In this document: positions 1 through 64,000 of the stretch, piece after piece | How the letters are laid out: each line of letters starts with the position of its first letter | Numbering within the stretch: position 1 is the stretch's first letter | Assembly (NCBI RefSeq): GCF_007556815.1 | Contig: NZ_CP041745.1 | Location: 1,364,001-1,428,000 of the forward strand | Direction: 5' to 3' | Length of the DNA: 64,000 nt | Source: Paraburkholderia megapolitana | GTDB taxonomy: Bacteria; Pseudomonadota; Gammaproteobacteria; Burkholderiales; Burkholderiaceae | Notes under the pieces: generated by a model | Told to the model about the DNA's origin: nothing | The model's database searches: none | The model's input: only the letters and a program-made list of their open reading frames with translations | Translations under genes and position numbers: made by a program

Positions 1-454
<454 letters not shown>

Positions 455-486
455 TCACCTCGATGTCCGCTTTGTCGAAGCATGTG

Positions 487-1476
487 TCACGACGAATTTT
501 TGTAGCAATAACCGATGAGCCCAAGAACGATGATTAGCACGCCCACCCAGGACGTCAGATCGGGAATCGGTTGATGCATGAAGGCGATTCCGGCCACCAG
601 CGTAATCACGACTTCACCCGCCAGCGTCGCATCGACGGCCGCAATCTGCATCGCGGACGTCGTGCTGTTCCGGGCGAAATAAAATAGTGACGTCGCGCAA
701 ACACCAGCCAGGAGCGCGACCATGAAGCTGCCGAGGAATTGCTGTGCTGAGGGTGCCGGCGGTTGTATTGCGAAAATTAGCGCAAGCCAGTACGGCACGG
801 ACCCGAGGCTCATCAGCAGAACGCAAGCCATCGGGTTTTCGAGAACTTCATTGTCGGACAACCGCAGGCGGCCGAGCTGATTGTGTTTCGCGCTATTGAC
901 GAACTGATTGCCGATCGGATACGCGATAGCTGCGATCAACGCGGGCAACGCGCCGTGAATCACTTCCGAAACTGCGATGCCCTCCTTGATCCTGCCGTAA
1001 TTCAGGACGAGCACGCCCACTACGATCAGGAAGGAAAACGTCAAGCCCTTGCGGGGCATTTTCTTGCCGAAAAGCATCAGGACAAACGGGCTTGCCAGTA
1101 CCGTCAGTTGCCAGGTCGCAGCGACGACCCAGCCATGCGCGAAGTCGGCGGCGAGACAGATTCCGGAATAGAAAACCCCGAATCCGATGCCGCCGGCCAG
1201 CGTCCAGAACAGCAGGTTCCGGAAATAATTGGCCACCACACGCCTGAAATACGCGCTGCCCCTGGAAATCGGCAGGATCGCCGAGAGCAGTACTAGCATG
1301 AAAAGAAACCTCAATGCCGCCGACCAGAGCCAATGCCCCCCCTGCAGGTGCATGACTTCATTTAGCAGGAACGTGGCACTGAAGAACGCCGAACTGACTA
1401 TGCCGATCAAAACCAGTCTGAATGTGGACGGATTCGTCATGCCCGACTGGGGGTCAGTTTTCGTCGCGGCGTGCAT
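487..1476 (-). CDS. DMT-superfamily (EamA/EmrE-like) membrane transporter
   Basis: A 329-residue very hydrophobic protein with about ten predicted membrane helices, starting with the helix LVLIGIVSSAFFSATFLLNEV, of the drug/metabolite transporter type (two EamA-like halves). Such proteins export metabolites or drugs across the inner membrane. The start at 1476 has GGGAAAG upstream and overlaps the 3' end of the Rieske oxygenase gene by 23 bp, which indicates translational coupling; an inner ATG at 1440 has no good ribosome-binding site. Its place between biosynthetic genes makes it the likely exporter of the cluster product or of a toxic intermediate, alongside the MFS protein at 14176. The substrate cannot be read from sequence. 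Confidence 0.85.
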   Translation of the reverse strand: MHAATKTDPQSGMTNPSTFRLVLIGIVSSAFFSATFLLNEVMHLQGGHWLWSAALRFLFMLVLLSAILPISRGSAYFRRVVANYFRNLLFWTLAGGIGFGVFYSGICLAADFAHGWVVAATWQLTVLASPFVLMLFGKKMPRKGLTFSFLIVVGVLVLNYGRIKEGIAVSEVIHGALPALIAAIAYPIGNQFVNSAKHNQLGRLRLSDNEVLENPMACVLLMSLGSVPYWLALIFAIQPPAPSAQQFLGSFMVALLAGVCATSLFYFARNSTTSAMQIAAVDATLAGEVVITLVAGIAFMHQPIPDLTSWVGVLIIVLGLIGYCYKNSS

Positions 1477-2611
1477 ATACTTTCCCGATTACCCATTTGT
1501 TCATGGCATGTACCACTTCTTCATGGAAAGAAAACCGTCCTGGCAGGCACCATCTTGAGTTGACACCTAGTTGTTGACGTTCGCAGATTCGGTTGTCCTC
1601 ATCGATCACCATGTCCCACCGGGAGATGTAGCGTGGTGAGATATCCTTGAAATCGTCTCGCGCCACGGTACTTTCCGGGAAGCAATACCCCACGTGCACT
1701 TTGGTGGTAGTCGGAGTTTCGGGAAGCTTGTTGATCCACCAGCTCGAATCCTGGGTCGTCACGAGAAAGAAACCGGGGTAGATCATTGTGAAGTAAGTTC
1801 CCGTCGCCTCCTTACCGGAGATGCCGGGAATCTTGGGGAAGATCTTGCCATTGTCCACAGATGTAACGGAAACCGTGCGGGGATATTCGAAAAAGGTGGT
1901 TTCGTATTCACCCGACGACGGTTGCCTCGGGAAAACCTGCTGCCCGATGGAAACGGGATGTACTGTCGGAGCGTGATAGTCCTCCATGTCCACCTCGGTA
2001 TACAACTTCCAGTTGCATTTGACGAGGTGATTTTTCTCCATAACGCAGCGCATCTTCTGCAGCTGATACCCATGCATCTTGTCCGGCAGGTCGCCCAGAA
2101 ACTCCATCAAAGGCGCGGCATCGGTGTCGAAATTGATGAAGATGAAACCTTCCCACGTCTCGACCCGAATCGGCACCAGGCCATTCTTTTCCTTCGCGAA
2201 ATTGATGCTCTTTTTCATGTCCGGCGCACCCATCAGCGAGCCGTCCAGGTCATACCCCCAGTTATGAAACGGGCATCTGATCATCTTGACGGAGCCTTCG
2301 CCATCAAGCAGACGGGCACCGCGATGCCGGCAAAAATTCTGGAACGCAGAAATCCCGCCCTCCGGGTTTCGCAGCACGATGACCGATTCGCCTAGCAGAT
2401 CGAAGACGAAATAATCGCCGGCAGTGGGTACTTTCTCTTCTCTGCCGACAAACAGCCAGTACTTGAAAAAGATGTTGTCGATTTCCGCCTGGAAGAACTC
2501 ATCTGATTTGTAGCACTCCGGCGGCAGGGAGCTTGTTTCCAGAAAGTGGCTTTCCGTTGTTTCGAAAAGCGCCTTCTGGTTCGTTTCCAAAAAATTTCTT
2601 TCGGGGTTCAC
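1454..2611 (-). CDS. Rieske non-heme iron oxygenase, alpha-subunit family
   Basis: About 385 residues. The Rieske [2Fe-2S] motif is complete: C94-x-H96 (CRHRGARLLDG) and C113-x2-H116 (CPFHNWGYDLDG). The catalytic iron site reads EDYHAPTVH with H203 and H208 and a C-terminal Asp near D328 (DEDNRICE). The residue three before the first His, the one that links the Rieske cluster to the iron, is Glu (E200). Aromatic dioxygenases such as naphthalene dioxygenase have Asp there; carnitine and choline monooxygenases have Glu. This suggests an aliphatic amine or amino-acid-like substrate. I chose the GTG at 2611 because AGGAGA lies 7 nt upstream; the frame stays open to 2719 but that part has no family match. 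No reductase or ferredoxin gene is visible nearby, so electrons must come from elsewhere. Confidence 0.88.
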   Translation of the reverse strand: MNPERNFLETNQKALFETTESHFLETSSLPPECYKSDEFFQAEIDNIFFKYWLFVGREEKVPTAGDYFVFDLLGESVIVLRNPEGGISAFQNFCRHRGARLLDGEGSVKMIRCPFHNWGYDLDGSLMGAPDMKKSINFAKEKNGLVPIRVETWEGFIFINFDTDAAPLMEFLGDLPDKMHGYQLQKMRCVMEKNHLVKCNWKLYTEVDMEDYHAPTVHPVSIGQQVFPRQPSSGEYETTFFEYPRTVSVTSVDNGKIFPKIPGISGKEATGTYFTMIYPGFFLVTTQDSSWWINKLPETPTTTKVHVGYCFPESTVARDDFKDISPRYISRWDMVIDEDNRICERQQLGVNSRWCLPGRFSFHEEVVHAMNKWVIGKVYARRDEN

Positions 2612-2767
2612 GATCAAATCTCCTCGAGTCATTTTTCTTGCCGTTTGTGAGGCAGGTCGGTCGACGCTCAGTTGCATGCACAGCGCAACGCGTATCTCGT
2701 TGTCATCGACGAGAGCCACCGTCGAGCGCGGGCGATGTGAGGCGGAATCTGCGTGAGCGAAGGAATC

Positions 2768-3520
2768 TCAGGCATTCACCCCGCATTCCTGCAGTTTTTG
2801 CGCTGCGACCCGCTTTAGATCCACGGATGCGGCTTTCCTTGTCGGACTGCATTCCGTTGGCTGCAAAGCGATCGAGAACGTCCCGCTGCCGAGTTGACGC
2901 AACGATTCAACCAGCGCTTCGCCGCACAGGATGTTGATAGACCGGATGAGTTCCGGGTAGCTCGACGGCACCTCACTTAGCACGCGCCTGAGCAATATAG
3001 GTCCGGTGTCCACGCCCTTGTCGATGAAGTGCACGGTCACGCCCTGGGCCTTTCCTTCGAGAATGGCCCATACATAAGGGTTGTTGCCCCTGATCTCCGG
3101 CAGTAGTCCAGGGTGCACGTTGATGATGCCCAGATTGCACTCGTGAATGACGGATTCCTTGATGATCCGTGTATCCCCAAGAACGGCCAGGTGGATGCTA
3201 GCTGCGCGGATCAGATCGACGCATGCCGTATCGTTGTGGTTTTCAACGATGCGATAGGGAATGTTCTTCTTCCTGCACAGCGCTTCCACGTCGCCGATTT
3301 CGACGAAATCGTCCAGCTCCTTAAGGACACTTCGCTGTTCCTCCACGCCGTCCTGACCTGGCAGCGACGCTTCCTCGATAACCAGTGCGGGTACGAAATC
3401 CGCTTCGATCAAGGCGTCGAGCATCGTGCGACCACGAGGATGGTTCCTGAAATTCAGGTAGACAAACTCGATCTCGCGCTGCATCGCACGCAGACAGAAA
3501 GAAATATCGCTGATCAACAT
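2768..3520 (-). CDS. Formyltransferase-family protein (Fmt/GART fold), amine N-formylation
   Basis: 250 residues with the formyltransferase core and the full catalytic triad: N134 and H136 in INVHPGLLPEIRG and D171 in KGVDTGPIL. This is the N-H-D arrangement of methionyl-tRNA and glycinamide-ribotide formyltransferases, which move a formyl group from 10-formyl-tetrahydrofolate to an amine. It lacks the C-terminal tRNA-binding domain of Fmt, and its length is that of small-molecule N-formyltransferases. The start has AAGGA about 10 nt upstream. It lies directly downstream of the ectoine-synthase homologue, in the place an EctA acetyltransferase would fill in an ectoine operon. I infer that it formylates a diamino acid made by the aminotransferase. 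The acceptor is not proven. Confidence 0.85.
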   Translation of the reverse strand: MLISDISFCLRAMQREIEFVYLNFRNHPRGRTMLDALIEADFVPALVIEEASLPGQDGVEEQRSVLKELDDFVEIGDVEALCRKKNIPYRIVENHNDTACVDLIRAASIHLAVLGDTRIIKESVIHECNLGIINVHPGLLPEIRGNNPYVWAILEGKAQGVTVHFIDKGVDTGPILLRRVLSEVPSSYPELIRSINILCGEALVESLRQLGSGTFSIALQPTECSPTRKAASVDLKRVAAQKLQECGVNA

Positions 3521-3631
3521 GGTCTCAAGATCCTTTAAAAGAATCCGGACTGCCGTGGAGACGGGCGGGCCGATGAACTATCGTCGCGCATCAGCCTCGG
3601 TAATCGAGATCGGTTTGTTCTCGTTCAGAAA

Positions 3632-4015
3632 TCAATCGCTCGCCGGATAAGCGCCGTCCGGCCCATGCGTTTCATCGCCGTTGAGCGCCGGTGAGAATGT
3701 GCAGGCAATGACAATGTCGGTCTCGCAGGTAACGATGTGGTGGTCGTGCTGGTTGAGGGCGTACATCATTCCAGGTTCGACAGGAAATATCTCCTGGGTC
3801 GCGACATTTTTTATTTGCGCCGATCCAGATATGCAATACACGCACTCGAGATGATGCCGATATTGCATCTCTGTTGTCGTGCCGGCATACATCGTGGTGA
3901 TGTGAAACCCGAAACCCATGCCGTCTTTTCTTAGCAGCAATCGCACGCTGTCCCAGGTTTTTTCTTTTTTGTGACGTTCAGTCCCGATGGTGTCTTTGAT
4001 ATTCCTGACAATCAT
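3632..4015 (-). CDS. Ectoine synthase (EctC) homologue, cupin cyclase
   Basis: 127 residues that align from end to end with L-ectoine synthase: MIVRNIKDTIGTER at the start, GMGFGFHITTMYAGT, HHLECVYCISG, MYALNQHDHH, and a C-terminus like the family's NGKEVHDEDGVYP. The three iron ligands known for ectoine synthase fall at the same numbers here: E57, Y85 and H93. T40 and Y52 are also kept. Ectoine synthase closes N-gamma-acetyl-diaminobutyrate to the cyclic amidine ectoine. Here no acetyltransferase is visible, but a formyltransferase follows, so a formylated substrate and a 2-H amidine are plausible. The start at 4015 has GAGGAG 5 nt upstream; an in-frame codon at 4048 is less likely. It is the first gene of the leftward operon, about 87 nt after the inferred transcript start. 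Confidence 0.9.
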   Translation of the reverse strand: MIVRNIKDTIGTERHKKEKTWDSVRLLLRKDGMGFGFHITTMYAGTTTEMQYRHHLECVYCISGSAQIKNVATQEIFPVEPGMMYALNQHDHHIVTCETDIVIACTFSPALNGDETHGPDGAYPASD

Positions 4016-4061
4016 GCTGGCTCCTCGCCCCTGAAGAGGGTCTGTCAATTAGATCGGATCT

Positions 4062-4084
4062 CAATCACATTTTTACTTTGATTG
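4062..4084. promoter_or_regulatory. AT-rich dyad upstream of the ectC-like gene
   Basis: CAATCA and TGATTG form perfect 6-bp arms separated by 11 nt. The site lies 47 to 69 nt before the ectC-like ATG, inside the inferred leader. It could be a regulator site or a small RNA hairpin. No function is assigned. Confidence 0.35.
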
Positions 4085-4108
4085 CATTTCGCATCGTCAG
4101 TTTGACGA

Positions 4109-4152
4109 ACGGTAACTGCGATTCGCCTGAAGGTCATCCGGAAAAATACGGA
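4109..4152 (-). promoter_or_regulatory. Cluster operator box 2 and -10 for the leftward operon
   Basis: On the minus strand the box reads TCCGTATTTTTCCGGA (4152 to 4137), identical to box 1 at 15 of 16 positions, and is followed like the other boxes by TGA/TGT-x-C. Exactly 22 nt later comes TACCGT (4114 to 4109), which keeps the T, A and final T of a -10 hexamer. No -35 is seen, which fits a promoter that depends on an activator bound near -42. The transcript would start near 4102 and lead into the ectC-like gene. Confidence 0.65.
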
Positions 4153-4294
4153 AGGTCCGAGAAAATCGAAAATCCCCGGTTTTGATCATGATGACGGGCA
4201 CGTGCACTAGAGAAGGGCTTTATCGAATCAGACCGGACACTGTTTGAACTATCCATGCATCGGAATTTTGCGATAGAAATCGATGCATTGTGGT

Positions 4295-4338
4295 TCCGTA
4301 TTTTTACGGATGATCGGGTGTGAAAATCTGGCTATAGT
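4295..4338 (+). promoter_or_regulatory. Cluster operator box 1 and -10 for the NRPS operon
   Basis: TCCGTATTTTTACGGA at 4295 to 4310 is a perfect dyad with arms TCCGTA and TACGGA. It is followed after exactly 22 nt by TATAGT (4333 to 4338). With a start near 4345 the dyad is centred at about -42.5, the place where LuxR-type activators bind and take over the role of a -35. The leader to the NRPS ATG would be about 295 nt, which is long and leaves room for further control. Confidence 0.7.
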
Positions 4339-4432
4339 CGGATCGAATTCATCTAAAAGCCCGCTTCGTGATCTGGCGATCCCAGGTTTCGGATTAATAA
4401 AATGGAGCCGGTGAATCATGCAGGTGTCGATC

Positions 4433-4451
4433 CGGAATTCTCGGAATTCCG
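4433..4451. repeat. 19-bp palindrome in the NRPS leader
   Basis: CGGAATTC and GAATTCCG form perfect 8-bp arms around TCG. A TCCG-N7-CGGA arrangement overlaps it, one base short of the cluster box spacing, so it may be a weaker related site. It lies between the inferred transcript start and the NRPS gene. Confidence 0.4.
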
Positions 4452-4639
4452 TGTGGCGTTTCAGTGTTTTCGGGGCAGGCATATAACCTGAGCATGCGTC
4501 TCCATCAATTCGGGCGAGTGAATATTACTTAAAGAATGAAAATATAAGAACTTATCGGACCACGGTTTTCGTAAGGAGTCGATCTTGCATTCTGCGAGCC
4601 GTCTTCTCTTTGATCTTGCGCCAAACGAGGGTGGATCGC

Positions 4640-7600
4640 ATGTTTATCCAAATATTTCAATCTCACCTGAGTGATTCCGCGGATCGCATTGCGATCTGCT
4701 CGCAAGACAGCAATCTCACGTATGGGGAACTCAACACACAGGCCGAGTCGCTGGCGCTGACGCTCGGCGCGAACGGCGTCAAACCGGGCCAGCTCGTCGT
4801 GCTGTTCATGCCGCGTTCACCGGCGATCGTCATGGGGATGCTGGCGATCATGATGGCTGGCGGCGCATATACCGTGGTCGAGGCGAATGGCGCTCCTCAC
4901 GAGCAGTTGAAGCAGATAGCTGACATAGACGCCGATTTTCTGATTGTTTCCAGCGAACTGACCCATCTCGCCGGTGAGACCGGTTTGCCTTGGTGCACGT
5001 CGCATGGGGCGCCGGCCGACATGCGTGCGCCATTGGAATCGCGGCTTGTGCCCGCGCCGGGCGACGCGACCGCCTATGTGCTTTTCACATCCGGCTCTAC
5101 GGGGGTGCCCAAAGGCGTCGCAGTCAGCCACGACAATCTCGCGCATTACTGCACGGGCCTCATCGTGCGACTCGGTCTGCCGGACGGAATGACGTATGCA
5201 CACGTAAGCACGCTGTCGGCCGATCTTGGTAACACCTGCCTGTTCACGGCGCTTTGGACCGGGGGCACACTGTATCTCGCCGGCGAGCACGAGCGTAAAG
5301 ATCCGCTGGCGATGGTCTCGGCGTTGAACCGTCATCGTGTGAACGTTCTCAAGATCACGCCGACCCACTGGAAATCGATTCTTGCCGTCGCGCAGGCCGC
5401 AGGCGAGCATGCGCCGAAGCTGGAGTGGCTAATACTGGGGGGCGAGAGACTACAGACGGCGCTTGCCCGCAGGACCCTGGAGAGCGGCGTTACCCGGCGC
5501 CTCGCGAACCACTACGGGCCAACAGAAAGCACGATTGGCGTAACCGTGCAGCCGGTCGCCCTGGCGGCGCTCGGTGACGACGGGGACGCGACCGTTCCGA
5601 TTGGTCGCCCGTTCGGCCGGACCACGCTCAAGATCAGAACCGCCGAAGGCATATTCGGCACAGCCGATATCGAGGGGGAGTTGTATATCGGCGGTCCGTC
5701 CGTCGCGCAGGGCTACCGGAACCGGGAGGAGGCCACACGCGAGCGTTTCGTCGAGCTGGAGAACAGCACCGGCCGCTATTACAGGACCGGCGACTGGGTG
5801 CGCGCGGACGGCGAAGGGACGATCACGTTCCTTGGCAGGGTGGATCGTCAGGTCAAGGTGAATGGTTATCGGGTCGAACTGGAACACGTCGAGCGAGCCA
5901 TCCGTAGCAAGGCGGACATCGGTCACGTGGTTGTCGTGCATCACCGTCATCAGGAACACGATTATCTGTTGTGCGCGTATGAAGGTCTGGCGCAGGAGCC
6001 GGCCGCGCTTCGCCGCGAGATGCAACATATCTTGCCCGGCTATATGATCCCCGTTGTCTTCGAGCACTATGCTTCGCTGCCGACCAATCAGAACGGCAAG
6101 ATAGACGGCGGCACCATCAAGCAGCTGCTGATCGACACATTCTCGCGCAGACACGCTCCCGGCGCGGCGTACCTCGCATCAGCACACGCAGACGACGATC
6201 TCCAGACCTTCATCACACGCGTCTTCCGCAAATATGTCGGCGAACGATGCTATTCGCCGGACGATAACTTCTTCGATCTGGGAGCTGATTCGCTGGATGC
6301 GATTCAGCTCATCGCCGAGCTCCAGTTGAGCGGCTATCCGGTCAGCGCGCACGCATTCCTGGAGCGTCCGACCGTAAGGGGGGTGCTAGCGATGATCGAC
6401 GGCGAGCAGGCGAGAACCGCGCCTGCGCCGGCTCCCGAAGAAACGGCCGACAGGTGGCCGTGTTCGCCAGCCCAGCAAGAATTCCTGAAGCGCGGTTTCG
6501 CCGAACCGAACCGGTGGAACCAGGCCATGGTGCTCGAACTCGGAGTCCAGCTCGATCCACTGGTGCTTGAGCGCGCGTTTGACCGCCTCGTTTCCGAACA
6601 TGCGTTGTTGCGCGCCGGCTTTCACCGCGACGAAGCGCTCGGGCAGTGGTATTTCCGCTCCCAGCCGACGGTGGATTCGATTCTGTCCATTTGCGCGGCG
6701 CAGGAAGCACCATGGTCCGACCTGGGCCCGTTCGTGAACGAGCGGTACGGGCACCTTGCCTCGCAACTCGACATCGAGAGTGGGCAGACGTTTCGCGCGG
6801 AGTTGTCGATCATCCGGGGCAAACAGTTCCTTCTGCTCGTGGGACATCATCTCGCCGTCGACGTCATTTCATGGCGAATCCTGCTGGACGATCTGATGCG
6901 TCACTATTCGGTGCTGGAAGGTGTCGAACCGGCTACCCGGGCAATCCGCTCCTGTACGTTCGGACAGTGGTGCCAGCACCTGGAGACCCACCAGGCGCGC
7001 CTCTATGCGGATCGGAATTACTGGCTGGAGCAGCCTCGCCAGGAGCCGTTCTCCGCATCGCATGCAGGCGTGGAAGCGCATTCGGGTACAGCGTGGATCG
7101 CCTTTAGCGCCGTGGAAACAGAAGCGCTGTCGAAGATCGCTGCGTCGCAGAATATGGGCATTGACCGCATGTTGCTTGCCGGATTTTTCGAGCAGTGCGC
7201 GGATGCGCGTCCAGACGAGGTCGTGCAGGTCGACGTGGAGAGCCACGGTCGTTTGTCTCTCTCCCCCGACGTCGATGTATCGCGCACGATCGGGTGGTTC
7301 ACCTCGACATTCCCTGTTGCGTTCGAACGCGGGCAAATTACATCCATTGGGTTGGCGAGCGCATTGCACGAGCGTCTGAACCGCTTACCCAATCTGGGAC
7401 ATGCCTATACGCTGATCGATGGTATGCAACATGGCACGCGTTCGCGATATTGCTTCAATTTTCTTGGCCGGCAGCGCCTCGGCTTGCGAAACGACTGGAA
7501 GATGAAGCTTGTCAGTATCGAATTGCCCAGTCTCAGAGGCGCGCAAAACGACCGGGTCTATGACCTGAAGTTGACCGGGAAGATTGTCGACGGACAACTC

Positions 7601-8956
7601 ATTCTCGATCTGAATTTCGATGCGAGCGCGGATACCGCGCCATCCATCGAACAGTTCGTCCTGAATCTGAAAGAGCGTATTTTGCAACCGGTGGATCCGG
7701 GCTTGCGTTCGAGTGGCCCCCCGCGAATGCACGACGCGAATTCGTCCGGTGCGTTGTGGAATATTCCCGCCGATATTGTGTCGTCCAACGGCGCGGACCG
7801 GAAACGCCGCTCATATGAAAGCATCTTCGTGACCGGCGCGAATGGCTTCATCGGCATCTACGCACTATACGAACTATTGTTGAGTACCGACGCGCACATC
7901 ATCTGTCTGGTTCGCGACAGTGGAGACGAAAGCGCTGCGAGCCGGCTGTTCGATGCATGGTCGGCATTCTTCGATCCCAACGAACTCGAATCGCGGTGGT
8001 CGAGAATCTCGGTGATAGCGGGTGACATCACGCAACCCTGCCTCGGTATGAGCGACGTCGAATGGGACATGACGAGCCGCTCCGCGGATGCGATCTATCA
8101 CTTCGCTGCCGATACTCGCTTGGTTGGTAGCACCACGGAGATGCGGGCAAGCATCCTGCACTCGACGAGAGAAATTGTCAGGCTCGCAGAGCAGGGACGC
8201 CAGAAAGACCTTCACTTCATGTCCACCCTCGCCGTGAGCGGCATGTGCGCGGGCGATGAACCGCGTACCTTCGACGAGGATTCACTCGACGTCGGCCAGA
8301 CCTTCTTCAACGAATACGAGCGCACGAAGTTCGACGCTGAAGTACTGGTCAGGAACTTCGCGTATCAGGGGCGCAGCGCATTCATCTACCGCTCGGGAAA
8401 CGTCACCGGACATTCGGAGACCGCCTTGTTCCAGCGCAACGCCACAGCCAATCGCTGGGTTCAATGTCTGCGGGCCATTGTCACGATCGGGAAAGCGCCG
8501 CGTGTCTATACCGAGCGCATCATTCTGAGCCCGGTCGACATCGTCGCCCGAGGCATCGTCGCCATTTCGCTGGACAGCAACGTATCGGGAGGCACATTCC
8601 ATGTGGACTCCGAAAGTGCGGTTCCCGCGAGTATGTTCATCGACTCGATCGAGGCCTTGGGCGCTCCCATCGAACGCGTCGACAACGCGAATCTCGCAGA
8701 GCTGTTCCGGCATTCCGGCCGGCTCGATCACGCGGACATCGCGCTCGGTTACTTCTGGGCGGTGAGAGGCAGCCGCAACATACGGTACGACAACAGCAGG
8801 ACGCTTGCCATGCTGGCGAGTTCGGACATCGCCTTCAGGCCGCTCGATAGCGCGTGGGTGACACGCTTCGTCGAGAACCTCCGGCAGTCCGGGGCGCTGG
8901 CGGTAGGCGAGCGGCGCGACCCCTCACGTCGAATTTCAGAGTTCATTGCTCAATAA
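4640..8956 (+). CDS. Single-module NRPS, domain order A-T-E-R, predicted aspartate-activating
   Basis: About 1438 residues. Adenylation domain at about 10 to 500, with FTSGSTGVPKG (near 148), YGPTEST, YRTGDW and NGK (K487). Carrier domain with LGADSL, phosphopantetheine serine S551. A condensation-fold domain at about 610 to 1030 is the epimerization type: HHLAVDVISW (H736, H737, D741), ESHGR, SRTIGWFTSTFPV and RYCFNFLGRQR. A terminal thioester-reductase domain follows from about 1060: TGANGFIG (T1065) and YxxxK in FFNEYERTKFD. Aligned to GrsA by eye, the ten specificity residues read DLTKIGHIGK, very close to the known aspartate code. No condensation or thioesterase domain is present, so it should load one amino acid, epimerize it and release it as aldehyde or alcohol. 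The ADLGNT stretch also occurs in glutamine-activating indigoidine synthetases, so glutamine is an alternative. ATG 4640 is preceded by AGGGTGG. Confidence 0.92.
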   Translation: MFIQIFQSHLSDSADRIAICSQDSNLTYGELNTQAESLALTLGANGVKPGQLVVLFMPRSPAIVMGMLAIMMAGGAYTVVEANGAPHEQLKQIADIDADFLIVSSELTHLAGETGLPWCTSHGAPADMRAPLESRLVPAPGDATAYVLFTSGSTGVPKGVAVSHDNLAHYCTGLIVRLGLPDGMTYAHVSTLSADLGNTCLFTALWTGGTLYLAGEHERKDPLAMVSALNRHRVNVLKITPTHWKSILAVAQAAGEHAPKLEWLILGGERLQTALARRTLESGVTRRLANHYGPTESTIGVTVQPVALAALGDDGDATVPIGRPFGRTTLKIRTAEGIFGTADIEGELYIGGPSVAQGYRNREEATRERFVELENSTGRYYRTGDWVRADGEGTITFLGRVDRQVKVNGYRVELEHVERAIRSKADIGHVVVVHHRHQEHDYLLCAYEGLAQEPAALRREMQHILPGYMIPVVFEHYASLPTNQNGKIDGGTIKQLLIDTFSRRHAPGAAYLASAHADDDLQTFITRVFRKYVGERCYSPDDNFFDLGADSLDAIQLIAELQLSGYPVSAHAFLERPTVRGVLAMIDGEQARTAPAPAPEETADRWPCSPAQQEFLKRGFAEPNRWNQAMVLELGVQLDPLVLERAFDRLVSEHALLRAGFHRDEALGQWYFRSQPTVDSILSICAAQEAPWSDLGPFVNERYGHLASQLDIESGQTFRAELSIIRGKQFLLLVGHHLAVDVISWRILLDDLMRHYSVLEGVEPATRAIRSCTFGQWCQHLETHQARLYADRNYWLEQPRQEPFSASHAGVEAHSGTAWIAFSAVETEALSKIAASQNMGIDRMLLAGFFEQCADARPDEVVQVDVESHGRLSLSPDVDVSRTIGWFTSTFPVAFERGQITSIGLASALHERLNRLPNLGHAYTLIDGMQHGTRSRYCFNFLGRQRLGLRNDWKMKLVSIELPSLRGAQNDRVYDLKLTGKIVDGQLILDLNFDASADTAPSIEQFVLNLKERILQPVDPGLRSSGPPRMHDANSSGALWNIPADIVSSNGADRKRRSYESIFVTGANGFIGIYALYELLLSTDAHIICLVRDSGDESAASRLFDAWSAFFDPNELESRWSRISVIAGDITQPCLGMSDVEWDMTSRSADAIYHFAADTRLVGSTTEMRASILHSTREIVRLAEQGRQKDLHFMSTLAVSGMCAGDEPRTFDEDSLDVGQTFFNEYERTKFDAEVLVRNFAYQGRSAFIYRSGNVTGHSETALFQRNATANRWVQCLRAIVTIGKAPRVYTERIILSPVDIVARGIVAISLDSNVSGGTFHVDSESAVPASMFIDSIEALGAPIERVDNANLAELFRHSGRLDHADIALGYFWAVRGSRNIRYDNSRTLAMLASSDIAFRPLDSAWVTRFVENLRQSGALAVGERRDPSRRISEFIAQ

Positions 8957-8978
8957 GCAGCTTAGACAGGATAACAAC

Positions 8979-9737
8979 ATGATCAACCATCGAGTCGCAG
9001 CGGTGTCGGGCGGAACCTCCGGTATCGGCTACGCGGTACTGGAGACATTGGTACAAGCCGACGTCAAAGTCAGCTTCAGTGGACGGCGCACCGAGCGCAT
9101 CCAGCAAATTGCCGTTGAGCATAACGAAAGCCGCCATCGTGTCGAAGGTGTCGCTGCAGACGCGGTGGACGAGGATCATGTAGACAGGCTCTTTGAAGCG
9201 GCAAACCACGCGTTCGGTGAGCGCCCCTCGGCGTTTGTCCTGTGTGCGGGGCGGGGACTTCCGGGTTCGGTAACGGGTTCGGACGCATCCCTTTGGGAGG
9301 AGCTTTTGCGCGTCAATGTGTTGGGAGTCATGCGCCAGTTGCGTGCCTGTGCGACCTTCTTCAAGGACACGTACCGCTCCGCCAGCGGCGACATCAGGGA
9401 TATCGTCGTGATCGGTTCCACGGTGGGTCGCACGTTGTCGGCTGGTAATCCCGTCTACGGGGCGACGAAGTTCGCGCTGCATTCGCTGGTCGAATCGTTG
9501 AGGGTGGAACTCTGTGAACACAGTGTTCGCGTCAGCTTGATCGAGCCAGGATTCGTCAAAACAGAGTTTCAAGCCACGGCCGGCTATGACATGAAATGGT
9601 TCAACGAGATCGAGCAGACCCAGGGACCGTTGTTGTCCGCCCAGGATGTTGCCACCTCGATCCGCTTCGTGCTCGAGCAACCTCCCCACGTGCACATCGA
9701 CGACATCCGGATCCGGCCTACCCGTCAACGCGCATGA
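8979..9737 (+). CDS. Short-chain dehydrogenase/reductase
   Basis: 252-residue classical SDR. The cofactor motif is SGGTSGIGYAV (residues 10 to 20), the catalytic residues are S147, Y160 and K164 (VYGATKFAL), and SGRRTER after the second strand suggests NADP(H). It closely follows the NRPS gene (22 nt) and has AGGA 8 nt before its ATG, so it is cotranscribed. In context it may reduce the aldehyde released by the NRPS reductase domain, or oxidise a later alcohol. The direction and substrate are inferred. Confidence 0.88.
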   Translation: MINHRVAAVSGGTSGIGYAVLETLVQADVKVSFSGRRTERIQQIAVEHNESRHRVEGVAADAVDEDHVDRLFEAANHAFGERPSAFVLCAGRGLPGSVTGSDASLWEELLRVNVLGVMRQLRACATFFKDTYRSASGDIRDIVVIGSTVGRTLSAGNPVYGATKFALHSLVESLRVELCEHSVRVSLIEPGFVKTEFQATAGYDMKWFNEIEQTQGPLLSAQDVATSIRFVLEQPPHVHIDDIRIRPTRQRA

Positions 9738-9782
9738 CCTGTAGATGCAACTTCGTTTCGTAACCTGCTAAGGAAAGCACTC

Positions 9783-10598
9783 ATGGATACCCTTACTTCG
9801 TCGCCGTCGAAAGCTACGGTCCCCGCCGTGGTTGCTCGCGAACTCAATACCGAAACACTGCTGCAACTGGCTACCCGAAAGATCGGGGCGATTCACGTGA
9901 AGGGGTTCTACTCCGCCGCGGTCGCTGAAAAAGCGGCGGAACAGGCAATCGATCACCCCAAGCTCGGGAACTACAACAAGAAATACACCAGTAGCGTCGG
10001 GCGGATCTGCATGCCGCACATCGATTCCGAGTGGAATGAAGACGCCGCCCAGAAATATCACAGCGAAGCGATCGGCAACATTCACGATTTGCGAACGATG
10101 TTCGCACCGCACGTCACACCTGCCGATCATGTTCGTCTGCTGCTGCAGGAATACTGGCCTGGTGGCGCCAACATCCAGCGCCTGCACGGGCGGACCTGTT
10201 TTGTGGGGGCGATCCGCGTCTTCAAGCCCTCGACGTCGAAGTTCTATCCACATCACGATCGCATCGACGAAGAGTCCGATGCACCGGAGCTGGCCGGCAT
10301 CGTCGAGCAGCTCGTGGCGAACATGTACCTGCGCACGCCCACGCAAGGAGGCGATTTGCAGTTGTGGTTGCGCGATCCGTCCGAAGATGAAAAAGTGCTG
10401 ATTCGGGATGTCGAAGGGCTGCTTCCCGAGAGCGTCGAGGAGCCGGCACTGGTACTTCACCCGGACGCCGGCGATCTCATCATCTTCAGTTCGAGAATGC
10501 TGCACGCGGTCACGCCAAGCCGCGACAGCTATCGCATCGGTATGGCGGCCTTCATCGGCTGCTACGGACCGGACCGTCCGCTGGGTTACTGGAGCTGA
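9783..10598 (+). CDS. 2-oxoglutarate/Fe(II)-dependent oxygenase
   Basis: 271 residues of the 2OG-Fe(II) oxygenase fold (prolyl-4-hydroxylase-like superfamily). The metal triad is visible as H157-x-D159 in FYPHHDRID and H241 in RMLHAVTPS, with R251 (YRIGMAAF) placed to bind the carboxylate of 2-oxoglutarate. Because the middle ligand is Asp, not Gly or Ala, this should be a hydroxylase, desaturase or cyclase and not a halogenase. It lies 45 nt after the SDR, with AAGGAAAGCACTC before the ATG. It probably modifies the amino-acid-derived intermediate. The family is clear from the motifs; the closest relative is not. Confidence 0.85.
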   Translation: MDTLTSSPSKATVPAVVARELNTETLLQLATRKIGAIHVKGFYSAAVAEKAAEQAIDHPKLGNYNKKYTSSVGRICMPHIDSEWNEDAAQKYHSEAIGNIHDLRTMFAPHVTPADHVRLLLQEYWPGGANIQRLHGRTCFVGAIRVFKPSTSKFYPHHDRIDEESDAPELAGIVEQLVANMYLRTPTQGGDLQLWLRDPSEDEKVLIRDVEGLLPESVEEPALVLHPDAGDLIIFSSRMLHAVTPSRDSYRIGMAAFIGCYGPDRPLGYWS

Positions 10599-10622
10599 GA
10601 TCGGTCTGCGCCAATGTAGAGT

Positions 10623-10638
10623 CGGGGCGCGCGCCCCG
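10623..10638. repeat. Perfect 16-bp GC palindrome between two cluster genes
   Basis: CGGGGCGC followed directly by GCGCCCCG, in the 51-nt gap between the 2OG oxygenase and the SerB-like gene. There is no T-run, so it is not a normal terminator. In RNA it could form a tight hairpin that protects or pauses the transcript; a protein site is also possible. Confidence 0.4.
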
Positions 10639-10649
10639 GCACCGCGAAT

Positions 10650-11507
10650 ATGACGACATGGGTTCGGATTTTCAGCATCGAGACAATCGATGCGGATACG
10701 CTAGCGCGGGCAAATGCGCTCCTAGGCGCGCGGCCTCATTGCAGGCGCCCCAATCTGCTTGAGTATCGGCTAGAACACTGTGGTGATCGAGAAAGAGGTT
10801 CCATTGACCTCTTTTGCCGGGCGTACGGCCTCGACCACGCTGTGCTTTCCCACGCGTTCGGACTCGATCATTACCGGTTGATGGCGCTCGATATGGACTC
10901 GACGCTGATTCCGATGGAGTGTATCGACGAGCTGGCGAGCCTGGCGGGTGCCGGAGCAGCGGTACGCAGCTTGACAGACGATGCGGTTCGAGGCGTGACG
11001 GGCGACTATAAGGACAGCATGCGTACCCGGGTGCGTATGCTGCGCGGGCTTGAGCAGCACGCTCTGGATCGTTTTCTGAGAGAGCAGATCACACTTACGC
11101 CAGGCGCAGCCGCGCTTGTCTCCGCTGCACGCAAAGCAGGTCTGAAAACCCTCATTGTGAGCGGCGGATTTCAGTTCGTGGCCGATTACGTTGGCCACCT
11201 GCTCGGGATCGACGAGGTAGTTGCGCACACGCTTGGAATTGCCGATGGAAAACTGACTGGTCACCTTGAAGGCGAGGTGATCGACGCTGACGAAAAATCG
11301 CGGATAGTCGGCCGGTTCTGTGAGCGACTCGGGATTGCCCCGAACCAGACGATCGCCGTGGGCGACGGAGCAAATGATATCGGCATGATCCGGTTCGCCG
11401 GCCTCGGCGTCGGATTCCGACCGAAGCCGGCACTACGCGAAGTCTGTTCGGTCAAGCTCGACGTTTCCGGGCTAGACGGGCTTCTGGTTGTTCTCGATGC
11501 AGCATGA
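10650..11507 (+). CDS. SerB-like HAD phosphatase
   Basis: 285 residues. The C-terminal 210 residues are a phosphoserine-phosphatase-type HAD domain: nucleophile and acid D81 and D83 in LDMDSTLIPMECIDELA, SGGFQFVADY, and the metal loop GDGANDIGM. The N-terminal 75 residues resemble a worn ACT-like part of SerB. Housekeeping SerB makes serine from phosphoserine. A copy inside a biosynthetic operon more likely removes phosphate from an activated intermediate or provides serine as a precursor. The ribosome-binding site is weak. The stop lies 19 nt before the next ATG. Substrate not known. Confidence 0.85.
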   Translation: MTTWVRIFSIETIDADTLARANALLGARPHCRRPNLLEYRLEHCGDRERGSIDLFCRAYGLDHAVLSHAFGLDHYRLMALDMDSTLIPMECIDELASLAGAGAAVRSLTDDAVRGVTGDYKDSMRTRVRMLRGLEQHALDRFLREQITLTPGAAALVSAARKAGLKTLIVSGGFQFVADYVGHLLGIDEVVAHTLGIADGKLTGHLEGEVIDADEKSRIVGRFCERLGIAPNQTIAVGDGANDIGMIRFAGLGVGFRPKPALREVCSVKLDVSGLDGLLVVLDAA

Positions 11508-11526
11508 TTTCGCCCAGGGAGGTGTG

Positions 11527-12450
11527 ATGAGTGCGCTAGAAGAAGCGATGAAAGATGCTGCTGCGTCAGGCATCGAGTTTGCGTTCGCCGAAACCAATGG
11601 ACTGCGGATGCACTATGCCCGCAAGGGGCGCGGAAAGCCTCTGGTTCTATTGCACGGCTGGCCTGAATTCTGGATGGTGTTTCGTCCGTTGATGGAGCGC
11701 CTCGAGGACGAGTTCGAACTCATCGTGCCGGATTTGCGCGGCTTTGGTTTTACAGGTAAGCCGTTCGCGGGGCCCGATGAAAACGCGACCGCCGATACGC
11801 ATGCGGAAGACATCAAGGGGCTTTTCGATGCGCTGGGACTCGCGAGCGCGGGCGTAGTGGGTGGGGACCTCGGTGCGTATGTCCTGCAAGCGTTCGCTCA
11901 GCGGTTTCCGGCAAGGCTCGAGCGTGCGTTCTTTTTTTGCACGCCGTATCCGGGCTTGGGCTCACGGTATGGCGCACCCGATCATCTGATCGAGGTCTGG
12001 TATCAGTATTTTCAGCAACTGCCCTGGGCTGCCGACCTGATAGGCGCATCCCGGCAATCGTGCAAGCTATACCTGTCGTACTTCCTGAATCACTGGTCTG
12101 GTGACAATCACGATGTCTTCAAGAACATGATCGAGATATACACGGACATGTTCATGATGAACAACAACATTCAAGGCGGCTTCGACTGGTACCTGAGTTC
12201 GGCGAGAAACCGGCGCAAGTGGCTGGAAGGGACATTGCCCAGGCCGCCCGTCATCCATACGCCAACCCGGTTCCTGTGGGGCCGGTTCGATCCGCTGATC
12301 AAGGCCGACTGGTGCGACAAGCTCGACGAGTATTTCTCGAACTATTCGATCGATTTCGCGGACACCGGACACTTCGTGCACTACGAAGCCGCCGATCTTT
12401 GCGCGAGGGAAATACGTTCGTTCTTCGGTCGTCCGGAGCTGACTTGCTGA
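11527..12450 (+). CDS. Alpha/beta hydrolase, epoxide hydrolase / haloalkane dehalogenase type
   Basis: 307 residues. The oxyanion motif is HGWPEFW, and the nucleophile elbow is VVGGDLGAY with Asp as nucleophile, which marks the epoxide hydrolase and dehalogenase branch and not serine esterases. The late acid is in GRFDPLIKADW and the catalytic His in DTGHFVHYEA. The ATG at 11527 has GGGAGG just upstream; an earlier in-frame start at 11488 would overlap serB-like coding. It may open an epoxide made by one of the two cluster oxygenases, or give self-protection. Both are inference. Confidence 0.85.
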   Translation: MSALEEAMKDAAASGIEFAFAETNGLRMHYARKGRGKPLVLLHGWPEFWMVFRPLMERLEDEFELIVPDLRGFGFTGKPFAGPDENATADTHAEDIKGLFDALGLASAGVVGGDLGAYVLQAFAQRFPARLERAFFFCTPYPGLGSRYGAPDHLIEVWYQYFQQLPWAADLIGASRQSCKLYLSYFLNHWSGDNHDVFKNMIEIYTDMFMMNNNIQGGFDWYLSSARNRRKWLEGTLPRPPVIHTPTRFLWGRFDPLIKADWCDKLDEYFSNYSIDFADTGHFVHYEAADLCAREIRSFFGRPELTC

Positions 12451-12491
12451 GGCCGTCGGTAAGGTCCGGCAAAGCGATTTTTTCCGATGTC

Positions 12492-12535
12492 TCCGTAGTT
12501 CTACGGATGTCCAGTGAGACGGGGGGCGTTATTGT
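12492..12535 (+). promoter_or_regulatory. Cluster operator box 3 and -10 for the aminotransferase-MFS transcript
   Basis: TCCGTAGTTCTACGGA (12492 to 12507) is a perfect palindrome with the same arms as boxes 1 and 2. It is followed by TGT-x-C and, exactly 22 nt later, by TATTGT (12530 to 12535). A start near 12542 would make a separate transcript for the aminotransferase and MFS genes. It also argues that translation of the aminotransferase begins after this point. Confidence 0.68.
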
Positions 12536-12663
12536 CAATCGGGCGCACTGTCGCGACCATGGGCGAGCTCAATGCGAAGCACGGCGAGGCCATCAATCCG
12601 GAATGCAGAACCGGGGCAAGTCTTTTTTCGCCACAATTTCACGCAGATTTTCGAGCGACGCAA

Positions 12664-14130
12664 ATGGAGCGCGAGATAGATAAATTGAACGAGGTGATGA
12701 GTACCCCCTCATCTGGCGAGCGATCGCGAGACGATCTTGCGGGTTCGCGGTCCAGTGAGCTGGACCGGGAGAGTGGCGAGGTGGTGACCGCGAGTACACA
12801 TGCCGGTCGCCTTTCCAGGCCGCAGGACCTCGATAAATTCTGGATGCCGTTCACGGCAAATCGGGATTTCAGGAAGCAACCGCGGCTGATCACGGCTGCC
12901 GAGGGCATGTATTACTTCACGGCTAACGGCGACGGAATCCTCGACGGAACGGCCGGGCTATGGTGCGTCAACGCAGGGCACGGCCGCCGCGAGATCGTAC
13001 AGGCGGTCCATGAGCAAATGATGGAGCTCGACTATGCTCCGTCTTTTCTACAGCTAGGTCACCCGCTGGCGTTTTCCGCCGCCAATAAAGTAGCCGAACT
13101 CACACCGCCCGGTCTCGACCGAATATTTTTCACTAACTCGGGGTCCGAGGCGATCGATACCGCTCTGAAAATGGCGATCTGCTATCACCATTGTCGTGGC
13201 GATACGCAGCGCTTCAGATTCATTGGCAGGGAGCGTAGCTATCACGGCGTGAATTTCGGTGGAATGTCGGTGGGCGGGATCGCGAATAACCGAGCGAAGT
13301 TTCACGCCAATCTCATGCCGGGCGTCCAGCATCTGCGCGCCACCTACGACTATGAAAAGCAGCGCTTCTCCCGTGGGGAGCCGGAGTGGGGGGGAGAACT
13401 GGCGGACGAACTGGAGCAACTGGTGGACGTGCATGGCGCGCACACCATCGCCGCGGTGATTGTCGAGCCGGTCGCGGGATCGACGGGAGTGTTGGTGCCC
13501 CCGCGCGGTTACCTGCGGCGTCTCGAACGCATTGCCCGTACACATGGCATCCTGCTCATTCTCGATGAAGTGATTACCGGCTTTGGACGATTGGGAACCC
13601 CATTTTCGGCACAATATTTCGGCGTGTCCGCGGATCTCATCGTCATGGGCAAAGGCATCAACAACGCCAGTATTCCGATGGCTGCGGTTGCGGCAAAAAA
13701 CGAGATCTACCAGACGATAGTCGACGCTGCCCCGGCCAATACTCCCGAGTTTTTTCACGGATATACTTTCTCGGCGCACCCGGCCGCCTGCGCCGCGAGC
13801 CTTGCGGCGCAGGAGATTTATGCGAGGGAAGGTCTGTTCCAGAAGGCAGGGGCGATGGCGGGTTATTTCGAAGAAGCGATCCACTCGCTGGAAGGCATCA
13901 AAGGGATAAAGGATATCCGCAACATCGGCTTGCTGGGCGCGATCGAATTTGAATCGAATCGCAGTGCTAATGAGGAAATGGCGCTCGAAATTCATTACCG
14001 ATGCTTCGCGAGAGGACTGCTGGTCCGACATACAGGAAGCAGCGTGACCTTGTCCCCGCCTTTCATCGTCAAGGAAGCCGAAGTGGATCTGATGATAGAC
14101 ACCATCGCAGCGGTGCTGAAAACGTTCTGA
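12664..14130 (+). CDS. Class III omega-aminotransferase (beta-alanine/omega-amino acid:pyruvate type)
   Basis: 488 residues. The body matches omega-amino-acid:pyruvate aminotransferases: FWMPFTANRDFRKQPRL, GLWCVNAGHGRREI, NSGSEAIDTALKMA, ERSYHGVNFGG, LDEVITGFGRLG and the PLP lysine K330 in VMGKGINNASIPM. These enzymes move amino groups between an omega-amine or aldehyde and pyruvate. Between residue 1 and about 55 there is a Ser/Arg/Glu-rich stretch absent from the family. The start is uncertain: 12559, 12664 and 12697 are all possible, none with a strong ribosome-binding site. In the cluster it may aminate the aldehyde freed by the NRPS, giving a vicinal diamine. It is the second aminotransferase here. 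Confidence 0.87.
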   Translation: MEREIDKLNEVMSTPSSGERSRDDLAGSRSSELDRESGEVVTASTHAGRLSRPQDLDKFWMPFTANRDFRKQPRLITAAEGMYYFTANGDGILDGTAGLWCVNAGHGRREIVQAVHEQMMELDYAPSFLQLGHPLAFSAANKVAELTPPGLDRIFFTNSGSEAIDTALKMAICYHHCRGDTQRFRFIGRERSYHGVNFGGMSVGGIANNRAKFHANLMPGVQHLRATYDYEKQRFSRGEPEWGGELADELEQLVDVHGAHTIAAVIVEPVAGSTGVLVPPRGYLRRLERIARTHGILLILDEVITGFGRLGTPFSAQYFGVSADLIVMGKGINNASIPMAAVAAKNEIYQTIVDAAPANTPEFFHGYTFSAHPAACAASLAAQEIYAREGLFQKAGAMAGYFEEAIHSLEGIKGIKDIRNIGLLGAIEFESNRSANEEMALEIHYRCFARGLLVRHTGSSVTLSPPFIVKEAEVDLMIDTIAAVLKTF

Positions 14131-14175
14131 TTTTTCGATTGCAACGTCGTCGATTTCCCTCAAGGAGTGGCCGTA

Positions 14176-15453
14176 ATGGTCGAACAGCATACAACGCAGT
14201 ATGGTGACCGGCATCGCTGGAAGATCCTGGGAATTGGTGTTGCTGCAAACGCGAGCTTTGCAGCGGTATTTCAGGGATTACCCACCACGTCCGTGTTGAT
14301 GCGGATGAACTACAACCTGTCGAACGATCAGCTGGGATTGGCGTTGGGCCTGCTTGGCATGGGTATCGCTGTCAGCGAAATACCCTGGGGGCTGCTGACC
14401 GATCGCTGGGGCGACCGGCGCGTGTTGCTGACCGGCTTGGGGGCGACGTCCATTGCGTTATGCCTGTTTGCGCTGTTCGGTTCGCCGACGGCCGATCGTG
14501 TTCCCGGTCCATGGCAACTGGCGTTGGGCCTGTTTTTTGTCGGCCTGCTCGGCGGGAGCGTTAACGGATCGAGCGGTCGTGCAGTGATGTCATGGTTCAA
14601 GAAAAATGAGCAGGGTTATGCAATGAGTATTCGGCAAATTGCTTACCCTTTGGGTGGAGGAATAGGAGCGCTGTTGTTGCCGGTGGTAGCGTCGCGATTC
14701 GGCTTCAATGCGACATTTGCGGTGCTTGCGTTCGGATGCGTCACGACAGCCGCATTTACCTGGGTATGGCTCCACGAGTCGCCCGAAAAAATCAGACAGG
14801 ACGCTGGCGTCAGGACGCCGGCGCCAGGCGATGCGGGCGTAGCGGCGAAAGACGCCTCGGCGGCGCGCAGTCCATTGCGCGACTTCAAAATATGGAGAAT
14901 GATCGCCGCGATCGGCCTGTTCAGTGTTCCGCAGTTCGCCGTCATCACCTTCGCATCGATCTTCCTGCATGACGTGTGCAAGGCGGGGATCGTCGTCACG
15001 GCCGGGATCATGATCGTCATTCAGTCCGGCGCGATTGCGGCGCGGATCTGGAGCGGGCGCTGGACCGACAGGCACGGCAACCGGCGCTACTATCTGATCC
15101 GGTGTAGTTTGCTGGTCGCTGTCTCTTTCGCTGTTCTAGCGTTGTCCCTGTTCGTCCTGGGACGGTTAAACATCGATAATTCGCTCAAGCTGGTGATCAT
15201 TTCCGCACTGCTCATTGTATCCGGCGTATGCGCATCGGCCTGGACCGGCATCGCGAATGCGGAACTCGCCGTGCAGGTTGGAATCCGGCGTGTCGGTACT
15301 GCGCTTGGCATGTGCAATACAGCGGTCTATACGGCGCTATTCTTCGCACCTTACTTCACCCCCATCGTCGCGAAATTGTGGTCCTGGCCGGCCGCATGGT
15401 TGATGGCTAGCCTGTTCGCTTTCTCCGCGAATGCACTGTTCAGGCGTACGTAA
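14176..15453 (+). CDS. Major facilitator superfamily transporter
   Basis: 425 residues with twelve predicted membrane helices and the MFS loop motif GLLTDRWGDRRV between helices 2 and 3, with a related GRWTDRHGNRRY between helices 8 and 9. The ATG at 14176 has AAGGAG 8 nt upstream, 45 nt after the aminotransferase. Coupling to the cluster makes export of product likely, though uptake of a precursor is possible. It is the last rightward cluster gene and converges with the lysR gene 70 nt on; no intrinsic terminator is seen between them. Confidence 0.87.
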   Translation: MVEQHTTQYGDRHRWKILGIGVAANASFAAVFQGLPTTSVLMRMNYNLSNDQLGLALGLLGMGIAVSEIPWGLLTDRWGDRRVLLTGLGATSIALCLFALFGSPTADRVPGPWQLALGLFFVGLLGGSVNGSSGRAVMSWFKKNEQGYAMSIRQIAYPLGGGIGALLLPVVASRFGFNATFAVLAFGCVTTAAFTWVWLHESPEKIRQDAGVRTPAPGDAGVAAKDASAARSPLRDFKIWRMIAAIGLFSVPQFAVITFASIFLHDVCKAGIVVTAGIMIVIQSGAIAARIWSGRWTDRHGNRRYYLIRCSLLVAVSFAVLALSLFVLGRLNIDNSLKLVIISALLIVSGVCASAWTGIANAELAVQVGIRRVGTALGMCNTAVYTALFFAPYFTPIVAKLWSWPAAWLMASLFAFSANALFRRT

Positions 15454-15523
15454 GTGGGTAGCCGGGTGCCTCGTGCGAGATCCAGCGGCTCCTGCCTGAG
15501 GTCAGTCCGATGCCGGCGGCGCT

Positions 15524-16468
15524 CTACGCTTGCCCTGTGGCGAGCCGGTCAGGCTCGTCGGGAATCCATCGGACCGGCTTGTTGTTCTCGACGATGTTCA
15601 GGAAATTCCCAAGCGCCGCCGAGGTGGCGTCTTTCAGCCAGACGACGGTCATCGGAGAGGTAAGGATCGGTGGGTCGAGCGCGAGGAACCGGACGCCCGA
15701 GCGGCGATGCTGCCCGACGCTAGCCGGCACGAAGGTGATGCCGACTCCCGCAGCAGTAAGACCCAGTGCGGTTTGCAGGTTGCCGACCTCCTGCACGATG
15801 TCCATATGGACGGCGTTCGCTTCTAGCTGTTGCAGCACGAAGTCGGTGATGCTCGGTTTCGGATAGCGCGGATAAAGAATAGCGTCCTGACGATCCAGCG
15901 CTTCGATCGGGACGCACGGACGCACGGCGAACGGGTGACGTTCGGGAACGGCGACGACCATCGGCTCTTCGAGGAGCATCCGTTGCCTGATCTTCTCGTG
16001 CGCTTCCAGGCCGGGTCGAGAGAACCCGACATCGATTTGCCGCGCCTCCAGGGCGTCTTCTATCTGGCAGGCGAGCAGTTCGACGAAAGTCAGATCGACC
16101 TCGGGGTAGAGGTCACGATATGCATTCAGGATAGTCGGCAAAAAGTTGTACATGGCGGAACCGGCAAAGCCAATTGACAGCTGGCCCGCCATACCTCGGC
16201 CGATACGCCTGACTTCGTCCACGGTCGTTTGCATGGACGACAGGATTTCCGCTGCGCGGCTGAGTAGCTGCTTTCCTGCATCCGTCAACCTGAGCGGGCG
16301 TTCCGCCCGTTCGATGAGTTGCACACCGAGATCGTCTTCCAGTTGTTTGATCTGTTGGCTCAGTGGCGGTTGGGCGATGTGCAGGCGCTCCGCCGCGCGC
16401 GTGAAGCTCAGTTCCTCGGCTACTGCCTGAAAATAGCGCAGATGCCGAAGCTCCAGACGAGCCTCCAT
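15524..16468 (-). CDS. LysR-family transcriptional regulator
   Basis: 314 residues. N-terminal winged helix-turn-helix at about 5 to 65 (LRHLRYFQAVAEELSFTRAA then PPLSQQIKQLEDDLG), followed by a LysR substrate-binding domain of the BenM/CatR/CbbR kind. The start at 16468 fits the family length and has GGGGGA upstream; the frame stays open to 16564. It probably responds to a small ligand and controls the cluster or its export. Two adjacent dyads upstream (16563 to 16593) may be its own sites. No divergent target gene is present. Confidence 0.88.
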   Translation of the reverse strand: MEARLELRHLRYFQAVAEELSFTRAAERLHIAQPPLSQQIKQLEDDLGVQLIERAERPLRLTDAGKQLLSRAAEILSSMQTTVDEVRRIGRGMAGQLSIGFAGSAMYNFLPTILNAYRDLYPEVDLTFVELLACQIEDALEARQIDVGFSRPGLEAHEKIRQRMLLEEPMVVAVPERHPFAVRPCVPIEALDRQDAILYPRYPKPSITDFVLQQLEANAVHMDIVQEVGNLQTALGLTAAGVGITFVPASVGQHRRSGVRFLALDPPILTSPMTVVWLKDATSAALGNFLNIVENNKPVRWIPDEPDRLATGQA

Positions 16469-16562
16469 CGGTATCCCCCCATTGCTGGTCTCGGTGGGGC
16501 GGGTCGCCGAACTACCTTTCCGCATGGAGTTCTCCGGGTTGCGGGGTATGCGAGCCAAATTC

Positions 16563-16593
16563 ACACGGTGTGTGCCGTGTCAAAAGTGTGACA
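16563..16593. promoter_or_regulatory. Two adjacent dyads upstream of lysR
   Basis: ACACGG-N6-CCGTGT (16563 to 16580) overlaps TGTCA-N6-TGACA (16578 to 16593). They lie about 95 to 125 nt upstream of the lysR start, where LysR proteins usually bind to control themselves. The rest of the 348-bp gap between lysR and luxR (16469 to 16816) shows no gene. Confidence 0.45.
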
Positions 16594-16816
16594 ACGTTCG
16601 AACGAGTGAAGCCGGCATTATCGCGTCATTGGGACGATAACGGGAAGATGGGCGTAGACGGAGGAAAGCTGGCCGAGCGATGCAGCGTGGAAGGGAGGGC
16701 GGACGGTCAGCGTGGCGACAATTGCTCTATGCGATCAAGCGCTCGGAAAATCGCCAGCGCGCGCCATCCATCTCGCCGACATGCGCGATGGCATCCCCGA
16801 TCGTTCCGCATCTGCT

Positions 16817-17617
16817 CTAAATCATTCCGAGATGCGAGAACTGGACCAGGAGTTCAGTCTTGTTCGAGCACCCCAGCCTGGACTTCATGTTGTCGATATG
16901 AGTTTCAACCGTGCGGGCCGACAGACCCAGTCGATGGCCGATCTGGCGAGCGGTTTGCCCTGTGATGATGTGTCGGGCGATTTCTAGCTGCCTACCGGTG
17001 AGCAGTTGGGGATGTGAGCTGACGAGGCCCCACGCTTTTGGCCTGGGCAGGATGTCGTTGCCCAGACGGGGAGCGTCGGGTGGACTCGACGCTTTAACGA
17101 GTCTCTGGCTCGACGCGGCCGAAATCAGACTGGCCGCGACGATCTTGAAGAAACTGGAAAATTGTTCGAACGTCGCGAGATTGTTTATATAAAAAATTTC
17201 TGCGGAGCGCCGCGAAGCGGAGCTATAAAAAGAAAAGAATTCGCATGAGTCATTGAGCTTTATCACAATCTCAAATGGACTGGTGTGATCAAAAATGATC
17301 CGCTGATCGACCAGGTGCATTGAATATTTATCGCGAATTAAATCAGGGAATGACTCAATCTTGCTGTCCAGCAGAACATAACGTTCGTTGATATTGTAGT
17401 AATCCGCTGTGTAGGTTCCGGTAATATATTTCTTCTTGAAAAATGTATGTTCGAGTGCATTCGGATCGCTCCAGAGTTCGGCTCGCGACCCATCCTTGTA
17501 GACTCTGGAGTATGAAAAAAAATTTATCTCTGCTGCTTTAAACAGATCTTTGCATATCTCGGCAATGTCATGGGTTGCCATGAGAGAGGTATTTATACGA
17601 GACATCGTGCGACTCAT
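16817..17617 (-). CDS. LuxR-family (GerE helix-turn-helix) transcriptional regulator
   Basis: 266 residues. The C-terminal 60 or so residues are a clear LuxR/GerE DNA-binding domain: LTGRQLEIARHIITGQTARQ, LSARTVETHIDNMKSRLG. The N-terminal 170 residues are a sensory domain that I do not recognise as a standard autoinducer domain; it holds aromatic-rich segments such as YITGTYTADYYNINERYV. No luxI synthase is visible, so it would be a LuxR solo. Its base composition is more AT-rich than its neighbours. It is the best candidate for binding the TCCGTA-N4-TACGGA boxes, whose -42 position fits a LuxR activator. That link is inferred. Confidence 0.87.
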   Translation of the reverse strand: MSRTMSRINTSLMATHDIAEICKDLFKAAEINFFSYSRVYKDGSRAELWSDPNALEHTFFKKKYITGTYTADYYNINERYVLLDSKIESFPDLIRDKYSMHLVDQRIIFDHTSPFEIVIKLNDSCEFFSFYSSASRRSAEIFYINNLATFEQFSSFFKIVAASLISAASSQRLVKASSPPDAPRLGNDILPRPKAWGLVSSHPQLLTGRQLEIARHIITGQTARQIGHRLGLSARTVETHIDNMKSRLGCSNKTELLVQFSHLGMI

Positions 17618-18406
17618 CGGTAAAATTCTCCCTGCCCAGATTTCAGTTAGGAAGAACGGTAAAAAGCCGCAAAGAAGGATGTGCTACGTCAAGGTTGTGA
17701 ATGCATACCCACCCGGGATATTGCCTTGGTCGTTCGTTATTTTTGAAGAATCGCATTTCTGACGCGACTTAACTCAGCTGTGCGATCGAAAATCATGTCA
17801 AAACCACAGGTCTGGATAAAGATAAATCCACCCCGTTGAAATTTTTAGTGCTGAACCGGAGAGCAAACAGGCGTTCGACAACTATAAGTACTTGCCGATG
17901 AATTCACAATGACTTTTTCGGTAAAATTTTATACGCTGCGGATATAGTTCGCAGGATGGTCTTCGTAAATTTCAATCAATCGGTTGGTTTTCTGAAACGC
18001 CCGCGGAGCGCTGCGCCGTCGAATATGTATAATGCGATGGAAAATTTGATCGTGTTCCGGACGTAATATTTCGAGCGGTTTGTCCGTGCGTCTCTGATTT
18101 TCCAGATTTCAAGTCGAGATGTTTCAAAGTTCGTACTCGCGGCCGTGCATCAGGATTTTAATGCAGGATGGATATTTCCCACTGCTTGTGTTCTGTCTGG
18201 GTCACGCTGTGGGTTGGCGCCCGCTGGCCAGTTTTTGCGACCCAGACAAAACGGTCTGAAACTTTCTTCAGGTCACTGAGCTATATCGCAACGGCGGCCG
18301 TGATAAAGCGATTGCTTCATCGCCTTCATCACGGCACCTTACGAGACCATCCCATCGAGCTGACAATTCCATTCGTCAGCATGGATGGATTACGGTCGAA
18401 TCATCC
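17618..18406. other. 789-bp AT-rich gap at the right border of the cluster
   Basis: No gene that I can support. The stretch is richer in A and T than the rest of the window, up to the PRC-barrel gene. The short open frames in it have no ribosome-binding site or family match. It contains one inverted repeat (18194 to 18248) and must hold the luxR promoter near its left end. It probably marks the join between the acquired cluster and the core chromosome. Confidence 0.6.
18194..18248. repeat. 10-bp perfect inverted repeat near the cluster border
   Basis: TGTCTGGGTC (18194 to 18203) and GACCCAGACA (18239 to 18248) enclose 35 nt. It may be a remnant of a small mobile element end or a stem-loop in RNA. 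No transposase or target duplication was seen. Confidence 0.45.
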
Positions 18407-18832
18407 TCAATGCTTCTGATCGGCCTTCGGCTTCGGCGGCGTCTGTACCTTGGTGTACTGGAACGCAGGCGTTGCCTTCAGCGCTTCTTTTGTCGCGCCC
18501 GCCAGATACAGATTGCCGTCGCGAATGTCTAGCGCAGCGACAGGCACCGCGACATCGTGCGTCGCAACACCGAGAAAGCCGCCCGCTGCAACGATAGCCG
18601 CACTGACCGTTCCGTCGGGTGCGACGATCAGGTCGCGGATCGAACCGATTTTCTGATTCTGATCGTTGTAGACCGCCTTGCCGAGAATGCTCTTCTTCAC
18701 GCTCCAGCCCTGCAACAGGGCCTGCGATTGCTCGACGGTGACGCTGAGCGGTTGCGTGCCAGCGACCTGCGCGTGAGCGCCGATGCTGGATGCGAGTGCG
18801 ACCGTAATCAATATTGCCTTGCGCAAAGTCAT
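18407..18832 (-). CDS. Exported PRC-barrel domain protein
   Basis: 141 residues. Residues 1 to about 22 form a signal peptide (MTLRKAILITVALASSIGAH followed by AQ). The rest is a PRC-barrel-like domain: LGKAVYNDQNQKIGSIRDLI, GFLGVATHDVAVPVAALDIR. Such proteins are common in Burkholderia and have no firm function; they sit in the periplasm and may bind membranes or other proteins. The ATG at 18832 has GGAG 9 nt upstream; the open frame extends to 18931 but the signal peptide decides the start. It is divergent from the malic enzyme gene. Confidence 0.85.
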   Translation of the reverse strand: MTLRKAILITVALASSIGAHAQVAGTQPLSVTVEQSQALLQGWSVKKSILGKAVYNDQNQKIGSIRDLIVAPDGTVSAAIVAAGGFLGVATHDVAVPVAALDIRDGNLYLAGATKEALKATPAFQYTKVQTPPKPKADQKH

Positions 18833-19160
18833 GTTGATTCGCTCCGTATCGGGATCTCTGCTGTCAGGCACATCTTCTGTGCCGCATAGGGCCGCTTCCA
18901 ACCTGCGACATTGCTTCGACACTGCGCGCAATGCGCATTCTGTGAAGCAATACCATCGGTCGCGGCTTTGGCATCATACCGGCTCCCGGATCGGCATGCA
19001 GTCAAGTGGGAATGACCCTGCATCACGGGCCTGTCACAAGAATGCACTGTTTGTCGTTCATCGTTACTTCATGGATGCTGCACGAACGCGCTGCGCATCT
19101 TGAATGCGCGGACTATCGCGATCGCTTATTCTTTCCGTTGATCCATTCGAGGAGATTACG
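18833..19160. other. 328-bp divergent promoter region, PRC-barrel / malic enzyme
   Basis: No gene is supported. It must carry the two outward promoters. I do not see a convincing -35/-10 pair or a clear operator, only the strong GAGGAG ribosome-binding site of the malic enzyme at its right end. Confidence 0.5.
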
Positions 19161-20879
19161 ATGCCCAACGCCTCTCGCAACGCAGCGGCTTCATCCGACC
19201 TGATAACGTCGCTCTCCGGTTATGAGTTGCTCGCCGATCCGCTACTCAACAAGGGCACGGCATTCAGCGAAGCCGAACGCGATCTCTTCGATCTGCATGG
19301 GCTCTTGCCTCCGAATATCGGCACGCTCGAAGAACAGGTCTCGCGCCGCCTGCAGGTGCTGCGTAGTTTCGCAACCGATCTCGAACGCTATGCGTTTCTC
19401 AGAGAACTGCAGGACAGCAATGAAACGCTGTTTTTCGCACTGCTGGTGCAGAACCTCGAAGAGTTGTTGCCGGTCGTGTACACACCGACAGTCGGCGCCG
19501 GCTGCCAGCAATTCAGCAAGCTGTTCCGCAAGCCGCGCGGACTGTTCCTCAGTTTGCCGCACAAGAACCGTATCGAAGCGATCCTCGCGCATCCGCGTTT
19601 CGATAACGTCGAGGCGATCGTCGTCACCGACGGCGAGCGCATTCTCGGCCTTGGCGACCAGGGCGCGGGCGGCATGGGCATTCCGATCGGCAAGCTCGCG
19701 CTCTATACGGGCTGCGGCGGTCTTCATCCGGCCACCACGCTACCGATCATGCTCGACGTCGGCACCGACAACCCCGATTGCCTGAGCGATCCGCTCTATA
19801 TCGGCTGGCGCCACGAACGCGTGCGCGGACAGGAGTACGACGATTTCATCGACGCGTTTGTTCAGGCAGTCATCAAGCGTTGGCCGCACGTGCTGCTGCA
19901 ATGGGAAGATTTCGCGAAGAATAACGCGACCCGTATGCTCGAGCGCTACCGCGACAGCCTTTGCACATTCAACGACGATGTCCAGGGCACCGCGGCCGTC
20001 GCGACCGGCACGCTGCTGTCGGCGATCAACGTCACCGGTGTGCCGCTCACCGAGCAACGCATTGCGGTGATGGGCGCCGGTTCGGCCGGCTGCGGGATTG
20101 CGAGCCTGATTCGCCAGGCGATGACGGACGCGGGTCTGTCGGACAGCGAAGCTGGGCAACGCTTCTTCATGGTCGATCGCGATGGGTTGCTGGTCGAGGG
20201 CATGGAGGGTCTGGCTTCGTTCCAGCAACCGTTCGTGCAGCAGAAGTCGGCGGTGGGTGGCTGGACGCTCGATCATCCGGACAAGATCGCGCTGCTCGAC
20301 GTCGTGCGCAACGCGAAGCCGACTGTGCTGATCGGTGTGTCGGGGCAGCCGGGCGCGTTTTCCGAACCGGTGGTGCGCGCGATGGCCGAGTTCAACAAGC
20401 GGCCCGTCATTTTCCCGCTCTCGAATCCAACCTCACGTGCCGAGGCGACTCCCGAAGACCTCGAAGCGTGGAGCGAGGGCCGGGCTGTGATCGGCACGGG
20501 TAGCCCGTTCCCGCCGCTCACCCGCAATGGCGCGAAGTTCAAGGTGGACCAGACCAACAACTCGTATATCTTCCCTGGCGTCGGTCTGGGTGCTATTGCC
20601 GTCAAGGCCGAACGCGTCACCGACGCGATGTTCATGGTCGCGGCGAAAGCATTGGCCGCAGCATCGCCTGCGCGCAACGATCCGCGCAGCAATCTGCTGC
20701 CGCCTGTGACTTCGCTGCGCGAAGTGTCGGTGACGGTGGCGCTTGCGGTGGCGCTTCAGGCGCATAAGGACGGACTGACCAAGGGCGTCGATACCGATCA
20801 GATAGAAGGCCTCATCCGCGCGAAGATCTGGGCTCCGCACTACGTCCCGTATAGCCGGACCAAAAGCAGCGCCGTTTAA
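19161..20879 (+). CDS. maeA: NAD-dependent malic enzyme
   Basis: 572 residues, the length of SfcA/MaeA-type malic enzymes, which turn malate into pyruvate and CO2 with reduction of NAD. Visible motifs are PVVYTPTVGAGCQQFS, GERILGLGDQGAGGMGIP (with the catalytic lysine shortly after, in GKLALYTGCGG), the metal site FNDDVQGTAAV and the cofactor motif VMGAGSAGCGIA. The ATG at 19161 has GAGGAG 6 nt upstream. The AEC carrier follows after 42 nt, so the pair may take up and use a dicarboxylate. Confidence 0.93.
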   Translation: MPNASRNAAASSDLITSLSGYELLADPLLNKGTAFSEAERDLFDLHGLLPPNIGTLEEQVSRRLQVLRSFATDLERYAFLRELQDSNETLFFALLVQNLEELLPVVYTPTVGAGCQQFSKLFRKPRGLFLSLPHKNRIEAILAHPRFDNVEAIVVTDGERILGLGDQGAGGMGIPIGKLALYTGCGGLHPATTLPIMLDVGTDNPDCLSDPLYIGWRHERVRGQEYDDFIDAFVQAVIKRWPHVLLQWEDFAKNNATRMLERYRDSLCTFNDDVQGTAAVATGTLLSAINVTGVPLTEQRIAVMGAGSAGCGIASLIRQAMTDAGLSDSEAGQRFFMVDRDGLLVEGMEGLASFQQPFVQQKSAVGGWTLDHPDKIALLDVVRNAKPTVLIGVSGQPGAFSEPVVRAMAEFNKRPVIFPLSNPTSRAEATPEDLEAWSEGRAVIGTGSPFPPLTRNGAKFKVDQTNNSYIFPGVGLGAIAVKAERVTDAMFMVAAKALAAASPARNDPRSNLLPPVTSLREVSVTVALAVALQAHKDGLTKGVDTDQIEGLIRAKIWAPHYVPYSRTKSSAV

Positions 20880-20921
20880 GCCAGCCCGAAGCAGTCAAAG
20901 CAGAAAAAAGGGGGTATTGCT

Positions 20922-21866
20922 GTGCTCAACACCATTCTCAATGGGTTGTTGCCGGTCGCGTTCGTCATCGGGCTTGGCTGGCTATCGTGCCGGCTCGGTC
21001 TGCTGAAGCACGCCGATGCCGGCGTGCTTGCCACTCTGGTGATTCGTTTTGCTCTGCCTTTCGCGCTGTTCGAAGGCGCAGTCAAGACCTCGCCGGACAA
21101 ACTGCAGAACGTGGGCTTTGCCGCCTGCCTGACGCTCGGGTTGATGGGCACTTATGTGATTGCGTTGCTCGTCGGTCGCTATGTGTTCAAACACGATCTG
21201 CGTACGGCTACGATGCAGGCGCTGGTGTGCGCGTTTCCCGATATGGCTTACTTCGGTGCGCCCATTCTGGCGGCGGTGTTCGGACCCGAGGGGTTTCTCG
21301 CCGTGCTGGTCGGTAATCTGATCACCAGTATCTTCATGCTGCCGTTGACTATCGTGCTGACGAATCTGCACGGTAAAGGCACCGAAGGAAACGGATGGCA
21401 GGAGGCGCTGAAGGTGTTCTGGCAGAGCATCGTGCGTGCGGTGATCAATCCGATTGTCTGGCTGCCTATCCTCGGCATGGTGCTGAGCTTCGCGCACGTC
21501 ACGTTGCCCGGACCGGTGCTCACGTCTGTCGACCTGATAGCGAAGGCCGCCGGCGGGACGTCGTTATTTGCACTCGGACTGATGCTGTACGGCGAGCGCT
21601 TCGTCATCAATGCCAATGTGCTGACCAACCTCGGGATCAAGAATCTCCTGCAGCCGGCGCTGATGGCACTCGGTGCGGTGCTGTTCGGTGTGGTCGGCGC
21701 GCCTGCGCATCAAGCCGTGATCACCGGGGCGGTGCCGACTGCAACGGCTGCCGCGATGTTCGCGTTGAAGAGCAACACCTACACCACCGATGCAACGGCC
21801 ACGATTCTCGTCAGCACCCTGTTGGGCGTGCTGACGGAAGGGTTGCTGATTGCTTATTTCTTCTGA
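20922..21866 (+). CDS. AEC-family transporter
   Basis: 314 residues, about ten membrane helices in two similar halves, with the conserved FPDMAYFGAPI of auxin-efflux-carrier-type proteins in the middle. The starting GTG has AAGGGGG upstream. Bacterial members of this family include malonate and malate carriers. Being 42 nt after a malic enzyme gene it is likely a malate or related dicarboxylate transporter. The substrate is inferred from context only. Confidence 0.87.
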   Translation: MLNTILNGLLPVAFVIGLGWLSCRLGLLKHADAGVLATLVIRFALPFALFEGAVKTSPDKLQNVGFAACLTLGLMGTYVIALLVGRYVFKHDLRTATMQALVCAFPDMAYFGAPILAAVFGPEGFLAVLVGNLITSIFMLPLTIVLTNLHGKGTEGNGWQEALKVFWQSIVRAVINPIVWLPILGMVLSFAHVTLPGPVLTSVDLIAKAAGGTSLFALGLMLYGERFVINANVLTNLGIKNLLQPALMALGAVLFGVVGAPAHQAVITGAVPTATAAAMFALKSNTYTTDATATILVSTLLGVLTEGLLIAYFF

Positions 21867-22224
21867 TCGACGGCAACCTGCTGCGTTCTGCTGTAACGCT
21901 GCAAACGCCTGGCGCGACAGCGCCAGGCAAACCGCCTCGCCCCATTCGACGCGCTTCGCGTCATGCTGGTGGAATAGCGGCCGGGACATCTGAGCCACCG
22001 ACCTGGCGGACAACACATACGCGTTCGATGGTTCGCTACAAATCGCGACACACAAGATCGGCTCTTGTGATTACGCTTCTAGCCGGCCGCTGACACTTGC
22101 CCAGATATAGCGGGTGAGTCTGTCAGCATTCTCGGAGTAAAGCGAACGGACGATCCGCGATGAGAGCGCTTAGTGATGCATCGTATTCGCAAGAAACGGC
22201 TTGCCTGTGCACACGGGAGCCGTT
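21867..22224. other. 358-bp gap after the AEC transporter
   Basis: No gene is supported. Apart from the hairpin at 21907 to 21928 I see nothing distinct. The promoter of the next gene should lie at its right side; AGCGAACGGACGATCCGCG near 22140 is GC-rich and not a clear promoter. Confidence 0.45.
21907..21928 (+). terminator. Hairpin downstream of the AEC transporter
   Basis: GCCTGGCGC, loop GACA, GCGCCAGGC: a perfect 9-bp stem 41 nt after the stop codon. There is no T-run after it, so termination would be weak or need Rho; it may act mainly to protect the 3' end. Confidence 0.5.
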
Positions 22225-23430
22225 ATGAACCTACCTCAGCCTGCGGAGAACGCCGGCACCCAGGCGCTCACGGTACTGTTCGTCGATCAGAGCGGCCAGC
22301 TCGGTGGGGCGGAGTTTGCACTGCTGTCGCTGGCAGGCCTGTATGCGTCTCGTGGCAAGGTGGTGTTGTTGTCGGAGGGACCGTTTCGCACGCGGCTCGA
22401 AGCGCTTGGCGTGCACGTGCAGGTGATCGGCAGCAAGCATGTGTCGAACATTCATCGGCAATCGATGCGCTTCGGCTGGTTGCGCGCGCTACCAGGTATC
22501 GCGAGCCAGGTGCGGGCAATCGCCGCGGAGGCAAAACGTTTCGACGTCCTGTTTCTGAATACGCAAAAGGCACTCGTACTCGGCGCGCTCGGTAAGCCGT
22601 TTCACCGCCGGCCCGTCATCTGGTACCTGCACGACATCATGTCGGCGCAACACTTCGGCTTCGTCCAGCGTGTCATCGTCAAATGGATGGTTCGCCATAT
22701 GGTCGATCGCGTAGTCGCGAATTCGCACGCGTCCGCGCAAGCGCTTGCTGCACTTACCGGGTGCGCGACCGACACACTGGCCGTCGTGCACAACGGCATC
22801 GACACGAGCATCTTCGATAGTTTCGGCACGCTCGATGCCGGTGACATCGCAGCTCTGCGAAGGCGTCTCGGTTTGCCCGAACACGTGTGGCTCGCTGGAC
22901 TTTTTGGCCGGATCGCACCGTGGAAGGGGCAGCACGTTGCCATTGCCGCGCTGGCCCGTCTGCACGACGTGCATCTGGTACTGGTCGGCGATGCGCTGTA
23001 TGGCGAGCACGCCTACGCGCAGGAGCTACATAGCCTCGCGCAGCGCCTCGGCGTCACCGAGCGCGTGCACTTCGTCGGCTTTCGCGACGATGTGCCTGCA
23101 TGGATGAAGGCGATGGACGTCATCGTACATACGTCGACGGAACCGGAGCCGTTTGGGCGCGTGATCGTCGAGGGCATGGCGGCCACGAAGCCGGTCATCG
23201 CGACTGCGGCAGGCGGCGTCACCGAAATCATCCGGCACCGGCACAATGGCTGGCTTGTCCAGCTTGGTGACGAGAAGGAACTCGCCGATGCGGTGAGTAC
23301 CTTGCGTGCATCGCCGGACCTCGCGCAACGTCTCGCCGATCAGGGGCGTGCCGATGCACAGCGCGATTTTTCGCTCGACGGTTTTCTGCGCAAGATGACA
23401 CAAGAGATTGCAAACACCGCGCGACAATGA
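22225..23430 (+). CDS. Glycosyltransferase family 4
   Basis: 401 residues of the GT-B fold. The N-terminal half has VDQSGQLGGAEFALLSLAGL; the C-terminal half has GLFGRIAPWKGQHVAIAAL and the nucleotide-sugar motif EPEPFGRVIVEGMAATKPV with both conserved Glu residues. GT4 enzymes move a sugar from a nucleotide donor to a growing glycan. The ATG at 22225 has GGGAG upstream. There is no glycan gene cluster around it, so the acceptor (surface polysaccharide or lipid) cannot be told. Confidence 0.88.
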   Translation: MNLPQPAENAGTQALTVLFVDQSGQLGGAEFALLSLAGLYASRGKVVLLSEGPFRTRLEALGVHVQVIGSKHVSNIHRQSMRFGWLRALPGIASQVRAIAAEAKRFDVLFLNTQKALVLGALGKPFHRRPVIWYLHDIMSAQHFGFVQRVIVKWMVRHMVDRVVANSHASAQALAALTGCATDTLAVVHNGIDTSIFDSFGTLDAGDIAALRRRLGLPEHVWLAGLFGRIAPWKGQHVAIAALARLHDVHLVLVGDALYGEHAYAQELHSLAQRLGVTERVHFVGFRDDVPAWMKAMDVIVHTSTEPEPFGRVIVEGMAATKPVIATAAGGVTEIIRHRHNGWLVQLGDEKELADAVSTLRASPDLAQRLADQGRADAQRDFSLDGFLRKMTQEIANTARQ

Positions 23431-23914
23431 TGTCGCACGTCGCGGATCAGGCCCGCTTCGCATTGATCGGCCTATCGTTTTCCCCTTATTTCCCCCTTAT
23501 TTGCCCGTTAGTGTCAGCGTTCGATTCGCCCGAAAACCGCCACGCCGTGCGCGGCGGTGCGACAAGGTTAAATCCTCGGAAGCCTTGTCGCCATTGGCGG
23601 GGCGGGTGGTCGCCGAAGTCGCCATGAACTGCTGCAAGCGGATGATGAGTCCGCTGCGCACACCACCCGCCAGCCGTTCTCCAGTGGGCCGCGAATTAAC
23701 GTGGCTATAATGAAAGCCATATTTACCTGAATAACCTGAACTTCCCCGCGCTCGCGGTCCGCTATGGCAGACGGGCTTTGCGCGGGATCGGCGGCTTCGG
23801 CGCGGCGGGTTCCACGCGTTTTCCATGCTAATCGATGCGATTCCATGCACGAGCAGCGGAGATCCCGCGAACCGGCCGAAGCACCCGGCATGCAGCGCGC
23901 GCCAGGAGGCGGCC
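23431..23914. other. 484-bp gap, rich in inverted repeats
   Basis: No coding region is supported. Three nested or successive inverted repeats lie at 23536 to 23671 (see that entry). TATAAT at 23706 to 23711 looks like a -10 for the DUF4126 operon, with no clear -35 and a leader of about 200 nt. Confidence 0.5.
23536..23671. repeat. Cluster of three inverted repeats, possible structured RNA
   Basis: ACCGCC/GGCGGT (23536 to 23541 and 23553 to 23558), GCGACAAGG/CCTTGTCGC (23559 to 23567 and 23583 to 23591) and GGCGGGTGGT/ACCACCCGCC (23601 to 23610 and 23662 to 23671). The first two stems abut. Together they could fold into a compact three-stem RNA. No terminator or known RNA family was recognised. 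Confidence 0.4.
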
Positions 23915-24532
23915 ATGCTTGAACCTCTTTCTCTTGCAGCAGGTCTGTCGTGGGGTAGCGGCCTGCGCCTCTATCTGACGGTCCTGCTTGCCGGCGTGTT
24001 CGAACGCCTCGGCTTCATCCATCTGCCCGATACGCTGTCCGTGCTGTCGTCGCCGTGGGTCATCGGTGCGGCCGCCGTGCTCACCGTCACCGAGTTTCTC
24101 GCCGACAAGATCCCCGCTTTCGATTCCCTCTGGGATGCCGTACACACGTTTATCCGCATTCCCGCCGGCGCCGTACTCGCGGTCGGCGCGTTCGGCCATG
24201 CCGATCCGGCGCTGCTGACGGTCGCGGCGCTGGCCGGCGGCACGCTCGCCGGCACTGCCCATCTCGCGAAGGCGGGCACGCGGGCACTGATCAACCTGTC
24301 ACCTGAACCGGTGTCGAACATCGTGACGTCGACGGCCGAAGATGGCCTCGTGTTCGGCGGCCTGCTGCTCGCGTTGTTTGTCCCGCTGCTGTTCCTCGTG
24401 CTGCTGATCGGCTTCCTCGCGCTCGCCGGCTGGGCATTGCCGCGTCTGTGGCGCGGCGTGCAAGGCAGTTATCGCGGGATGGCGACGCATATGGTGACGC
24501 GCTTCGGCTCGCTCAGAGGCAGGCACGATTGA
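23915..24532 (+). CDS. DUF4126 membrane protein
   Basis: 205 residues with several hydrophobic helices and the DUF4126 pattern: LAAGLSWGSGLRLYLTVLLA near the start, ADKIPAFDSLWDAVHTFIR and PVSNIVTSTAEDGLV. Function unknown; family members are inner-membrane proteins. The ATG at 23915 has AGGAGG 5 nt upstream. Its stop overlaps the TTG start of the next gene by 3 nt, so the two are made together. Confidence 0.87.
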   Translation: MLEPLSLAAGLSWGSGLRLYLTVLLAGVFERLGFIHLPDTLSVLSSPWVIGAAAVLTVTEFLADKIPAFDSLWDAVHTFIRIPAGAVLAVGAFGHADPALLTVAALAGGTLAGTAHLAKAGTRALINLSPEPVSNIVTSTAEDGLVFGGLLLALFVPLLFLVLLIGFLALAGWALPRLWRGVQGSYRGMATHMVTRFGSLRGRHD

Positions 24533-27102
24533 GCGACGCTGCGCAGACCCCCTTGCCGCGCACCGCGGCGCATCGCCTTGCATGGCCCGATCTGCTGCGT
24601 CAGGCGTGGCGGATGACCGCACGCGACTGGCGCGCGGGCGAACTCACGATGCTGCTGCTGGCGCTCGTGCTGGCCGTCGCCGCGCTCGCCAGCGTGGGCT
24701 TTCTCGGTGACAGGTTGCAGAAGGGACTGGAGCGCGACGCACGCAAGATGCTCGCGGCCGACTTCATCGTGCGCGCCGATCATCCGGTCGAGCCGAAGTT
24801 CTTCCAGCAGGCGAAGGCGCTCGATCTCGAGACCGCTACCACCGCAATCTTTCCGAGCATGGTCGGTACAGGTGGCGCTCAGCCACTCTCGCGCCTCGCT
24901 GCGTTGAAGGCTGTCTCGACGGGTTATCCGTTACGTGGCGAACTGCGCATCGCCTCTTCACCGACCGCCGCCGACCATCCCGCCACATCGATTCCACCGC
25001 CTGGCGTCGTCTGGGTCGATCCCGCGCTGCTCGAGGCGCTGAAGCTGAATGTCGGCGACGCGGTGCGGGTCGGCAGCCGCAGCTTCACGATCGGCGCGGT
25101 GATTACGCGCGAACTCGATCGCGGCTTTGCCTTCGTCAATTTCTCGCCACGCCTGATGCTGCGTTTCGACGATCTGCCGTCGACCGGTCTCATCACCTAC
25201 GGCAGCCGCGTCACGTACCGGCTACTGGTGGCCGGTGCCGAACCGTCGGTCGCGACGTTCTCGCAATGGGCGCATCAACAGATCGACGGCGGCAAGCTGC
25301 GCGGCGTCGCGCTCGAATCGCTACAGGACGGCCAGCCGCAAGTACGGCAGACGCTCGATCGCGCGAGTCACTTCCTTACGCTCGTCTCGCTGCTGACCGC
25401 GCTGCTCGCGGCCGTTGCGATCGCGATGGCTGCGCATCGCTACATGCGCCGGCATCTCGACGGTTGCGCGGCGATGCGTTGTCTCGGTGTGAGCCAGCGC
25501 ACGCTGCGCGCGCTCTTCACGATCGAATTCGTGGCGCTCGGTCTGCTCGGTGGCGCGCTCGGCGTGGCGCTCGGCTACGCAGGGCATCTTGCACTGCTGG
25601 CGTGGCTCGGCAGTCTGATCGATGTCACGCTGCCGCAGCCTGGCGTATTGCCGGCGCTCGAAGGGATTGCCGCGGGCCTTGTGCTGCTGCTCGGCTTCGC
25701 GTTGCCACCGCTGTTGCCGCTCACGCGTGTGCCGCCGGTGCGCGTGTTACGGCGCGAGTGGGGCGAAGCGGAACGCACTGCGTGGGCGGCATACGCGCTT
25801 GGCATCGTACTGTTCGCCGCACTGCTGATCGTCGCGGCGGGCGAGTTGAAGCTCGGCGGTATTGTCGCGGGTGGTTTTGCAGGCGGGCTGCTCGTGTTCA
25901 TGTGCGTGGCGCGTGTGGCGTTGTGGGCGTCGGCACGGCTCGTACGCAGCGAGCGTCTGAACGCGGGGATCGGCTGGCGTTATGCGCTCGCCTCGCTCGA
26001 ACGGCGCAGCGGCGCGAGCGCGCTGCAGATCACGGCGTTGAGCATCGGCCTGATGTGTCTGCTGCTGATCGCGATGACACGCAACGATCTCGTGAATGGC
26101 TGGCGCAAATCAACGCCGCCCGATGCACCGAATGAATTCATCATCGACATCCAGCCCGATCAGCGCGCGGCCGTCACGCAGTATCTGACGACGCACGGCT
26201 GGCCCGACGCGACGCTGTCGCCGATGGTGCGTGGCCGGCTCGTCGCGATCAACGGTAAAGCGGTGAACCCGGATTCGTACAAGAGCGAGGACGCGCGCCG
26301 GCTCGTCGATCGCGAGTTCAACCTGTCGTACACGACGACACTACCGAGCGACAACCGCATCGCCGCCGGCGAGTGGTACGGCAACAGCGACAAGCCGCAG
26401 ATCTCGATCGAGCAGGGCCTTGCGAAGCTGATCAACGTGAAACCCGGCGACGTGCTGCGTTTCGACGTGACGGGCCTGACCGTCGATGCGCCCGTGACAA
26501 GCGTGCGCAAGCTCGACTGGGGTTCGTTCAAGGTGAACTTCTTCGTGCTGATGCCGCCCAGTGCGTTGCGCGATTTTCCGGCAACGTTCATCACGAGCTT
26601 CCATCTGGCGCCGAGCCAGCAGGGCGTGATCGACAACCTGATCGCGACCTGGCCGGGGCTCACCGCGATCGATATGGGGCCGATTCTGGCGCAGGTGCAG
26701 AACGTCCTCGAACAGGTGATCGGCGCCGTGCAGTTCCTGTTTGCGTTCACGCTGGCGGCCGGCGTGCTCGTGCTGTACGCGGCGCTGGCCGGCACACGCG
26801 ACGAACGCATGCGAGAATCCGCGCTGCTGCGCGCGCTCGGCGCGTCGCATCGCCAGGTGCGGGCGGTGCAGATCGCGGAGTTCGTCGCGGTGGGCGCGCT
26901 ATCGGGGTTGATGGCGGCCATCGGCGCGCAGGTGATCGGCTGGGTGCTGGCCACACGCGTCTTCGAGTTCTATCTGTCGTTCGATCCGTGGCTACTGCCT
27001 GCCGGTGTGGCGGCCGGTGTCGTGTGCGCGGCGCTCGGCGGATGGCTGAGCCTGCGGCATGTGCTGTCGCGTCCGGCGTTGCAGTCGCTGCGCGACGCGT
27101 GA
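24529..27102 (+). CDS. ABC transporter permease, FtsX/YbbP type
   Basis: About 857 residues. Two FtsX-type permease units: one with a helix near residue 45, a large periplasmic loop and three helices at about 280 to 390, the second at about 465 to 850, with the last helices near PAGVAAGVVCAALGGWLSL. It resembles YbbP, the partner of the YbbA ATPase in a lipoprotein-export-like system linked to lysophospholipase TesA. No ATPase gene adjoins it, so the partner must be elsewhere. The TTG start overlaps the upstream stop in ATTGA; an ATG at 24610 is a later possibility. Confidence 0.87.
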   Translation: MSDAAQTPLPRTAAHRLAWPDLLRQAWRMTARDWRAGELTMLLLALVLAVAALASVGFLGDRLQKGLERDARKMLAADFIVRADHPVEPKFFQQAKALDLETATTAIFPSMVGTGGAQPLSRLAALKAVSTGYPLRGELRIASSPTAADHPATSIPPPGVVWVDPALLEALKLNVGDAVRVGSRSFTIGAVITRELDRGFAFVNFSPRLMLRFDDLPSTGLITYGSRVTYRLLVAGAEPSVATFSQWAHQQIDGGKLRGVALESLQDGQPQVRQTLDRASHFLTLVSLLTALLAAVAIAMAAHRYMRRHLDGCAAMRCLGVSQRTLRALFTIEFVALGLLGGALGVALGYAGHLALLAWLGSLIDVTLPQPGVLPALEGIAAGLVLLLGFALPPLLPLTRVPPVRVLRREWGEAERTAWAAYALGIVLFAALLIVAAGELKLGGIVAGGFAGGLLVFMCVARVALWASARLVRSERLNAGIGWRYALASLERRSGASALQITALSIGLMCLLLIAMTRNDLVNGWRKSTPPDAPNEFIIDIQPDQRAAVTQYLTTHGWPDATLSPMVRGRLVAINGKAVNPDSYKSEDARRLVDREFNLSYTTTLPSDNRIAAGEWYGNSDKPQISIEQGLAKLINVKPGDVLRFDVTGLTVDAPVTSVRKLDWGSFKVNFFVLMPPSALRDFPATFITSFHLAPSQQGVIDNLIATWPGLTAIDMGPILAQVQNVLEQVIGAVQFLFAFTLAAGVLVLYAALAGTRDERMRESALLRALGASHRQVRAVQIAEFVAVGALSGLMAAIGAQVIGWVLATRVFEFYLSFDPWLLPAGVAAGVVCAALGGWLSLRHVLSRPALQSLRDA

Positions 27103-27145
27103 TTTTTCTTTTTTCGTTCCACTTTGTTGTCGAGTAGAAAACCGT

Positions 27146-27580
27146 ATGACTGAACCAACCGAAGCAGCGGAAACTGCACCCGCCGAGACCACGGCGTTCG
27201 AACTCGTAGGCGGCGAGGCGCGTGTGCGCGAACTGATCGACCGCTTCTACGACCTGATGGATATCGAACCGGAATTCGCGGGCATTCGCTCGCTGCATCC
27301 ACCCACACTGGACGGTTCGCGCGACAAGTTTTTCTGGTTTCTATGCGGCTGGCTGGGCGGCCCGGACCACTACATCAGCCGCTTTGGCCATCCGCGATTG
27401 CGTGCTCGTCACCTGCCGTTTGCGATCGGCGAGAGCGAACGCGACCAGTGGCTGCGCTGCATGGCGTGGGCGATGGAAGACGTAGGCCTCGACGCTGCGT
27501 TGCGCGAACGGCTGCTGCACTCGTTCTTCGATACGGCAGACTGGATGCGCAACCAGCCCTCTCCAGTACAGAAGATTTAG
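27146..27580 (+). CDS. Group II truncated haemoglobin
   Basis: 144 residues. Match to truncated globins: FELVGGEARVRELIDRFYDL, then FWFLCGWLGGPDHYISRFG, HPRLRARHLPFAIG with the proximal His in that segment, and W in RDQWLRCMAWAM, typical of group II. Such proteins bind oxygen and help remove nitric oxide or supply oxygen. Residues 1 to 20 are a Glu/Ala/Thr-rich lead. It begins 43 nt after the permease gene, and the flavin oxidoreductase follows after 47 nt; that protein could be a redox partner, which is speculation. Confidence 0.88.
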   Translation: MTEPTEAAETAPAETTAFELVGGEARVRELIDRFYDLMDIEPEFAGIRSLHPPTLDGSRDKFFWFLCGWLGGPDHYISRFGHPRLRARHLPFAIGESERDQWLRCMAWAMEDVGLDAALRERLLHSFFDTADWMRNQPSPVQKI

Positions 27581-27627
27581 GCCCGGTGGACGCAGCAGGT
27601 CCACATCAAGGGCCTTGTGTTGATTCG

Positions 27628-29310
27628 ATGAAATCCACCATGAACAAAGACTCTTTAGGCAAACCCAGCGATCTGTTGTCAGGCGGCAGCCGCCATCATC
27701 AGATCCATCCCACGCTCGACGAAGCGCAACTAGCAATAGTGGAGCGCTACGGCGAGCGGCGCAAGCTGAAGGCCGGCGACGTCCTTTATTCCGAAGGCGA
27801 CCGGCACACGAGCATGTTCGCCATTCTGTCCGGCACCATCGAAGGGAGCAGGGGGTCCATTGACGGCCCCCGACTGCTTGGCATACATGGCCCCGGCAGT
27901 TTTACCGGCGAGGTTGGCACGCTCGCTGGCCGGGCAGCGGTGGCGACGGTGCGCGCCATCAGCGATTGCGAGGTCATCGTGATCGATGAGGAATCGCTGC
28001 ACGCGCTCGTCATTGCGGAAGCGGAGTTGAGCGAAACGATCATGCGCGCCTATATCCTGCGCCGGGTCGCTTTCATCCAGGGCCAGCAAGTGGGTTTGAT
28101 GGTGATTGGCAGTACGTCGTCGATCACTACGCTACGACTGCGTCATTTCCTGAGTCGCAACGGTCAGCCTGCGGCTTACTTCGATATCGTCGAGCACAGC
28201 GAGGCCCAGGAGCTGCTGACGCGCTATGACGCGACCGAAGCCGACATCCCGGTCGTGATCACGCTGCAAGGCGTCGTGCTGAAGCAACCGAGCCACCGGG
28301 CCGTCGCGGATGCCATCGGCCTGAGTCCGGACCGGCTCGACGGCGAGCACTTCGACCTCGTGGTGGTGGGGGCGGGACCCGCAGGGCTCGCCGCTGCGGT
28401 GTATGCCGCATCCGAGGGATTGACGGTCGCGGTGCTCGATGCCAAAGCCCCGGGCGGACAGGCCGGCATGAGTTCGAAGATCGAGAATTACTTTGGTTTT
28501 CCTACGGGCATATCCGGGCAGGCATTAGCGGGCCGCGGTCTGTCGCAATGCCGCAAGTTCGGCGCCGAGGTTGGCGTGCCGATAGAAGCACTAACGATCG
28601 ATTGCACGGATACCCAATCGTTTCACATCGGCCTCAATCACAACGAGCGTGTTTACGCGCGTGCTGTCGTGATTGCTACCGGTGCGCGCTATCGGAAACC
28701 GGACCTACCCCGTCTCGAGCATTTTGAAGGCCGCGGCGTCTACTACAGCGCGACGTTCATGGAGGGCGGGTTCTGCAAGAACGAAGAGCTGATCATCGTT
28801 GGCGGCGGGAATTCGGCCGGGCAGGCTGCGGTATTTCTCGCGAGATTCGCGCGCCACGTGCACGTCGTGGTGCGTGGCGATGGGCTCAGCGCCAGCATGT
28901 CGGCATATCTGATCCGGCGGATCGATGCGGCGGCCAACATCACGTTGCACACGAAGACGCGGATCGTCGAATTGTGCGGCGAATCGCGGCTTGAGGCGAT
29001 ACGCTGGGACCGGCAGGGGCAGATCGAACACAAGCCGATGCGGCACGTTTTCCTGTTTCTGGGTGCTGAGCCGAGTACGCGCTGGCTTGGTGATTGCGTC
29101 GCCCTGGACAAGGACGGGTTCGTGCTGACCGGTGCCGATACCGGCGAACACTGGACCGCAGACCGGCCGCCCCACGATCTGGAGACCAGCCGGCCCGGTG
29201 TCTTTTCGGTCGGCGATGTGCGCAGCGGCTCCGTCAAGAGAGTGGCGGCCGCGGTGGGGGAGGGAGCAGCTGCGATTCAGGCGGTGCATCAATACCTTGC
29301 CCGGCCCTGA
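27628..29310 (+). CDS. Cyclic-nucleotide-binding domain fused to a thioredoxin-reductase-like flavoprotein
   Basis: 560 residues. The first 140 or so form a Crp-type cyclic-nucleotide-binding fold (LKAGDVLYSEGDRHTSMFAI, GSFTGEVGTLAGRAAVATV). After a linker with a thioredoxin-like look comes a pyridine nucleotide-disulfide oxidoreductase: FAD motif VVVGAGPAGLAAAVYAA near 240 and NADPH motif IIVGGGNSAGQAAVF near 390. Where real thioredoxin reductase has CATC, this protein has YYSATFMEGG, so the redox-active disulfide is missing. It cannot be a normal thioredoxin reductase and may reduce another partner or a small molecule under nucleotide control. Neither ATG (27628 or 27640) has a good ribosome-binding site. 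Confidence 0.87.
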   Translation: MKSTMNKDSLGKPSDLLSGGSRHHQIHPTLDEAQLAIVERYGERRKLKAGDVLYSEGDRHTSMFAILSGTIEGSRGSIDGPRLLGIHGPGSFTGEVGTLAGRAAVATVRAISDCEVIVIDEESLHALVIAEAELSETIMRAYILRRVAFIQGQQVGLMVIGSTSSITTLRLRHFLSRNGQPAAYFDIVEHSEAQELLTRYDATEADIPVVITLQGVVLKQPSHRAVADAIGLSPDRLDGEHFDLVVVGAGPAGLAAAVYAASEGLTVAVLDAKAPGGQAGMSSKIENYFGFPTGISGQALAGRGLSQCRKFGAEVGVPIEALTIDCTDTQSFHIGLNHNERVYARAVVIATGARYRKPDLPRLEHFEGRGVYYSATFMEGGFCKNEELIIVGGGNSAGQAAVFLARFARHVHVVVRGDGLSASMSAYLIRRIDAAANITLHTKTRIVELCGESRLEAIRWDRQGQIEHKPMRHVFLFLGAEPSTRWLGDCVALDKDGFVLTGADTGEHWTADRPPHDLETSRPGVFSVGDVRSGSVKRVAAAVGEGAAAIQAVHQYLARP

Positions 29311-29434
29311 CGACGCGATTGGCCCGGCGAATCGCCCAGTACAGTCCTGACGTGGGCGGGTGCAGTTGCCTTCTTCGCTGCGCCTCCCGGTCGGCATAAT
29401 GACCGCTCGCACCAGAAATACGGAGACCCCACTC

Positions 29435-30166
29435 ATGACCACGCGCGCACTCTTTCGCGAGGACGCCTATCTCACGCACTGCGATGCCGCGATCACTGCG
29501 ATCGACGAGCAGGGCATCCACCTCGATCAGACGGTGTTCTATCCGCTCGGCGGCGGTCAGGCCGGCGACGCCGGCACCTTGACGCTCGCCGACGGTACGC
29601 ACATTGCAATCGCCGATACGCGCAAGGCGAAGTTCGAAGGCGCGACCCCGGACGACGCGGTACACGTGCCCGCTGCGGACCAGGATGAATTGCTCGCACG
29701 TCTCTCCGTCGGCGATCGCGTGACCGCAACGCTCGACTGGGCGCGCCGCTACCGGCACATGCGCCTGCATACCGCGAGCCATCTGATGTGCGCGGTGCTG
29801 CCCTATCCGGTCGACGGCTGCAGCATCACGATCGACTACGCGCGGCTCGACTTCGCCACCGTCGAGCCGATCGAACGCGAGCTCGTTGAAGCGCGGCTCG
29901 CGGAACTGGTGGGCGGCGCGCACAGCGTCGCGACCGAGTGGATCACCGACGAAGAAATGCAGCAGCGTCCGGAACTCGTACGCACGATGAGCGTGAAGCC
30001 GCCGATGGGTCTCGGGCGTGTGCGGCTGCTGCGCATCGAAGGAATCGATCTGCAGCCGTGCGGCGGCACGCATGTTCGCAACACGCAGGAGATCGGTGCG
30101 TTGCGGGTTGCGAAGCTGGAGAAAAAGAGTGCGCGCACGCGTCGTCTCGTGCTGGAGTTTGCATGA
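29435..30166 (+). CDS. AlaX-type alanyl-tRNA editing hydrolase
   Basis: 243 residues. This free-standing editing domain removes wrongly attached serine or glycine from tRNA-Ala. Visible are FYPLGGGQAGDAGTL, the zinc ligands in HTASHLM (HxxxH) and CGGTHVRN (CxxxH), and the C-terminal KLEKKSARTRRL. The ATG at 29435 has GGAG about 9 nt upstream. The stop overlaps the next start in ATGA, so the two genes are coupled. Confidence 0.91.
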   Translation: MTTRALFREDAYLTHCDAAITAIDEQGIHLDQTVFYPLGGGQAGDAGTLTLADGTHIAIADTRKAKFEGATPDDAVHVPAADQDELLARLSVGDRVTATLDWARRYRHMRLHTASHLMCAVLPYPVDGCSITIDYARLDFATVEPIERELVEARLAELVGGAHSVATEWITDEEMQQRPELVRTMSVKPPMGLGRVRLLRIEGIDLQPCGGTHVRNTQEIGALRVAKLEKKSARTRRLVLEFA

Positions 30167-30771
30167 GCGATAGCGACGCAACGCTCGATCCGCGTGCGCG
30201 CGATGTGCTCGAATGCTGGTTTGGTGCGCCCGATGCCGCTGGTTTCGGCGAGCCGCGCAAGCAATGGTTCGCGCGTGACGAAGCCTTCGATACGATGCTG
30301 CGCGAGCGCTTCGGCGTATTGATCGACGCGGCCCGCGAAGGCGTCTTCGACGACTGGATGCGCACGCCAGTCGGTGCGCTTGCGCTCGTGATCGTGCTCG
30401 ACCAGTTCTCGCGCAACTGCCATCGCGGCACCGCGCGTGCATTTGCTGCGGACCCGAAGGCGTTGCAAGTCGCAACCGGGATGGTGGCGTGCGGCGACGA
30501 CAGGCAATTGCCCACCGTACATCACCGCGCATTCGCTTATCTGCCGTTCGAACACGATGAATCGATGGCGAGCCAGCGGGAGTCGCTGCGGCTTTTTAAA
30601 GAGCTCGACGCCCAGCCCGACGGCGCACGCGCCGATTACTACCGGTTCGCGGTGCGTCACGCCGATGTGATCGAGCGGTTCGGACGTTTCCCGCATCGCA
30701 ATGCGTTGCTTGGCCGGCCGTCTACTGAAGCGGAGATCGCGTTCTTGCGGCAACCGGGTTCTTCGTTCTGA
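30163..30771 (+). CDS. DUF924 family protein
   Basis: 202 residues, all-helical, with the family pattern VLECWFGAP, LALVIVLDQFSRNCHRGTARAFAADPKA split by short spacers, and FAYLPFEHDE, FGRFPHRNALLGR. The function is not known, although it is found widely in proteobacteria. It starts inside the stop of the AlaX gene and so is translated with it. Confidence 0.88.
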   Translation: MSDSDATLDPRARDVLECWFGAPDAAGFGEPRKQWFARDEAFDTMLRERFGVLIDAAREGVFDDWMRTPVGALALVIVLDQFSRNCHRGTARAFAADPKALQVATGMVACGDDRQLPTVHHRAFAYLPFEHDESMASQRESLRLFKELDAQPDGARADYYRFAVRHADVIERFGRFPHRNALLGRPSTEAEIAFLRQPGSSF

Positions 30772-30913
30772 TTTGTCGAGCGCGGTAGTTTCTCGTGTCG
30801 TGTGCACGAATACTCGAAGCAGTTCATCGGTATCGCTGGGGCGCGCACCTGACACAACAAAGCCCGGGCAACCGCAGACACGATTGCCGCCAAAGAAGGG
30901 AAAGGACAATAAA

Positions 30914-31660
30914 TCAGCGGCCGCCGCTGACGTCGAGCAGCGTGCCGCTCACGTACGACGACGCGTCGGTGAGCAGCCAGACAATTGCTTCAGCGACCTC
31001 GTCCGCGCTGCCGGGCCGTCCAAGCGGCGTCTGTGCGCCGAGTTGCGCGGCGCGCTCGGGCTTGCCGCCGCTCGCGTGAATCTCGGTATCGATGAGGCCG
31101 GGGCGCACCGCGTTGACGCGCACGCCGCGCGGCCCGAGTTCTTTCGCGAGGCCGAGCGTCAGCGTATCGATCGCGCCTTTGGAGCCCGCGTAATCGACAT
31201 ATTCGTTCGGCGATCCAAGGCGCGCCGCCGCCGATGACAGATTGACGATCGCACCGCCCGCGCCGCCGCGATCGGTCGACATGCGCCGCGCGGCTTCGCG
31301 TGCGCACAGATAGGCGCCGAACACATTGACGTCGAACAGGCGCTTCAGGCGTGCCGCGTCCATGTCGGCGAGCGGCATCGACGGGGCGACGATGCCGGCA
31401 TTGTTGACGAGCGCGCTAATCCGGCCAAAGGCGTTTTCGGTGGCATCGAACATCGCGATGACTGCGGCTTCGTCGGCCACGTCGCCGGCAATCGCGACGG
31501 CCCGGCCGCCGGCGTGCTCGACTTCCTCGACCGTGACGCGCGCGGCATCCGCATCGCGCCGATAGTTGACCCCGACCGACCATCCAAGCGCGCCTAGCGC
31601 ACGTGCCGTCGCGCGGCCGATACCGCGGCTCGCACCGGTGATCAGGACAACCTTGGACAT
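30914..31660 (-). CDS. Short-chain dehydrogenase/reductase (YgfF-like)
   Basis: 248-residue classical SDR: VVLITGASRGIGRATARAL at the start, NNAGI, catalytic Ser and Y-x3-K in NLSSAAARLG then YVDYAGSKGAI, and VNAVRPGLIDTEIHASGG. VNYRRDA after the second strand suggests NADP. It resembles the glucose-1-dehydrogenase-like or YgfF branch. The start at 31660 fits the family; the open frame extends to 31720. No operon partner; substrate unknown. Confidence 0.88.
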   Translation of the reverse strand: MSKVVLITGASRGIGRATARALGALGWSVGVNYRRDADAARVTVEEVEHAGGRAVAIAGDVADEAAVIAMFDATENAFGRISALVNNAGIVAPSMPLADMDAARLKRLFDVNVFGAYLCAREAARRMSTDRGGAGGAIVNLSSAAARLGSPNEYVDYAGSKGAIDTLTLGLAKELGPRGVRVNAVRPGLIDTEIHASGGKPERAAQLGAQTPLGRPGSADEVAEAIVWLLTDASSYVSGTLLDVSGGR

Positions 31661-31746
31661 GAGCGATCTCGCTGGAGAAGAGAAATGAAGAGAAGTGAAG
31701 CGGGCAAGGGCGCAGCGCACCCCGTGCCATGCGCCGCCGTCGCGAC

Positions 31747-32331
31747 TTATACCGCGTTACGCGTTTGAACCCACTTGTCGGCCACGATCGGCTGATGACG
31801 CTGCAGCTTGTCGATCAGCGCGGTCGGGTCGCTGTCGAACTGCAGCATATCGAGGTAGGTCTGCCGCATGAAGCCTTCCTGCACCGTGTGCTCGAGCATC
31901 GCGATCAGCGGATCGTAGAAGCCGTCGATGTTCAAGAGCGCGACCGGCTTCTGGTGATAGCCGAGCTGCGCCCACGTATAAGCCTCGAACAGTTCTTCGA
32001 GCGTGCCGACACCGCCCGGCATTGCGACAAACGCATCCGACAGATTGGCCATCATCTTCTTGCGATGATGCATATCGGGCACGACGTGCAACTCGGTCAG
32101 GCCCCTGTGGCCGATTTCCTTGCTGACCAGCAGCTCGGGAATCACGCCGATCGCGCGGCCACCTGCCTCCATTACCGTATCGGCGATCGTGCCCATCAGG
32201 CCGACTTTGCCGCCGCCGTAGATGAGCGCAAGGTCGTGCTCGACGAGCGCCCGGCCAAACGCGCGGGCCGCTTCGACATACAGCGGGCGGGCTCCGCTCG
32301 ATGAGCCGCAATACACACACACCGACTTCAT
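31747..32331 (-). CDS. LOG-family (TIGR00730) nucleotide phosphoribohydrolase
   Basis: 194 residues with a Rossmann fold and the two signature motifs of the LOG family: YGGGKVGLMG and MPGGVGTLEELFEAYTWAQL. Members cleave nucleoside 5'-monophosphates, and plant-type members release active cytokinin from its ribotide, so the protein could matter in a plant-associated bacterium. It begins 3 nt after the stop of the tetR-type gene, so it is coexpressed with it. Confidence 0.9.
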   Translation of the reverse strand: MKSVCVYCGSSSGARPLYVEAARAFGRALVEHDLALIYGGGKVGLMGTIADTVMEAGGRAIGVIPELLVSKEIGHRGLTELHVVPDMHHRKKMMANLSDAFVAMPGGVGTLEELFEAYTWAQLGYHQKPVALLNIDGFYDPLIAMLEHTVQEGFMRQTYLDMLQFDSDPTALIDKLQRHQPIVADKWVQTRNAV

Positions 32332-32334
32332 GTT

Positions 32335-33060
32335 CTAACCGTCCTTCGGTTCGTTACGCGGTGCCGCGCCTTCCTTGGGCGGCAGATAATCGTAGAACTC
32401 ACGCTTGGGCAGCTTGCCCGACACCAGATCGTCGAAGATCTGCCGCGAGCGGCCGCGCAGATACGGCGCCATCAACGACACCACCTGCACGCTCACCTGG
32501 TCGAGCTCGTTGCGAATCGCCTGCTGGTCGTTGTACTTGCGCGGATTCATCACGAACTGGTACGACAACCAGTAGGTCGCGATGACGCCGATGTTGGTCG
32601 CCATCACCTCGATCTCTTCGGGGGTCGCGATCATTTCGCCGTCGGTGACGAGCTGCTCGCAGAACTGGCTCGCGAAGCGCACCTTGTGGCTGATGATCTG
32701 CTTGAAGTGGGTCTCAAGCGTCCGGTTGCGCGCGAGGAGATCGTTCAGATCGCGATACAGGAAGCGATAACGCCATGTGAAATCGCTCATGTACTGCAGA
32801 TACGACCACATTTCATCGATGGTCGCGCGGTGATTGTCCGGAAAACGCAGACGCTTTTCGATCTCCTGCTCGAACTGGCTGAAGATGCTGTTGATGATGT
32901 CGTCTTTGTTGCGGAAGTGGTAGTACAGGTTGCCCGGGCTGATCTCCATTTCCTCGGCGATCGTCGTCGTCGTGACGTTGGGCTCGCCAATGTCGTTGAA
33001 AAGCTTCAACGATAGTTCGAGAATCCGTTCTCGGGTGCGACGGGGAGGTTTGGCTTCCAT
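32335..33060 (-). CDS. TetR-family transcriptional regulator
   Basis: 241 residues. N-terminal TetR helix-turn-helix (TRERILELSLKLFNDIG, TTIAEEMEISPGNLYYHFRN), then a helical ligand-binding part with MWSYLQYMSDFTWRYRFLYR. It belongs to the branch often annotated as TetR with a C-terminal DUF6 or YbiH-like extension in Burkholderia. The start at 33060 was chosen over 33102 by family length. It is upstream of the LOG gene in one operon and may control it; the ligand is unknown. Confidence 0.87.
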   Translation of the reverse strand: MEAKPPRRTRERILELSLKLFNDIGEPNVTTTTIAEEMEISPGNLYYHFRNKDDIINSIFSQFEQEIEKRLRFPDNHRATIDEMWSYLQYMSDFTWRYRFLYRDLNDLLARNRTLETHFKQIISHKVRFASQFCEQLVTDGEMIATPEEIEVMATNIGVIATYWLSYQFVMNPRKYNDQQAIRNELDQVSVQVVSLMAPYLRGRSRQIFDDLVSGKLPKREFYDYLPPKEGAAPRNEPKDG

Positions 33061-33281
33061 GACGTCCGGCCCTGGTTTCGCCGGGCTGGCACGTAGCGGC
33101 AAGCCGTTGCTGCCGCTGCTGCAAAAGCCACCCGGACACGGTTGGTATGTAAGAGTATCGGACGATTATAAACCGACCGTTCTCTTTCCAGACCGGGATT
33201 CCGGGTTTTCCTTCGACAACGTAGCCTGCGGGCGTACTGCAACGCATGTCCGCGCAGGGTTAGCGCGTCTTCGGAGAATGC

Positions 33282-33968
33282 TCAGATGAAGCTCGCGATC
33301 CAGTGCCACGCAAGCGGGCCGACCAGCAACGCCCACGTCATCACGCAGATGCACAGCGCGACCGTCACGGCGGCGCTACCGAAGTCCTTCGCGCGTCGCG
33401 ACAGTTCGTGGCGCTCGAGCGAGATGCGGTCGATTGCCGCTTCGACGCTCGAATTGAGCAGCTCGACGATCAGCACAAGCAACACCGAACCGAGCAGCAG
33501 CACGCGCGACACCGGCTCGACGGGGACCAGCACGCCGCACGGCAGCAGGATCGCGGCGAGCGTCAACTCCTGGCGAAATGCGCTTTCCTCGCGAATCGCC
33601 ACCCGAAAGCCGGCCAGCGAATTCTTCAGCGCGTGCCAGGCGCGCGTGACGCCGCGGTTGCCCTTGTACGGATTGAACGGCAACGGTGCGAGCGGATCGT
33701 CGGGACCGAGCGGTTCGTGATGTTCGTGCGGGTCGTGTCCGTCGTGCGTACGGTGGGTATCGGGCGTGGCCGGCGCGTGATCCGGGTCTGGTCGCGTGAC
33801 CCGGCGTATCGACGCGACATGCGAACGCGCGATACCGTCAGCGGGCGCCGTGCCGTTGTGCGTATCGTCGCGCACGTCGTCGAACGGCTCGGCGCTGGCC
33901 GTATGTGCAGCGCCCGTGTCACGCTGTGCCGGCGAAGTTCTGGCTCGCATCGATGGCGCCTTGTTCAC
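33282..33968 (-). CDS. dgkA: Diacylglycerol kinase (DgkA type) with a long N-terminal extension
   Basis: 228 residues. The last 130 residues are a DgkA-type integral membrane kinase with three helices and the signature ELLNSSVEAAIDR followed by HELSRRAKDFGSAAV. It phosphorylates diacylglycerol to phosphatidic acid to recycle lipid. The first 95 residues are an unusual extension rich in His, Asp, Thr and Pro (a run like THRTHDGHDPHEHHEP) that could bind metal; E. coli DgkA is only about 122 residues. The GTG start overlaps the stop of the glycosyltransferase gene in GTGA, so the two are coupled. Confidence 0.88.
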   Translation of the reverse strand: MNKAPSMRARTSPAQRDTGAAHTASAEPFDDVRDDTHNGTAPADGIARSHVASIRRVTRPDPDHAPATPDTHRTHDGHDPHEHHEPLGPDDPLAPLPFNPYKGNRGVTRAWHALKNSLAGFRVAIREESAFRQELTLAAILLPCGVLVPVEPVSRVLLLGSVLLVLIVELLNSSVEAAIDRISLERHELSRRAKDFGSAAVTVALCICVMTWALLVGPLAWHWIASFI

Positions 33969-34996
33969 GCGGCGGCGCTATTCTCGGCGAACGATTCGCG
34001 CTGCAGCGGCTTCAGGTGCGCGGCGAACTGGGCGGACGCGGCGGCCCATGAGAACCGCTCGGCCCACGCGCGTGCATGCTGGCGATCGATCTTCAACGCT
34101 TCGAGGCAGGCTTCGCGCAGGTCCTCGTGCATCGCGCCCGCACCGCCGGTGCCGAGCACGTCGATCGGACCGGTCACCGGGTAGGCCGCCACCGGCGTGC
34201 CGCAGGCCAGCGCTTCGAGCAGCACGAGCCCGAACGTGTCGGTGCGACTCGGGAACACGAACACGTCCGCGGCGGCATAAACCTTCGCGAGTTCCGCCTG
34301 GGTCAACACACCGAGATAGTTCGCCTGCGGATAGCGCGACTTCAGTTCGGCCAGCGCGGGCCCCTCACCGGCGACCCACTTCGAACCCGGCAGATCGAGC
34401 TTCAGGAATGCTTCGACATTCTTCTCGACAGCAACGCGTCCGACGTACAGAAAGATCGGCCGTGCACTGTTGAGCACCTTCGACTCCATCTGATGAAAGA
34501 TCTCGAGGTCGACGCCACGGGTCCACAGCACGACGTTGGTGAAGCCGAATTTTTCGAGGTCGGTCTTGACGACCGGCGTCGGCGCCATCACGGCGAGCGA
34601 TGCCTTGTGAAACCAGTGCAGGAAGCGATAGGTCGCGGCCAGCGGAATACCGAAGCGCGCCTGCACGTACTCCGGAAAGCGCGTGTGATACGCGGTCGTG
34701 AAGGGCAGCTTGTGCGCGAGCGCATAGCGGCGCGCAGCGAGCCCGAGCGGTCCTTCGGTGGCGATATGCAGCGCGTCGGGCGCGAACTCGTCGATGCGCC
34801 GGCTCAGCTTGCGCTTGGGGAACAGCGACAGCAGGATCTCCGGATACGTCGGGCACGGAATCGTTTTGAATTCGAGTGGCGTGAGCAGTTCGACGCGGTG
34901 GCCGAGCGCGATGAGCTCCCGCGTGGTGTTCTTCAGCGTACGCACGACGCCGTTGACCTGCGGTTCCCACGCATCGGTGACGATCATGATCTTCAT
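33965..34996 (-). CDS. Glycosyltransferase family 4, MgtA-like
   Basis: 343 residues of the GT4 family, like the diacylglycerol or phosphatidylinositol mannosyl/glucosyl transferases: VTDAWEPQVNGVVRTLKNT at the start, TAYHTRFPEYVQARFG, WTRGVDLEIF, LYVGRVAVEKNVEAFL, and PSRTDTFGLVLLEALACGTP with the two conserved Glu-region motifs. It probably adds a sugar to a membrane lipid, in line with the coupled diacylglycerol kinase and the nearby LpxH-like enzyme. The acceptor is inferred. Confidence 0.88.
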   Translation of the reverse strand: MKIMIVTDAWEPQVNGVVRTLKNTTRELIALGHRVELLTPLEFKTIPCPTYPEILLSLFPKRKLSRRIDEFAPDALHIATEGPLGLAARRYALAHKLPFTTAYHTRFPEYVQARFGIPLAATYRFLHWFHKASLAVMAPTPVVKTDLEKFGFTNVVLWTRGVDLEIFHQMESKVLNSARPIFLYVGRVAVEKNVEAFLKLDLPGSKWVAGEGPALAELKSRYPQANYLGVLTQAELAKVYAAADVFVFPSRTDTFGLVLLEALACGTPVAAYPVTGPIDVLGTGGAGAMHEDLREACLEALKIDRQHARAWAERFSWAAASAQFAAHLKPLQRESFAENSAAA

Positions 34997-35035
34997 CGGT
35001 TCTGGCCCAGTCGGAGTGAATCGGATAAACAGAAG

Positions 35036-35977
35036 TTACGCGGTGGCGGTGGCTTTCTGCACGCTGGCTTCGGGCGAGCGCATCACGGTCCAGTAGATCA
35101 CCTTGAGTTCGCCTTCGAACGTCTCGACGAGTGCGGACAGACTTTCCACCCAGTCGCCGTCGTTGCAGTACAGGACCCCGTCGATGTCGCGGATCTCAGC
35201 CTTGTGAATGTGTCCGCAAACCACGCCGTCGCAGCCGCGGCGGCGCGCTTCGTCGGTCATCACGCGTTCGAACGACGAGATGAAGTTCACCGCGTTCTTC
35301 ACCTGGTGCTTCAGGTACTGCGACAGCGACCAGTACTGGAAGCCGAAGCGGCTGCGGATGCGGTTGAACCAGCGGTTCAGCACGAGGATCAGCGTGTACA
35401 GCGTGTCGCCGAGATAGGCGAGCCACTTCGCGTGCTGGATCACACCGTCGAACAGATCGCCGTGCACGATCCACAGGCGTTTGCCCGCGAGCGTCGTGTG
35501 GAACGCTTCGCCGCGCACGTGGATGTCGCCGAATGCGAGGTCGCAGAACTGCCGCGCGGCTTCGTCGTGATTGCCCGGGATGTAGACGACCTGGGTGCCC
35601 TTGCGCGCCTTGCGCAGGATCTTCTGCACGACGTCGTTATGCGCCTGCGGCCAGTACCAGCCTTTCTTCAGTTGCCAGCCGTCGATGATGTCGCCGACGA
35701 GGTACAGGTACTCGGATTCGTTGTGACGCAGGAAGTCGAGTACATAGGGCGCCTGGCAGCCGCTCGTGCCGAGGTGAAGGTCGGACAGCCAGATGGTCCG
35801 GTAGCGATGCGAGGCTTCGACGTCTTCGTCGTGATGCGCCCCATGCGTGGCGGGTATCTCGGGTGGAAGCGGCAGCGGCAGGGCGCTGCCAGGAGAGGAG
35901 TCTGGGCGGAACGCGACGGGGTCGACGCTCGGGCCAATCTGGCGGAACAGGGAAGTCGCGGACGTTTTGGAGTCCAT
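35036..35977 (-). CDS. Calcineurin-like metallophosphoesterase, LpxH/UDP-diacylglucosamine diphosphatase-like
   Basis: 313 residues. All metallophosphoesterase motifs are present: WLSDLHLGTSG, VGDIIDGW, IPGNHDE, VHGDLFDG and CGHIHKAEI. The protein is longer than E. coli LpxH (240) and has about 55 extra residues before the domain. It resembles the second LpxH-type group of beta-proteobacteria that lies next to a GT4 glycosyltransferase. It may act on a lipid-linked diphosphate or phosphate; whether it makes lipid A cannot be decided here. Confidence 0.86.
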   Translation of the reverse strand: MDSKTSATSLFRQIGPSVDPVAFRPDSSPGSALPLPLPPEIPATHGAHHDEDVEASHRYRTIWLSDLHLGTSGCQAPYVLDFLRHNESEYLYLVGDIIDGWQLKKGWYWPQAHNDVVQKILRKARKGTQVVYIPGNHDEAARQFCDLAFGDIHVRGEAFHTTLAGKRLWIVHGDLFDGVIQHAKWLAYLGDTLYTLILVLNRWFNRIRSRFGFQYWSLSQYLKHQVKNAVNFISSFERVMTDEARRRGCDGVVCGHIHKAEIRDIDGVLYCNDGDWVESLSALVETFEGELKVIYWTVMRSPEASVQKATATA

Positions 35978-36134
35978 GGCTCACGCGTCGAGTTGCAGTA
36001 CCCGCATTGCGCCATTGGCACGTGACTGTGCCGTGACAGTCACGAGAAGTTCTTATTACGCTGTCTCGCTTGTGCGACGGTGCGGCGGGGGAAACTCGGA
36101 CGTGTGGATGTAATAAACCGCGAACGACAGTGGA

Positions 36135-36656
36135 CTAACGCGTCGCCGTGATGATCCGCGTGCCGGCCAGCCGGTCGTGCAGGAATTGCCGTTGCGTGCC
36201 GAACAGCCCGCTCGCCGCCCAGATGACGAACCACACCCCGGCGATCATCAAGGTCTGCGGCAGCTTGAGCCCGAGCAGCGGATGCAGCGCGAGCGGTGGC
36301 AGGAACCACAGCCACGCGAGCACATAGCGTGCGATCGCACGCACCGCCGACAGCGGCGCGCCTTCTGTATCGACGACGCGCAGACGCCAGGTTTTCATCG
36401 GTAGCGTCTGGCCGCCGTGGGTCCAGAACCAGACGAAGTACGCACCGACGACAAACCCGATCCACGCCGCCAGCAGGTTGTGATGCGTGAGGCCGTTGCG
36501 CTGCTGCGTCAACGTGCTGAACAGGTAGCCCGCGATGAACACGATGCCGAACAGGATCACGCCTTCATAGGCCATCGTGGCGAGTCGGCGCCGCACGGTC
36601 GGTGCGATGAAGGTGGTTGCGGGCAAGACGGAGACAGTGGCGGAAGAGTCGGTCAC
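36135..36656 (-). CDS. RDD-family membrane protein
   Basis: 173 residues with three to four membrane helices and the RDD features: APTVRRRLATMAYEGVILF near the start, GQTLPMKTWRLRVVD after helix two, and a C-terminal FLHDRLAGTRII. RDD proteins are of unclear role; some help sodium or proton exchange. It is the last gene of the leftward operon of the sigma factor. Confidence 0.87.
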   Translation of the reverse strand: MTDSSATVSVLPATTFIAPTVRRRLATMAYEGVILFGIVFIAGYLFSTLTQQRNGLTHHNLLAAWIGFVVGAYFVWFWTHGGQTLPMKTWRLRVVDTEGAPLSAVRAIARYVLAWLWFLPPLALHPLLGLKLPQTLMIAGVWFVIWAASGLFGTQRQFLHDRLAGTRIITATR

Positions 36657-36678
36657 GAGCGAGAGCGGAGGGAACGGA

Positions 36679-37425
36679 TCAGGAGCCGTTGAAAATGGAC
36701 GGCGCCTCGGACGGCGAAACCGGAATCGGCGTCGCGGGCACGAAGCTTCCCGCGTTCGGAATGGCCGGAGCGCCCGGCAGCAGAGCGCCCGCTCCCGATG
36801 CGCCGTTAGCCGGCAGCACGCCGCTGGCGCCGCGTTGCTTCGCGTCGATCAGACGGTCGAGATCGGTGACTTCGCTCTTGCCGGAAGGCGGCGCGCTGAC
36901 GACGCTCGGCCGCCGCTTGTGCTCGCTGGCGGCGAGGCGCTCCTTCTGTTCTTCCGGCAATTGCTCGTAGGCCTTCCACGCTTTCTGACGCGCCTCGCGC
37001 GGCAGTTCTTTGGAGACCTGGTAATTTTCGCGGGCGACGCGCCGCTGCTCCGGGGTCATCCGGGCCCATTCGGTCATGCGGTCATGCAGCTGCTTTTGCG
37101 CGTCTGGCGAGAGCTTCGAATAGCGCGAGGCGATTTTCAGCCACTTGCGGCGACGCGCGTCGCTGAAGGTATCCCACTGGCTTTCAAACGGTGCGAGCGC
37201 GAGGTGTTCGGCATTGCTCAGGCGCGACCACGCGAGCGGATTGTTGTTGCTCGGTAGACGGGGAAGTTCGACGGATAGCGACGGCGTGCCCTGTTTCACA
37301 GGCGGCACGCCTGGCGAAGCCGCCCGGGGCGAGCTCGGATAGAAGCGCGGATAGGTGGCGGCGAACGCCACCAGGGCCGCGATTGCGCATCCGAAGACAA
37401 CGGCGAGGCCGCGCTTGTAACTCAC
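36679..37425 (-). CDS. DUF3106 protein, membrane-anchored
   Basis: 248 residues. One N-terminal membrane segment (VVFGCAIAALVAFAATYPRF), then a helical DUF3106 repeat region with many W and R: FESQWDTFSDARRRKWLKIA, RMTEWARMTPEQRRVARENY, LPEEQKERLA. The C-terminal 80 residues are Ala/Pro/Ser-rich. Function unknown. It is always near an ECF sigma factor and DUF3619 protein in Burkholderia, as here. Confidence 0.85.
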   Translation of the reverse strand: MSYKRGLAVVFGCAIAALVAFAATYPRFYPSSPRAASPGVPPVKQGTPSLSVELPRLPSNNNPLAWSRLSNAEHLALAPFESQWDTFSDARRRKWLKIASRYSKLSPDAQKQLHDRMTEWARMTPEQRRVARENYQVSKELPREARQKAWKAYEQLPEEQKERLAASEHKRRPSVVSAPPSGKSEVTDLDRLIDAKQRGASGVLPANGASGAGALLPGAPAIPNAGSFVPATPIPVSPSEAPSIFNGS

Positions 37426-37441
37426 CCGTAGAGTCTCCCGC

Positions 37442-37864
37442 TCAGCGCGCGCGCGAAAGATACGCGTTGAAACCGTGATCGAGATATGCGTTGAGCGGCA
37501 GATCGTCGCTCAGCATGGCTGCATCGATGTCCGCGAGTTCCGCGGTGCGTTGCTGGTCTTCCCAGTAGCCGATCGCCACGAGGCCGACCACCAGTGCGAC
37601 GAGCGGCCACGCAAGCGCGAAGCGGCGCAGCCGCGACGGACGATGTTGCGGGCCCGGTACAGGACCCGCCGCCGGCATCCCGGCGAAAGCCGGCACGAAC
37701 ACAGGTGCAGCCACCGGTTCCGGTTTTCTGCGGGCGAGGGCAGTACGACGCGCGAGAGCGAGTCGATCGACGGTAGCGGGCGGGATGCCGGCGGCGCTTT
37801 CGTCCAGCGCACGACGCACCTGCCGCGCAAACTCGAGTTCTTTAGTTTCGAGAGCGGAGCTCAT
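37442..37864 (-). CDS. DUF3619 protein, probable anti-sigma-like membrane protein
   Basis: 140 residues. A cytoplasmic N-terminal part (ETKELEFARQVRRALDESA), a Pro/Ala-rich stretch, one membrane helix (FALAWPLVALVVGLVAIGYW) and a short outer tail. The arrangement and the 4-nt overlap with the sigma factor gene suggest that it holds the sigma factor at the membrane. That role is inferred from layout; no classical zinc anti-sigma motif is present. Confidence 0.84.
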   Translation of the reverse strand: MSSALETKELEFARQVRRALDESAAGIPPATVDRLALARRTALARRKPEPVAAPVFVPAFAGMPAAGPVPGPQHRPSRLRRFALAWPLVALVVGLVAIGYWEDQQRTAELADIDAAMLSDDLPLNAYLDHGFNAYLSRAR

Positions 37865-38424
37865 AGCGTAATTCCTTTGGCCTTGAGCGCGTGCGCCAGC
37901 GTGTGAGTGGCCCGGGAGCAGTGCGTTTTCACGCTGCCTTCGGAGCAGCCCATTGCGGCGGCAGTCTCGGCGACATCCATATCCTCCCAGTAACGCATCA
38001 GAAACGCCTCCCGTTGACGTGCCGGTAACTTTTGGATCTCGTCGTCGATCAACTGCAGGATCTGTTCGCGTTCGATTTTCTGCTCGCCGCTTTCGGCGCC
38101 GACCGAACCATCCTGGGACTCGAACGTTTCGAGCAGGTCGAATTCGTCATCGTCGGCGCTGCCGAGCGACGAAAACAGACTGACCCACGTGTTGCGCACC
38201 TTCTGGCGACGGAAATAGTCATGCGTCGCATTCTGGAGAATACGCTGAAACAGCAGCGGCAACTCGGCAGCAGGACGGTCGGCGTATTTTTCGGCGAGCT
38301 TGATCATCGCATCCTGCACGATATCGAGCGCGGCGTCGTCGTCCCGCACGGCGTAGACCGTTTGCTTGAACGCGCGCCTTTCGACGCCCGCCAGAAAGTC
38401 GGCGAGTTCCTTGTCTGATGCCAT
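37861..38424 (-). CDS. ECF-type RNA polymerase sigma factor
   Basis: 187 residues. Region 2 is at about 20 to 90 (LDIVQDAMIKLAEKYADRP, FQRILQNATHDYFRRQKV) and region 4 at 125 to 180 (KLPARQREAFLMRYWEDMDV then CSEGSVKTHCSRA). It heads an operon of four genes with the DUF3619, DUF3106 and RDD proteins, all of them close or overlapping. It probably answers an envelope signal. Its own promoter lies in the gap to its right, which I could not define. Confidence 0.9.
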   Translation of the reverse strand: MASDKELADFLAGVERRAFKQTVYAVRDDDAALDIVQDAMIKLAEKYADRPAAELPLLFQRILQNATHDYFRRQKVRNTWVSLFSSLGSADDDEFDLLETFESQDGSVGAESGEQKIEREQILQLIDDEIQKLPARQREAFLMRYWEDMDVAETAAAMGCSEGSVKTHCSRATHTLAHALKAKGITL

Positions 38425-38881
38425 CCGTTGGGGATTAGCGCAGCGAGCGTGCGCGTAAACGTTCGAAAAATGTCGTAAAACCCGCGGATGCTAGCAAATT
38501 TTCGCGGTGCCGGGTTGGAACACCGCACCAACAGCCCCTGCTGATGGGTGTCGCGAAAGAAAAACGAAAGCGTACGGTAAGTTGCGCAGTTGTGCTGAGG
38601 CCACTTGTAACACACCGACAAATGCGCCCAGACACGTGCCGATCGCGCTTATTACCGGCTTTCGCGCGCTTTACGCCGCGTTGCCGCAAAAAACGGCAAC
38701 AATGACTTGACCGCGACACGAGCAGCAGATATCGTCGCTGGTTCGCAACATAAGTGACTGTCTCAATTGAGGTGTAGCCCAAGAAGCTCGCCTGTCAACT
38801 GGACGCGCCGCTTGAACCCGAGCCACAAGCCCGGCAGAGAGCACCCGATCAATTTTTTGCCGAAAATTCGAAAGGTGAATA
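38425..38881. other. 457-bp divergent region between the sigma factor and ilvI
   Basis: No gene is supported. It holds a fair ilvI promoter (38707 to 38735). I looked for a leader peptide rich in Leu, Val or Ile codons with an attenuator ahead of ilvI and did not find one. Confidence 0.5.
38707..38735 (+). promoter_or_regulatory. Candidate promoter of ilvIHC
   Basis: TTGACC (38707 to 38712), 17-nt spacer, TATCGT (38730 to 38735). The leader to ilvI would be about 140 nt. Confidence 0.5.
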
Positions 38882-40645
38882 ATGAATATGCCCAGCGCGG
38901 AATTCTCCACGTCGGATACCACTCCCTCCCACGAATCTGAATCCATCGGCGCCACCGTGCTCATGAAGGCACTGGCCGACGAAGGCGTTGAATTCGTCTG
39001 GGGTTATCCCGGCGGCTCGGTACTCTACATCTACGACGAGCTGTACAAGCAGGACAAATTCCAGCACATCCTCGTGCGCCACGAGCAGGGTGCCGTCCAT
39101 GCGGCGGACGCCTATGCGCGCTCGACCGGCAAGGTCGGCGTGTGCCTCGTGACTTCCGGCCCCGGTGTCACCAATGCGGTGACCGGTATCGCCACCGCCT
39201 ACATGGATTCGATTCCGATCGTTGTGATCAGCGGCCAGGTGCCGACGGCCGCGATCGGTCAGGATGCCTTCCAGGAGTGCGATACGGTCGGTATCACGCG
39301 GCCCTGCGTGAAGCACAACTTCCTCGTGAAGGACGTGCGCGATCTCGCGGCAACCGTCAAGAAAGCGTTCTACATCGCCCGTACCGGCCGGCCCGGCCCG
39401 GTGCTGATCGACATCCCGAAGGACGTGTCGAAGACGCCGTGCCGCTACGAGCCGCTCAAGACCGTTTCGCTGCGCTCGTACAACCCCGTTACCAAAGGCC
39501 ACTCCGGCCAGATCCGCAAGGCCGTCGCGCTGCTGCTGACGGCGAAGCGTCCGTACATCTACACCGGCGGCGGGATCATCCTCGCCGATGCATCGCGCGA
39601 GCTGAACCAGTTCGCCGATCTGCTCGGCTACCCGGTCACGAATACGCTGATGGGACTTGGCGGCTATCGCGCGTCGGACAAGAAGTTTCTCGGCATGCTC
39701 GGCATGCACGGTACGTACGAAGCCAACATGGCGATGCAGCACTGCGACGTGCTGATCGCGATCGGTGCGCGCTTCGACGACCGCGTGATCGGCGATCCGG
39801 AGCACTTCGCATCGCGGCCGCGCAAGATCATTCACATCGACATCGATCCTTCGTCCATTTCCAAGCGCGTGAAGGTCGACATTCCGATCGTCGGCGACGT
39901 GAAGGAAGTGCTGAAGGAGCTGATCGAGCAGTTGCAGGTCGCGGAACATGGCCCGGACACCGCGGCGCTTGCCGACTGGTGGAAGGACATCGAAGCCTGG
40001 CGCGCCAAAGACTGCCTCAAGTTCGATCGCAAGAGCGAGATCATCAAGCCGCAGTACGTGGTGGAAAAGGCGTGGGAGCTGACCGACGGCAATGCCTTCG
40101 TGTGTTCCGACGTCGGCCAGCATCAGATGTGGGCCGCGCAGTTCTATCGCTTCAACAAGCCGCGTCGCTGGATCAACTCTGGTGGTCTCGGCACGATGGG
40201 CTTCGGCCTGCCGGCGGCGATGGGCGTGAAGATGGCACACCCCGACGACGACGTGCTCTGTATCACCGGCGAAGGCTCGATCCAGATGTGCATTCAGGAA
40301 CTCTCGACCTGCAAGCAGTACGAGACGCCCGTGAAGATCATTTCGTTGAACAACCGCTACCTGGGCATGGTGCGCCAGTGGCAGCAGATCGAATACAGCA
40401 AGCGCTATTCGCATTCGTACATGGATGCGCTGCCGGATTTCGTGAAGCTCGCCGAAGCGTACGGCCACGTCGGCATGCGCATCGAAAAGACGTCCGATGT
40501 GGAGCCGGCGCTCAAGGAAGCGCTGCGTCTGAAGGATCGCACAGTGTTTCTCGATTTCCAGACCGATCCAACCGAAAACGTCTGGCCGATGGTTCAGGCC
40601 GGCAAGGGCATCACGGAGATGCTGCTCGGTTCGGAAGACCTGTAA
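38882..40645 (+). CDS. ilvI: Acetolactate synthase, large subunit
   Basis: 587 residues, the usual length. This thiamine-diphosphate and FAD enzyme joins pyruvate with pyruvate or 2-oxobutyrate in the first shared step of valine, leucine and isoleucine synthesis. Visible are GYPGGSVLYIYDELYKQ, the catalytic Glu in RHEQGAVHAADAYAR, SGPGVTNAVTGIATAY, and the thiamine motif starting CITGEGSIQMCIQEL. AAAGGTGAATA precedes the ATG. The small subunit and ilvC follow in the same direction. Confidence 0.96.
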   Translation: MNMPSAEFSTSDTTPSHESESIGATVLMKALADEGVEFVWGYPGGSVLYIYDELYKQDKFQHILVRHEQGAVHAADAYARSTGKVGVCLVTSGPGVTNAVTGIATAYMDSIPIVVISGQVPTAAIGQDAFQECDTVGITRPCVKHNFLVKDVRDLAATVKKAFYIARTGRPGPVLIDIPKDVSKTPCRYEPLKTVSLRSYNPVTKGHSGQIRKAVALLLTAKRPYIYTGGGIILADASRELNQFADLLGYPVTNTLMGLGGYRASDKKFLGMLGMHGTYEANMAMQHCDVLIAIGARFDDRVIGDPEHFASRPRKIIHIDIDPSSISKRVKVDIPIVGDVKEVLKELIEQLQVAEHGPDTAALADWWKDIEAWRAKDCLKFDRKSEIIKPQYVVEKAWELTDGNAFVCSDVGQHQMWAAQFYRFNKPRRWINSGGLGTMGFGLPAAMGVKMAHPDDDVLCITGEGSIQMCIQELSTCKQYETPVKIISLNNRYLGMVRQWQQIEYSKRYSHSYMDALPDFVKLAEAYGHVGMRIEKTSDVEPALKEALRLKDRTVFLDFQTDPTENVWPMVQAGKGITEMLLGSEDL

Positions 40646-40775
40646 CGCGGCGCGCCGCGCGAAGCCCCGTGTCCGCGTCTTCATAAAAGACGCGCTCACA
40701 CGAAGGCGGCGCGGAGCGTTTGCAACAGGTTGCTCATCGACTCTGGATTAACCGGAAAACACGCGAGAACGCACT

Positions 40776-41267
40776 ATGAGACACATTATTTCCGTGCTGC
40801 TGGAAAACGAACCGGGCGCGCTGTCGCGCGTGGTCGGTCTTTTTTCCGCACGCGGCTACAACATCGAAACCTTGACGGTGGCCCCGACCGAAGACCATTC
40901 GCTGTCGCGCATGACCATCGTTTCCATTGGCTCGGACGACGTGATCGAACAGATCACGAAGCATCTGAACCGCCTGATCGAGGTGGTGAAAGTGGTCGAC
41001 CTGACTGAGGGCGCCCACATCGAGCGCGAGCTGATGTTGATCAAGGTAAGGGCGGTCGGCAAGGAGCGTGAAGAGATGAAACGGATGGCGGATATTTTCC
41101 GCGGCCGCATCATCGACGTCACCGAAAAGACCTATACGATCGAACTGACGGGCGCGAGCGACAAGCTCGACGCATTCCTCGAAGGACTCGACGCCACTGC
41201 GATTCTCGAAACTGTCCGCACCGGCGGCTCGGGTATCGGGCGCGGCGAGCGCATTCTGAAGGTGTGA
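40776..41267 (+). CDS. ilvH: Acetolactate synthase, small regulatory subunit
   Basis: 163 residues. N-terminal ACT domain (HIISVLLENEPGALSRVVGL, FSARGYNIETLTVAPTED) that binds valine for feedback control, then the C-terminal ALS_ss_C part (LMLIKVRAVGKEREEMKRMA, FRGRIIDVTEKTYTIELTG). It activates and regulates the large subunit made from the gene 130 nt upstream. Confidence 0.96.
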   Translation: MRHIISVLLENEPGALSRVVGLFSARGYNIETLTVAPTEDHSLSRMTIVSIGSDDVIEQITKHLNRLIEVVKVVDLTEGAHIERELMLIKVRAVGKEREEMKRMADIFRGRIIDVTEKTYTIELTGASDKLDAFLEGLDATAILETVRTGGSGIGRGERILKV

Positions 41268-41283
41268 CGTCGTATCGATCGAA

Positions 41284-41319
41284 GCCGGGGTGCGTATCAA
41301 CTGTATCCGCACACCCGGC
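41284..41319 (+). other. Intercistronic hairpin between ilvH and ilvC
   Basis: GCCGGGGTGCG (41284 to 41294) pairs with CGCACACCCGGC (41308 to 41319) in an 11-bp stem with one bulged A. No T-run follows, so it is more likely a stability or processing element, or a partial terminator that sets ilvC level. Confidence 0.45.
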
Positions 41320-41333
41320 CGTGCAGCACATAA

Positions 41334-42407
<1,074 letters not shown>

Positions 42408-42426
42408 GGCTGTACGCCGCTTCGGT

Positions 42427-42454
42427 CCGGTGCGCAAGAAGTCTTGCGCACCGG
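42427..42454 (+). other. First hairpin after ilvC
   Basis: CCGGTGCGCAAG, loop AAGT, CTTGCGCACCGG: a perfect 12-bp stem 20 nt after the stop, not followed by T's. It stands just before the true terminator and may protect the ilvC 3' end. Confidence 0.6.
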
Positions 42455-42466
42455 TTCGCGCAAAAA

Positions 42467-42500
42467 GCCGTCCAGGCGTGCTGAACCCTGGACGGCTTTT
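42467..42500 (+). terminator. Intrinsic terminator after ilvC
   Basis: GCCGTCCAGG (42467 to 42476), 10-nt loop, CCTGGACGGC (42487 to 42496), then TTTT. A-rich bases before the stem are typical. Confidence 0.8.
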
Positions 42501-42537
42501 GCTATCCTACGGTTTTACAAAAATACAGAAGCCAATC

Positions 42538-43176
42538 ATGAATTACCCTCATCCGATCATTGCGCGCGAAGGCTGGCCGTTTATCGCTATCGCAGCCGTT
42601 GCCGCGCTGCTGATCCATGCCGTCGCGGGGTTTGGCTTCGCATGGATCTTCTGGCTGCTGCTGATCTTCGTGGTGCAGTTCTTCCGCGATCCGGCGCGAC
42701 CCATTCCCACCCAGGCGAATGCGGTGCTGTGCCCGGCCGACGGCCGTATCGTCGCGGTCGAAACCACCCGTGACCCGTACGCCAATCGCGATGCGCTGAA
42801 GATCAGCGTGTTCATGAACGTGTTCAACGTCCATTCGCAACGCTCGCCGGTGGACGGCGCGATCTCGAAGGTCGAATATTTTCCGGGCGCGTATCTGAAC
42901 GCGGCCGTCGATAAAGCCTCGCTAGAAAACGAACGTAACGCGGTCGTCATCAATACGGCCAGCGGCCACACGGTCACGTCGGTGCAGATCGCCGGTTTGA
43001 TCGCGCGCCGCATCCTTTGCTACGTGCGGGCGGGCGAACCGCTCACGCGCGGCCAGCGCTACGGCTTCATCCGCTTCGGTTCGCGGGTCGACGTGTATCT
43101 GCCGGTCGGCAGCCGTCCGCGCGTCTCGATCGGCGAAAAGGTCTCTGCCTCGTCGACGATCCTCGCCGAACTATAA
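42538..43176 (+). CDS. psd: Phosphatidylserine decarboxylase
   Basis: 212 residues, the short form common in Burkholderia. It makes phosphatidylethanolamine from phosphatidylserine and uses a pyruvoyl group formed by self-cleavage. Visible are [23 protein letters not shown], the His motif [28 protein letters not shown] and the cleavage site near the C-terminus, here ASSTIL, where many members have GSS or GST. Start ATG 42538 follows the ilvC terminator by 38 nt; a new promoter with TATCCT at 42503 is possible. pssA follows 20 nt on. Confidence 0.93.
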
Positions 43177-43196
43177 GTCGGCATAAGGAGCTTTCG

Positions 43197-44069
43197 ATGG
43201 CCGCATTCAAACCGCGCCGGCCCCGTCGCAGCGGCGCTCCGCTGCCGCGACCGTTCCGCCGCAACAAGCCGGTCGGGCCGGAGCCGGTCGTATCGGACAG
43301 CCGCCGGGCAGCGCGCCAGCAGTTCCTGCGCAAGCGCGGCATCTATCTGTTGCCCAATGCGTTCACGACCGCTGCGCTCTTTTGCGGCTTTTTCGCCGTC
43401 GTGCAGGCGATGAACGTGCGCTTCGAAATCGCGGCGATCGCGATCTTCGTCGCGATGGTGCTCGACGGTATGGATGGTCGCGTTGCGCGCATGACGCACA
43501 CGCAAAGCGCGTTCGGCGAGCAGTTCGACAGCCTGTCGGACATGGTCTCGTTCGGTGTCGCGCCCGCGCTCGTAATGTACGAGTGGGTCCTGAAGGACCT
43601 GGGGCGCTGGGGCTGGCTCGCAGCGTTCGTCTACTGCGCCGGTGCGGCGCTGCGGCTCGCGCGTTTCAACGCGAACATCGGCGTCGTCGACAAGCGCTTC
43701 TTCCAGGGGATGCCGAGCCCGGCCGCCGCAGCCTTGATCGCCGGCTTCGTCTGGCTCGCCACCGACAACCGCGTCCCGCTCCAGCTCGTCTGGCTGCCGT
43801 GGGTCGCCTTCGCGCTGACCGTCTACGCAGGCGTGACGATGGTGTCGAATGCGCCGTTCTACAGCGGCAAGGCGCTCGATGTCCGGCACCGCGTGCCGTT
43901 CGCGGCCATCCTGCTCGTCGTGGTCGCGTTCGTGCTCGTGTCGTCCGATCCGCCGTTGATGTTGTTCGGCCTGTTCGTGCTGTACGGCCTGTCGGGTTAC
44001 GTGTTCTGGGCGTGGCAAACCGTGCGCGGCCGTCTGAATCCGGCCCGCTCGTCGCAACGCGAACACTGA
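43197..44069 (+). CDS. pssA: CDP-diacylglycerol--serine O-phosphatidyltransferase
   Basis: 290 residues. The first 45 are basic and Arg/Pro-rich; then come about eight membrane helices with the CDP-alcohol phosphatidyltransferase motif D-G-x2-A-R-x8-G-x3-D-x3-D, seen as [10 protein letters not shown] then [10 protein letters not shown]. It makes phosphatidylserine, the substrate of Psd encoded just upstream. The ATG at 43197 has AAGGAG upstream. Confidence 0.94.
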
Positions 44070-44148
44070 GCGGCGCGCCTGCGGTGGCGTGAGCACCCGA
44101 ATTCCATCTTTACTATTATTCCTAGACGATCCCCCACGGAGCCCAGAC

Positions 44149-45693
44149 ATGGCAGACAAGCTCATCATTTTCGACACGACGTTGCGCGACGGCGAACAGT
44201 CGCCCGGTGCGTCGATGACGAAGGAAGAAAAAATCCGTATCGCGAAGCAGCTTGAGCGGATGAAGGTCGACGTGATCGAAGCCGGCTTCGCGGCCAGTTC
44301 GAACGGCGATTTCGATTCGATCCACACGATCGCGTCGATGATCAAGGACAGCACGGTGTGTTCGCTCGCTCGCGCGAACGACAAGGACATCCAGCGCGCG
44401 GCCGACGCGTTGCAACCCGCCGATCACTTCCGTATCCATACGTTTATCGCAACGTCGCCGTTGCACATGGAAAAGAAGCTGCGCATGACACCGGACCAGG
44501 TGTTCGAGCAGGCAAAGCTTGCCGTGCGCTTCGCCCGCAAGTTCACCGACGACGTCGAGTTCTCGCCGGAAGACGGCAGCCGCTCCGACCTCGACTTTCT
44601 GTGCCGCGTGCTGGAAGCAGTGATCGCCGAAGGCGCGACGACCATCAATATCGCCGACACCGTCGGCTACGGCGTGCCGGAACTGTACGGCAATCTCGTG
44701 AAGACACTGCGCGAACGCATTCCGAATTCGGACAAGGCGGTGTTTTCCGTGCACTGCCATAACGATCTCGGGATGGCGGTGGCGAATTCGCTGGCGGGCG
44801 TGCAGATCGGCGGCGCGAGGCAGGTGGAATGCACGATCAACGGGCTCGGCGAGCGCGCGGGCAATACGTCGCTCGAAGAAATCGTGATGGCCGTGCGTAC
44901 GCGCAAGGACTACTTCGGCCTCGAACTCGGCATCGACACGACGCAGATCGTGCCGGCGTCGAAGCTCGTGTCGCAGATCACCGGTTTCGTCGTGCAACCG
45001 AACAAGGCCGTAGTCGGTGCAAATGCGTTTGCGCACGCGTCCGGGATTCACCAGGACGGCGTGCTGAAGGCGCGCGATACCTACGAAATCATGCGTGCCG
45101 AAGACGTGGGCTGGAGCGCGAACAAGATCGTGCTCGGCAAGCTGTCGGGCCGCAATGCATTCAAGCAGCGTTTGCAGGAACTGGGTATTTCGCTCGACAG
45201 CGAAGGCGAGTTGAACGCCGCGTTCGCGCGCTTCAAGGAACTCGCGGACCGCAAGGCCGAGATCTTCGACGAGGACATCATCGCGATCGTCACTGAAGAG
45301 TCCGCTGAAGCGCAGGAAAAGGAACACTACAAATTCGTCTCGCTGTCGCAGCATTCGGAAACCGGCGAACAGCCGCAGGCGCGGATCGTGTTTTCGGTCG
45401 ACGGCAAGGAAGTGGCCGGCGACGCGAAGGGTAACGGCCCCGTCGACGCGACGCTGAACGCGATCGAATCGGAAGTGGGCAGCGGTTCCGAGTTGCTGCT
45501 GTACTCGGTGAACGCGATCACGACCGGCACCCAGGCGCAGGGCGAAGTGACGGTGCGGTTGTCGAAGGGCGGTCGCATCGTGAACGGCGTCGGGACCGAT
45601 CCGGATATCGTCGCCGCTTCGGCGAAGGCGTATATCTCCGCGCTCAACAAGCTGTATTCGAACGTCGACAAGCTGAACCCGCAGCGTTCGTAA
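44149..45693 (+). CDS. leuA: 2-isopropylmalate synthase
   Basis: 514 residues. It condenses acetyl-CoA with 2-oxoisovalerate, the first step of the leucine branch, using the product of the ilv enzymes. The catalytic HMGL-like domain shows [32 protein letters not shown] and [13 protein letters not shown]; the C-terminal 120 residues are the LeuA allosteric domain that binds leucine. The ATG at 44149 has GGAG 8 nt before it. A strong terminator follows. Confidence 0.95.
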
Positions 45694-45730
45694 TCGATGG
45701 GGCGGCGACTGCCCCTGACGATTGAGTCAA

Positions 45731-45766
45731 CCCCGCGTGTCGTAGAACTACGAACGCGGGGTTTTT
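45731..45766 (+). terminator. Intrinsic terminator after leuA
   Basis: CCCCGCGT, bulged G, TCGTAG, loop AA, CTACGA, ACGCGGGG, then TTTTT: a 14-bp stem with one bulge and a T-run. It may also serve the converging SulP gene. Confidence 0.88.
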
Positions 45767-45802
45767 CGCATCTGCGGTGCGCGCATGCGCGATTAGCGCG
45801 TG

Positions 45803-47374
45803 TTATTCCGCTGCCTCGCGGCGCCACATCCATTCGCGCCCGGTGCGCCGCGCAGCGCGTACGGGCTGCCGCACATCGACCGCGATCGCCCGGCGCGGTG
45901 CATCGGCCACGAACCTCTCGATTAACTCACGCACGTCGTGATCGACAAAATCGGCGCGCATCGCATCCACGATTAACGTCGCGCCGTCGGGAATCTGCTG
46001 CAAATAACGCTTGAGCGATACCTTGCCGAGAAACGACACGTCCTTGCGGAACGACAGCAGATAGTGGTCATCGTGCTGAGCCAAAGTGATCGGTCGCTGC
46101 AGGTTTGCGTGGAGCGCGAGCAGCACGCTGCACAGCATGCCGAGCACGATGCCGATCAACAGATCGGTGGCGAACACGCCCACCAGTGTCACGATGAACG
46201 GCGCAAACACTGCAAAGCCCTGTTTGGCGGTTGCCGCGAACAGCGACGGCTTCGTGAGCTTGATGCCGGTGAAAATCAGGATCGCGGCGAGACAGGCCAG
46301 CGGAATCAGATTGATGACGCTCGTCAGCGCGAACACGCTGACGAGCAGCAGCACGCCGTGAATCACCGCCGACAACCGGCTCTGCGCGCCCGCATGGACG
46401 TTCGCGGAACTGCGCACGATCACCGAAGTAATCGGCAAACCGCCGATCGCGCCCGCAATCAGATTGCCTACGCCTTGCGCCTTCAGTTCGCGATCGGGCG
46501 GAGCGGCGCGCCGCTTCGGATCGATCTGCTCGACGGCTTCGAGACTCAGCAGCGTTTCGAGACTCGCGACAATGGCCAATGTCATCGCGACACGCCACAC
46601 ATCGGGATTCGCGAGCTGGGCGAGATTCGGGCCGAAGTCGGCGAGCGCGAGTGCCGAGCGCAACGCCGCGAACGACTCGAGCACCGGCAACGCAACGCGA
46701 TGCTCGGCGGGCAGTGCGAACGTCGGCGCAAACATGCTGAGCATGAGTGTCGCAGCAATCCCGAGCAGCACGACGGCGAGCGGTGCGGGTACCGCGCGCA
46801 CCAGCGCGAAGCGGCGCAGCGCGGGGGTTTCCCAGGCGGCCAGCAATGCAAGCGACAGCACCGCAAGCACACAGGCTGCGAGCGACAACGCGCCGAACGG
46901 TGTGGCGATTGCGCCGGCCATTTGCGCGGTCGTCGCATCGTCGATGCCCGAAGTTATCCCGAGCGCAAACGGGATCTGCTTTACGATCAGCAGGAGGCCG
47001 ATTGCCGCGAGCATGCCTTTGATAACCGGCGACGGTACATAAGCGGCAAGGCGTCCCGCCTTCAGCATGCCGAAACCAAACTGGATCACGCCCGACAGCA
47101 ACACCGCGAGCAGGAACGCCGGAAAGCTACCGAGCCGCGCAATACCATCGACGACGATCACGACGAGCCCCGCGGCGGGCCCGCTGACACTGAGCCGCGA
47201 GCCGCTCAACGCAGCAACGACCAGCCCGCCGACGATCCCGGAGACCAGCCCCGCGAACGGCTCGACGCCGGATGCATTCGCAATGCCGAGACACAGCGGC
47301 AGCGCGACGAGAAACACGACGGTGCCCGCGAACAGATCGCGCGGGAACGTGGAGAAGCGAAGTCTGGCGTTCAT
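45803..47374 (-). CDS. SulP-family inorganic anion transporter, likely bicarbonate
   Basis: 523 residues with about twelve membrane helices of the SLC26/SulP type: FPRDLFAGTVVFLVALPLCL at the start, GLVSGIVGGLVVAALSGSRL with the SGPAAG motif, and a short STAS domain at the C-terminus (GATLIVDAMRADFVDHDVRE). Family members carry sulfate, bicarbonate or dicarboxylates. The beta-carbonic anhydrase gene lies just upstream in the same direction (132-bp gap), which makes bicarbonate the likely substrate. Confidence 0.89.
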   Translation of the reverse strand: MNARLRFSTFPRDLFAGTVVFLVALPLCLGIANASGVEPFAGLVSGIVGGLVVAALSGSRLSVSGPAAGLVVIVVDGIARLGSFPAFLLAVLLSGVIQFGFGMLKAGRLAAYVPSPVIKGMLAAIGLLLIVKQIPFALGITSGIDDATTAQMAGAIATPFGALSLAACVLAVLSLALLAAWETPALRRFALVRAVPAPLAVVLLGIAATLMLSMFAPTFALPAEHRVALPVLESFAALRSALALADFGPNLAQLANPDVWRVAMTLAIVASLETLLSLEAVEQIDPKRRAAPPDRELKAQGVGNLIAGAIGGLPITSVIVRSSANVHAGAQSRLSAVIHGVLLLVSVFALTSVINLIPLACLAAILIFTGIKLTKPSLFAATAKQGFAVFAPFIVTLVGVFATDLLIGIVLGMLCSVLLALHANLQRPITLAQHDDHYLLSFRKDVSFLGKVSLKRYLQQIPDGATLIVDAMRADFVDHDVRELIERFVADAPRRAIAVDVRQPVRAARRTGREWMWRREAAE

Positions 47375-47506
47375 GGTTTCGAGTGGAGTGGGTGGTGTGG
47401 GTGGGCGGAAATCGGTGTTCGTGTTTGCGGAGCGCGAGCGTTACCACCCGGCTGTTCCCGCAAGGAAACAGCCGGTGCGTTAAACGGATGGGGCTACCGC
47501 GGCGAA

Positions 47507-48178
47507 TCAGGCGTCGTTGCTTACCGGATGCGGCAGGGTTGCGTGTGCGCTCGGGGACGATTCAACCGGGATGTCGGCATAACCGTCGGCGATGACTTTC
47601 AGTCGTCCGTCTTCGAGCGAGAAAACCCAGCCGTGCACGAGCGGCGGCTTGTCCATGCCGCGTACGATCGGGCTGGCGCGCAACTGGCGTACCTGTTCGA
47701 GCACGTTCAGTTCGGCGAGGCGGTTCACGCGGCTCGCTTCGGATGGCAACTGGCCGAGTTCGTCGCGATGTGTGTGCGCGAGCGTGCAGAGCGGCGCGAT
47801 GCGACGGTTCACGTGCGGCAGTTCGGCCGCTGGCGGCAGCAGCGCGGCACGCACGCCGCCGCAGCCGTAGTGACCGCAGACAATCACATGGCCGACCTTC
47901 AACACGCGCACGGCGTACTCGAGCACGCTCGCACCGTTGTCGTCGTCGGGATCGAACAGGTTGGCGATGTTGCGATGGACGAACAGGTCGCCGGGCTCGC
48001 AGTGTGTGATGGTTTCGGCCGGGACCCGGCTGTCGGAGCAACCGATCCACAGCACGTGGGGATTCTGGCCTTGCGTCAGGCCGCTGAAGACCTGCGGGTC
48101 GCGGGCGGCGGCCTCCCGCGCCCAGGCGATATTGGCGACCAGCATGCGTTTGGGGCGATCCATCGAGAGCAACTCCAT
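47507..48178 (-). CDS. can: Beta-class carbonic anhydrase
   Basis: 223 residues. Zinc ligands are visible as Cys in WIGCSDSRVPAE, with the Asp-Arg pair next to it, and His and Cys in VIVCGHYGCGGVRAAL. The enzyme interconverts CO2 and bicarbonate in the cytoplasm. Next gene downstream is a SulP transporter, a pair known from many proteobacteria. The first ATG has only a weak ribosome-binding site; MDRPKRM five codons later is an alternative. Confidence 0.92.
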   Translation of the reverse strand: MELLSMDRPKRMLVANIAWAREAAARDPQVFSGLTQGQNPHVLWIGCSDSRVPAETITHCEPGDLFVHRNIANLFDPDDDNGASVLEYAVRVLKVGHVIVCGHYGCGGVRAALLPPAAELPHVNRRIAPLCTLAHTHRDELGQLPSEASRVNRLAELNVLEQVRQLRASPIVRGMDKPPLVHGWVFSLEDGRLKVIADGYADIPVESSPSAHATLPHPVSNDA

Positions 48179-48339
48179 CTGTGATGCGGAGCGACGAACC
48201 TGTCCGGGACAGGTGTGGGGGACGTCGGTGCCGCGTCAAACCTTACCAATAGCTTTCTATCGAAAAAATATTGGCGTGTCAGAGAAAAAAATCGCGGCTC
48301 ATGCGACATAAATAAAAAAAAGCCGCCTCTACATCCCGG

Positions 48340-49170
48340 TTAACGGTTGTCGCTCCAGCGACCCGGCGATACGCCGCTTGCCTTCTTGAAATGACGATTG
48401 AAGTGGCTCTGGTCGGTAAAGCCGCTTGTTGCAGCGACTTCGGTTGCCGACATGCCGGCCCGCAGGGCATCGCGCGCACGGGATAGTCGAACCTGGTTGC
48501 GCCAGGCATGTGGCGCCATGCCGACCTCGCGCGTGAAGATTCTTGCCGCATGGAACTTGGACAGCCCGACGGTGCTGGCGAGTTCGGAGAGATCGAGCGG
48601 TGCGGTCAATTCGTCGAGCATGCGTGTTTTCATTCGTTCGACGCGCACGCGGTCGCGGGTCATCGGCCGGGACGGCGGGCGTAGCCTCGCGTGGCGCGTG
48701 AGCAGGGTCGAAACGGCGTCGAGCAGTGCATACTCGGAAGCGAGCAGGTCACTGCTCGCTTCCAGCGTGCGGTGAGCCAGCAGGGCGCGCCTTACCAGGT
48801 CGGCATCTTTAATGATGTCCGTGTTGAACCATGGTATGGCGTGTCGGGAGAGGCCTGTCTCGCTAGCTACGGTCTGTACGAAATCGACCGGTAGGTAGAA
48901 GGTGCGACATTGCCACCCGGCGTCGCCCGCGCTCGATCCGGTGTGGATCTCCCCAGGGTTGATGATGGGCAACGAACCCGCATCGGCGACGAACCGCGTG
49001 CCGCGATAATCGTAACGTTCAGCGCCTTGCTCGATGACCGACACGGTGTACGCGTCATGCCAGTGGGGCGAGTAGACGTGATCGGTGAATCGGGCCGTCA
49101 CCATGTCGCCACCGGGAATCAGCGCGGAGCGCCAGTAGTGAGCGTCGTTTCGAGAGGTCGCTTTCGTCAT
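48340..49170 (-). CDS. AraC-family transcriptional regulator with cupin domain
   Basis: About 276 residues. The first 150 form an AraC-type cupin (ARFTDHVYSPHWHDAYTVSV, GSLPIINPGEIHTG), and the last 100 hold two helix-turn-helix units ending in GFTDQSHFNRHFKKASGVSP and GRWSD. This type senses a small molecule through the cupin. A GTG at 49185 is an alternative start. No clear target lies next to it; the LysE-type exporters often linked to such regulators are absent. Confidence 0.88.
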   Translation of the reverse strand: MTKATSRNDAHYWRSALIPGGDMVTARFTDHVYSPHWHDAYTVSVIEQGAERYDYRGTRFVADAGSLPIINPGEIHTGSSAGDAGWQCRTFYLPVDFVQTVASETGLSRHAIPWFNTDIIKDADLVRRALLAHRTLEASSDLLASEYALLDAVSTLLTRHARLRPPSRPMTRDRVRVERMKTRMLDELTAPLDLSELASTVGLSKFHAARIFTREVGMAPHAWRNQVRLSRARDALRAGMSATEVAATSGFTDQSHFNRHFKKASGVSPGRWSDNR

Positions 49171-49203
49171 GTTCGAATCATCCACCAGTCCGGACCGATG
49201 CCA

Positions 49204-49734
49204 TCAGAACAGACTGCGGCGATCCGGATCGTGCAGCGGGTCCGGGGTTTTCTGCGTGAGTCGCACGATGCCCTGATCGTCGAAATAGAAGCTGTACATC
49301 ATGTACCAGACGTTGTCTTCGAGGTAGCGGTAGGTCCAGACTTCTTTCTTCATCAGCGGGAAATACGAGGTTTCCTCTGGGCGCCCGAAATTGACGAGCA
49401 CGTCGTTCTTCGTCCATTTGCCGATTTCCGCGCGATAGAACTCGTTGGGCTGCAGCACCTGGCGCACGTTGAGGATCTTGCCGGACGCATCGATATCGGC
49501 GGCGATCGTGGTTTCGCCCATCGGCTGGGTCGGCCACATCAGCCGTTTGCCGCCGTTCGGCAGGTCGTAGACTTCGCGCGGGGGCCCGAGCCCGGTCACG
49601 ATGGTCGACTGGTCCTCGCCCGGCTGAAAACGTTGCCACGGTTGTGCGCAGCCGGCCAGCGCCAGTGCGCTCAGGCAGACCACCGCGGCGCGCCGCAACC
49701 GCGCACGCGGCGCCGATGAAAGACGGGTAGACAT
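49204..49734 (-). CDS. Lipoprotein with a BamE/SmpA-like fold
   Basis: 176 residues. Signal peptide with lipobox LALAGCAQ, so acylation at that Cys is expected (about residue 28). The mature part has two short repeats of the SmpA/OmlA kind, with G-x-P-R-E-V-Y and FGRPEETSYFP and a C-terminal YSFYFDDQGIVR. Role in the outer membrane is unknown. The ATG at 49734 has a perfect GGAGG 6 nt upstream, which rules out the longer frame to 49806. Confidence 0.86.
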   Translation of the reverse strand: MSTRLSSAPRARLRRAAVVCLSALALAGCAQPWQRFQPGEDQSTIVTGLGPPREVYDLPNGGKRLMWPTQPMGETTIAADIDASGKILNVRQVLQPNEFYRAEIGKWTKNDVLVNFGRPEETSYFPLMKKEVWTYRYLEDNVWYMMYSFYFDDQGIVRLTQKTPDPLHDPDRRSLF

Positions 49735-49891
49735 GAATTCCTCCGATGACATTCGATAGCGGGCTCGCGGTATCGAGATGCGGTATTTTGACACGCGGCC
49801 CGACAAAAGACCGGCGCGCCGCGCGTTTGCTTGCCCTCGCGCCCGGCGGTGTCCTATGATCCGCGCTCTGATGGATCGAGCGGAGCGAGAG

Positions 49892-51250
49892 ATGGAATTC
49901 GGGTGGTGGGAAAGGGCGCAACGTGGAACGCGGCGCGAAGGGTGCGGTAAGGCTCGCTACGGTCGTGCGGCGCTGGCGTGGGCGGTGGTGGCGACTCTGG
50001 CGCTGTTGACGGTGTCGGCAGCGCAAGCGGCCCAGACGGCCCAGACGACGGCGCGTCCCACCGGCAAGCCGGTCCAGCTCGCGCTAATCGAAGGAATGTC
50101 CGGCCCGTTCGCCAACGCCGGCGCGGCGGTCGAGCGCAACCTGCGCTTCGGCATCGAACAGGTCAACGCGCGCGGCGGCGTCAAGCTCAACGACGGCGCG
50201 CATCCGCTCGAACTCGTCGTGCTCGACAGCAAGGGCAGCACCGAAGAAGCGCTGGTCCAGCTGCGCGCGGCCGCGGACCGCCATATCGGTTTCATCCTGC
50301 AGGGCAACAGCTCGGCGGTCGCGGCGGCACTGCTCGGCGCGATCGACCGCCAGAACACCCGCGAGCCCGACAATCGCGAACTGTTCCTCAACTATTCCGC
50401 CGACGATCCCGCCCTGACGAACGCGGACTGCAGCTTCTGGCATTTCCGCTTCGATGCGCACGCGGGCATGCGCATGGACGCGCTGGCGGACGTGATCGAG
50501 CACGACCAGTCGGTGAAAAAGGTCTATCTGCTGAATCAGGACTACAGCTTCGGCCACGACGTGAGCCGGCTGGCGCGCACGGCGCTGGCGGCCAAACGCC
50601 CGGACATCGCGGTGGTGGGCGACGAATTCCACCCGATCGGTCGCGTCAAGGATTTCGCGCCCTACATCGCCAAGATCCGCGCGAGCGGCGCCGACGCGGT
50701 TGTAACCGGCAACTGGGGCAACGATCTGACGCTGCTGGTGAAGGCCGCGCGCGAACAGGGGCTGGACACGCGGTTCTACACGTTCTACGGCAACAGCCTT
50801 GGCGCGCCGGCGGCGCTCGGCGATGCCGGCGTGAAGCGCGTGCTGGCGGTCGCCGACTGGCATCCGAACGCCGGCGGTACGGCCTCGGACGCGTGGTATC
50901 GCGCATACCGCGCCCGCTTCCCGGCGGCCCAGGACGACTACCCGGTGCTGCGCATGGAACTGCTGGTCGAAATGCTCGCCGCGGCGCTGAACAAGGCCGG
51001 CAGCGCCGACCCTGTGGCGGTGGCGCGGGCGCTCGAAGGGATGAAGTTCGACAACGGCTTCCACCCGATGTGGATGCGCGCCGACGACCACCAGGTTATC
51101 CAGCCCCTTTATGTGATGGAGATGGACAAGGCCGGCACGCCGGGCGTGCGCTTTGACAACGAAGGCTCCGGATACGGCTTCAGGACGGTGCTGGCGCTGC
51201 CCGCGGAGCGCACCGTGCCGCCGACTGTCTGCCGGATGCAGCGGCCGTAA
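49892..51250 (+). CDS. Periplasmic binding protein, branched-chain amino acid ABC type (LivK-like)
   Basis: About 452 residues. An N-terminal basic part and a signal helix ([20 protein letters not shown]), then a type I periplasmic binding fold: [74 protein letters not shown]. It would bind an amino acid or related compound. No permease or ATPase genes adjoin it, so it is an orphan. Start 49892 has GGAG 7 nt upstream; 49856 and 49871 are alternatives. Confidence 0.86.
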
Positions 51251-51327
51251 CCGGCGCCGTGCCGTCGCAGGGCTGGTCGGCAGGAAGCGCGGGCGAAGGC
51301 GCCCCGAAGTACACCGAACCACAGGGG

Positions 51328-51356
51328 TTCGCCGTACGATCGTGCTGTGCTACAAT
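51328..51356 (+). promoter_or_regulatory. Candidate rpsO promoter with extended -10
   Basis: TGCTACAAT (extended -10, hexamer 51351 to 51356) lies 17 nt after TTCGCC, a poor -35. The leader to rpsO is about 65 nt. Confidence 0.6.
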
Positions 51357-51428
51357 GCGCGCTTCGTTGTAAACCCACGGCACGGCCTTTCTTCCGTGAC
51401 CGCCTGTCTAGTTTCTAAGGAAATCAAC

Positions 51429-51701
51429 ATGTCCGTAGCTGAAGTTACCAAGAAGTCCGACGTCGTCGCGCAATTCGCACGCGCTGCTAACGACACCGGC
51501 TCCCCTGAAGTTCAGGTCGCGCTGCTCACGACCCGTATCAACGAACTCACCGTTCACTTCAAGGCCCATTCGAAGGATCACCATAGCCGCCGCGGTCTGC
51601 TGCGCATGGTGAGCCGCCGTCGCAAGCTGCTCGACTACCTGAAGGGCAAGGACGCCGATCGTTATCGCACGCTGATCGAGAAGCTGGGTCTGCGTAAGTA
51701 A
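51429..51701 (+). CDS. rpsO: 30S ribosomal protein S15
   Basis: 90 residues, near full identity to the family in key stretches: [40 protein letters not shown] and [12 protein letters not shown]. It binds 16S rRNA early in assembly. TAAGGAAATCAAC precedes the ATG. It is followed by its own terminator and then pnp, the standard order. Confidence 0.97.
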
Positions 51702-51721
51702 TCGGATGGTCTTTCAGCAAG

Positions 51722-51761
51722 ATGCCTGTGTCAGTTCCGCTGATACAGGCATTTTGTTTTT
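51722..51761 (+). terminator. Intrinsic terminator after rpsO
   Basis: ATGCCTGTGTCAG, loop TTCCG, CTGATACAGGCAT (13-bp stem with one G-U pair), then TTTTGTTTTT. Some read-through into pnp is likely, as in other bacteria. Confidence 0.88.
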
Positions 51762-51914
51762 CAACGGTGCGCTTTAACTGAGGTGCATCGACAGGTTGTC
51801 CGCCATAGTTCGTCTCACAGATTGTCGCCGTCGCAGTTGTTGCGGTTCATGGCAGCACGGGACGAAACATCCGGCGGCACAACCAGAAACACGGCCGGGC
51901 TGCGGGGCAGAGCT

Positions 51915-51968
51915 TTGTGTCATTCCAGCGGTTCGCGTGTCGCGCGGTTCTCTGGAATGGCATAACAC
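51915..51968 (+). promoter_or_regulatory. Long hairpin in the pnp leader
   Basis: TGTGT and CATTCCAG (51916 to 51928) pair with CTGGAATG and ACACA (51952 to 51968), with GC-rich bases between them. It stands 84 nt before pnp. In E. coli a pnp leader hairpin is cut by RNase III and then used for PNPase self-control; this may be its counterpart. The rest of the 350-bp rpsO-pnp gap shows no gene. Confidence 0.5.
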
Positions 51969-52051
51969 ACCTCTTCCCGCGTGGCTCCGGTCATGGCGTT
52001 GCCGCGCCGCTGCTAGTCCGCGCGGCATAACGAAGCGTAAAGGAGTGACTA

Positions 52052-54196
52052 ATGTTCAATAAGATCGTCAAAGAGTTCAAGTGGGGACAACATAACGTTC
52101 GCCTGGAAACCGGTGAGATCGCCCGTCAGGCAAGCGGTGCCGTCCTCGTGGACATCGAAGATACGGTGGTGCTCGCCACGGTCGTCGGTGCCAAGACGGC
52201 GAAGCCGGGTCAGGATTTCTTCCCGCTGACCGTCGACTACCTCGAGAAAACCTATTCCGCAGGCAAGATCCCCGGTGGCTTCTTCCGCCGCGAAGGCCGT
52301 CCGTCGGAAGGCGAGACGCTGATCTCGCGCCTGATCGACCGTCCGCTGCGCCCGCTCTTCCCGGAAGGCTTCTACAACGAAGTCCAGGTCGTGATCCATG
52401 TGATGTCGATCAACCCGGACGTGCCAGCCGACATCCCCGCGCTGATCGGCGCCTCGGCTGCACTGGCTATCTCCGGCCTGCCGTTCAACGGCCCGGTGGG
52501 CGCCGCACGCGTCGCCTACATCAACAACGAATACGTGCTGAACCCGACGCGTTCGCAGATCAAGGAATCGAGCCTCGACCTCGTGGTTGCCGGTACGGAA
52601 CGCGCAGTGCTGATGGTCGAATCGGAAGCGCAACAGCTGTCGGAAGAAGTGATGCTCGGCGCCGTGGTGTTCGGCCACGACCAGATGCAGATCGCGATCG
52701 ACGCGATCCACGAACTCGTGCGCGAAGGCGGCAAGCCCGAATGGGACTGGAAGCCGGCGCCGAAGAACGAAGCGCTGATCTCGCGCGTGACCGAAGTGGC
52801 TGAGGCCAATCTGCTCGCCGCCTATCAGGTCCGCGACAAGCAGGCCCGTTCGGCAAAGCTGAAGGAAATCTACGCCGCTACGTCGGCCGCGCTGGAAGCG
52901 GACGCCGCTGCGGGCGGTACCGTCGCTGCCGACAAGGCAACCGTCGGCAACGTGCTGTTCGACATCGAAGCGAAGATCGTCCGTTCGCAGATCCTGAACG
53001 GTGAGCCGCGTATCGACGGCCGCGACACGCGCACGGTGCGCCCGATCGAAATCCGTACCGGCGTGCTGCCGCGTACCCACGGTTCGGCACTGTTCACGCG
53101 CGGCGAAACGCAGGCGCTCGTCGTCGCGACGCTCGGCACGAAGGGTGACGAGCAGATCATCGACGCACTCGAAGGCGAATACCGCGAGCGCTTCATGCTC
53201 CACTACAACATGCCTCCGTTCGCGACCGGCGAAACGGGCCGCGTCGGTTCGCCGAAGCGCCGTGAAATCGGTCACGGCCGTCTCGCGAAGCGCGCGCTCG
53301 TCGCGTGTCTGCCGAGCGCCGAAGAATTCGGTTACTCGATCCGCGTCGTATCGGAAATCACGGAATCGAACGGTTCGTCGTCGATGGCTTCGGTGTGCGG
53401 CGGCTGCCTCGCACTGATGGACGCCGGCGTGCCGATGAAGGCGCACGTCGCGGGTATCGCGATGGGCCTGATTCTCGAAGGCAACAAGTTCGCGGTGCTG
53501 ACCGACATCCTCGGCGACGAAGATCACCTCGGCGACATGGACTTCAAGGTAGCCGGCACGGAACAAGGCGTGACCGCGCTGCAGATGGACATCAAGATCC
53601 AGGGCATCACGAAGGAAATCATGCAGGTTGCACTCGCGCAAGCGAAGGAAGGCCGCCTGCATATTCTCGGCAAGATGACCTCGGCTGTGTCGGGTGCGAA
53701 TACCGAACTGTCGGACTACGCGCCGCGCATGATCACGATCAAGATCAACCCGGAAAAGATCCGCGACGTGATCGGCAAGGGTGGCTCGGTGATCCGCGCG
53801 CTGACCGAAGAAACCGGCACGACGATCGATATCTCCGACGACGGCATCGTCACCATCGCGAGCACGAGCAGCGAAGGCATGGCCGAAGCGAAGAAGCGCA
53901 TCGAGAACATCACGATGGAAGTCGAAGTGGGCCAGGTGTACGAAGGTGCGGTCCTCAAGCTGCTCGACTTCGGTGCGATCGTCAACATCCTGCCGGGCAA
54001 GGACGGTCTGCTGCATATTTCCGAAATCGCCAACGAGCGCATCAAGGACATCAACGACTACCTGAAGGAAGGCCAGCAAGTGAAGGTCAAGGTCATCCAG
54101 ACGGACGAGAAGGGTCGTGTGCGTCTGTCGGCCAAGGCTTTGTTGAACGAAGCGCCGTCGGGTGCGCCGCAAGGCGAGTCGACGCCGCAGCAATAA
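52052..54196 (+). CDS. pnp: Polyribonucleotide nucleotidyltransferase (PNPase)
   Basis: 714 residues. Two RNase PH domains (with [20 protein letters not shown] and [19 protein letters not shown]), an alpha-helical part between them, a KH domain ([20 protein letters not shown]) and a C-terminal S1 domain ([20 protein letters not shown]). It degrades RNA from the 3' end with phosphate and is part of the degradosome. AAGGAG precedes the ATG. Confidence 0.97.
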
Positions 54197-54212
54197 CGCG
54201 GTAGTGAAGCAA

Positions 54213-54246
54213 CGGCCGGCAGCGCGCATGCGCGCCGGCCGTTTTT
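54213..54246 (+). terminator. Intrinsic terminator after pnp
   Basis: CGGCCGGC, bulged A, GCGC, GCAT loop, GCGC, GCCGGCCG, then TTTTT. Confidence 0.88.
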
Positions 54247-54345
54247 CATGCAGGGCGGATTGCAGTGCGAACCGGGCGCGCGACATCGCGATGCACGTTT
54301 CTGACACGGTTAGCAGCGCAATCCAGACCTTGGGAGTAGCGACAG

Positions 54346-55359
54346 ATGAAAGCGATCGAGATCACCGAATTCGGTGCGCCGGAAGTCTTGAAGCTCGCCG
54401 AGCGGCCGATGCCGGAGCCGAAGGCGGGCGAAGTGCTGATCAAGGTAGCGGCGTCGGGCATCAACCGGCCCGACGTGTTTCAACGCAAGGGCGCCTATGC
54501 GCCGCCGCCGGGTGCGTCCGATCTGCCGGGGCTCGAGGTGGCGGGCGAGATCGTCGGTGGGACGTTCGACGCGAAGCACAACCCGTTTGGCCTGAAGCTC
54601 GGCGATCGCGTGTGTGCACTGCTTGCGGGCGGGGGCTACGCGGAATATGCGGTGGCGCCGCTTGCGCAGTGTCTGCCGGTGCCGCAGGGACTGTCGGATG
54701 TCGAAGCGGCGTCGTTGCCGGAGACGTTCTTCACGGTGTGGAGCAATGTGTTCGACCGTGCGCAACTGGGCAACGGCGAGGGTGGTGCGAACGAGACGTT
54801 CCTGGTGCAGGGCGGTTCGAGCGGCATCGGCGTGACGGCAATCCAGATCGCGCACGCACTTGGATTTCGCGTACTCGCCACAGCGGGTTCGGACGACAAA
54901 TGCCGTGCATGCGAAGCGCTCGGTGCCGAACGTGCGATCAACTACAAGACCGAAGACTTCGTCGAGGTCGTGAAGTCGCTGACCAACGACCGCGGTGTCG
55001 ACGTCATTCTCGATATGGTGGCCGGCAGCTACGTACCGCGCGAACTGACGGCGCTTGCGGACGGCGGCCGGCTGGTGGTGATTGCGCTGCTCGGCGGTGC
55101 GAAGGCGGAGATCAATCTGAACGACGTGCTGCGCCGGCGCCTCACCATTACGGGCTCGACGCTGCGCCCGCGGCCGGTCGAGTTCAAGGCGAAGATTGCA
55201 GCGCGTTTGAAAGAGCATGTATGGCCGCATCTGGAGAGCGGTCGCATCAAGCCGATCGTGTATCAGGTGTTTCCGGCGGCACAGGCAGCGGACGCCCACA
55301 CGCTGATGGAAAGCAGCACGCACGTGGGCAAGATCGTGCTGGACTGGCGTGCCGCGTAA
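54346..55359 (+). CDS. NAD(P)H quinone oxidoreductase, PIG3-type zinc-free MDR
   Basis: 337 residues of the medium-chain reductase superfamily, quinone-oxidoreductase branch: MKAIEITEFGAPEVLKLAER at the start, GINRPDVFQRKGAYAPPPG, LPGLEVAGEIVGG and the cofactor motif VQGGSSGIGVTAIQIAHALG. It lacks the zinc-binding Cys residues of alcohol dehydrogenases. It reduces quinones or related electrophiles with NADPH. It stands alone between pnp and tpiA. Confidence 0.91.
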   Translation: MKAIEITEFGAPEVLKLAERPMPEPKAGEVLIKVAASGINRPDVFQRKGAYAPPPGASDLPGLEVAGEIVGGTFDAKHNPFGLKLGDRVCALLAGGGYAEYAVAPLAQCLPVPQGLSDVEAASLPETFFTVWSNVFDRAQLGNGEGGANETFLVQGGSSGIGVTAIQIAHALGFRVLATAGSDDKCRACEALGAERAINYKTEDFVEVVKSLTNDRGVDVILDMVAGSYVPRELTALADGGRLVVIALLGGAKAEINLNDVLRRRLTITGSTLRPRPVEFKAKIAARLKEHVWPHLESGRIKPIVYQVFPAAQAADAHTLMESSTHVGKIVLDWRAA

Positions 55360-55387
55360 TAAGGTGCACATACATGATGCACGCGGT

Positions 55388-55417
55388 TTGACCCGATCCC
55401 GCCGCGCACAGTAAAAT
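55388..55417 (+). promoter_or_regulatory. Candidate tpiA promoter
   Basis: TTGACC (55388 to 55393), 18-nt spacer, TAAAAT (55412 to 55417), about 42 nt before the tpiA ATG. Confidence 0.6.
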
Positions 55418-55458
55418 TGCGCGTTTTGCGCGCCCGCTGTCACCGACCGAACGAGACG

Positions 55459-56229
55459 ATGTCGAAACAACGAACCAAACTGGTAGTCGGTAACTGGAAG
55501 ATGCATGGCCGGCTGGCCGACAACGCGGTGCTGCTCGAAGCGGTCGCGCAAGGTGTTCGCGGTCTGCAGGGCGCGGTGAAGGTCGGTGTGTGCGTGCCGC
55601 ATCCGTATCTCGCGCAGACGCAGGCGCTGCTCGCGGGCAGTCCGGTGCAGTGGGGTTCGCAGGACGTATCGGCGCACGAGCAAGGCGCCTATACCGGCGA
55701 AGTCGCCGCGGACATGGTCGCGGAGTTCGCTGCGACGCTGGCCATCGTCGGGCATTCGGAACGGCGTGGCTATCATCACGAAAGCGCGGATGTCGTCGGG
55801 ATCAAGGCGGAGCGGGCGCTGGCGGCAGGCCTCACGCCGATCGTCTGCGTCGGCGAAACGCTCGAGCAGCACGAAGCCGGTTTGGCGCAACAGGTAGTCG
55901 GCGGGCAGCTCGATGCAGTGCTCGCAAAACTGTCGCCGGCAGACGCGGCGCGGATCGTAGTCGCTTACGAGCCGGTCTGGGCGATCGGCACGGGCAAAAG
56001 TGCGACGGCGGCGCAGGCACAGGACGTTCACGCGTTCCTGCGTGCGCGTCTCGCACAGAAGGGCGCGGCGGTCGGCGCCGTGACGCTGCTGTATGGCGGC
56101 AGCGTGAAGCCGGAGAATGCGCAAGAATTGTTTGGTCAGCAGGATATCGATGGCGGCCTGATTGGCGGCGCATCGTTGAAGGCACAGGATTTCCTCGCAA
56201 TCTGCAGTGCGGCGGCCGCGGCGCTTTGA
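55459..56229 (+). CDS. tpiA: Triose-phosphate isomerase
   Basis: 256 residues. The active site is complete: NWKMHG (Asn and Lys), [10 protein letters not shown] (catalytic His) and [15 protein letters not shown] (catalytic Glu), with the phosphate loop in [12 protein letters not shown]. It interconverts dihydroxyacetone phosphate and glyceraldehyde 3-phosphate. The ATG at 55459 fits the family start. secG follows. Confidence 0.96.
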
Positions 56230-56312
56230 GCGGGCGACGGGCAGGGCGAGGTGACTCATGACGGCGCGCGCACAGTGCGTCGCCCGATTAAATAAAGACT
56301 CAGGTGGGTGTG

Positions 56313-56690
56313 ATGCTGTATTTGAAAACGTTGATTATCGTGGTTCAGTTGCTGTCGGCGCTGGGGGTCATCGGCCTCGTTTTGCTGCAGCACGGCAAGG
56401 GTGCCGACATGGGTGCGGCATTCGGTAGCGGTGCCTCAGGCAGCCTGTTCGGTGCGACCGGTTCGGCCAACTTTCTGTCGCGCACAACGGCGGTGCTGGC
56501 CGCTGTCTTCTTCGTGACGACACTGGCGCTCACGTACCTTGGCGCCTACAAATCGAGGCCTTCCGCAGGCGTGCTCGGCGAAGCCGTTACCGCTCCGGTG
56601 GCCGCTTCCGCAGCGTCGGTGCCGGCTGGTGTTTCGACGCCTGCCGCACCTGCTGCTGCATCGAAGCCGGGCCAGGACGTACCGAAATAA
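56313..56690 (+). CDS. secG: Preprotein translocase subunit SecG
   Basis: 125 residues. Two membrane helices (TLIIVVQLLSALGVIGLVLL and TTAVLAAVFFVTTLALTYLG) around the conserved QHGKGADMGAAFGSGASGSL and FGATGSANFLSR. It is part of the SecYEG export channel. The last 40 residues are an Ala/Pro/Val-rich tail. AGGTGG precedes ATG 56313; the GTG at 56304 is less likely. Confidence 0.94.
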   Translation: MLYLKTLIIVVQLLSALGVIGLVLLQHGKGADMGAAFGSGASGSLFGATGSANFLSRTTAVLAAVFFVTTLALTYLGAYKSRPSAGVLGEAVTAPVAASAASVPAGVSTPAAPAAASKPGQDVPK

Positions 56691-56717
56691 AATTTTCGAA
56701 CGACGCGCTTTTGTGCG

Positions 56718-56746
56718 TTGAACAAACTGTTTAAACCAGTTACAAT
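56718..56746 (+). promoter_or_regulatory. Promoter of tRNA-Leu
   Basis: TTGAAC (56718 to 56723), 17-nt spacer, TACAAT (56741 to 56746), 57 nt before the tRNA. This is the clearest sigma-70-type promoter that I see in the window. Confidence 0.75.
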
Positions 56747-56803
56747 TCAAGTCTTGCAGCGATTCGCGGGTTTTATACGCAGTTTTCCCGGATTGCAGAC
56801 AGT

Positions 56804-56888
56804 GCCGACGTGGTGAAATTGGTAGACACGCTATCTTGAGGGGGTAGTGGCGAAAGCTGTGCGAGTTCGAGTCTCGCCGTCGGCACCA
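56804..56888 (+). tRNA. tRNA-Leu (anticodon GAG)
   Basis: 85 nt with the CCA end encoded. The acceptor arm GCCGACG pairs with CGTCGGC. The anticodon arm CTATC-TTGAGGG-GGTAG puts GAG at 56838 to 56840, which reads CUU and CUC leucine codons. A long variable arm and the T-arm GCGAGTTCGAGTCTCGC complete the class II shape. Confidence 0.97.
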
Positions 56889-56900
56889 ATGTTATTCTTA

Positions 56901-56936
56901 ATGCCAGCCGCTTGCTTCGCTACGGCTGGCATTTTT
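56901..56936 (+). terminator. Intrinsic terminator after tRNA-Leu
   Basis: ATGCCAGCCG, 12-nt loop, CGGCTGGCAT, then a T-run, just after the tRNA. It separates the tRNA from the nuo operon. Confidence 0.87.
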
Positions 56937-57048
56937 ACTTCCGCTTCGCTGTTTACCATGAGCTAACAGCGTCAAGCAGGCCGAAGTAATTTCGCGTCGG
57001 GTTGCTCGGCTCCTGGCGACACACAGAACCAACCGATTGAGGATAGTC

Positions 57049-57408
57049 TTGAACCTCGCAGCCTATTTCCCCGTTTTGTTGTTCCTCCTCGTGGGTACCG
57101 GTTTAGGCGTAGCACTGGTCGGCATTGGCAAGATCCTTGGTCCCAACAGGCCCGACACCGCGAAGAACGCACCGTACGAGTGCGGCTTCGAGGCATTCGA
57201 GGACGCACGCATGAAGTTCGACGTGCGCTACTACCTCGTGGCCATTCTCTTCATCATTTTCGATCTGGAAACGGCATTCCTGTTCCCGTGGGGCGTGGCC
57301 CTGCGCGACATCGGCTGGCCGGGCTTCATGGCTATGATGATTTTCCTGCTCGAATTCCTGCTGGGCTTCGCCTATATCTGGAAGAAGGGCGGTCTCGATT
57401 GGGAATGA
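57049..57408 (+). CDS. nuoA: NADH-quinone oxidoreductase subunit A
   Basis: 119 residues, three membrane helices, with the conserved loop [20 protein letters not shown] and [20 protein letters not shown]. It is a membrane subunit of complex I near the quinone site. I chose the TTG at 57049 because GAGGA lies 6 nt upstream and it gives the usual protein start [10 protein letters not shown]. It opens the nuo operon, which runs past the right edge. Confidence 0.95.
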
Positions 57409-57470
57409 CGGGTTAAATGCCGGTTTGCATGGGCGGCCATGGCTAGCCGCCCGTCTGGAGTGGAAAGCAA

Positions 57471-57950
57471 ATGAGTATCGAAGGGGTCTTGAAGGAAGGG
57501 TTTGTCACCACCACGGCTGACAAACTGATCAACTGGACGCGCACCGGCTCGTTGTGGCCGATGACGTTCGGTCTCGCGTGTTGCGCGGTCGAGATGATGC
57601 ATGCGGGCGCTGCTCGCTACGACCTCGACCGTTTCGGCGTCGTGTTTCGTCCAAGTCCGCGGCAGTCGGACGTGATGATCGTCGCGGGCACGCTGTGCAA
57701 CAAGATGGCGCCGGCTCTGCGCAAGGTCTACGACCAGATGGCCGAGCCGCGCTGGGTCATCTCGATGGGGTCGTGCGCGAATGGCGGCGGCTACTACCAT
57801 TACTCGTACTCGGTGGTGCGCGGCTGCGACCGTATCGTACCGGTCGACGTCTACGTGCCGGGCTGTCCGCCCACGGCGGAGGCGCTGGTCTACGGTGTGA
57901 TCCAGCTGCAGGCGAAGATCCGCCGCACCAACACCATCGCCCGACAATAA
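57471..57950 (+). CDS. nuoB: NADH-quinone oxidoreductase subunit B
   Basis: 159 residues. It carries the terminal cluster N2 with ligands in [25 protein letters not shown] and [16 protein letters not shown], and hands electrons to quinone. It lies 62 nt after nuoA. Confidence 0.96.
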
Positions 57951-57970
57951 GGCCAGAGCCCCCCCACAAT

Positions 57971-58573
57971 ATGGCAAGCAAACTCGAGACCCTGAAAGCG
58001 AACCTCGAGGCGGCGTTCGGCGGCCGTCTGGTGAGCGTCACCGAAGCGATCGGCGAGCTGACGATCGTCGTCAAGGCAAGCGAATACCTTGATGTGGTGA
58101 AGCGTCTGCGCGACGATCCCACGCTGCGCTTCGAGCAGTTGATGGACCTGTGTGGCGTCGATTATCAGACGTACGGCGACGGTGCCTACGAAGGCCCGCG
58201 TTTCGCGGCCGTGCTGCATCTGCTGTCGGTGGCGAACAACTGGCGTCTGCGCGTGCGCGCGTTCGCACCGGACGACGAAGTACCCATCCTCGCTTCGGTG
58301 GTCGACATCTGGAGTTCAGCCAACTGGTACGAGCGCGAAGCGTTCGACCTCTTCGGCATCGTCTTCGAAGGCCATCCTGACCTGCGCCGCATCCTGACCG
58401 ACTACGGTTTCATCGGTCACCCGTTCCGCAAGGATTTCCCTGTTTCCGGCTACGTCGAAATGCGTTACGACCCGGAAGAGAAGCGCGTCGTCTATCAGCC
58501 GGTGACGATCGAGCCGCGGGAAATCACGCCGCGCGTGATCCGTGAGGATCACTATGGCGGTCTGAAACACTAA
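57971..58573 (+). CDS. nuoC: NADH-quinone oxidoreductase subunit C
   Basis: 200 residues of the 30-kDa subunit. The family signature is FERExD-like here as [20 protein letters not shown] then [19 protein letters not shown]. It is separate from nuoD, not fused as in E. coli. It lies 20 nt after nuoB. Confidence 0.96.
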
Positions 58574-58582
58574 GAGAACGCC

Positions 58583-59836
<1,254 letters not shown>

Positions 59837-59980
59837 GTTGGATCGTTAGGCGATCATCATCAAGGCGCGTGCCGCCGTAGCTTCAAGGCGCGCGTTCAGC
59901 AAAGGAACGCCGGGTCTGTCGCAACACGTGGTGCGCGGCAGGTTTTCGTTCGGTAGGAATTGAAAGAGTCGTGTCTGAAA

Positions 59981-60466
59981 ATGATCTCAGCTGAAGGCCT
60001 GAAAGAAATCGATCGTGCGCTGACGAAGTATCCCGCCGATCAGAAACAGTCCGCCGTGATGTCGGCGCTTGCCGTCGCTCAGGAAGAGCACGGCTGGCTG
60101 TCGCCCGAACTGATGCAGTTCGTCGCGGACTATCTCGGCATGCCGGCGGTCGCCGTGCAGGAGGTCGCGACCTTCTACACGATGTACGAGACCTCGCCGG
60201 TCGGTCGCTACAAGATCACGCTCTGCACCAACCTGCCGTGCCAGCTCGGCCCGGACGGCGGCTCCGAGAACGCCGCCAGCTATCTGAAACAGAAGCTCGG
60301 CATCGACTTCGGCGAAACCACCGCCGACGGCAAGTTCACGCTGAAAGAAGGCGAGTGCATGGGGTCGTGCGGCGACGCGCCGGTGATGCTGGTGAACAAC
60401 CACCGCATGTGCAGCTTCATGAGCCGCGCGAAGATCGACCAGTTGCTCGAGGAACTTTCGAAATGA
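59981..60466 (+). CDS. nuoE: NADH-quinone oxidoreductase subunit E
   Basis: 161 residues of the 24-kDa subunit. The [2Fe-2S] cluster N1a has Cys ligands in CTNLPC and CMGSCGDAP. The ATG at 59981 gives the family's usual start [14 protein letters not shown]. The 144-nt gap after nuoD is longer than others in the operon. The stop overlaps the nuoF start in ATGA. Confidence 0.95.
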
Positions 60467-61791
60467 CGTCTTTACACGATCGTCACATCAAACCGCTGAT
60501 TCTCGCCAATCTAACCGGCGACAACTGGCATCTCGAAGACTACGTCGCGCGCGGTGGCTACAAGCAGCTGCGCCGTATCCTCGAAGAAAAAATTCCGCCC
60601 GAGCAGGTGATCGCCGACGTCAAGGCATCGGGTCTGCGTGGCCGTGGCGGTGCGGGCTTCCCGACCGGCCTGAAGTGGAGCTTCATGCCGCGCCAGTTTC
60701 CGGGGCAGAAGTACCTCGTCTGCAATTCGGACGAAGGCGAACCGGGCACGTTCAAGGACCGCGACATCCTGCGCTGGAATCCGCATTCGCTGATCGAAGG
60801 CATGGCGATCGGTGCGTACGCGATGGGTATCACGGTCGGCTACAACTATATCCACGGCGAAATCTGGGAAACCTACAAGCGCTTTGAAGAAGCGCTCGAC
60901 GAAGCGCGCCGCGCGGGTTTCCTCGGCGACAACATCATGGGTTCGGGTTTCAAGTTCGAACTGCATGCGCACCACGGTTACGGCGCCTATATTTGCGGCG
61001 AAGAAACCGCGCTGCTCGAATCGCTCGAAGGCAAGAAGGGCCAGCCGCGCTTCAAGCCGCCGTTCCCGGCGAGCTTCGGCGTGTACGGCAAGCCGACCAC
61101 TATCAATAACACCGAGACTTTCGCCGCTGTGCCGTTCCTGCTCGAGATCGGTCCGCAAGCGTATCTCGAACTCGGCAAGCCGAATAACGGTGGCACGAAG
61201 ATCTTCTCGATCTCTGGCGACATCGAGCGCCCGGGCAATTACGAAGTGCCGCTCGGCACGCCGTTCGCCACGCTGATGGAACTGGCCGGCGGCATGCGCG
61301 GCGGCCGCAAGATCAAGGCAGTGATTCCTGGCGGTTCGTCGGCACCGGTCATTCCGGGCGACCTGATGATGCAGACCGACCTCGACTACGACGCCATCGC
61401 GAAGGCCGGCTCGATGCTCGGCTCCGGCGCGGTGATCGTGATGGACGAGACGCGCTGCATGGTGCGCTCGCTGCTGCGTCTGTCGTACTTCTACTACGAA
61501 GAATCGTGCGGTCAGTGCACGCCGTGCCGCGAAGGCACGGGCTGGCTGTATCGCGTCGTGCATCGCATCGAACACGGCTTGGGTCGCAAGGAAGATCTCG
61601 ACCTGCTGAACTCGGTGGCTGAAAACATCATGGGCCGCACCATCTGTGCGCTCGGCGATGCGGCGGCGATGCCGGTGCGCGGCATGCTGAAGCACTACTG
61701 GGACGAATTCGAATATCACGTTGCCAACAAGCGTTGCCTCGTCGGCGGTCACGCCGGGGCAGCAGCGGCACCGGAAACGGTCGCTGCTTGA
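60463..61791 (+). CDS. nuoF: NADH-quinone oxidoreductase subunit F
   Basis: 442 residues of the 51-kDa subunit where NADH is oxidised. NADH and FMN motifs are [18 protein letters not shown] and [16 protein letters not shown]; the [4Fe-4S] cluster N3 ligands are in [15 protein letters not shown] and a later Cys in [12 protein letters not shown]. It is coupled to nuoE. Confidence 0.96.
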
Positions 61792-61881
61792 GCGGCATCA
61801 CGGCAACCGCGCGCAGGTCGGCATCACGCTGATCAGCGAGCGAACGATTGAGCGGTATCAGGTTAAGGAAGATTGACCATC

Positions 61882-64000
61882 ATGGTTGAACTTGAAATAG
61901 ACGGCAAGAAGGTCGAGGTGGCCGAAGGCAGCATGGTGATCCAGGCTGCGCATAAGGTCGACACCTACATTCCTCACTTCTGCTATCACAAGAAGCTGTC
62001 GATTGCGGCCAACTGCCGTATGTGCCTCGTCGAAGTCGAGAAGATGCCGAAGGCGGTGCCCGCGTGTGCCACGCCGGTGTCGGCGGGCATGATCGTGCGC
62101 ACGAAGTCCGACAAGGCGGTGAAGGCCCAGCAGTCCGTGATGGAATTCCTGCTGATCAACCACCCGCTCGACTGCCCGATCTGCGATCAGGGCGGCGAAT
62201 GCCAGTTGCAGGATCTGGCGGTCGGTTACGGCAAGTCGTCGTCGCGCTACAGCGAAGAGAAGCGCGTCGTGTTCCACAAGAACGTCGGCCCGCTGATCTC
62301 GATGGAAGAGATGACGCGCTGCATCCACTGCACGCGCTGCGTGCGCTTCGGCCAGGAAGTGGCCGGTGTGATGGAACTCGGTATGCTGGGTCGCGGCGAG
62401 CATTCGGAAATCACGTCGTTCGTCGGCAAGACGGTCGACTCCGAACTGTCGGGCAACATGATCGACCTGTGCCCGGTCGGTGCGCTCACGAGCAAGCCGT
62501 TCCGCTACAGCGCCCGTACGTGGGAACTGTCGCGTCGCAAGTCGGTGAGCCCGCATGATTCCGTCGGCGCGAACCTCGTCGTCCAGGTCAAGAACAACCG
62601 CGTGATGCGCGTGCTGCCGTTTGAGAACGAAGCGATCAACGAATGCTGGATCTCGGACAAGGACCGCTTCTCGTACGAAGGGTTGAACAGCCCCGAGCGC
62701 CTGACGCAACCGATGTTGAAGCAGGGCGGCAAGTGGGTCGAAACCGACTGGCAAACCGCGCTTGAATACGTCGCGAAGGGATTGAACGGCATCAAGGGCG
62801 ACCACGGTGCAAATGCATTGGCCGCGCTCGCCAGCCCGCACAGCACCGTCGAAGAACTGTTCCTGCTGAAGCAACTCGCGCAGGCAGTCGGTACCCCGAA
62901 CATCGATTTCCGTCTGCGTCAGTCGGACTTCTCGGCAGCCGCTACCGGCACGCCGTGGCTCGGCACGAAGATCGCCGAACTGTCGAACGTCGATGCGGTA
63001 CTCGTGATCGGCTCGTTCCTGCGCCGCGATCATCCGCTGCTGGCCGCGCGTCTGCGCCAGGCGGCGAAGTCGGGCGCGAAGCTGACGTTGCTGCAGGCCA
63101 CGAAAGACGACGCACTGATTCCGCAAGCGCAGCGTATCGCTGCAGCGCCGTCGGCATGGCTCAACGAACTCGCGGGCATCGCTGCCGCCGTGTCGGAAGC
63201 GCGTAGCGTCGCGTTGCCCGAAGCGTTTGCCGGCGTGCAGGCGAGCGCCGCCGCGAAGCAGGTCGCTGCGTCGCTGGCTAGCGCTAGCGATGAGCATCGC
63301 TTCGTGCTGCTCGGTAACAGCGCAGTCCAGCATCCGGAATTCGCCCGTATCCACGCCGCTGCGCAGTGGATTGCAGAGCAGACCGGCGCGACGCTCGGCT
63401 TCCTGCCGGAAGCCGCGAACACGGTCGGTGCGCATCTGGTCAACGCATTGCCGGGCGCAGGCGGCCTGAACGCACGCGAAGCGTTTGAGCAGCCGCGCAA
63501 GGGCTATCTGCTGCTGAACCTCGAACCTGAATTCGATACGGCGAACCCGGCTCAAGCGCTCGCAGCGTTGAACCAGGCAGAGATGGTTGTCGTGATGTCG
63601 CCGTTCCAGACCGGCGCCGACTATGCCGACGTACTGCTGCCGGTTGCACCGTTCACGGAAACCTCCGGTACTTTCGTCAACGCGGAAGGCTCGGTACAGA
63701 CTTTCAACGGCGTCGTGCGCCCGCTCGGCGAAACGCGTCCGGCGTGGAAGGTGCTGCGCGTGCTGGGCAATCTGCTCGGTGCGTCGGGCTTCGACTTCGA
63801 TACCGCGGAAGAAGTACGTGCAGCGGCACTCGACGGCGACTTCACGGCGCGTCTGTCGAACCGTACGGACACCGCGCTCGCACGTGGCGCGGCAGCGGCG
63901 GCATCAACGACAAACGGCGCGTTCGAGCGCATCGCCGATGTGCCGATCTACCACGCGGATGCACTCGTGCGTCGCGCCGAGTCGCTGCATCTGACCGCCG
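61882..64000 (+). CDS. nuoG: NADH-quinone oxidoreductase subunit G, 3' end missing
   Basis: 706 codons are visible before the window ends; no stop is reached. The N-terminus has the [2Fe-2S] site (IPHFCYHKKLSIAANCRMCL), the His/Cys cluster motif LDCPICDQGGECQLQDLA, CIHCTRCVRFGQE and CPVGALTSKPFRYSARTWEL. The rest is the molybdopterin-oxidoreductase-like part with Ala-rich segments. It follows nuoF by 90 nt, with AAGGAAG upstream of the ATG. Confidence 0.96.
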   Translation, partial: MVELEIDGKKVEVAEGSMVIQAAHKVDTYIPHFCYHKKLSIAANCRMCLVEVEKMPKAVPACATPVSAGMIVRTKSDKAVKAQQSVMEFLLINHPLDCPICDQGGECQLQDLAVGYGKSSSRYSEEKRVVFHKNVGPLISMEEMTRCIHCTRCVRFGQEVAGVMELGMLGRGEHSEITSFVGKTVDSELSGNMIDLCPVGALTSKPFRYSARTWELSRRKSVSPHDSVGANLVVQVKNNRVMRVLPFENEAINECWISDKDRFSYEGLNSPERLTQPMLKQGGKWVETDWQTALEYVAKGLNGIKGDHGANALAALASPHSTVEELFLLKQLAQAVGTPNIDFRLRQSDFSAAATGTPWLGTKIAELSNVDAVLVIGSFLRRDHPLLAARLRQAAKSGAKLTLLQATKDDALIPQAQRIAAAPSAWLNELAGIAAAVSEARSVALPEAFAGVQASAAAKQVAASLASASDEHRFVLLGNSAVQHPEFARIHAAAQWIAEQTGATLGFLPEAANTVGAHLVNALPGAGGLNAREAFEQPRKGYLLLNLEPEFDTANPAQALAALNQAEMVVVMSPFQTGADYADVLLPVAPFTETSGTFVNAEGSVQTFNGVVRPLGETRPAWKVLRVLGNLLGASGFDFDTAEEVRAAALDGDFTARLSNRTDTALARGAAAAASTTNGAFERIADVPIYHADALVRRAESLHLTA

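Follow-up and report, generated by a model that had tools for sequence, protein, structure and literature searches.

Organization of the cluster and its dyads

The window (a 64,000-nt stretch of the Paraburkholderia megapolitana genome) contains a gene cluster of which no description could be found in the literature by title or abstract, and in which three predicted operons, headed by genes for an NRPS, an EctC-like protein, and a class III aminotransferase, are accompanied by genes for a LysR-type and a LuxR-type regulator (Table 1). We place the NRPS start at ATG 4640 (the first possible start listed for the frame is TTG 4610) because the same residues, MFIQIFQSHL, follow an ATG in Verminephrobacter; the aminotransferase of operon 3 probably starts at 12559 or later.

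Table 1. Genes, dyads, and predicted promoter elements of the cluster, in window coordinates
Feature	Coordinates	Strand	Details
EctB-like aminotransferase, continuation of operon 2	403		extends past window start
Operon 2: EctC-like, formyltransferase, Rieske oxygenase, EmrE-like	487..4015	-	EctC-like ATG 4015
Promoter elements, operon 2	4109..4137	-	degenerate -35 ATGACC 4137-4132; -10 TACCGT 4114-4109; predicted start ~4102
Dyad 2	4137..4152 (4152-4137)	-	TCCGTATTTTTCCGGA, one mismatch; predicted operator, ectC operon
Dyad 1	4295..4310	+	TCCGTATTTTTACGGA; predicted operator, NRPS operon
Promoter elements, operon 1	4310..4338	+	degenerate -35 ATGATC 4310-4315; 17-nt spacer; -10 TATAGT 4333-4338; predicted start ~4345
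NRPS (A-PCP-C-thioester reductase), first gene of operon 1	4640..8956	+	ATG 4640
Rest of operon 1: SDR, WelO5-like Fe/2OG enzyme, HAD, alpha/beta hydrolase	8946..12450	+
Dyad 3	12492..12507	+	TCCGTAGTTCTACGGA; predicted operator, aminotransferase-MFS operon
Promoter elements, operon 3	12507..12535	+	degenerate -35 ATGTCC 12507-12512; -10 TATTGT 12530-12535; predicted start ~12542
Operon 3: class III aminotransferase, MFS transporter	12514..15453	+
LysR-type regulator P0002	15524..16564	-	rival candidate, thought less likely
LuxR-type regulator P0001, 266 aa	16817..17617	-	GerE domain 205-257; proposed activator

Each operon is preceded by a dyad of the form TCCGTA-N4-TACGGA. Rechecked on the window sequence, the three dyads have the sequences, coordinates, and strands that a preliminary description had given them, and the context it reported is also there: each dyad is followed by TGA or TGT and then by two bases, the second of which is C, and 22 nt after dyads 1, 2, and 3 come TATAGT, TACCGT, and TATTGT, respectively. 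The same description had held that none of these promoters has a -35, and here it needs correction: in all three cases a hexamer beginning with the last base of the dyad lies exactly 17 nt before the -10 and matches TTGACA at 3, 4, and 3 of 6 positions (ATGATC, ATGACC, and ATGTCC); the bases noted after the dyads (TGA or TGT, N, C) belong to this degenerate -35. Over the promoters examined, the predicted -35 matches at 2 to 4 and the -10 at 3 to 5 of 6 positions, and a standard sigma-70 scan detected none of the three promoters, as expected from such poor -35s. If the -10 spans -12 to -7, simple arithmetic puts the dyad centre at -42.5 from the predicted start, as previously calculated; measured from the predicted -10, the centre has this position at each of the six sites of the window and its relative G339, described below.

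Rarity of the dyads

Chance readily accounts for neither the dyads nor their spacing. Within the window, the dyad with at most 1 mismatch is followed by TA...T at the right distance in three places and in none of 150 dinucleotide shuffles; at up to 2 mismatches, the dyad alone is found 6 times where 1.17 would be expected, a count that none of 100 shuffles attained. The genome-wide motif search proposed in the preliminary description did not turn up many copies at unrelated genes: the exact dyad has 2 copies in the 7.63-Mb genome, both in the cluster, and 3 of the 12 places with at most 1 mismatch (5 for a reversed control pattern) are in the cluster, the 9 outside it corresponding to about 0.02 expected per 17 kb. 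On the 18 flanks of those 9 outside dyads, we found TA...T at 22 nt in none and a TG start in 2.

Over 144 genomes of the genus, the composite pattern of dyad and spaced -10 occurs with at most 1 mismatch in 5 places, all in the clusters of the window and of G339, although the pattern was devised after the first two G339 sites had been seen, so that the G339 matches are not independent. Its TANNGT ending was likewise fitted to five sites; the sixth, the third site of G339, ends in TACCTT. At 3 mismatches the composite pattern is found in 10 places in 6 genomes, namely the 5 fitted sites, the third G339 site, and 4 elsewhere, and the reversed composite control has 4 matches; unrelated matches thus occur at this level.

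Conservation of the dyads and their regulators

G339, the one informative relative, belongs to the same genus and has an NRPS that is 63% identical. A bare dyad scan, which is the independent test in this genome, identified two dyads in the divergent ectC/NRPS intergenic region, both with the 22-nt spacing, the -10-like hexamers being TATAGT and TATGGT. The counterpart of dyad 1 (L037:10617-10632, minus strand) lies inside a 46-bp block, 84.8% identical, that is the best-scoring conserved block of the intergenic region; the counterpart of dyad 2 is at L037:10706-10721; and the DNA around both is otherwise diverged. We were unable to find the aminotransferase and MFS genes in 48 kb of G339. A third G339 dyad, found with 3 mismatches allowed in the composite pattern, lies beside the LysR gene (L047:2621-2636, minus strand) and has an orientation that fits an aminotransferase-MFS promoter; to read it as a left-over promoter is a positional argument, because a comparison for aminotransferase-MFS remnants beside it gave no significant DNA similarity. 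Six sites are therefore known in two genomes, five of them in front of a cluster gene and the sixth, in G339, without a clear target gene. Aligned, the six are even-centred in symmetry; the dyad, the 5 bases after it, and the -10 have high column information, and the other columns have little.

Both regulators accompany the dyads in G339. The 20 residues over the HTH recognition helix of LuxR differ at one position between the window and G339; LysR is 74% identical, and its gene lies inside the cluster in both. Among the 144 genomes, the cluster LuxR (E <= 1e-30) is present in 2, the same two that have dyads with a spaced -10, a co-occurrence resting on a single comparison of two genomes. LysR is present in 3 of the 144, and the third (G326) has no composite site: its LysR, 61-62% identical, adjoins an alpha/beta hydrolase (70%) and an SDR, but we could find no NRPS (E <= 1e-200), no LuxR (E <= 1e-30), and, even with 2 mismatches allowed, no spaced dyad; the one bare dyad in 19.5 kb, at 2 mismatches, is more than 8 kb from the LysR gene.

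We were unable to follow the dyads into more distant clusters. Four genomes with NRPSs 38-51% identical (G343, G312, G340, and G122) have no dyad at 0-1 mismatch and no LuxR match in stretches of 18-19 kb each; a single dyad at 2 mismatches occurs among them, in G343, and the whole genomes of G343, G312, and G340 have no LuxR match at E <= 1e-30. Plasmids of Comamonas and of two Pandoraea that encode a LuxR 39-41% identical have no dyad at 0-1 mismatch within 29-41 kb (and 2, 0, and 2 at 2 mismatches), and the 19.5 kb around a LuxR fragment in G034 (50% over the C-terminal part) contain no dyad even with 2 mismatches allowed; these stretches prove little because the LuxR recognition helices there differ. 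Verminephrobacter At4, known from a fragmented assembly, keeps several cluster enzymes, and neither LuxR nor upstream dyads were found in it; it is no test of the dyads because a transposase gene (DDE domain, 2.4e-34) adjoins the NRPS in place of the promoter region. Two dyads at 2 mismatches in At4 were dismissed, since they lie inside an MFS gene.

The LuxR-type regulator

P0001 has a C-terminal GerE domain (PF00196, 3.9e-14) and an N-terminal domain that is modelled with the fold of an AHL receptor; the structures matching the model include TraR. PF03472 (Autoind_bind) is absent both from the 6 Pfam families listed for P0001 at E <= 5 and, for 11 members of its clade, from the 25 families shown out of 29, in listings from which weak matches above about E 0.1 were mostly filtered out. 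The genome has 7 Autoind_bind matches, all outside the window and P0001 not among them, and two of these 7 proteins are near a luxI. No luxI lies beside P0001; contig C1 has the single genome match that exceeds the cut-off, and a second match that fails it is far away on C3. When P0001 was aligned jointly with four of the genome's Autoind_bind proteins, an alignment that is poor over the domain, no W/DP pattern matching the pocket residues W57, Y61, D70, P71, W85, and G113 (TraR numbers), the six AHL pocket residues listed in PMC10134790, was evident. Since no PF03472 match was seen, we rejected P0001 as an AHL receptor in the strict sense. A search of ~5.8 billion proteins gave at least 11 relatives of P0001 at >=60% coverage, one shorter fragment, and 18 at <=36% coverage; the count is a lower bound, the plasmid search having given three more at 39-41%.

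Autoregulation of luxR through the dyad was also considered and rejected, the best upstream match differing from the dyad at 4 positions in the window and at 5 in G339; with no dyad found in front of it, luxR is probably controlled otherwise.

Comparison with known systems

In the core of the tra box, as in the cluster dyad, 4 bp separate two 6-bp arms; its half-site is TGTGCA, against TCCGTA in the cluster. Lux and tra boxes are even-centred, the -35 of the lux promoter is weak, like those predicted in the cluster, and the lux box half-site differs from TCCGTA; LysR boxes, T-N11-A, are centred on a base. The cluster dyads thus resemble the class II tra box of the Agrobacterium Ti plasmid in being even, but the cluster LuxR, unlike the TraR system, has neither a Pfam Autoind_bind match nor an adjacent luxI. 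According to a review (PMC3907764), the tra box is 18 bp long, class II tra boxes lie near -45 and overlap the -35, and a single tra box stands between divergent tra operons, whereas the divergent operons of the cluster have one dyad each. The lux box of Vibrio fischeri has its centre 42.5 nt before the transcript start (PMC7585371), the position that the cluster dyads would have relative to their predicted starts; it is 20 bp long, compared with 16 bp and a 4-bp gap in the cluster dyad. LuxR solos such as MalR are, as here, GerE regulators that are encoded within a biosynthetic cluster and have no luxI next to them (PMC10134790 and PMC5872303), but MalR, CarR, and CepR2 are reported to keep the six AHL pocket residues (PMC10134790) and P0001 has no Autoind_bind match. 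In the openly licensed literature searched, no earlier description of a TCCGTA-N4-TACGGA box was found; the TCCGTA in PMC8174753 is part of a primer.

Interpretation of the dyads

We conclude, with a probability of about three in four, that the dyads are operators of the cluster-specific LuxR-type activator, acting in class II fashion from about -42.5 on a single regulon. The comparative evidence (the G339 sites and the co-occurrence in 2 of 144 genomes) supports the preliminary description in its single regulon, its lux-box-like class II architecture, and its choice of the cluster LuxR as regulator. In the proposed mechanism, i) each GerE domain of a LuxR dimer would read one TCCGTA half-site; ii) the dimer, at about -42.5, would abut the poor -35 and recruit RNA polymerase; and iii) the NRPS, ectC-ectB, and aminotransferase-MFS operons would be switched on together. 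With transcript starts and operon limits predicted as above, we infer from the sequences that LuxR would bind the dyads, would activate rather than repress, and would sense a ligand through its N-terminal domain.

Because the LysR gene too is found within the cluster in both dyad genomes, choosing LuxR over LysR leans on G326 and on geometry. Binding of the dyads and control of the cluster by LysR nevertheless seem improbable: G326 combines a LysR with the lack of NRPS, LuxR, and composite site, no T-N11-A common to at least 5 of the 6 aligned sites was found, and the symmetry of the dyads is even-centred. Nor is it probable that a regulator encoded elsewhere, for example one of the 7 Autoind_bind LuxR proteins, uses the dyads; these proteins and the luxI match over the cut-off are available outside the window, but the exact dyad is absent from the rest of the genome and, with 1 mismatch allowed, the composite site was found in no genome of the genus without the cluster LuxR, so that this reading strikes us as very unlikely.

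LuxR-family repressors exist and are also named in a reference title in PMC10134790, and perfect palindromes are typical of repressors as well; moreover, the dyad and the predicted -35 have one base in common. LuxR as a repressor, or some other repressor acting as a dimer, might occupy the dyad until a ligand relieves repression. We consider this improbable too, since the -10 and the start lie outside the dyad, the promoters seem too weak to need repression, and the fixed -10 spacing at six sites fits an activator touching polymerase. That the dyads arose by chance or by recent local duplication, without function, could be suggested by dyads 1 and 2, which both have TTTT at the centre and whose start points are 158 bp apart; this can be regarded as refuted for practical purposes, as the centre of dyad 3 differs, the sites persist in G339 though the surrounding DNA has diverged, and no shuffle produced the composite site.

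Implications

If the dyads are operators of the LuxR-type activator, they provide a precise predicted operator for a seemingly uncharacterised NRPS/ectoine-synthase-like cluster, one with which the limits of the pathway could be drawn and its genes perhaps turned on by means of a single protein. They also point to a sparse LuxR clade whose sensor domain is matched by no Pfam model listed. We offer as a tentative suggestion, itself rather doubtful, that P0001 is a member of a small clade of receptors that have the AHL-receptor fold but whose ligand is a compound other than an AHL, perhaps the product or an intermediate of the cluster; were this true, the three operators would form a feed-forward chemical switch with a new class of ligand and a new box.

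Genes of the cluster

The LysR and LuxR genes come after operon 3, and we infer operon limits from spacing and strand. The EctB name reflects our reading of the sequence of the operon 2 aminotransferase. With a formyltransferase standing where the EctA acetyltransferase would be, a possible product of operon 2 is a formyl-derived cyclic amidine (ectoine minus the methyl) that serves as an NRPS building block. The WelO5-like enzyme, a candidate halogenase or hydroxylase, is the best-conserved cluster protein (87% identity in G339, the informative relative in the same genus, and 90% in Verminephrobacter).

Features of the cluster (window coordinates, except L069, a separately read stretch with its own numbering)
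Feature	Coordinates	Strand	Description
Operon 1		plus	NRPS (A-PCP-C-thioester reductase), SDR, WelO5-like Fe/2OG enzyme, HAD, alpha/beta hydrolase
Operon 2		minus	EctC-like, formyltransferase, Rieske oxygenase, EmrE-like, then EctB-like aminotransferase
Operon 3		plus	class III aminotransferase, MFS transporter
EctB-like aminotransferase	1-403 and beyond; L069:13136-14404	minus in window	422 aa, last gene of the ectC operon
WelO5-like enzyme	9783-10598		E 3e-8
Dyad 1	4295-4310	plus	
Dyad 2	4152-4137	minus	
Dyad 3	12492-12507	plus	
NRPS leader	4345-4640		about 295 nt, assuming that translation starts at ATG 4640; start at 4345 predicted
LysR	15524-16564	minus	
LuxR	16817-17617	minus	266 aa

Rarity of the dyads

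The preliminary description claimed three TCCGTA-N4-TACGGA dyads, each followed after 22 nt by a -10-like hexamer, and on re-reading the dyads, strands, spacing and all three hexamers match the sequence. The window holds six dyads at up to 2 mismatches against 1.17 expected (0 of 100 shuffles reach six), and three dyads with at most 1 mismatch followed by a spaced TA...T, an arrangement found in none of 150 dinucleotide shuffles. In the source genome (7.63 Mb, 3 contigs) the exact dyad occurs twice, both times within the cluster. Allowing one mismatch raises the count to 12 places, of which the cluster holds 3; a reversed control pattern gives 5. The nine places outside the cluster have 18 flanks, of which 2 begin with TG and none carries TA...T 22 nt away.

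Conservation in a second species

At E<=1e-200 the NRPS is found in 5 of 144 genus genomes, source included. The closest (63% identical) is in G339, which also encodes EctC, formyltransferase, Rieske, EmrE-like, EctB (75% identical to its counterpart), SDR, WelO5-like and alpha/beta hydrolase proteins, together with LysR (74%) and LuxR (63%); HAD has no match in the G339 cluster DNA. A bare dyad scan of this NRPS locus finds two sites. They lie between ectC and the NRPS gene, one per direction, and are followed after 22 nt by TATAGT (NRPS side) and TATGGT (ectC side). The region has diverged elsewhere, and its best-scoring block (46 bp, 84.8%) runs from the dyad through the -10 of the NRPS promoter. 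The NRPS leader, about 250 nt in G339 as counted from the regional alignment, is hardly conserved in sequence. LysR and an SDR flank a third site, which has one dyad mismatch and is followed by TACCTT at the 22-nt spacing; judged by position, its place and orientation are those expected of the operon 3 promoter; within 48 kb of G339 the operon 3 MFS has no match and the aminotransferase only a 25% match, which is EctB, and no remnants of operon 3 genes were found at the site.

Three more genus genomes (G312, G340, G343) carry the NRPS at 39-52%, and none has a LuxR match (E<=1e-30). In the 18-19 kb read from these and from G122 of the family, the only dyad with up to 2 mismatches is in G343 (L038:4737). 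It has 2 mismatches, lies upstream of the NRPS by about 2.8 kb and, whichever way it is read, is not followed by TA...T after 22 nt. The cluster of Verminephrobacter aporrectodeae At4 (L031:1056-1874 and 7877-8041) has a transposase gene (DDE domain) next to the NRPS start. Its HAD match is restricted to the first 55 residues, with no hydrolase or aminotransferase between HAD and MFS; this cluster appears to be in decay or to have been rearranged.

Promoter architecture

Taking the three window and three G339 sites together, the claim that a -35 is lacking does not hold: all six have a degenerate hexamer (in order ATGATC, ATGACC, ATGTCC, ATGATC, ATGTTC and ATGACT, with 3, 4, 3, 3, 2 and 4 matches to TTGACA) whose first base is the last dyad base and which lies exactly 17 nt before the -10. 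Such poor -35 elements touching the dyad are as expected of activator-dependent promoters. Information per column reaches 1.40 bits within the dyad, 1.13 over the five columns that follow and 1.10 at the -10; the spacer has 0.22, and positions outside have 0.20-0.25. The dyad symmetry is even-centred across the six aligned sites, and no T-N11-A is common to at least five of them. Read in the direction of transcription, the 4-bp dyad centre is T-rich on one constant strand in five of the six, the exception being GTTC. The box therefore falls short of full symmetry, and bendability may play a role.

Which regulator

A search of the 144 genus genomes with the composite pattern (dyad plus spaced -10-like hexamer), written after the first two G339 sites were seen, gives five places with at most 1 mismatch, every one of them in the window or G339 cluster; 2 mismatches add two places (G356, G383), against three for the reversed-pattern control. 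By alignment-based search, LuxR (E<=1e-30) is found in 2 of 144 genus genomes, the same two that have the dyad clusters, and, at the level of the order, in the source alone out of 399 genomes; at E<=1e-25 it is found in 4 of 398 family genomes, namely the source, two in which its place corresponds to the Pandoraea plasmids, and one with a C-terminal fragment. For LysR (E<=1e-70) the count is 3 of 144, the additional genome being G326 (L085). There LysR (61-62%) adjoins an alpha/beta hydrolase (70%) as well as an SDR (29% to that of operon 1), without NRPS (E<=1e-200), LuxR (E<=1e-30) or composite site; its one bare dyad, at 2 mismatches, is >8 kb from the LysR gene. Since G326 has LysR without the composite site, the sites track LuxR (2/2) better than LysR (2/3), and the occurrence of LysR, hydrolase and SDR without the NRPS cluster suggests a module of their own. 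Conjugative plasmids from Comamonas and Pandoraea (L058, L059, L060) carry distant LuxR relatives (39-41%) next to an annotated thiamine phosphate synthase gene, and those from Pandoraea have an MFS transporter there too; this context differs from the cluster.

The tra box core is 6-N4-6. We propose that a LuxR dimer at a predicted position of about -42.5 would act by class II activation. The lux box is described as centred at -42.5 (PMC7585371), and class II tra boxes as lying near -45 and overlapping the -35 (PMC3907764). Literature searches for its sequence did not find the TCCGTA-N4-TACGGA box. A luxR link is reported for 1,019 of 52,433 NRPS clusters but for 1 of 2,000 ectoine clusters (PMC5872303); it would therefore be unusual for a LuxR-type box to govern an ectC-like operon, although the operon here is part of an NRPS cluster. 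We conclude that the dyads are real, look functional and follow an ordinary principle: they form a predicted new box of a class already known, and its proposed regulator comes from a sparse clade.
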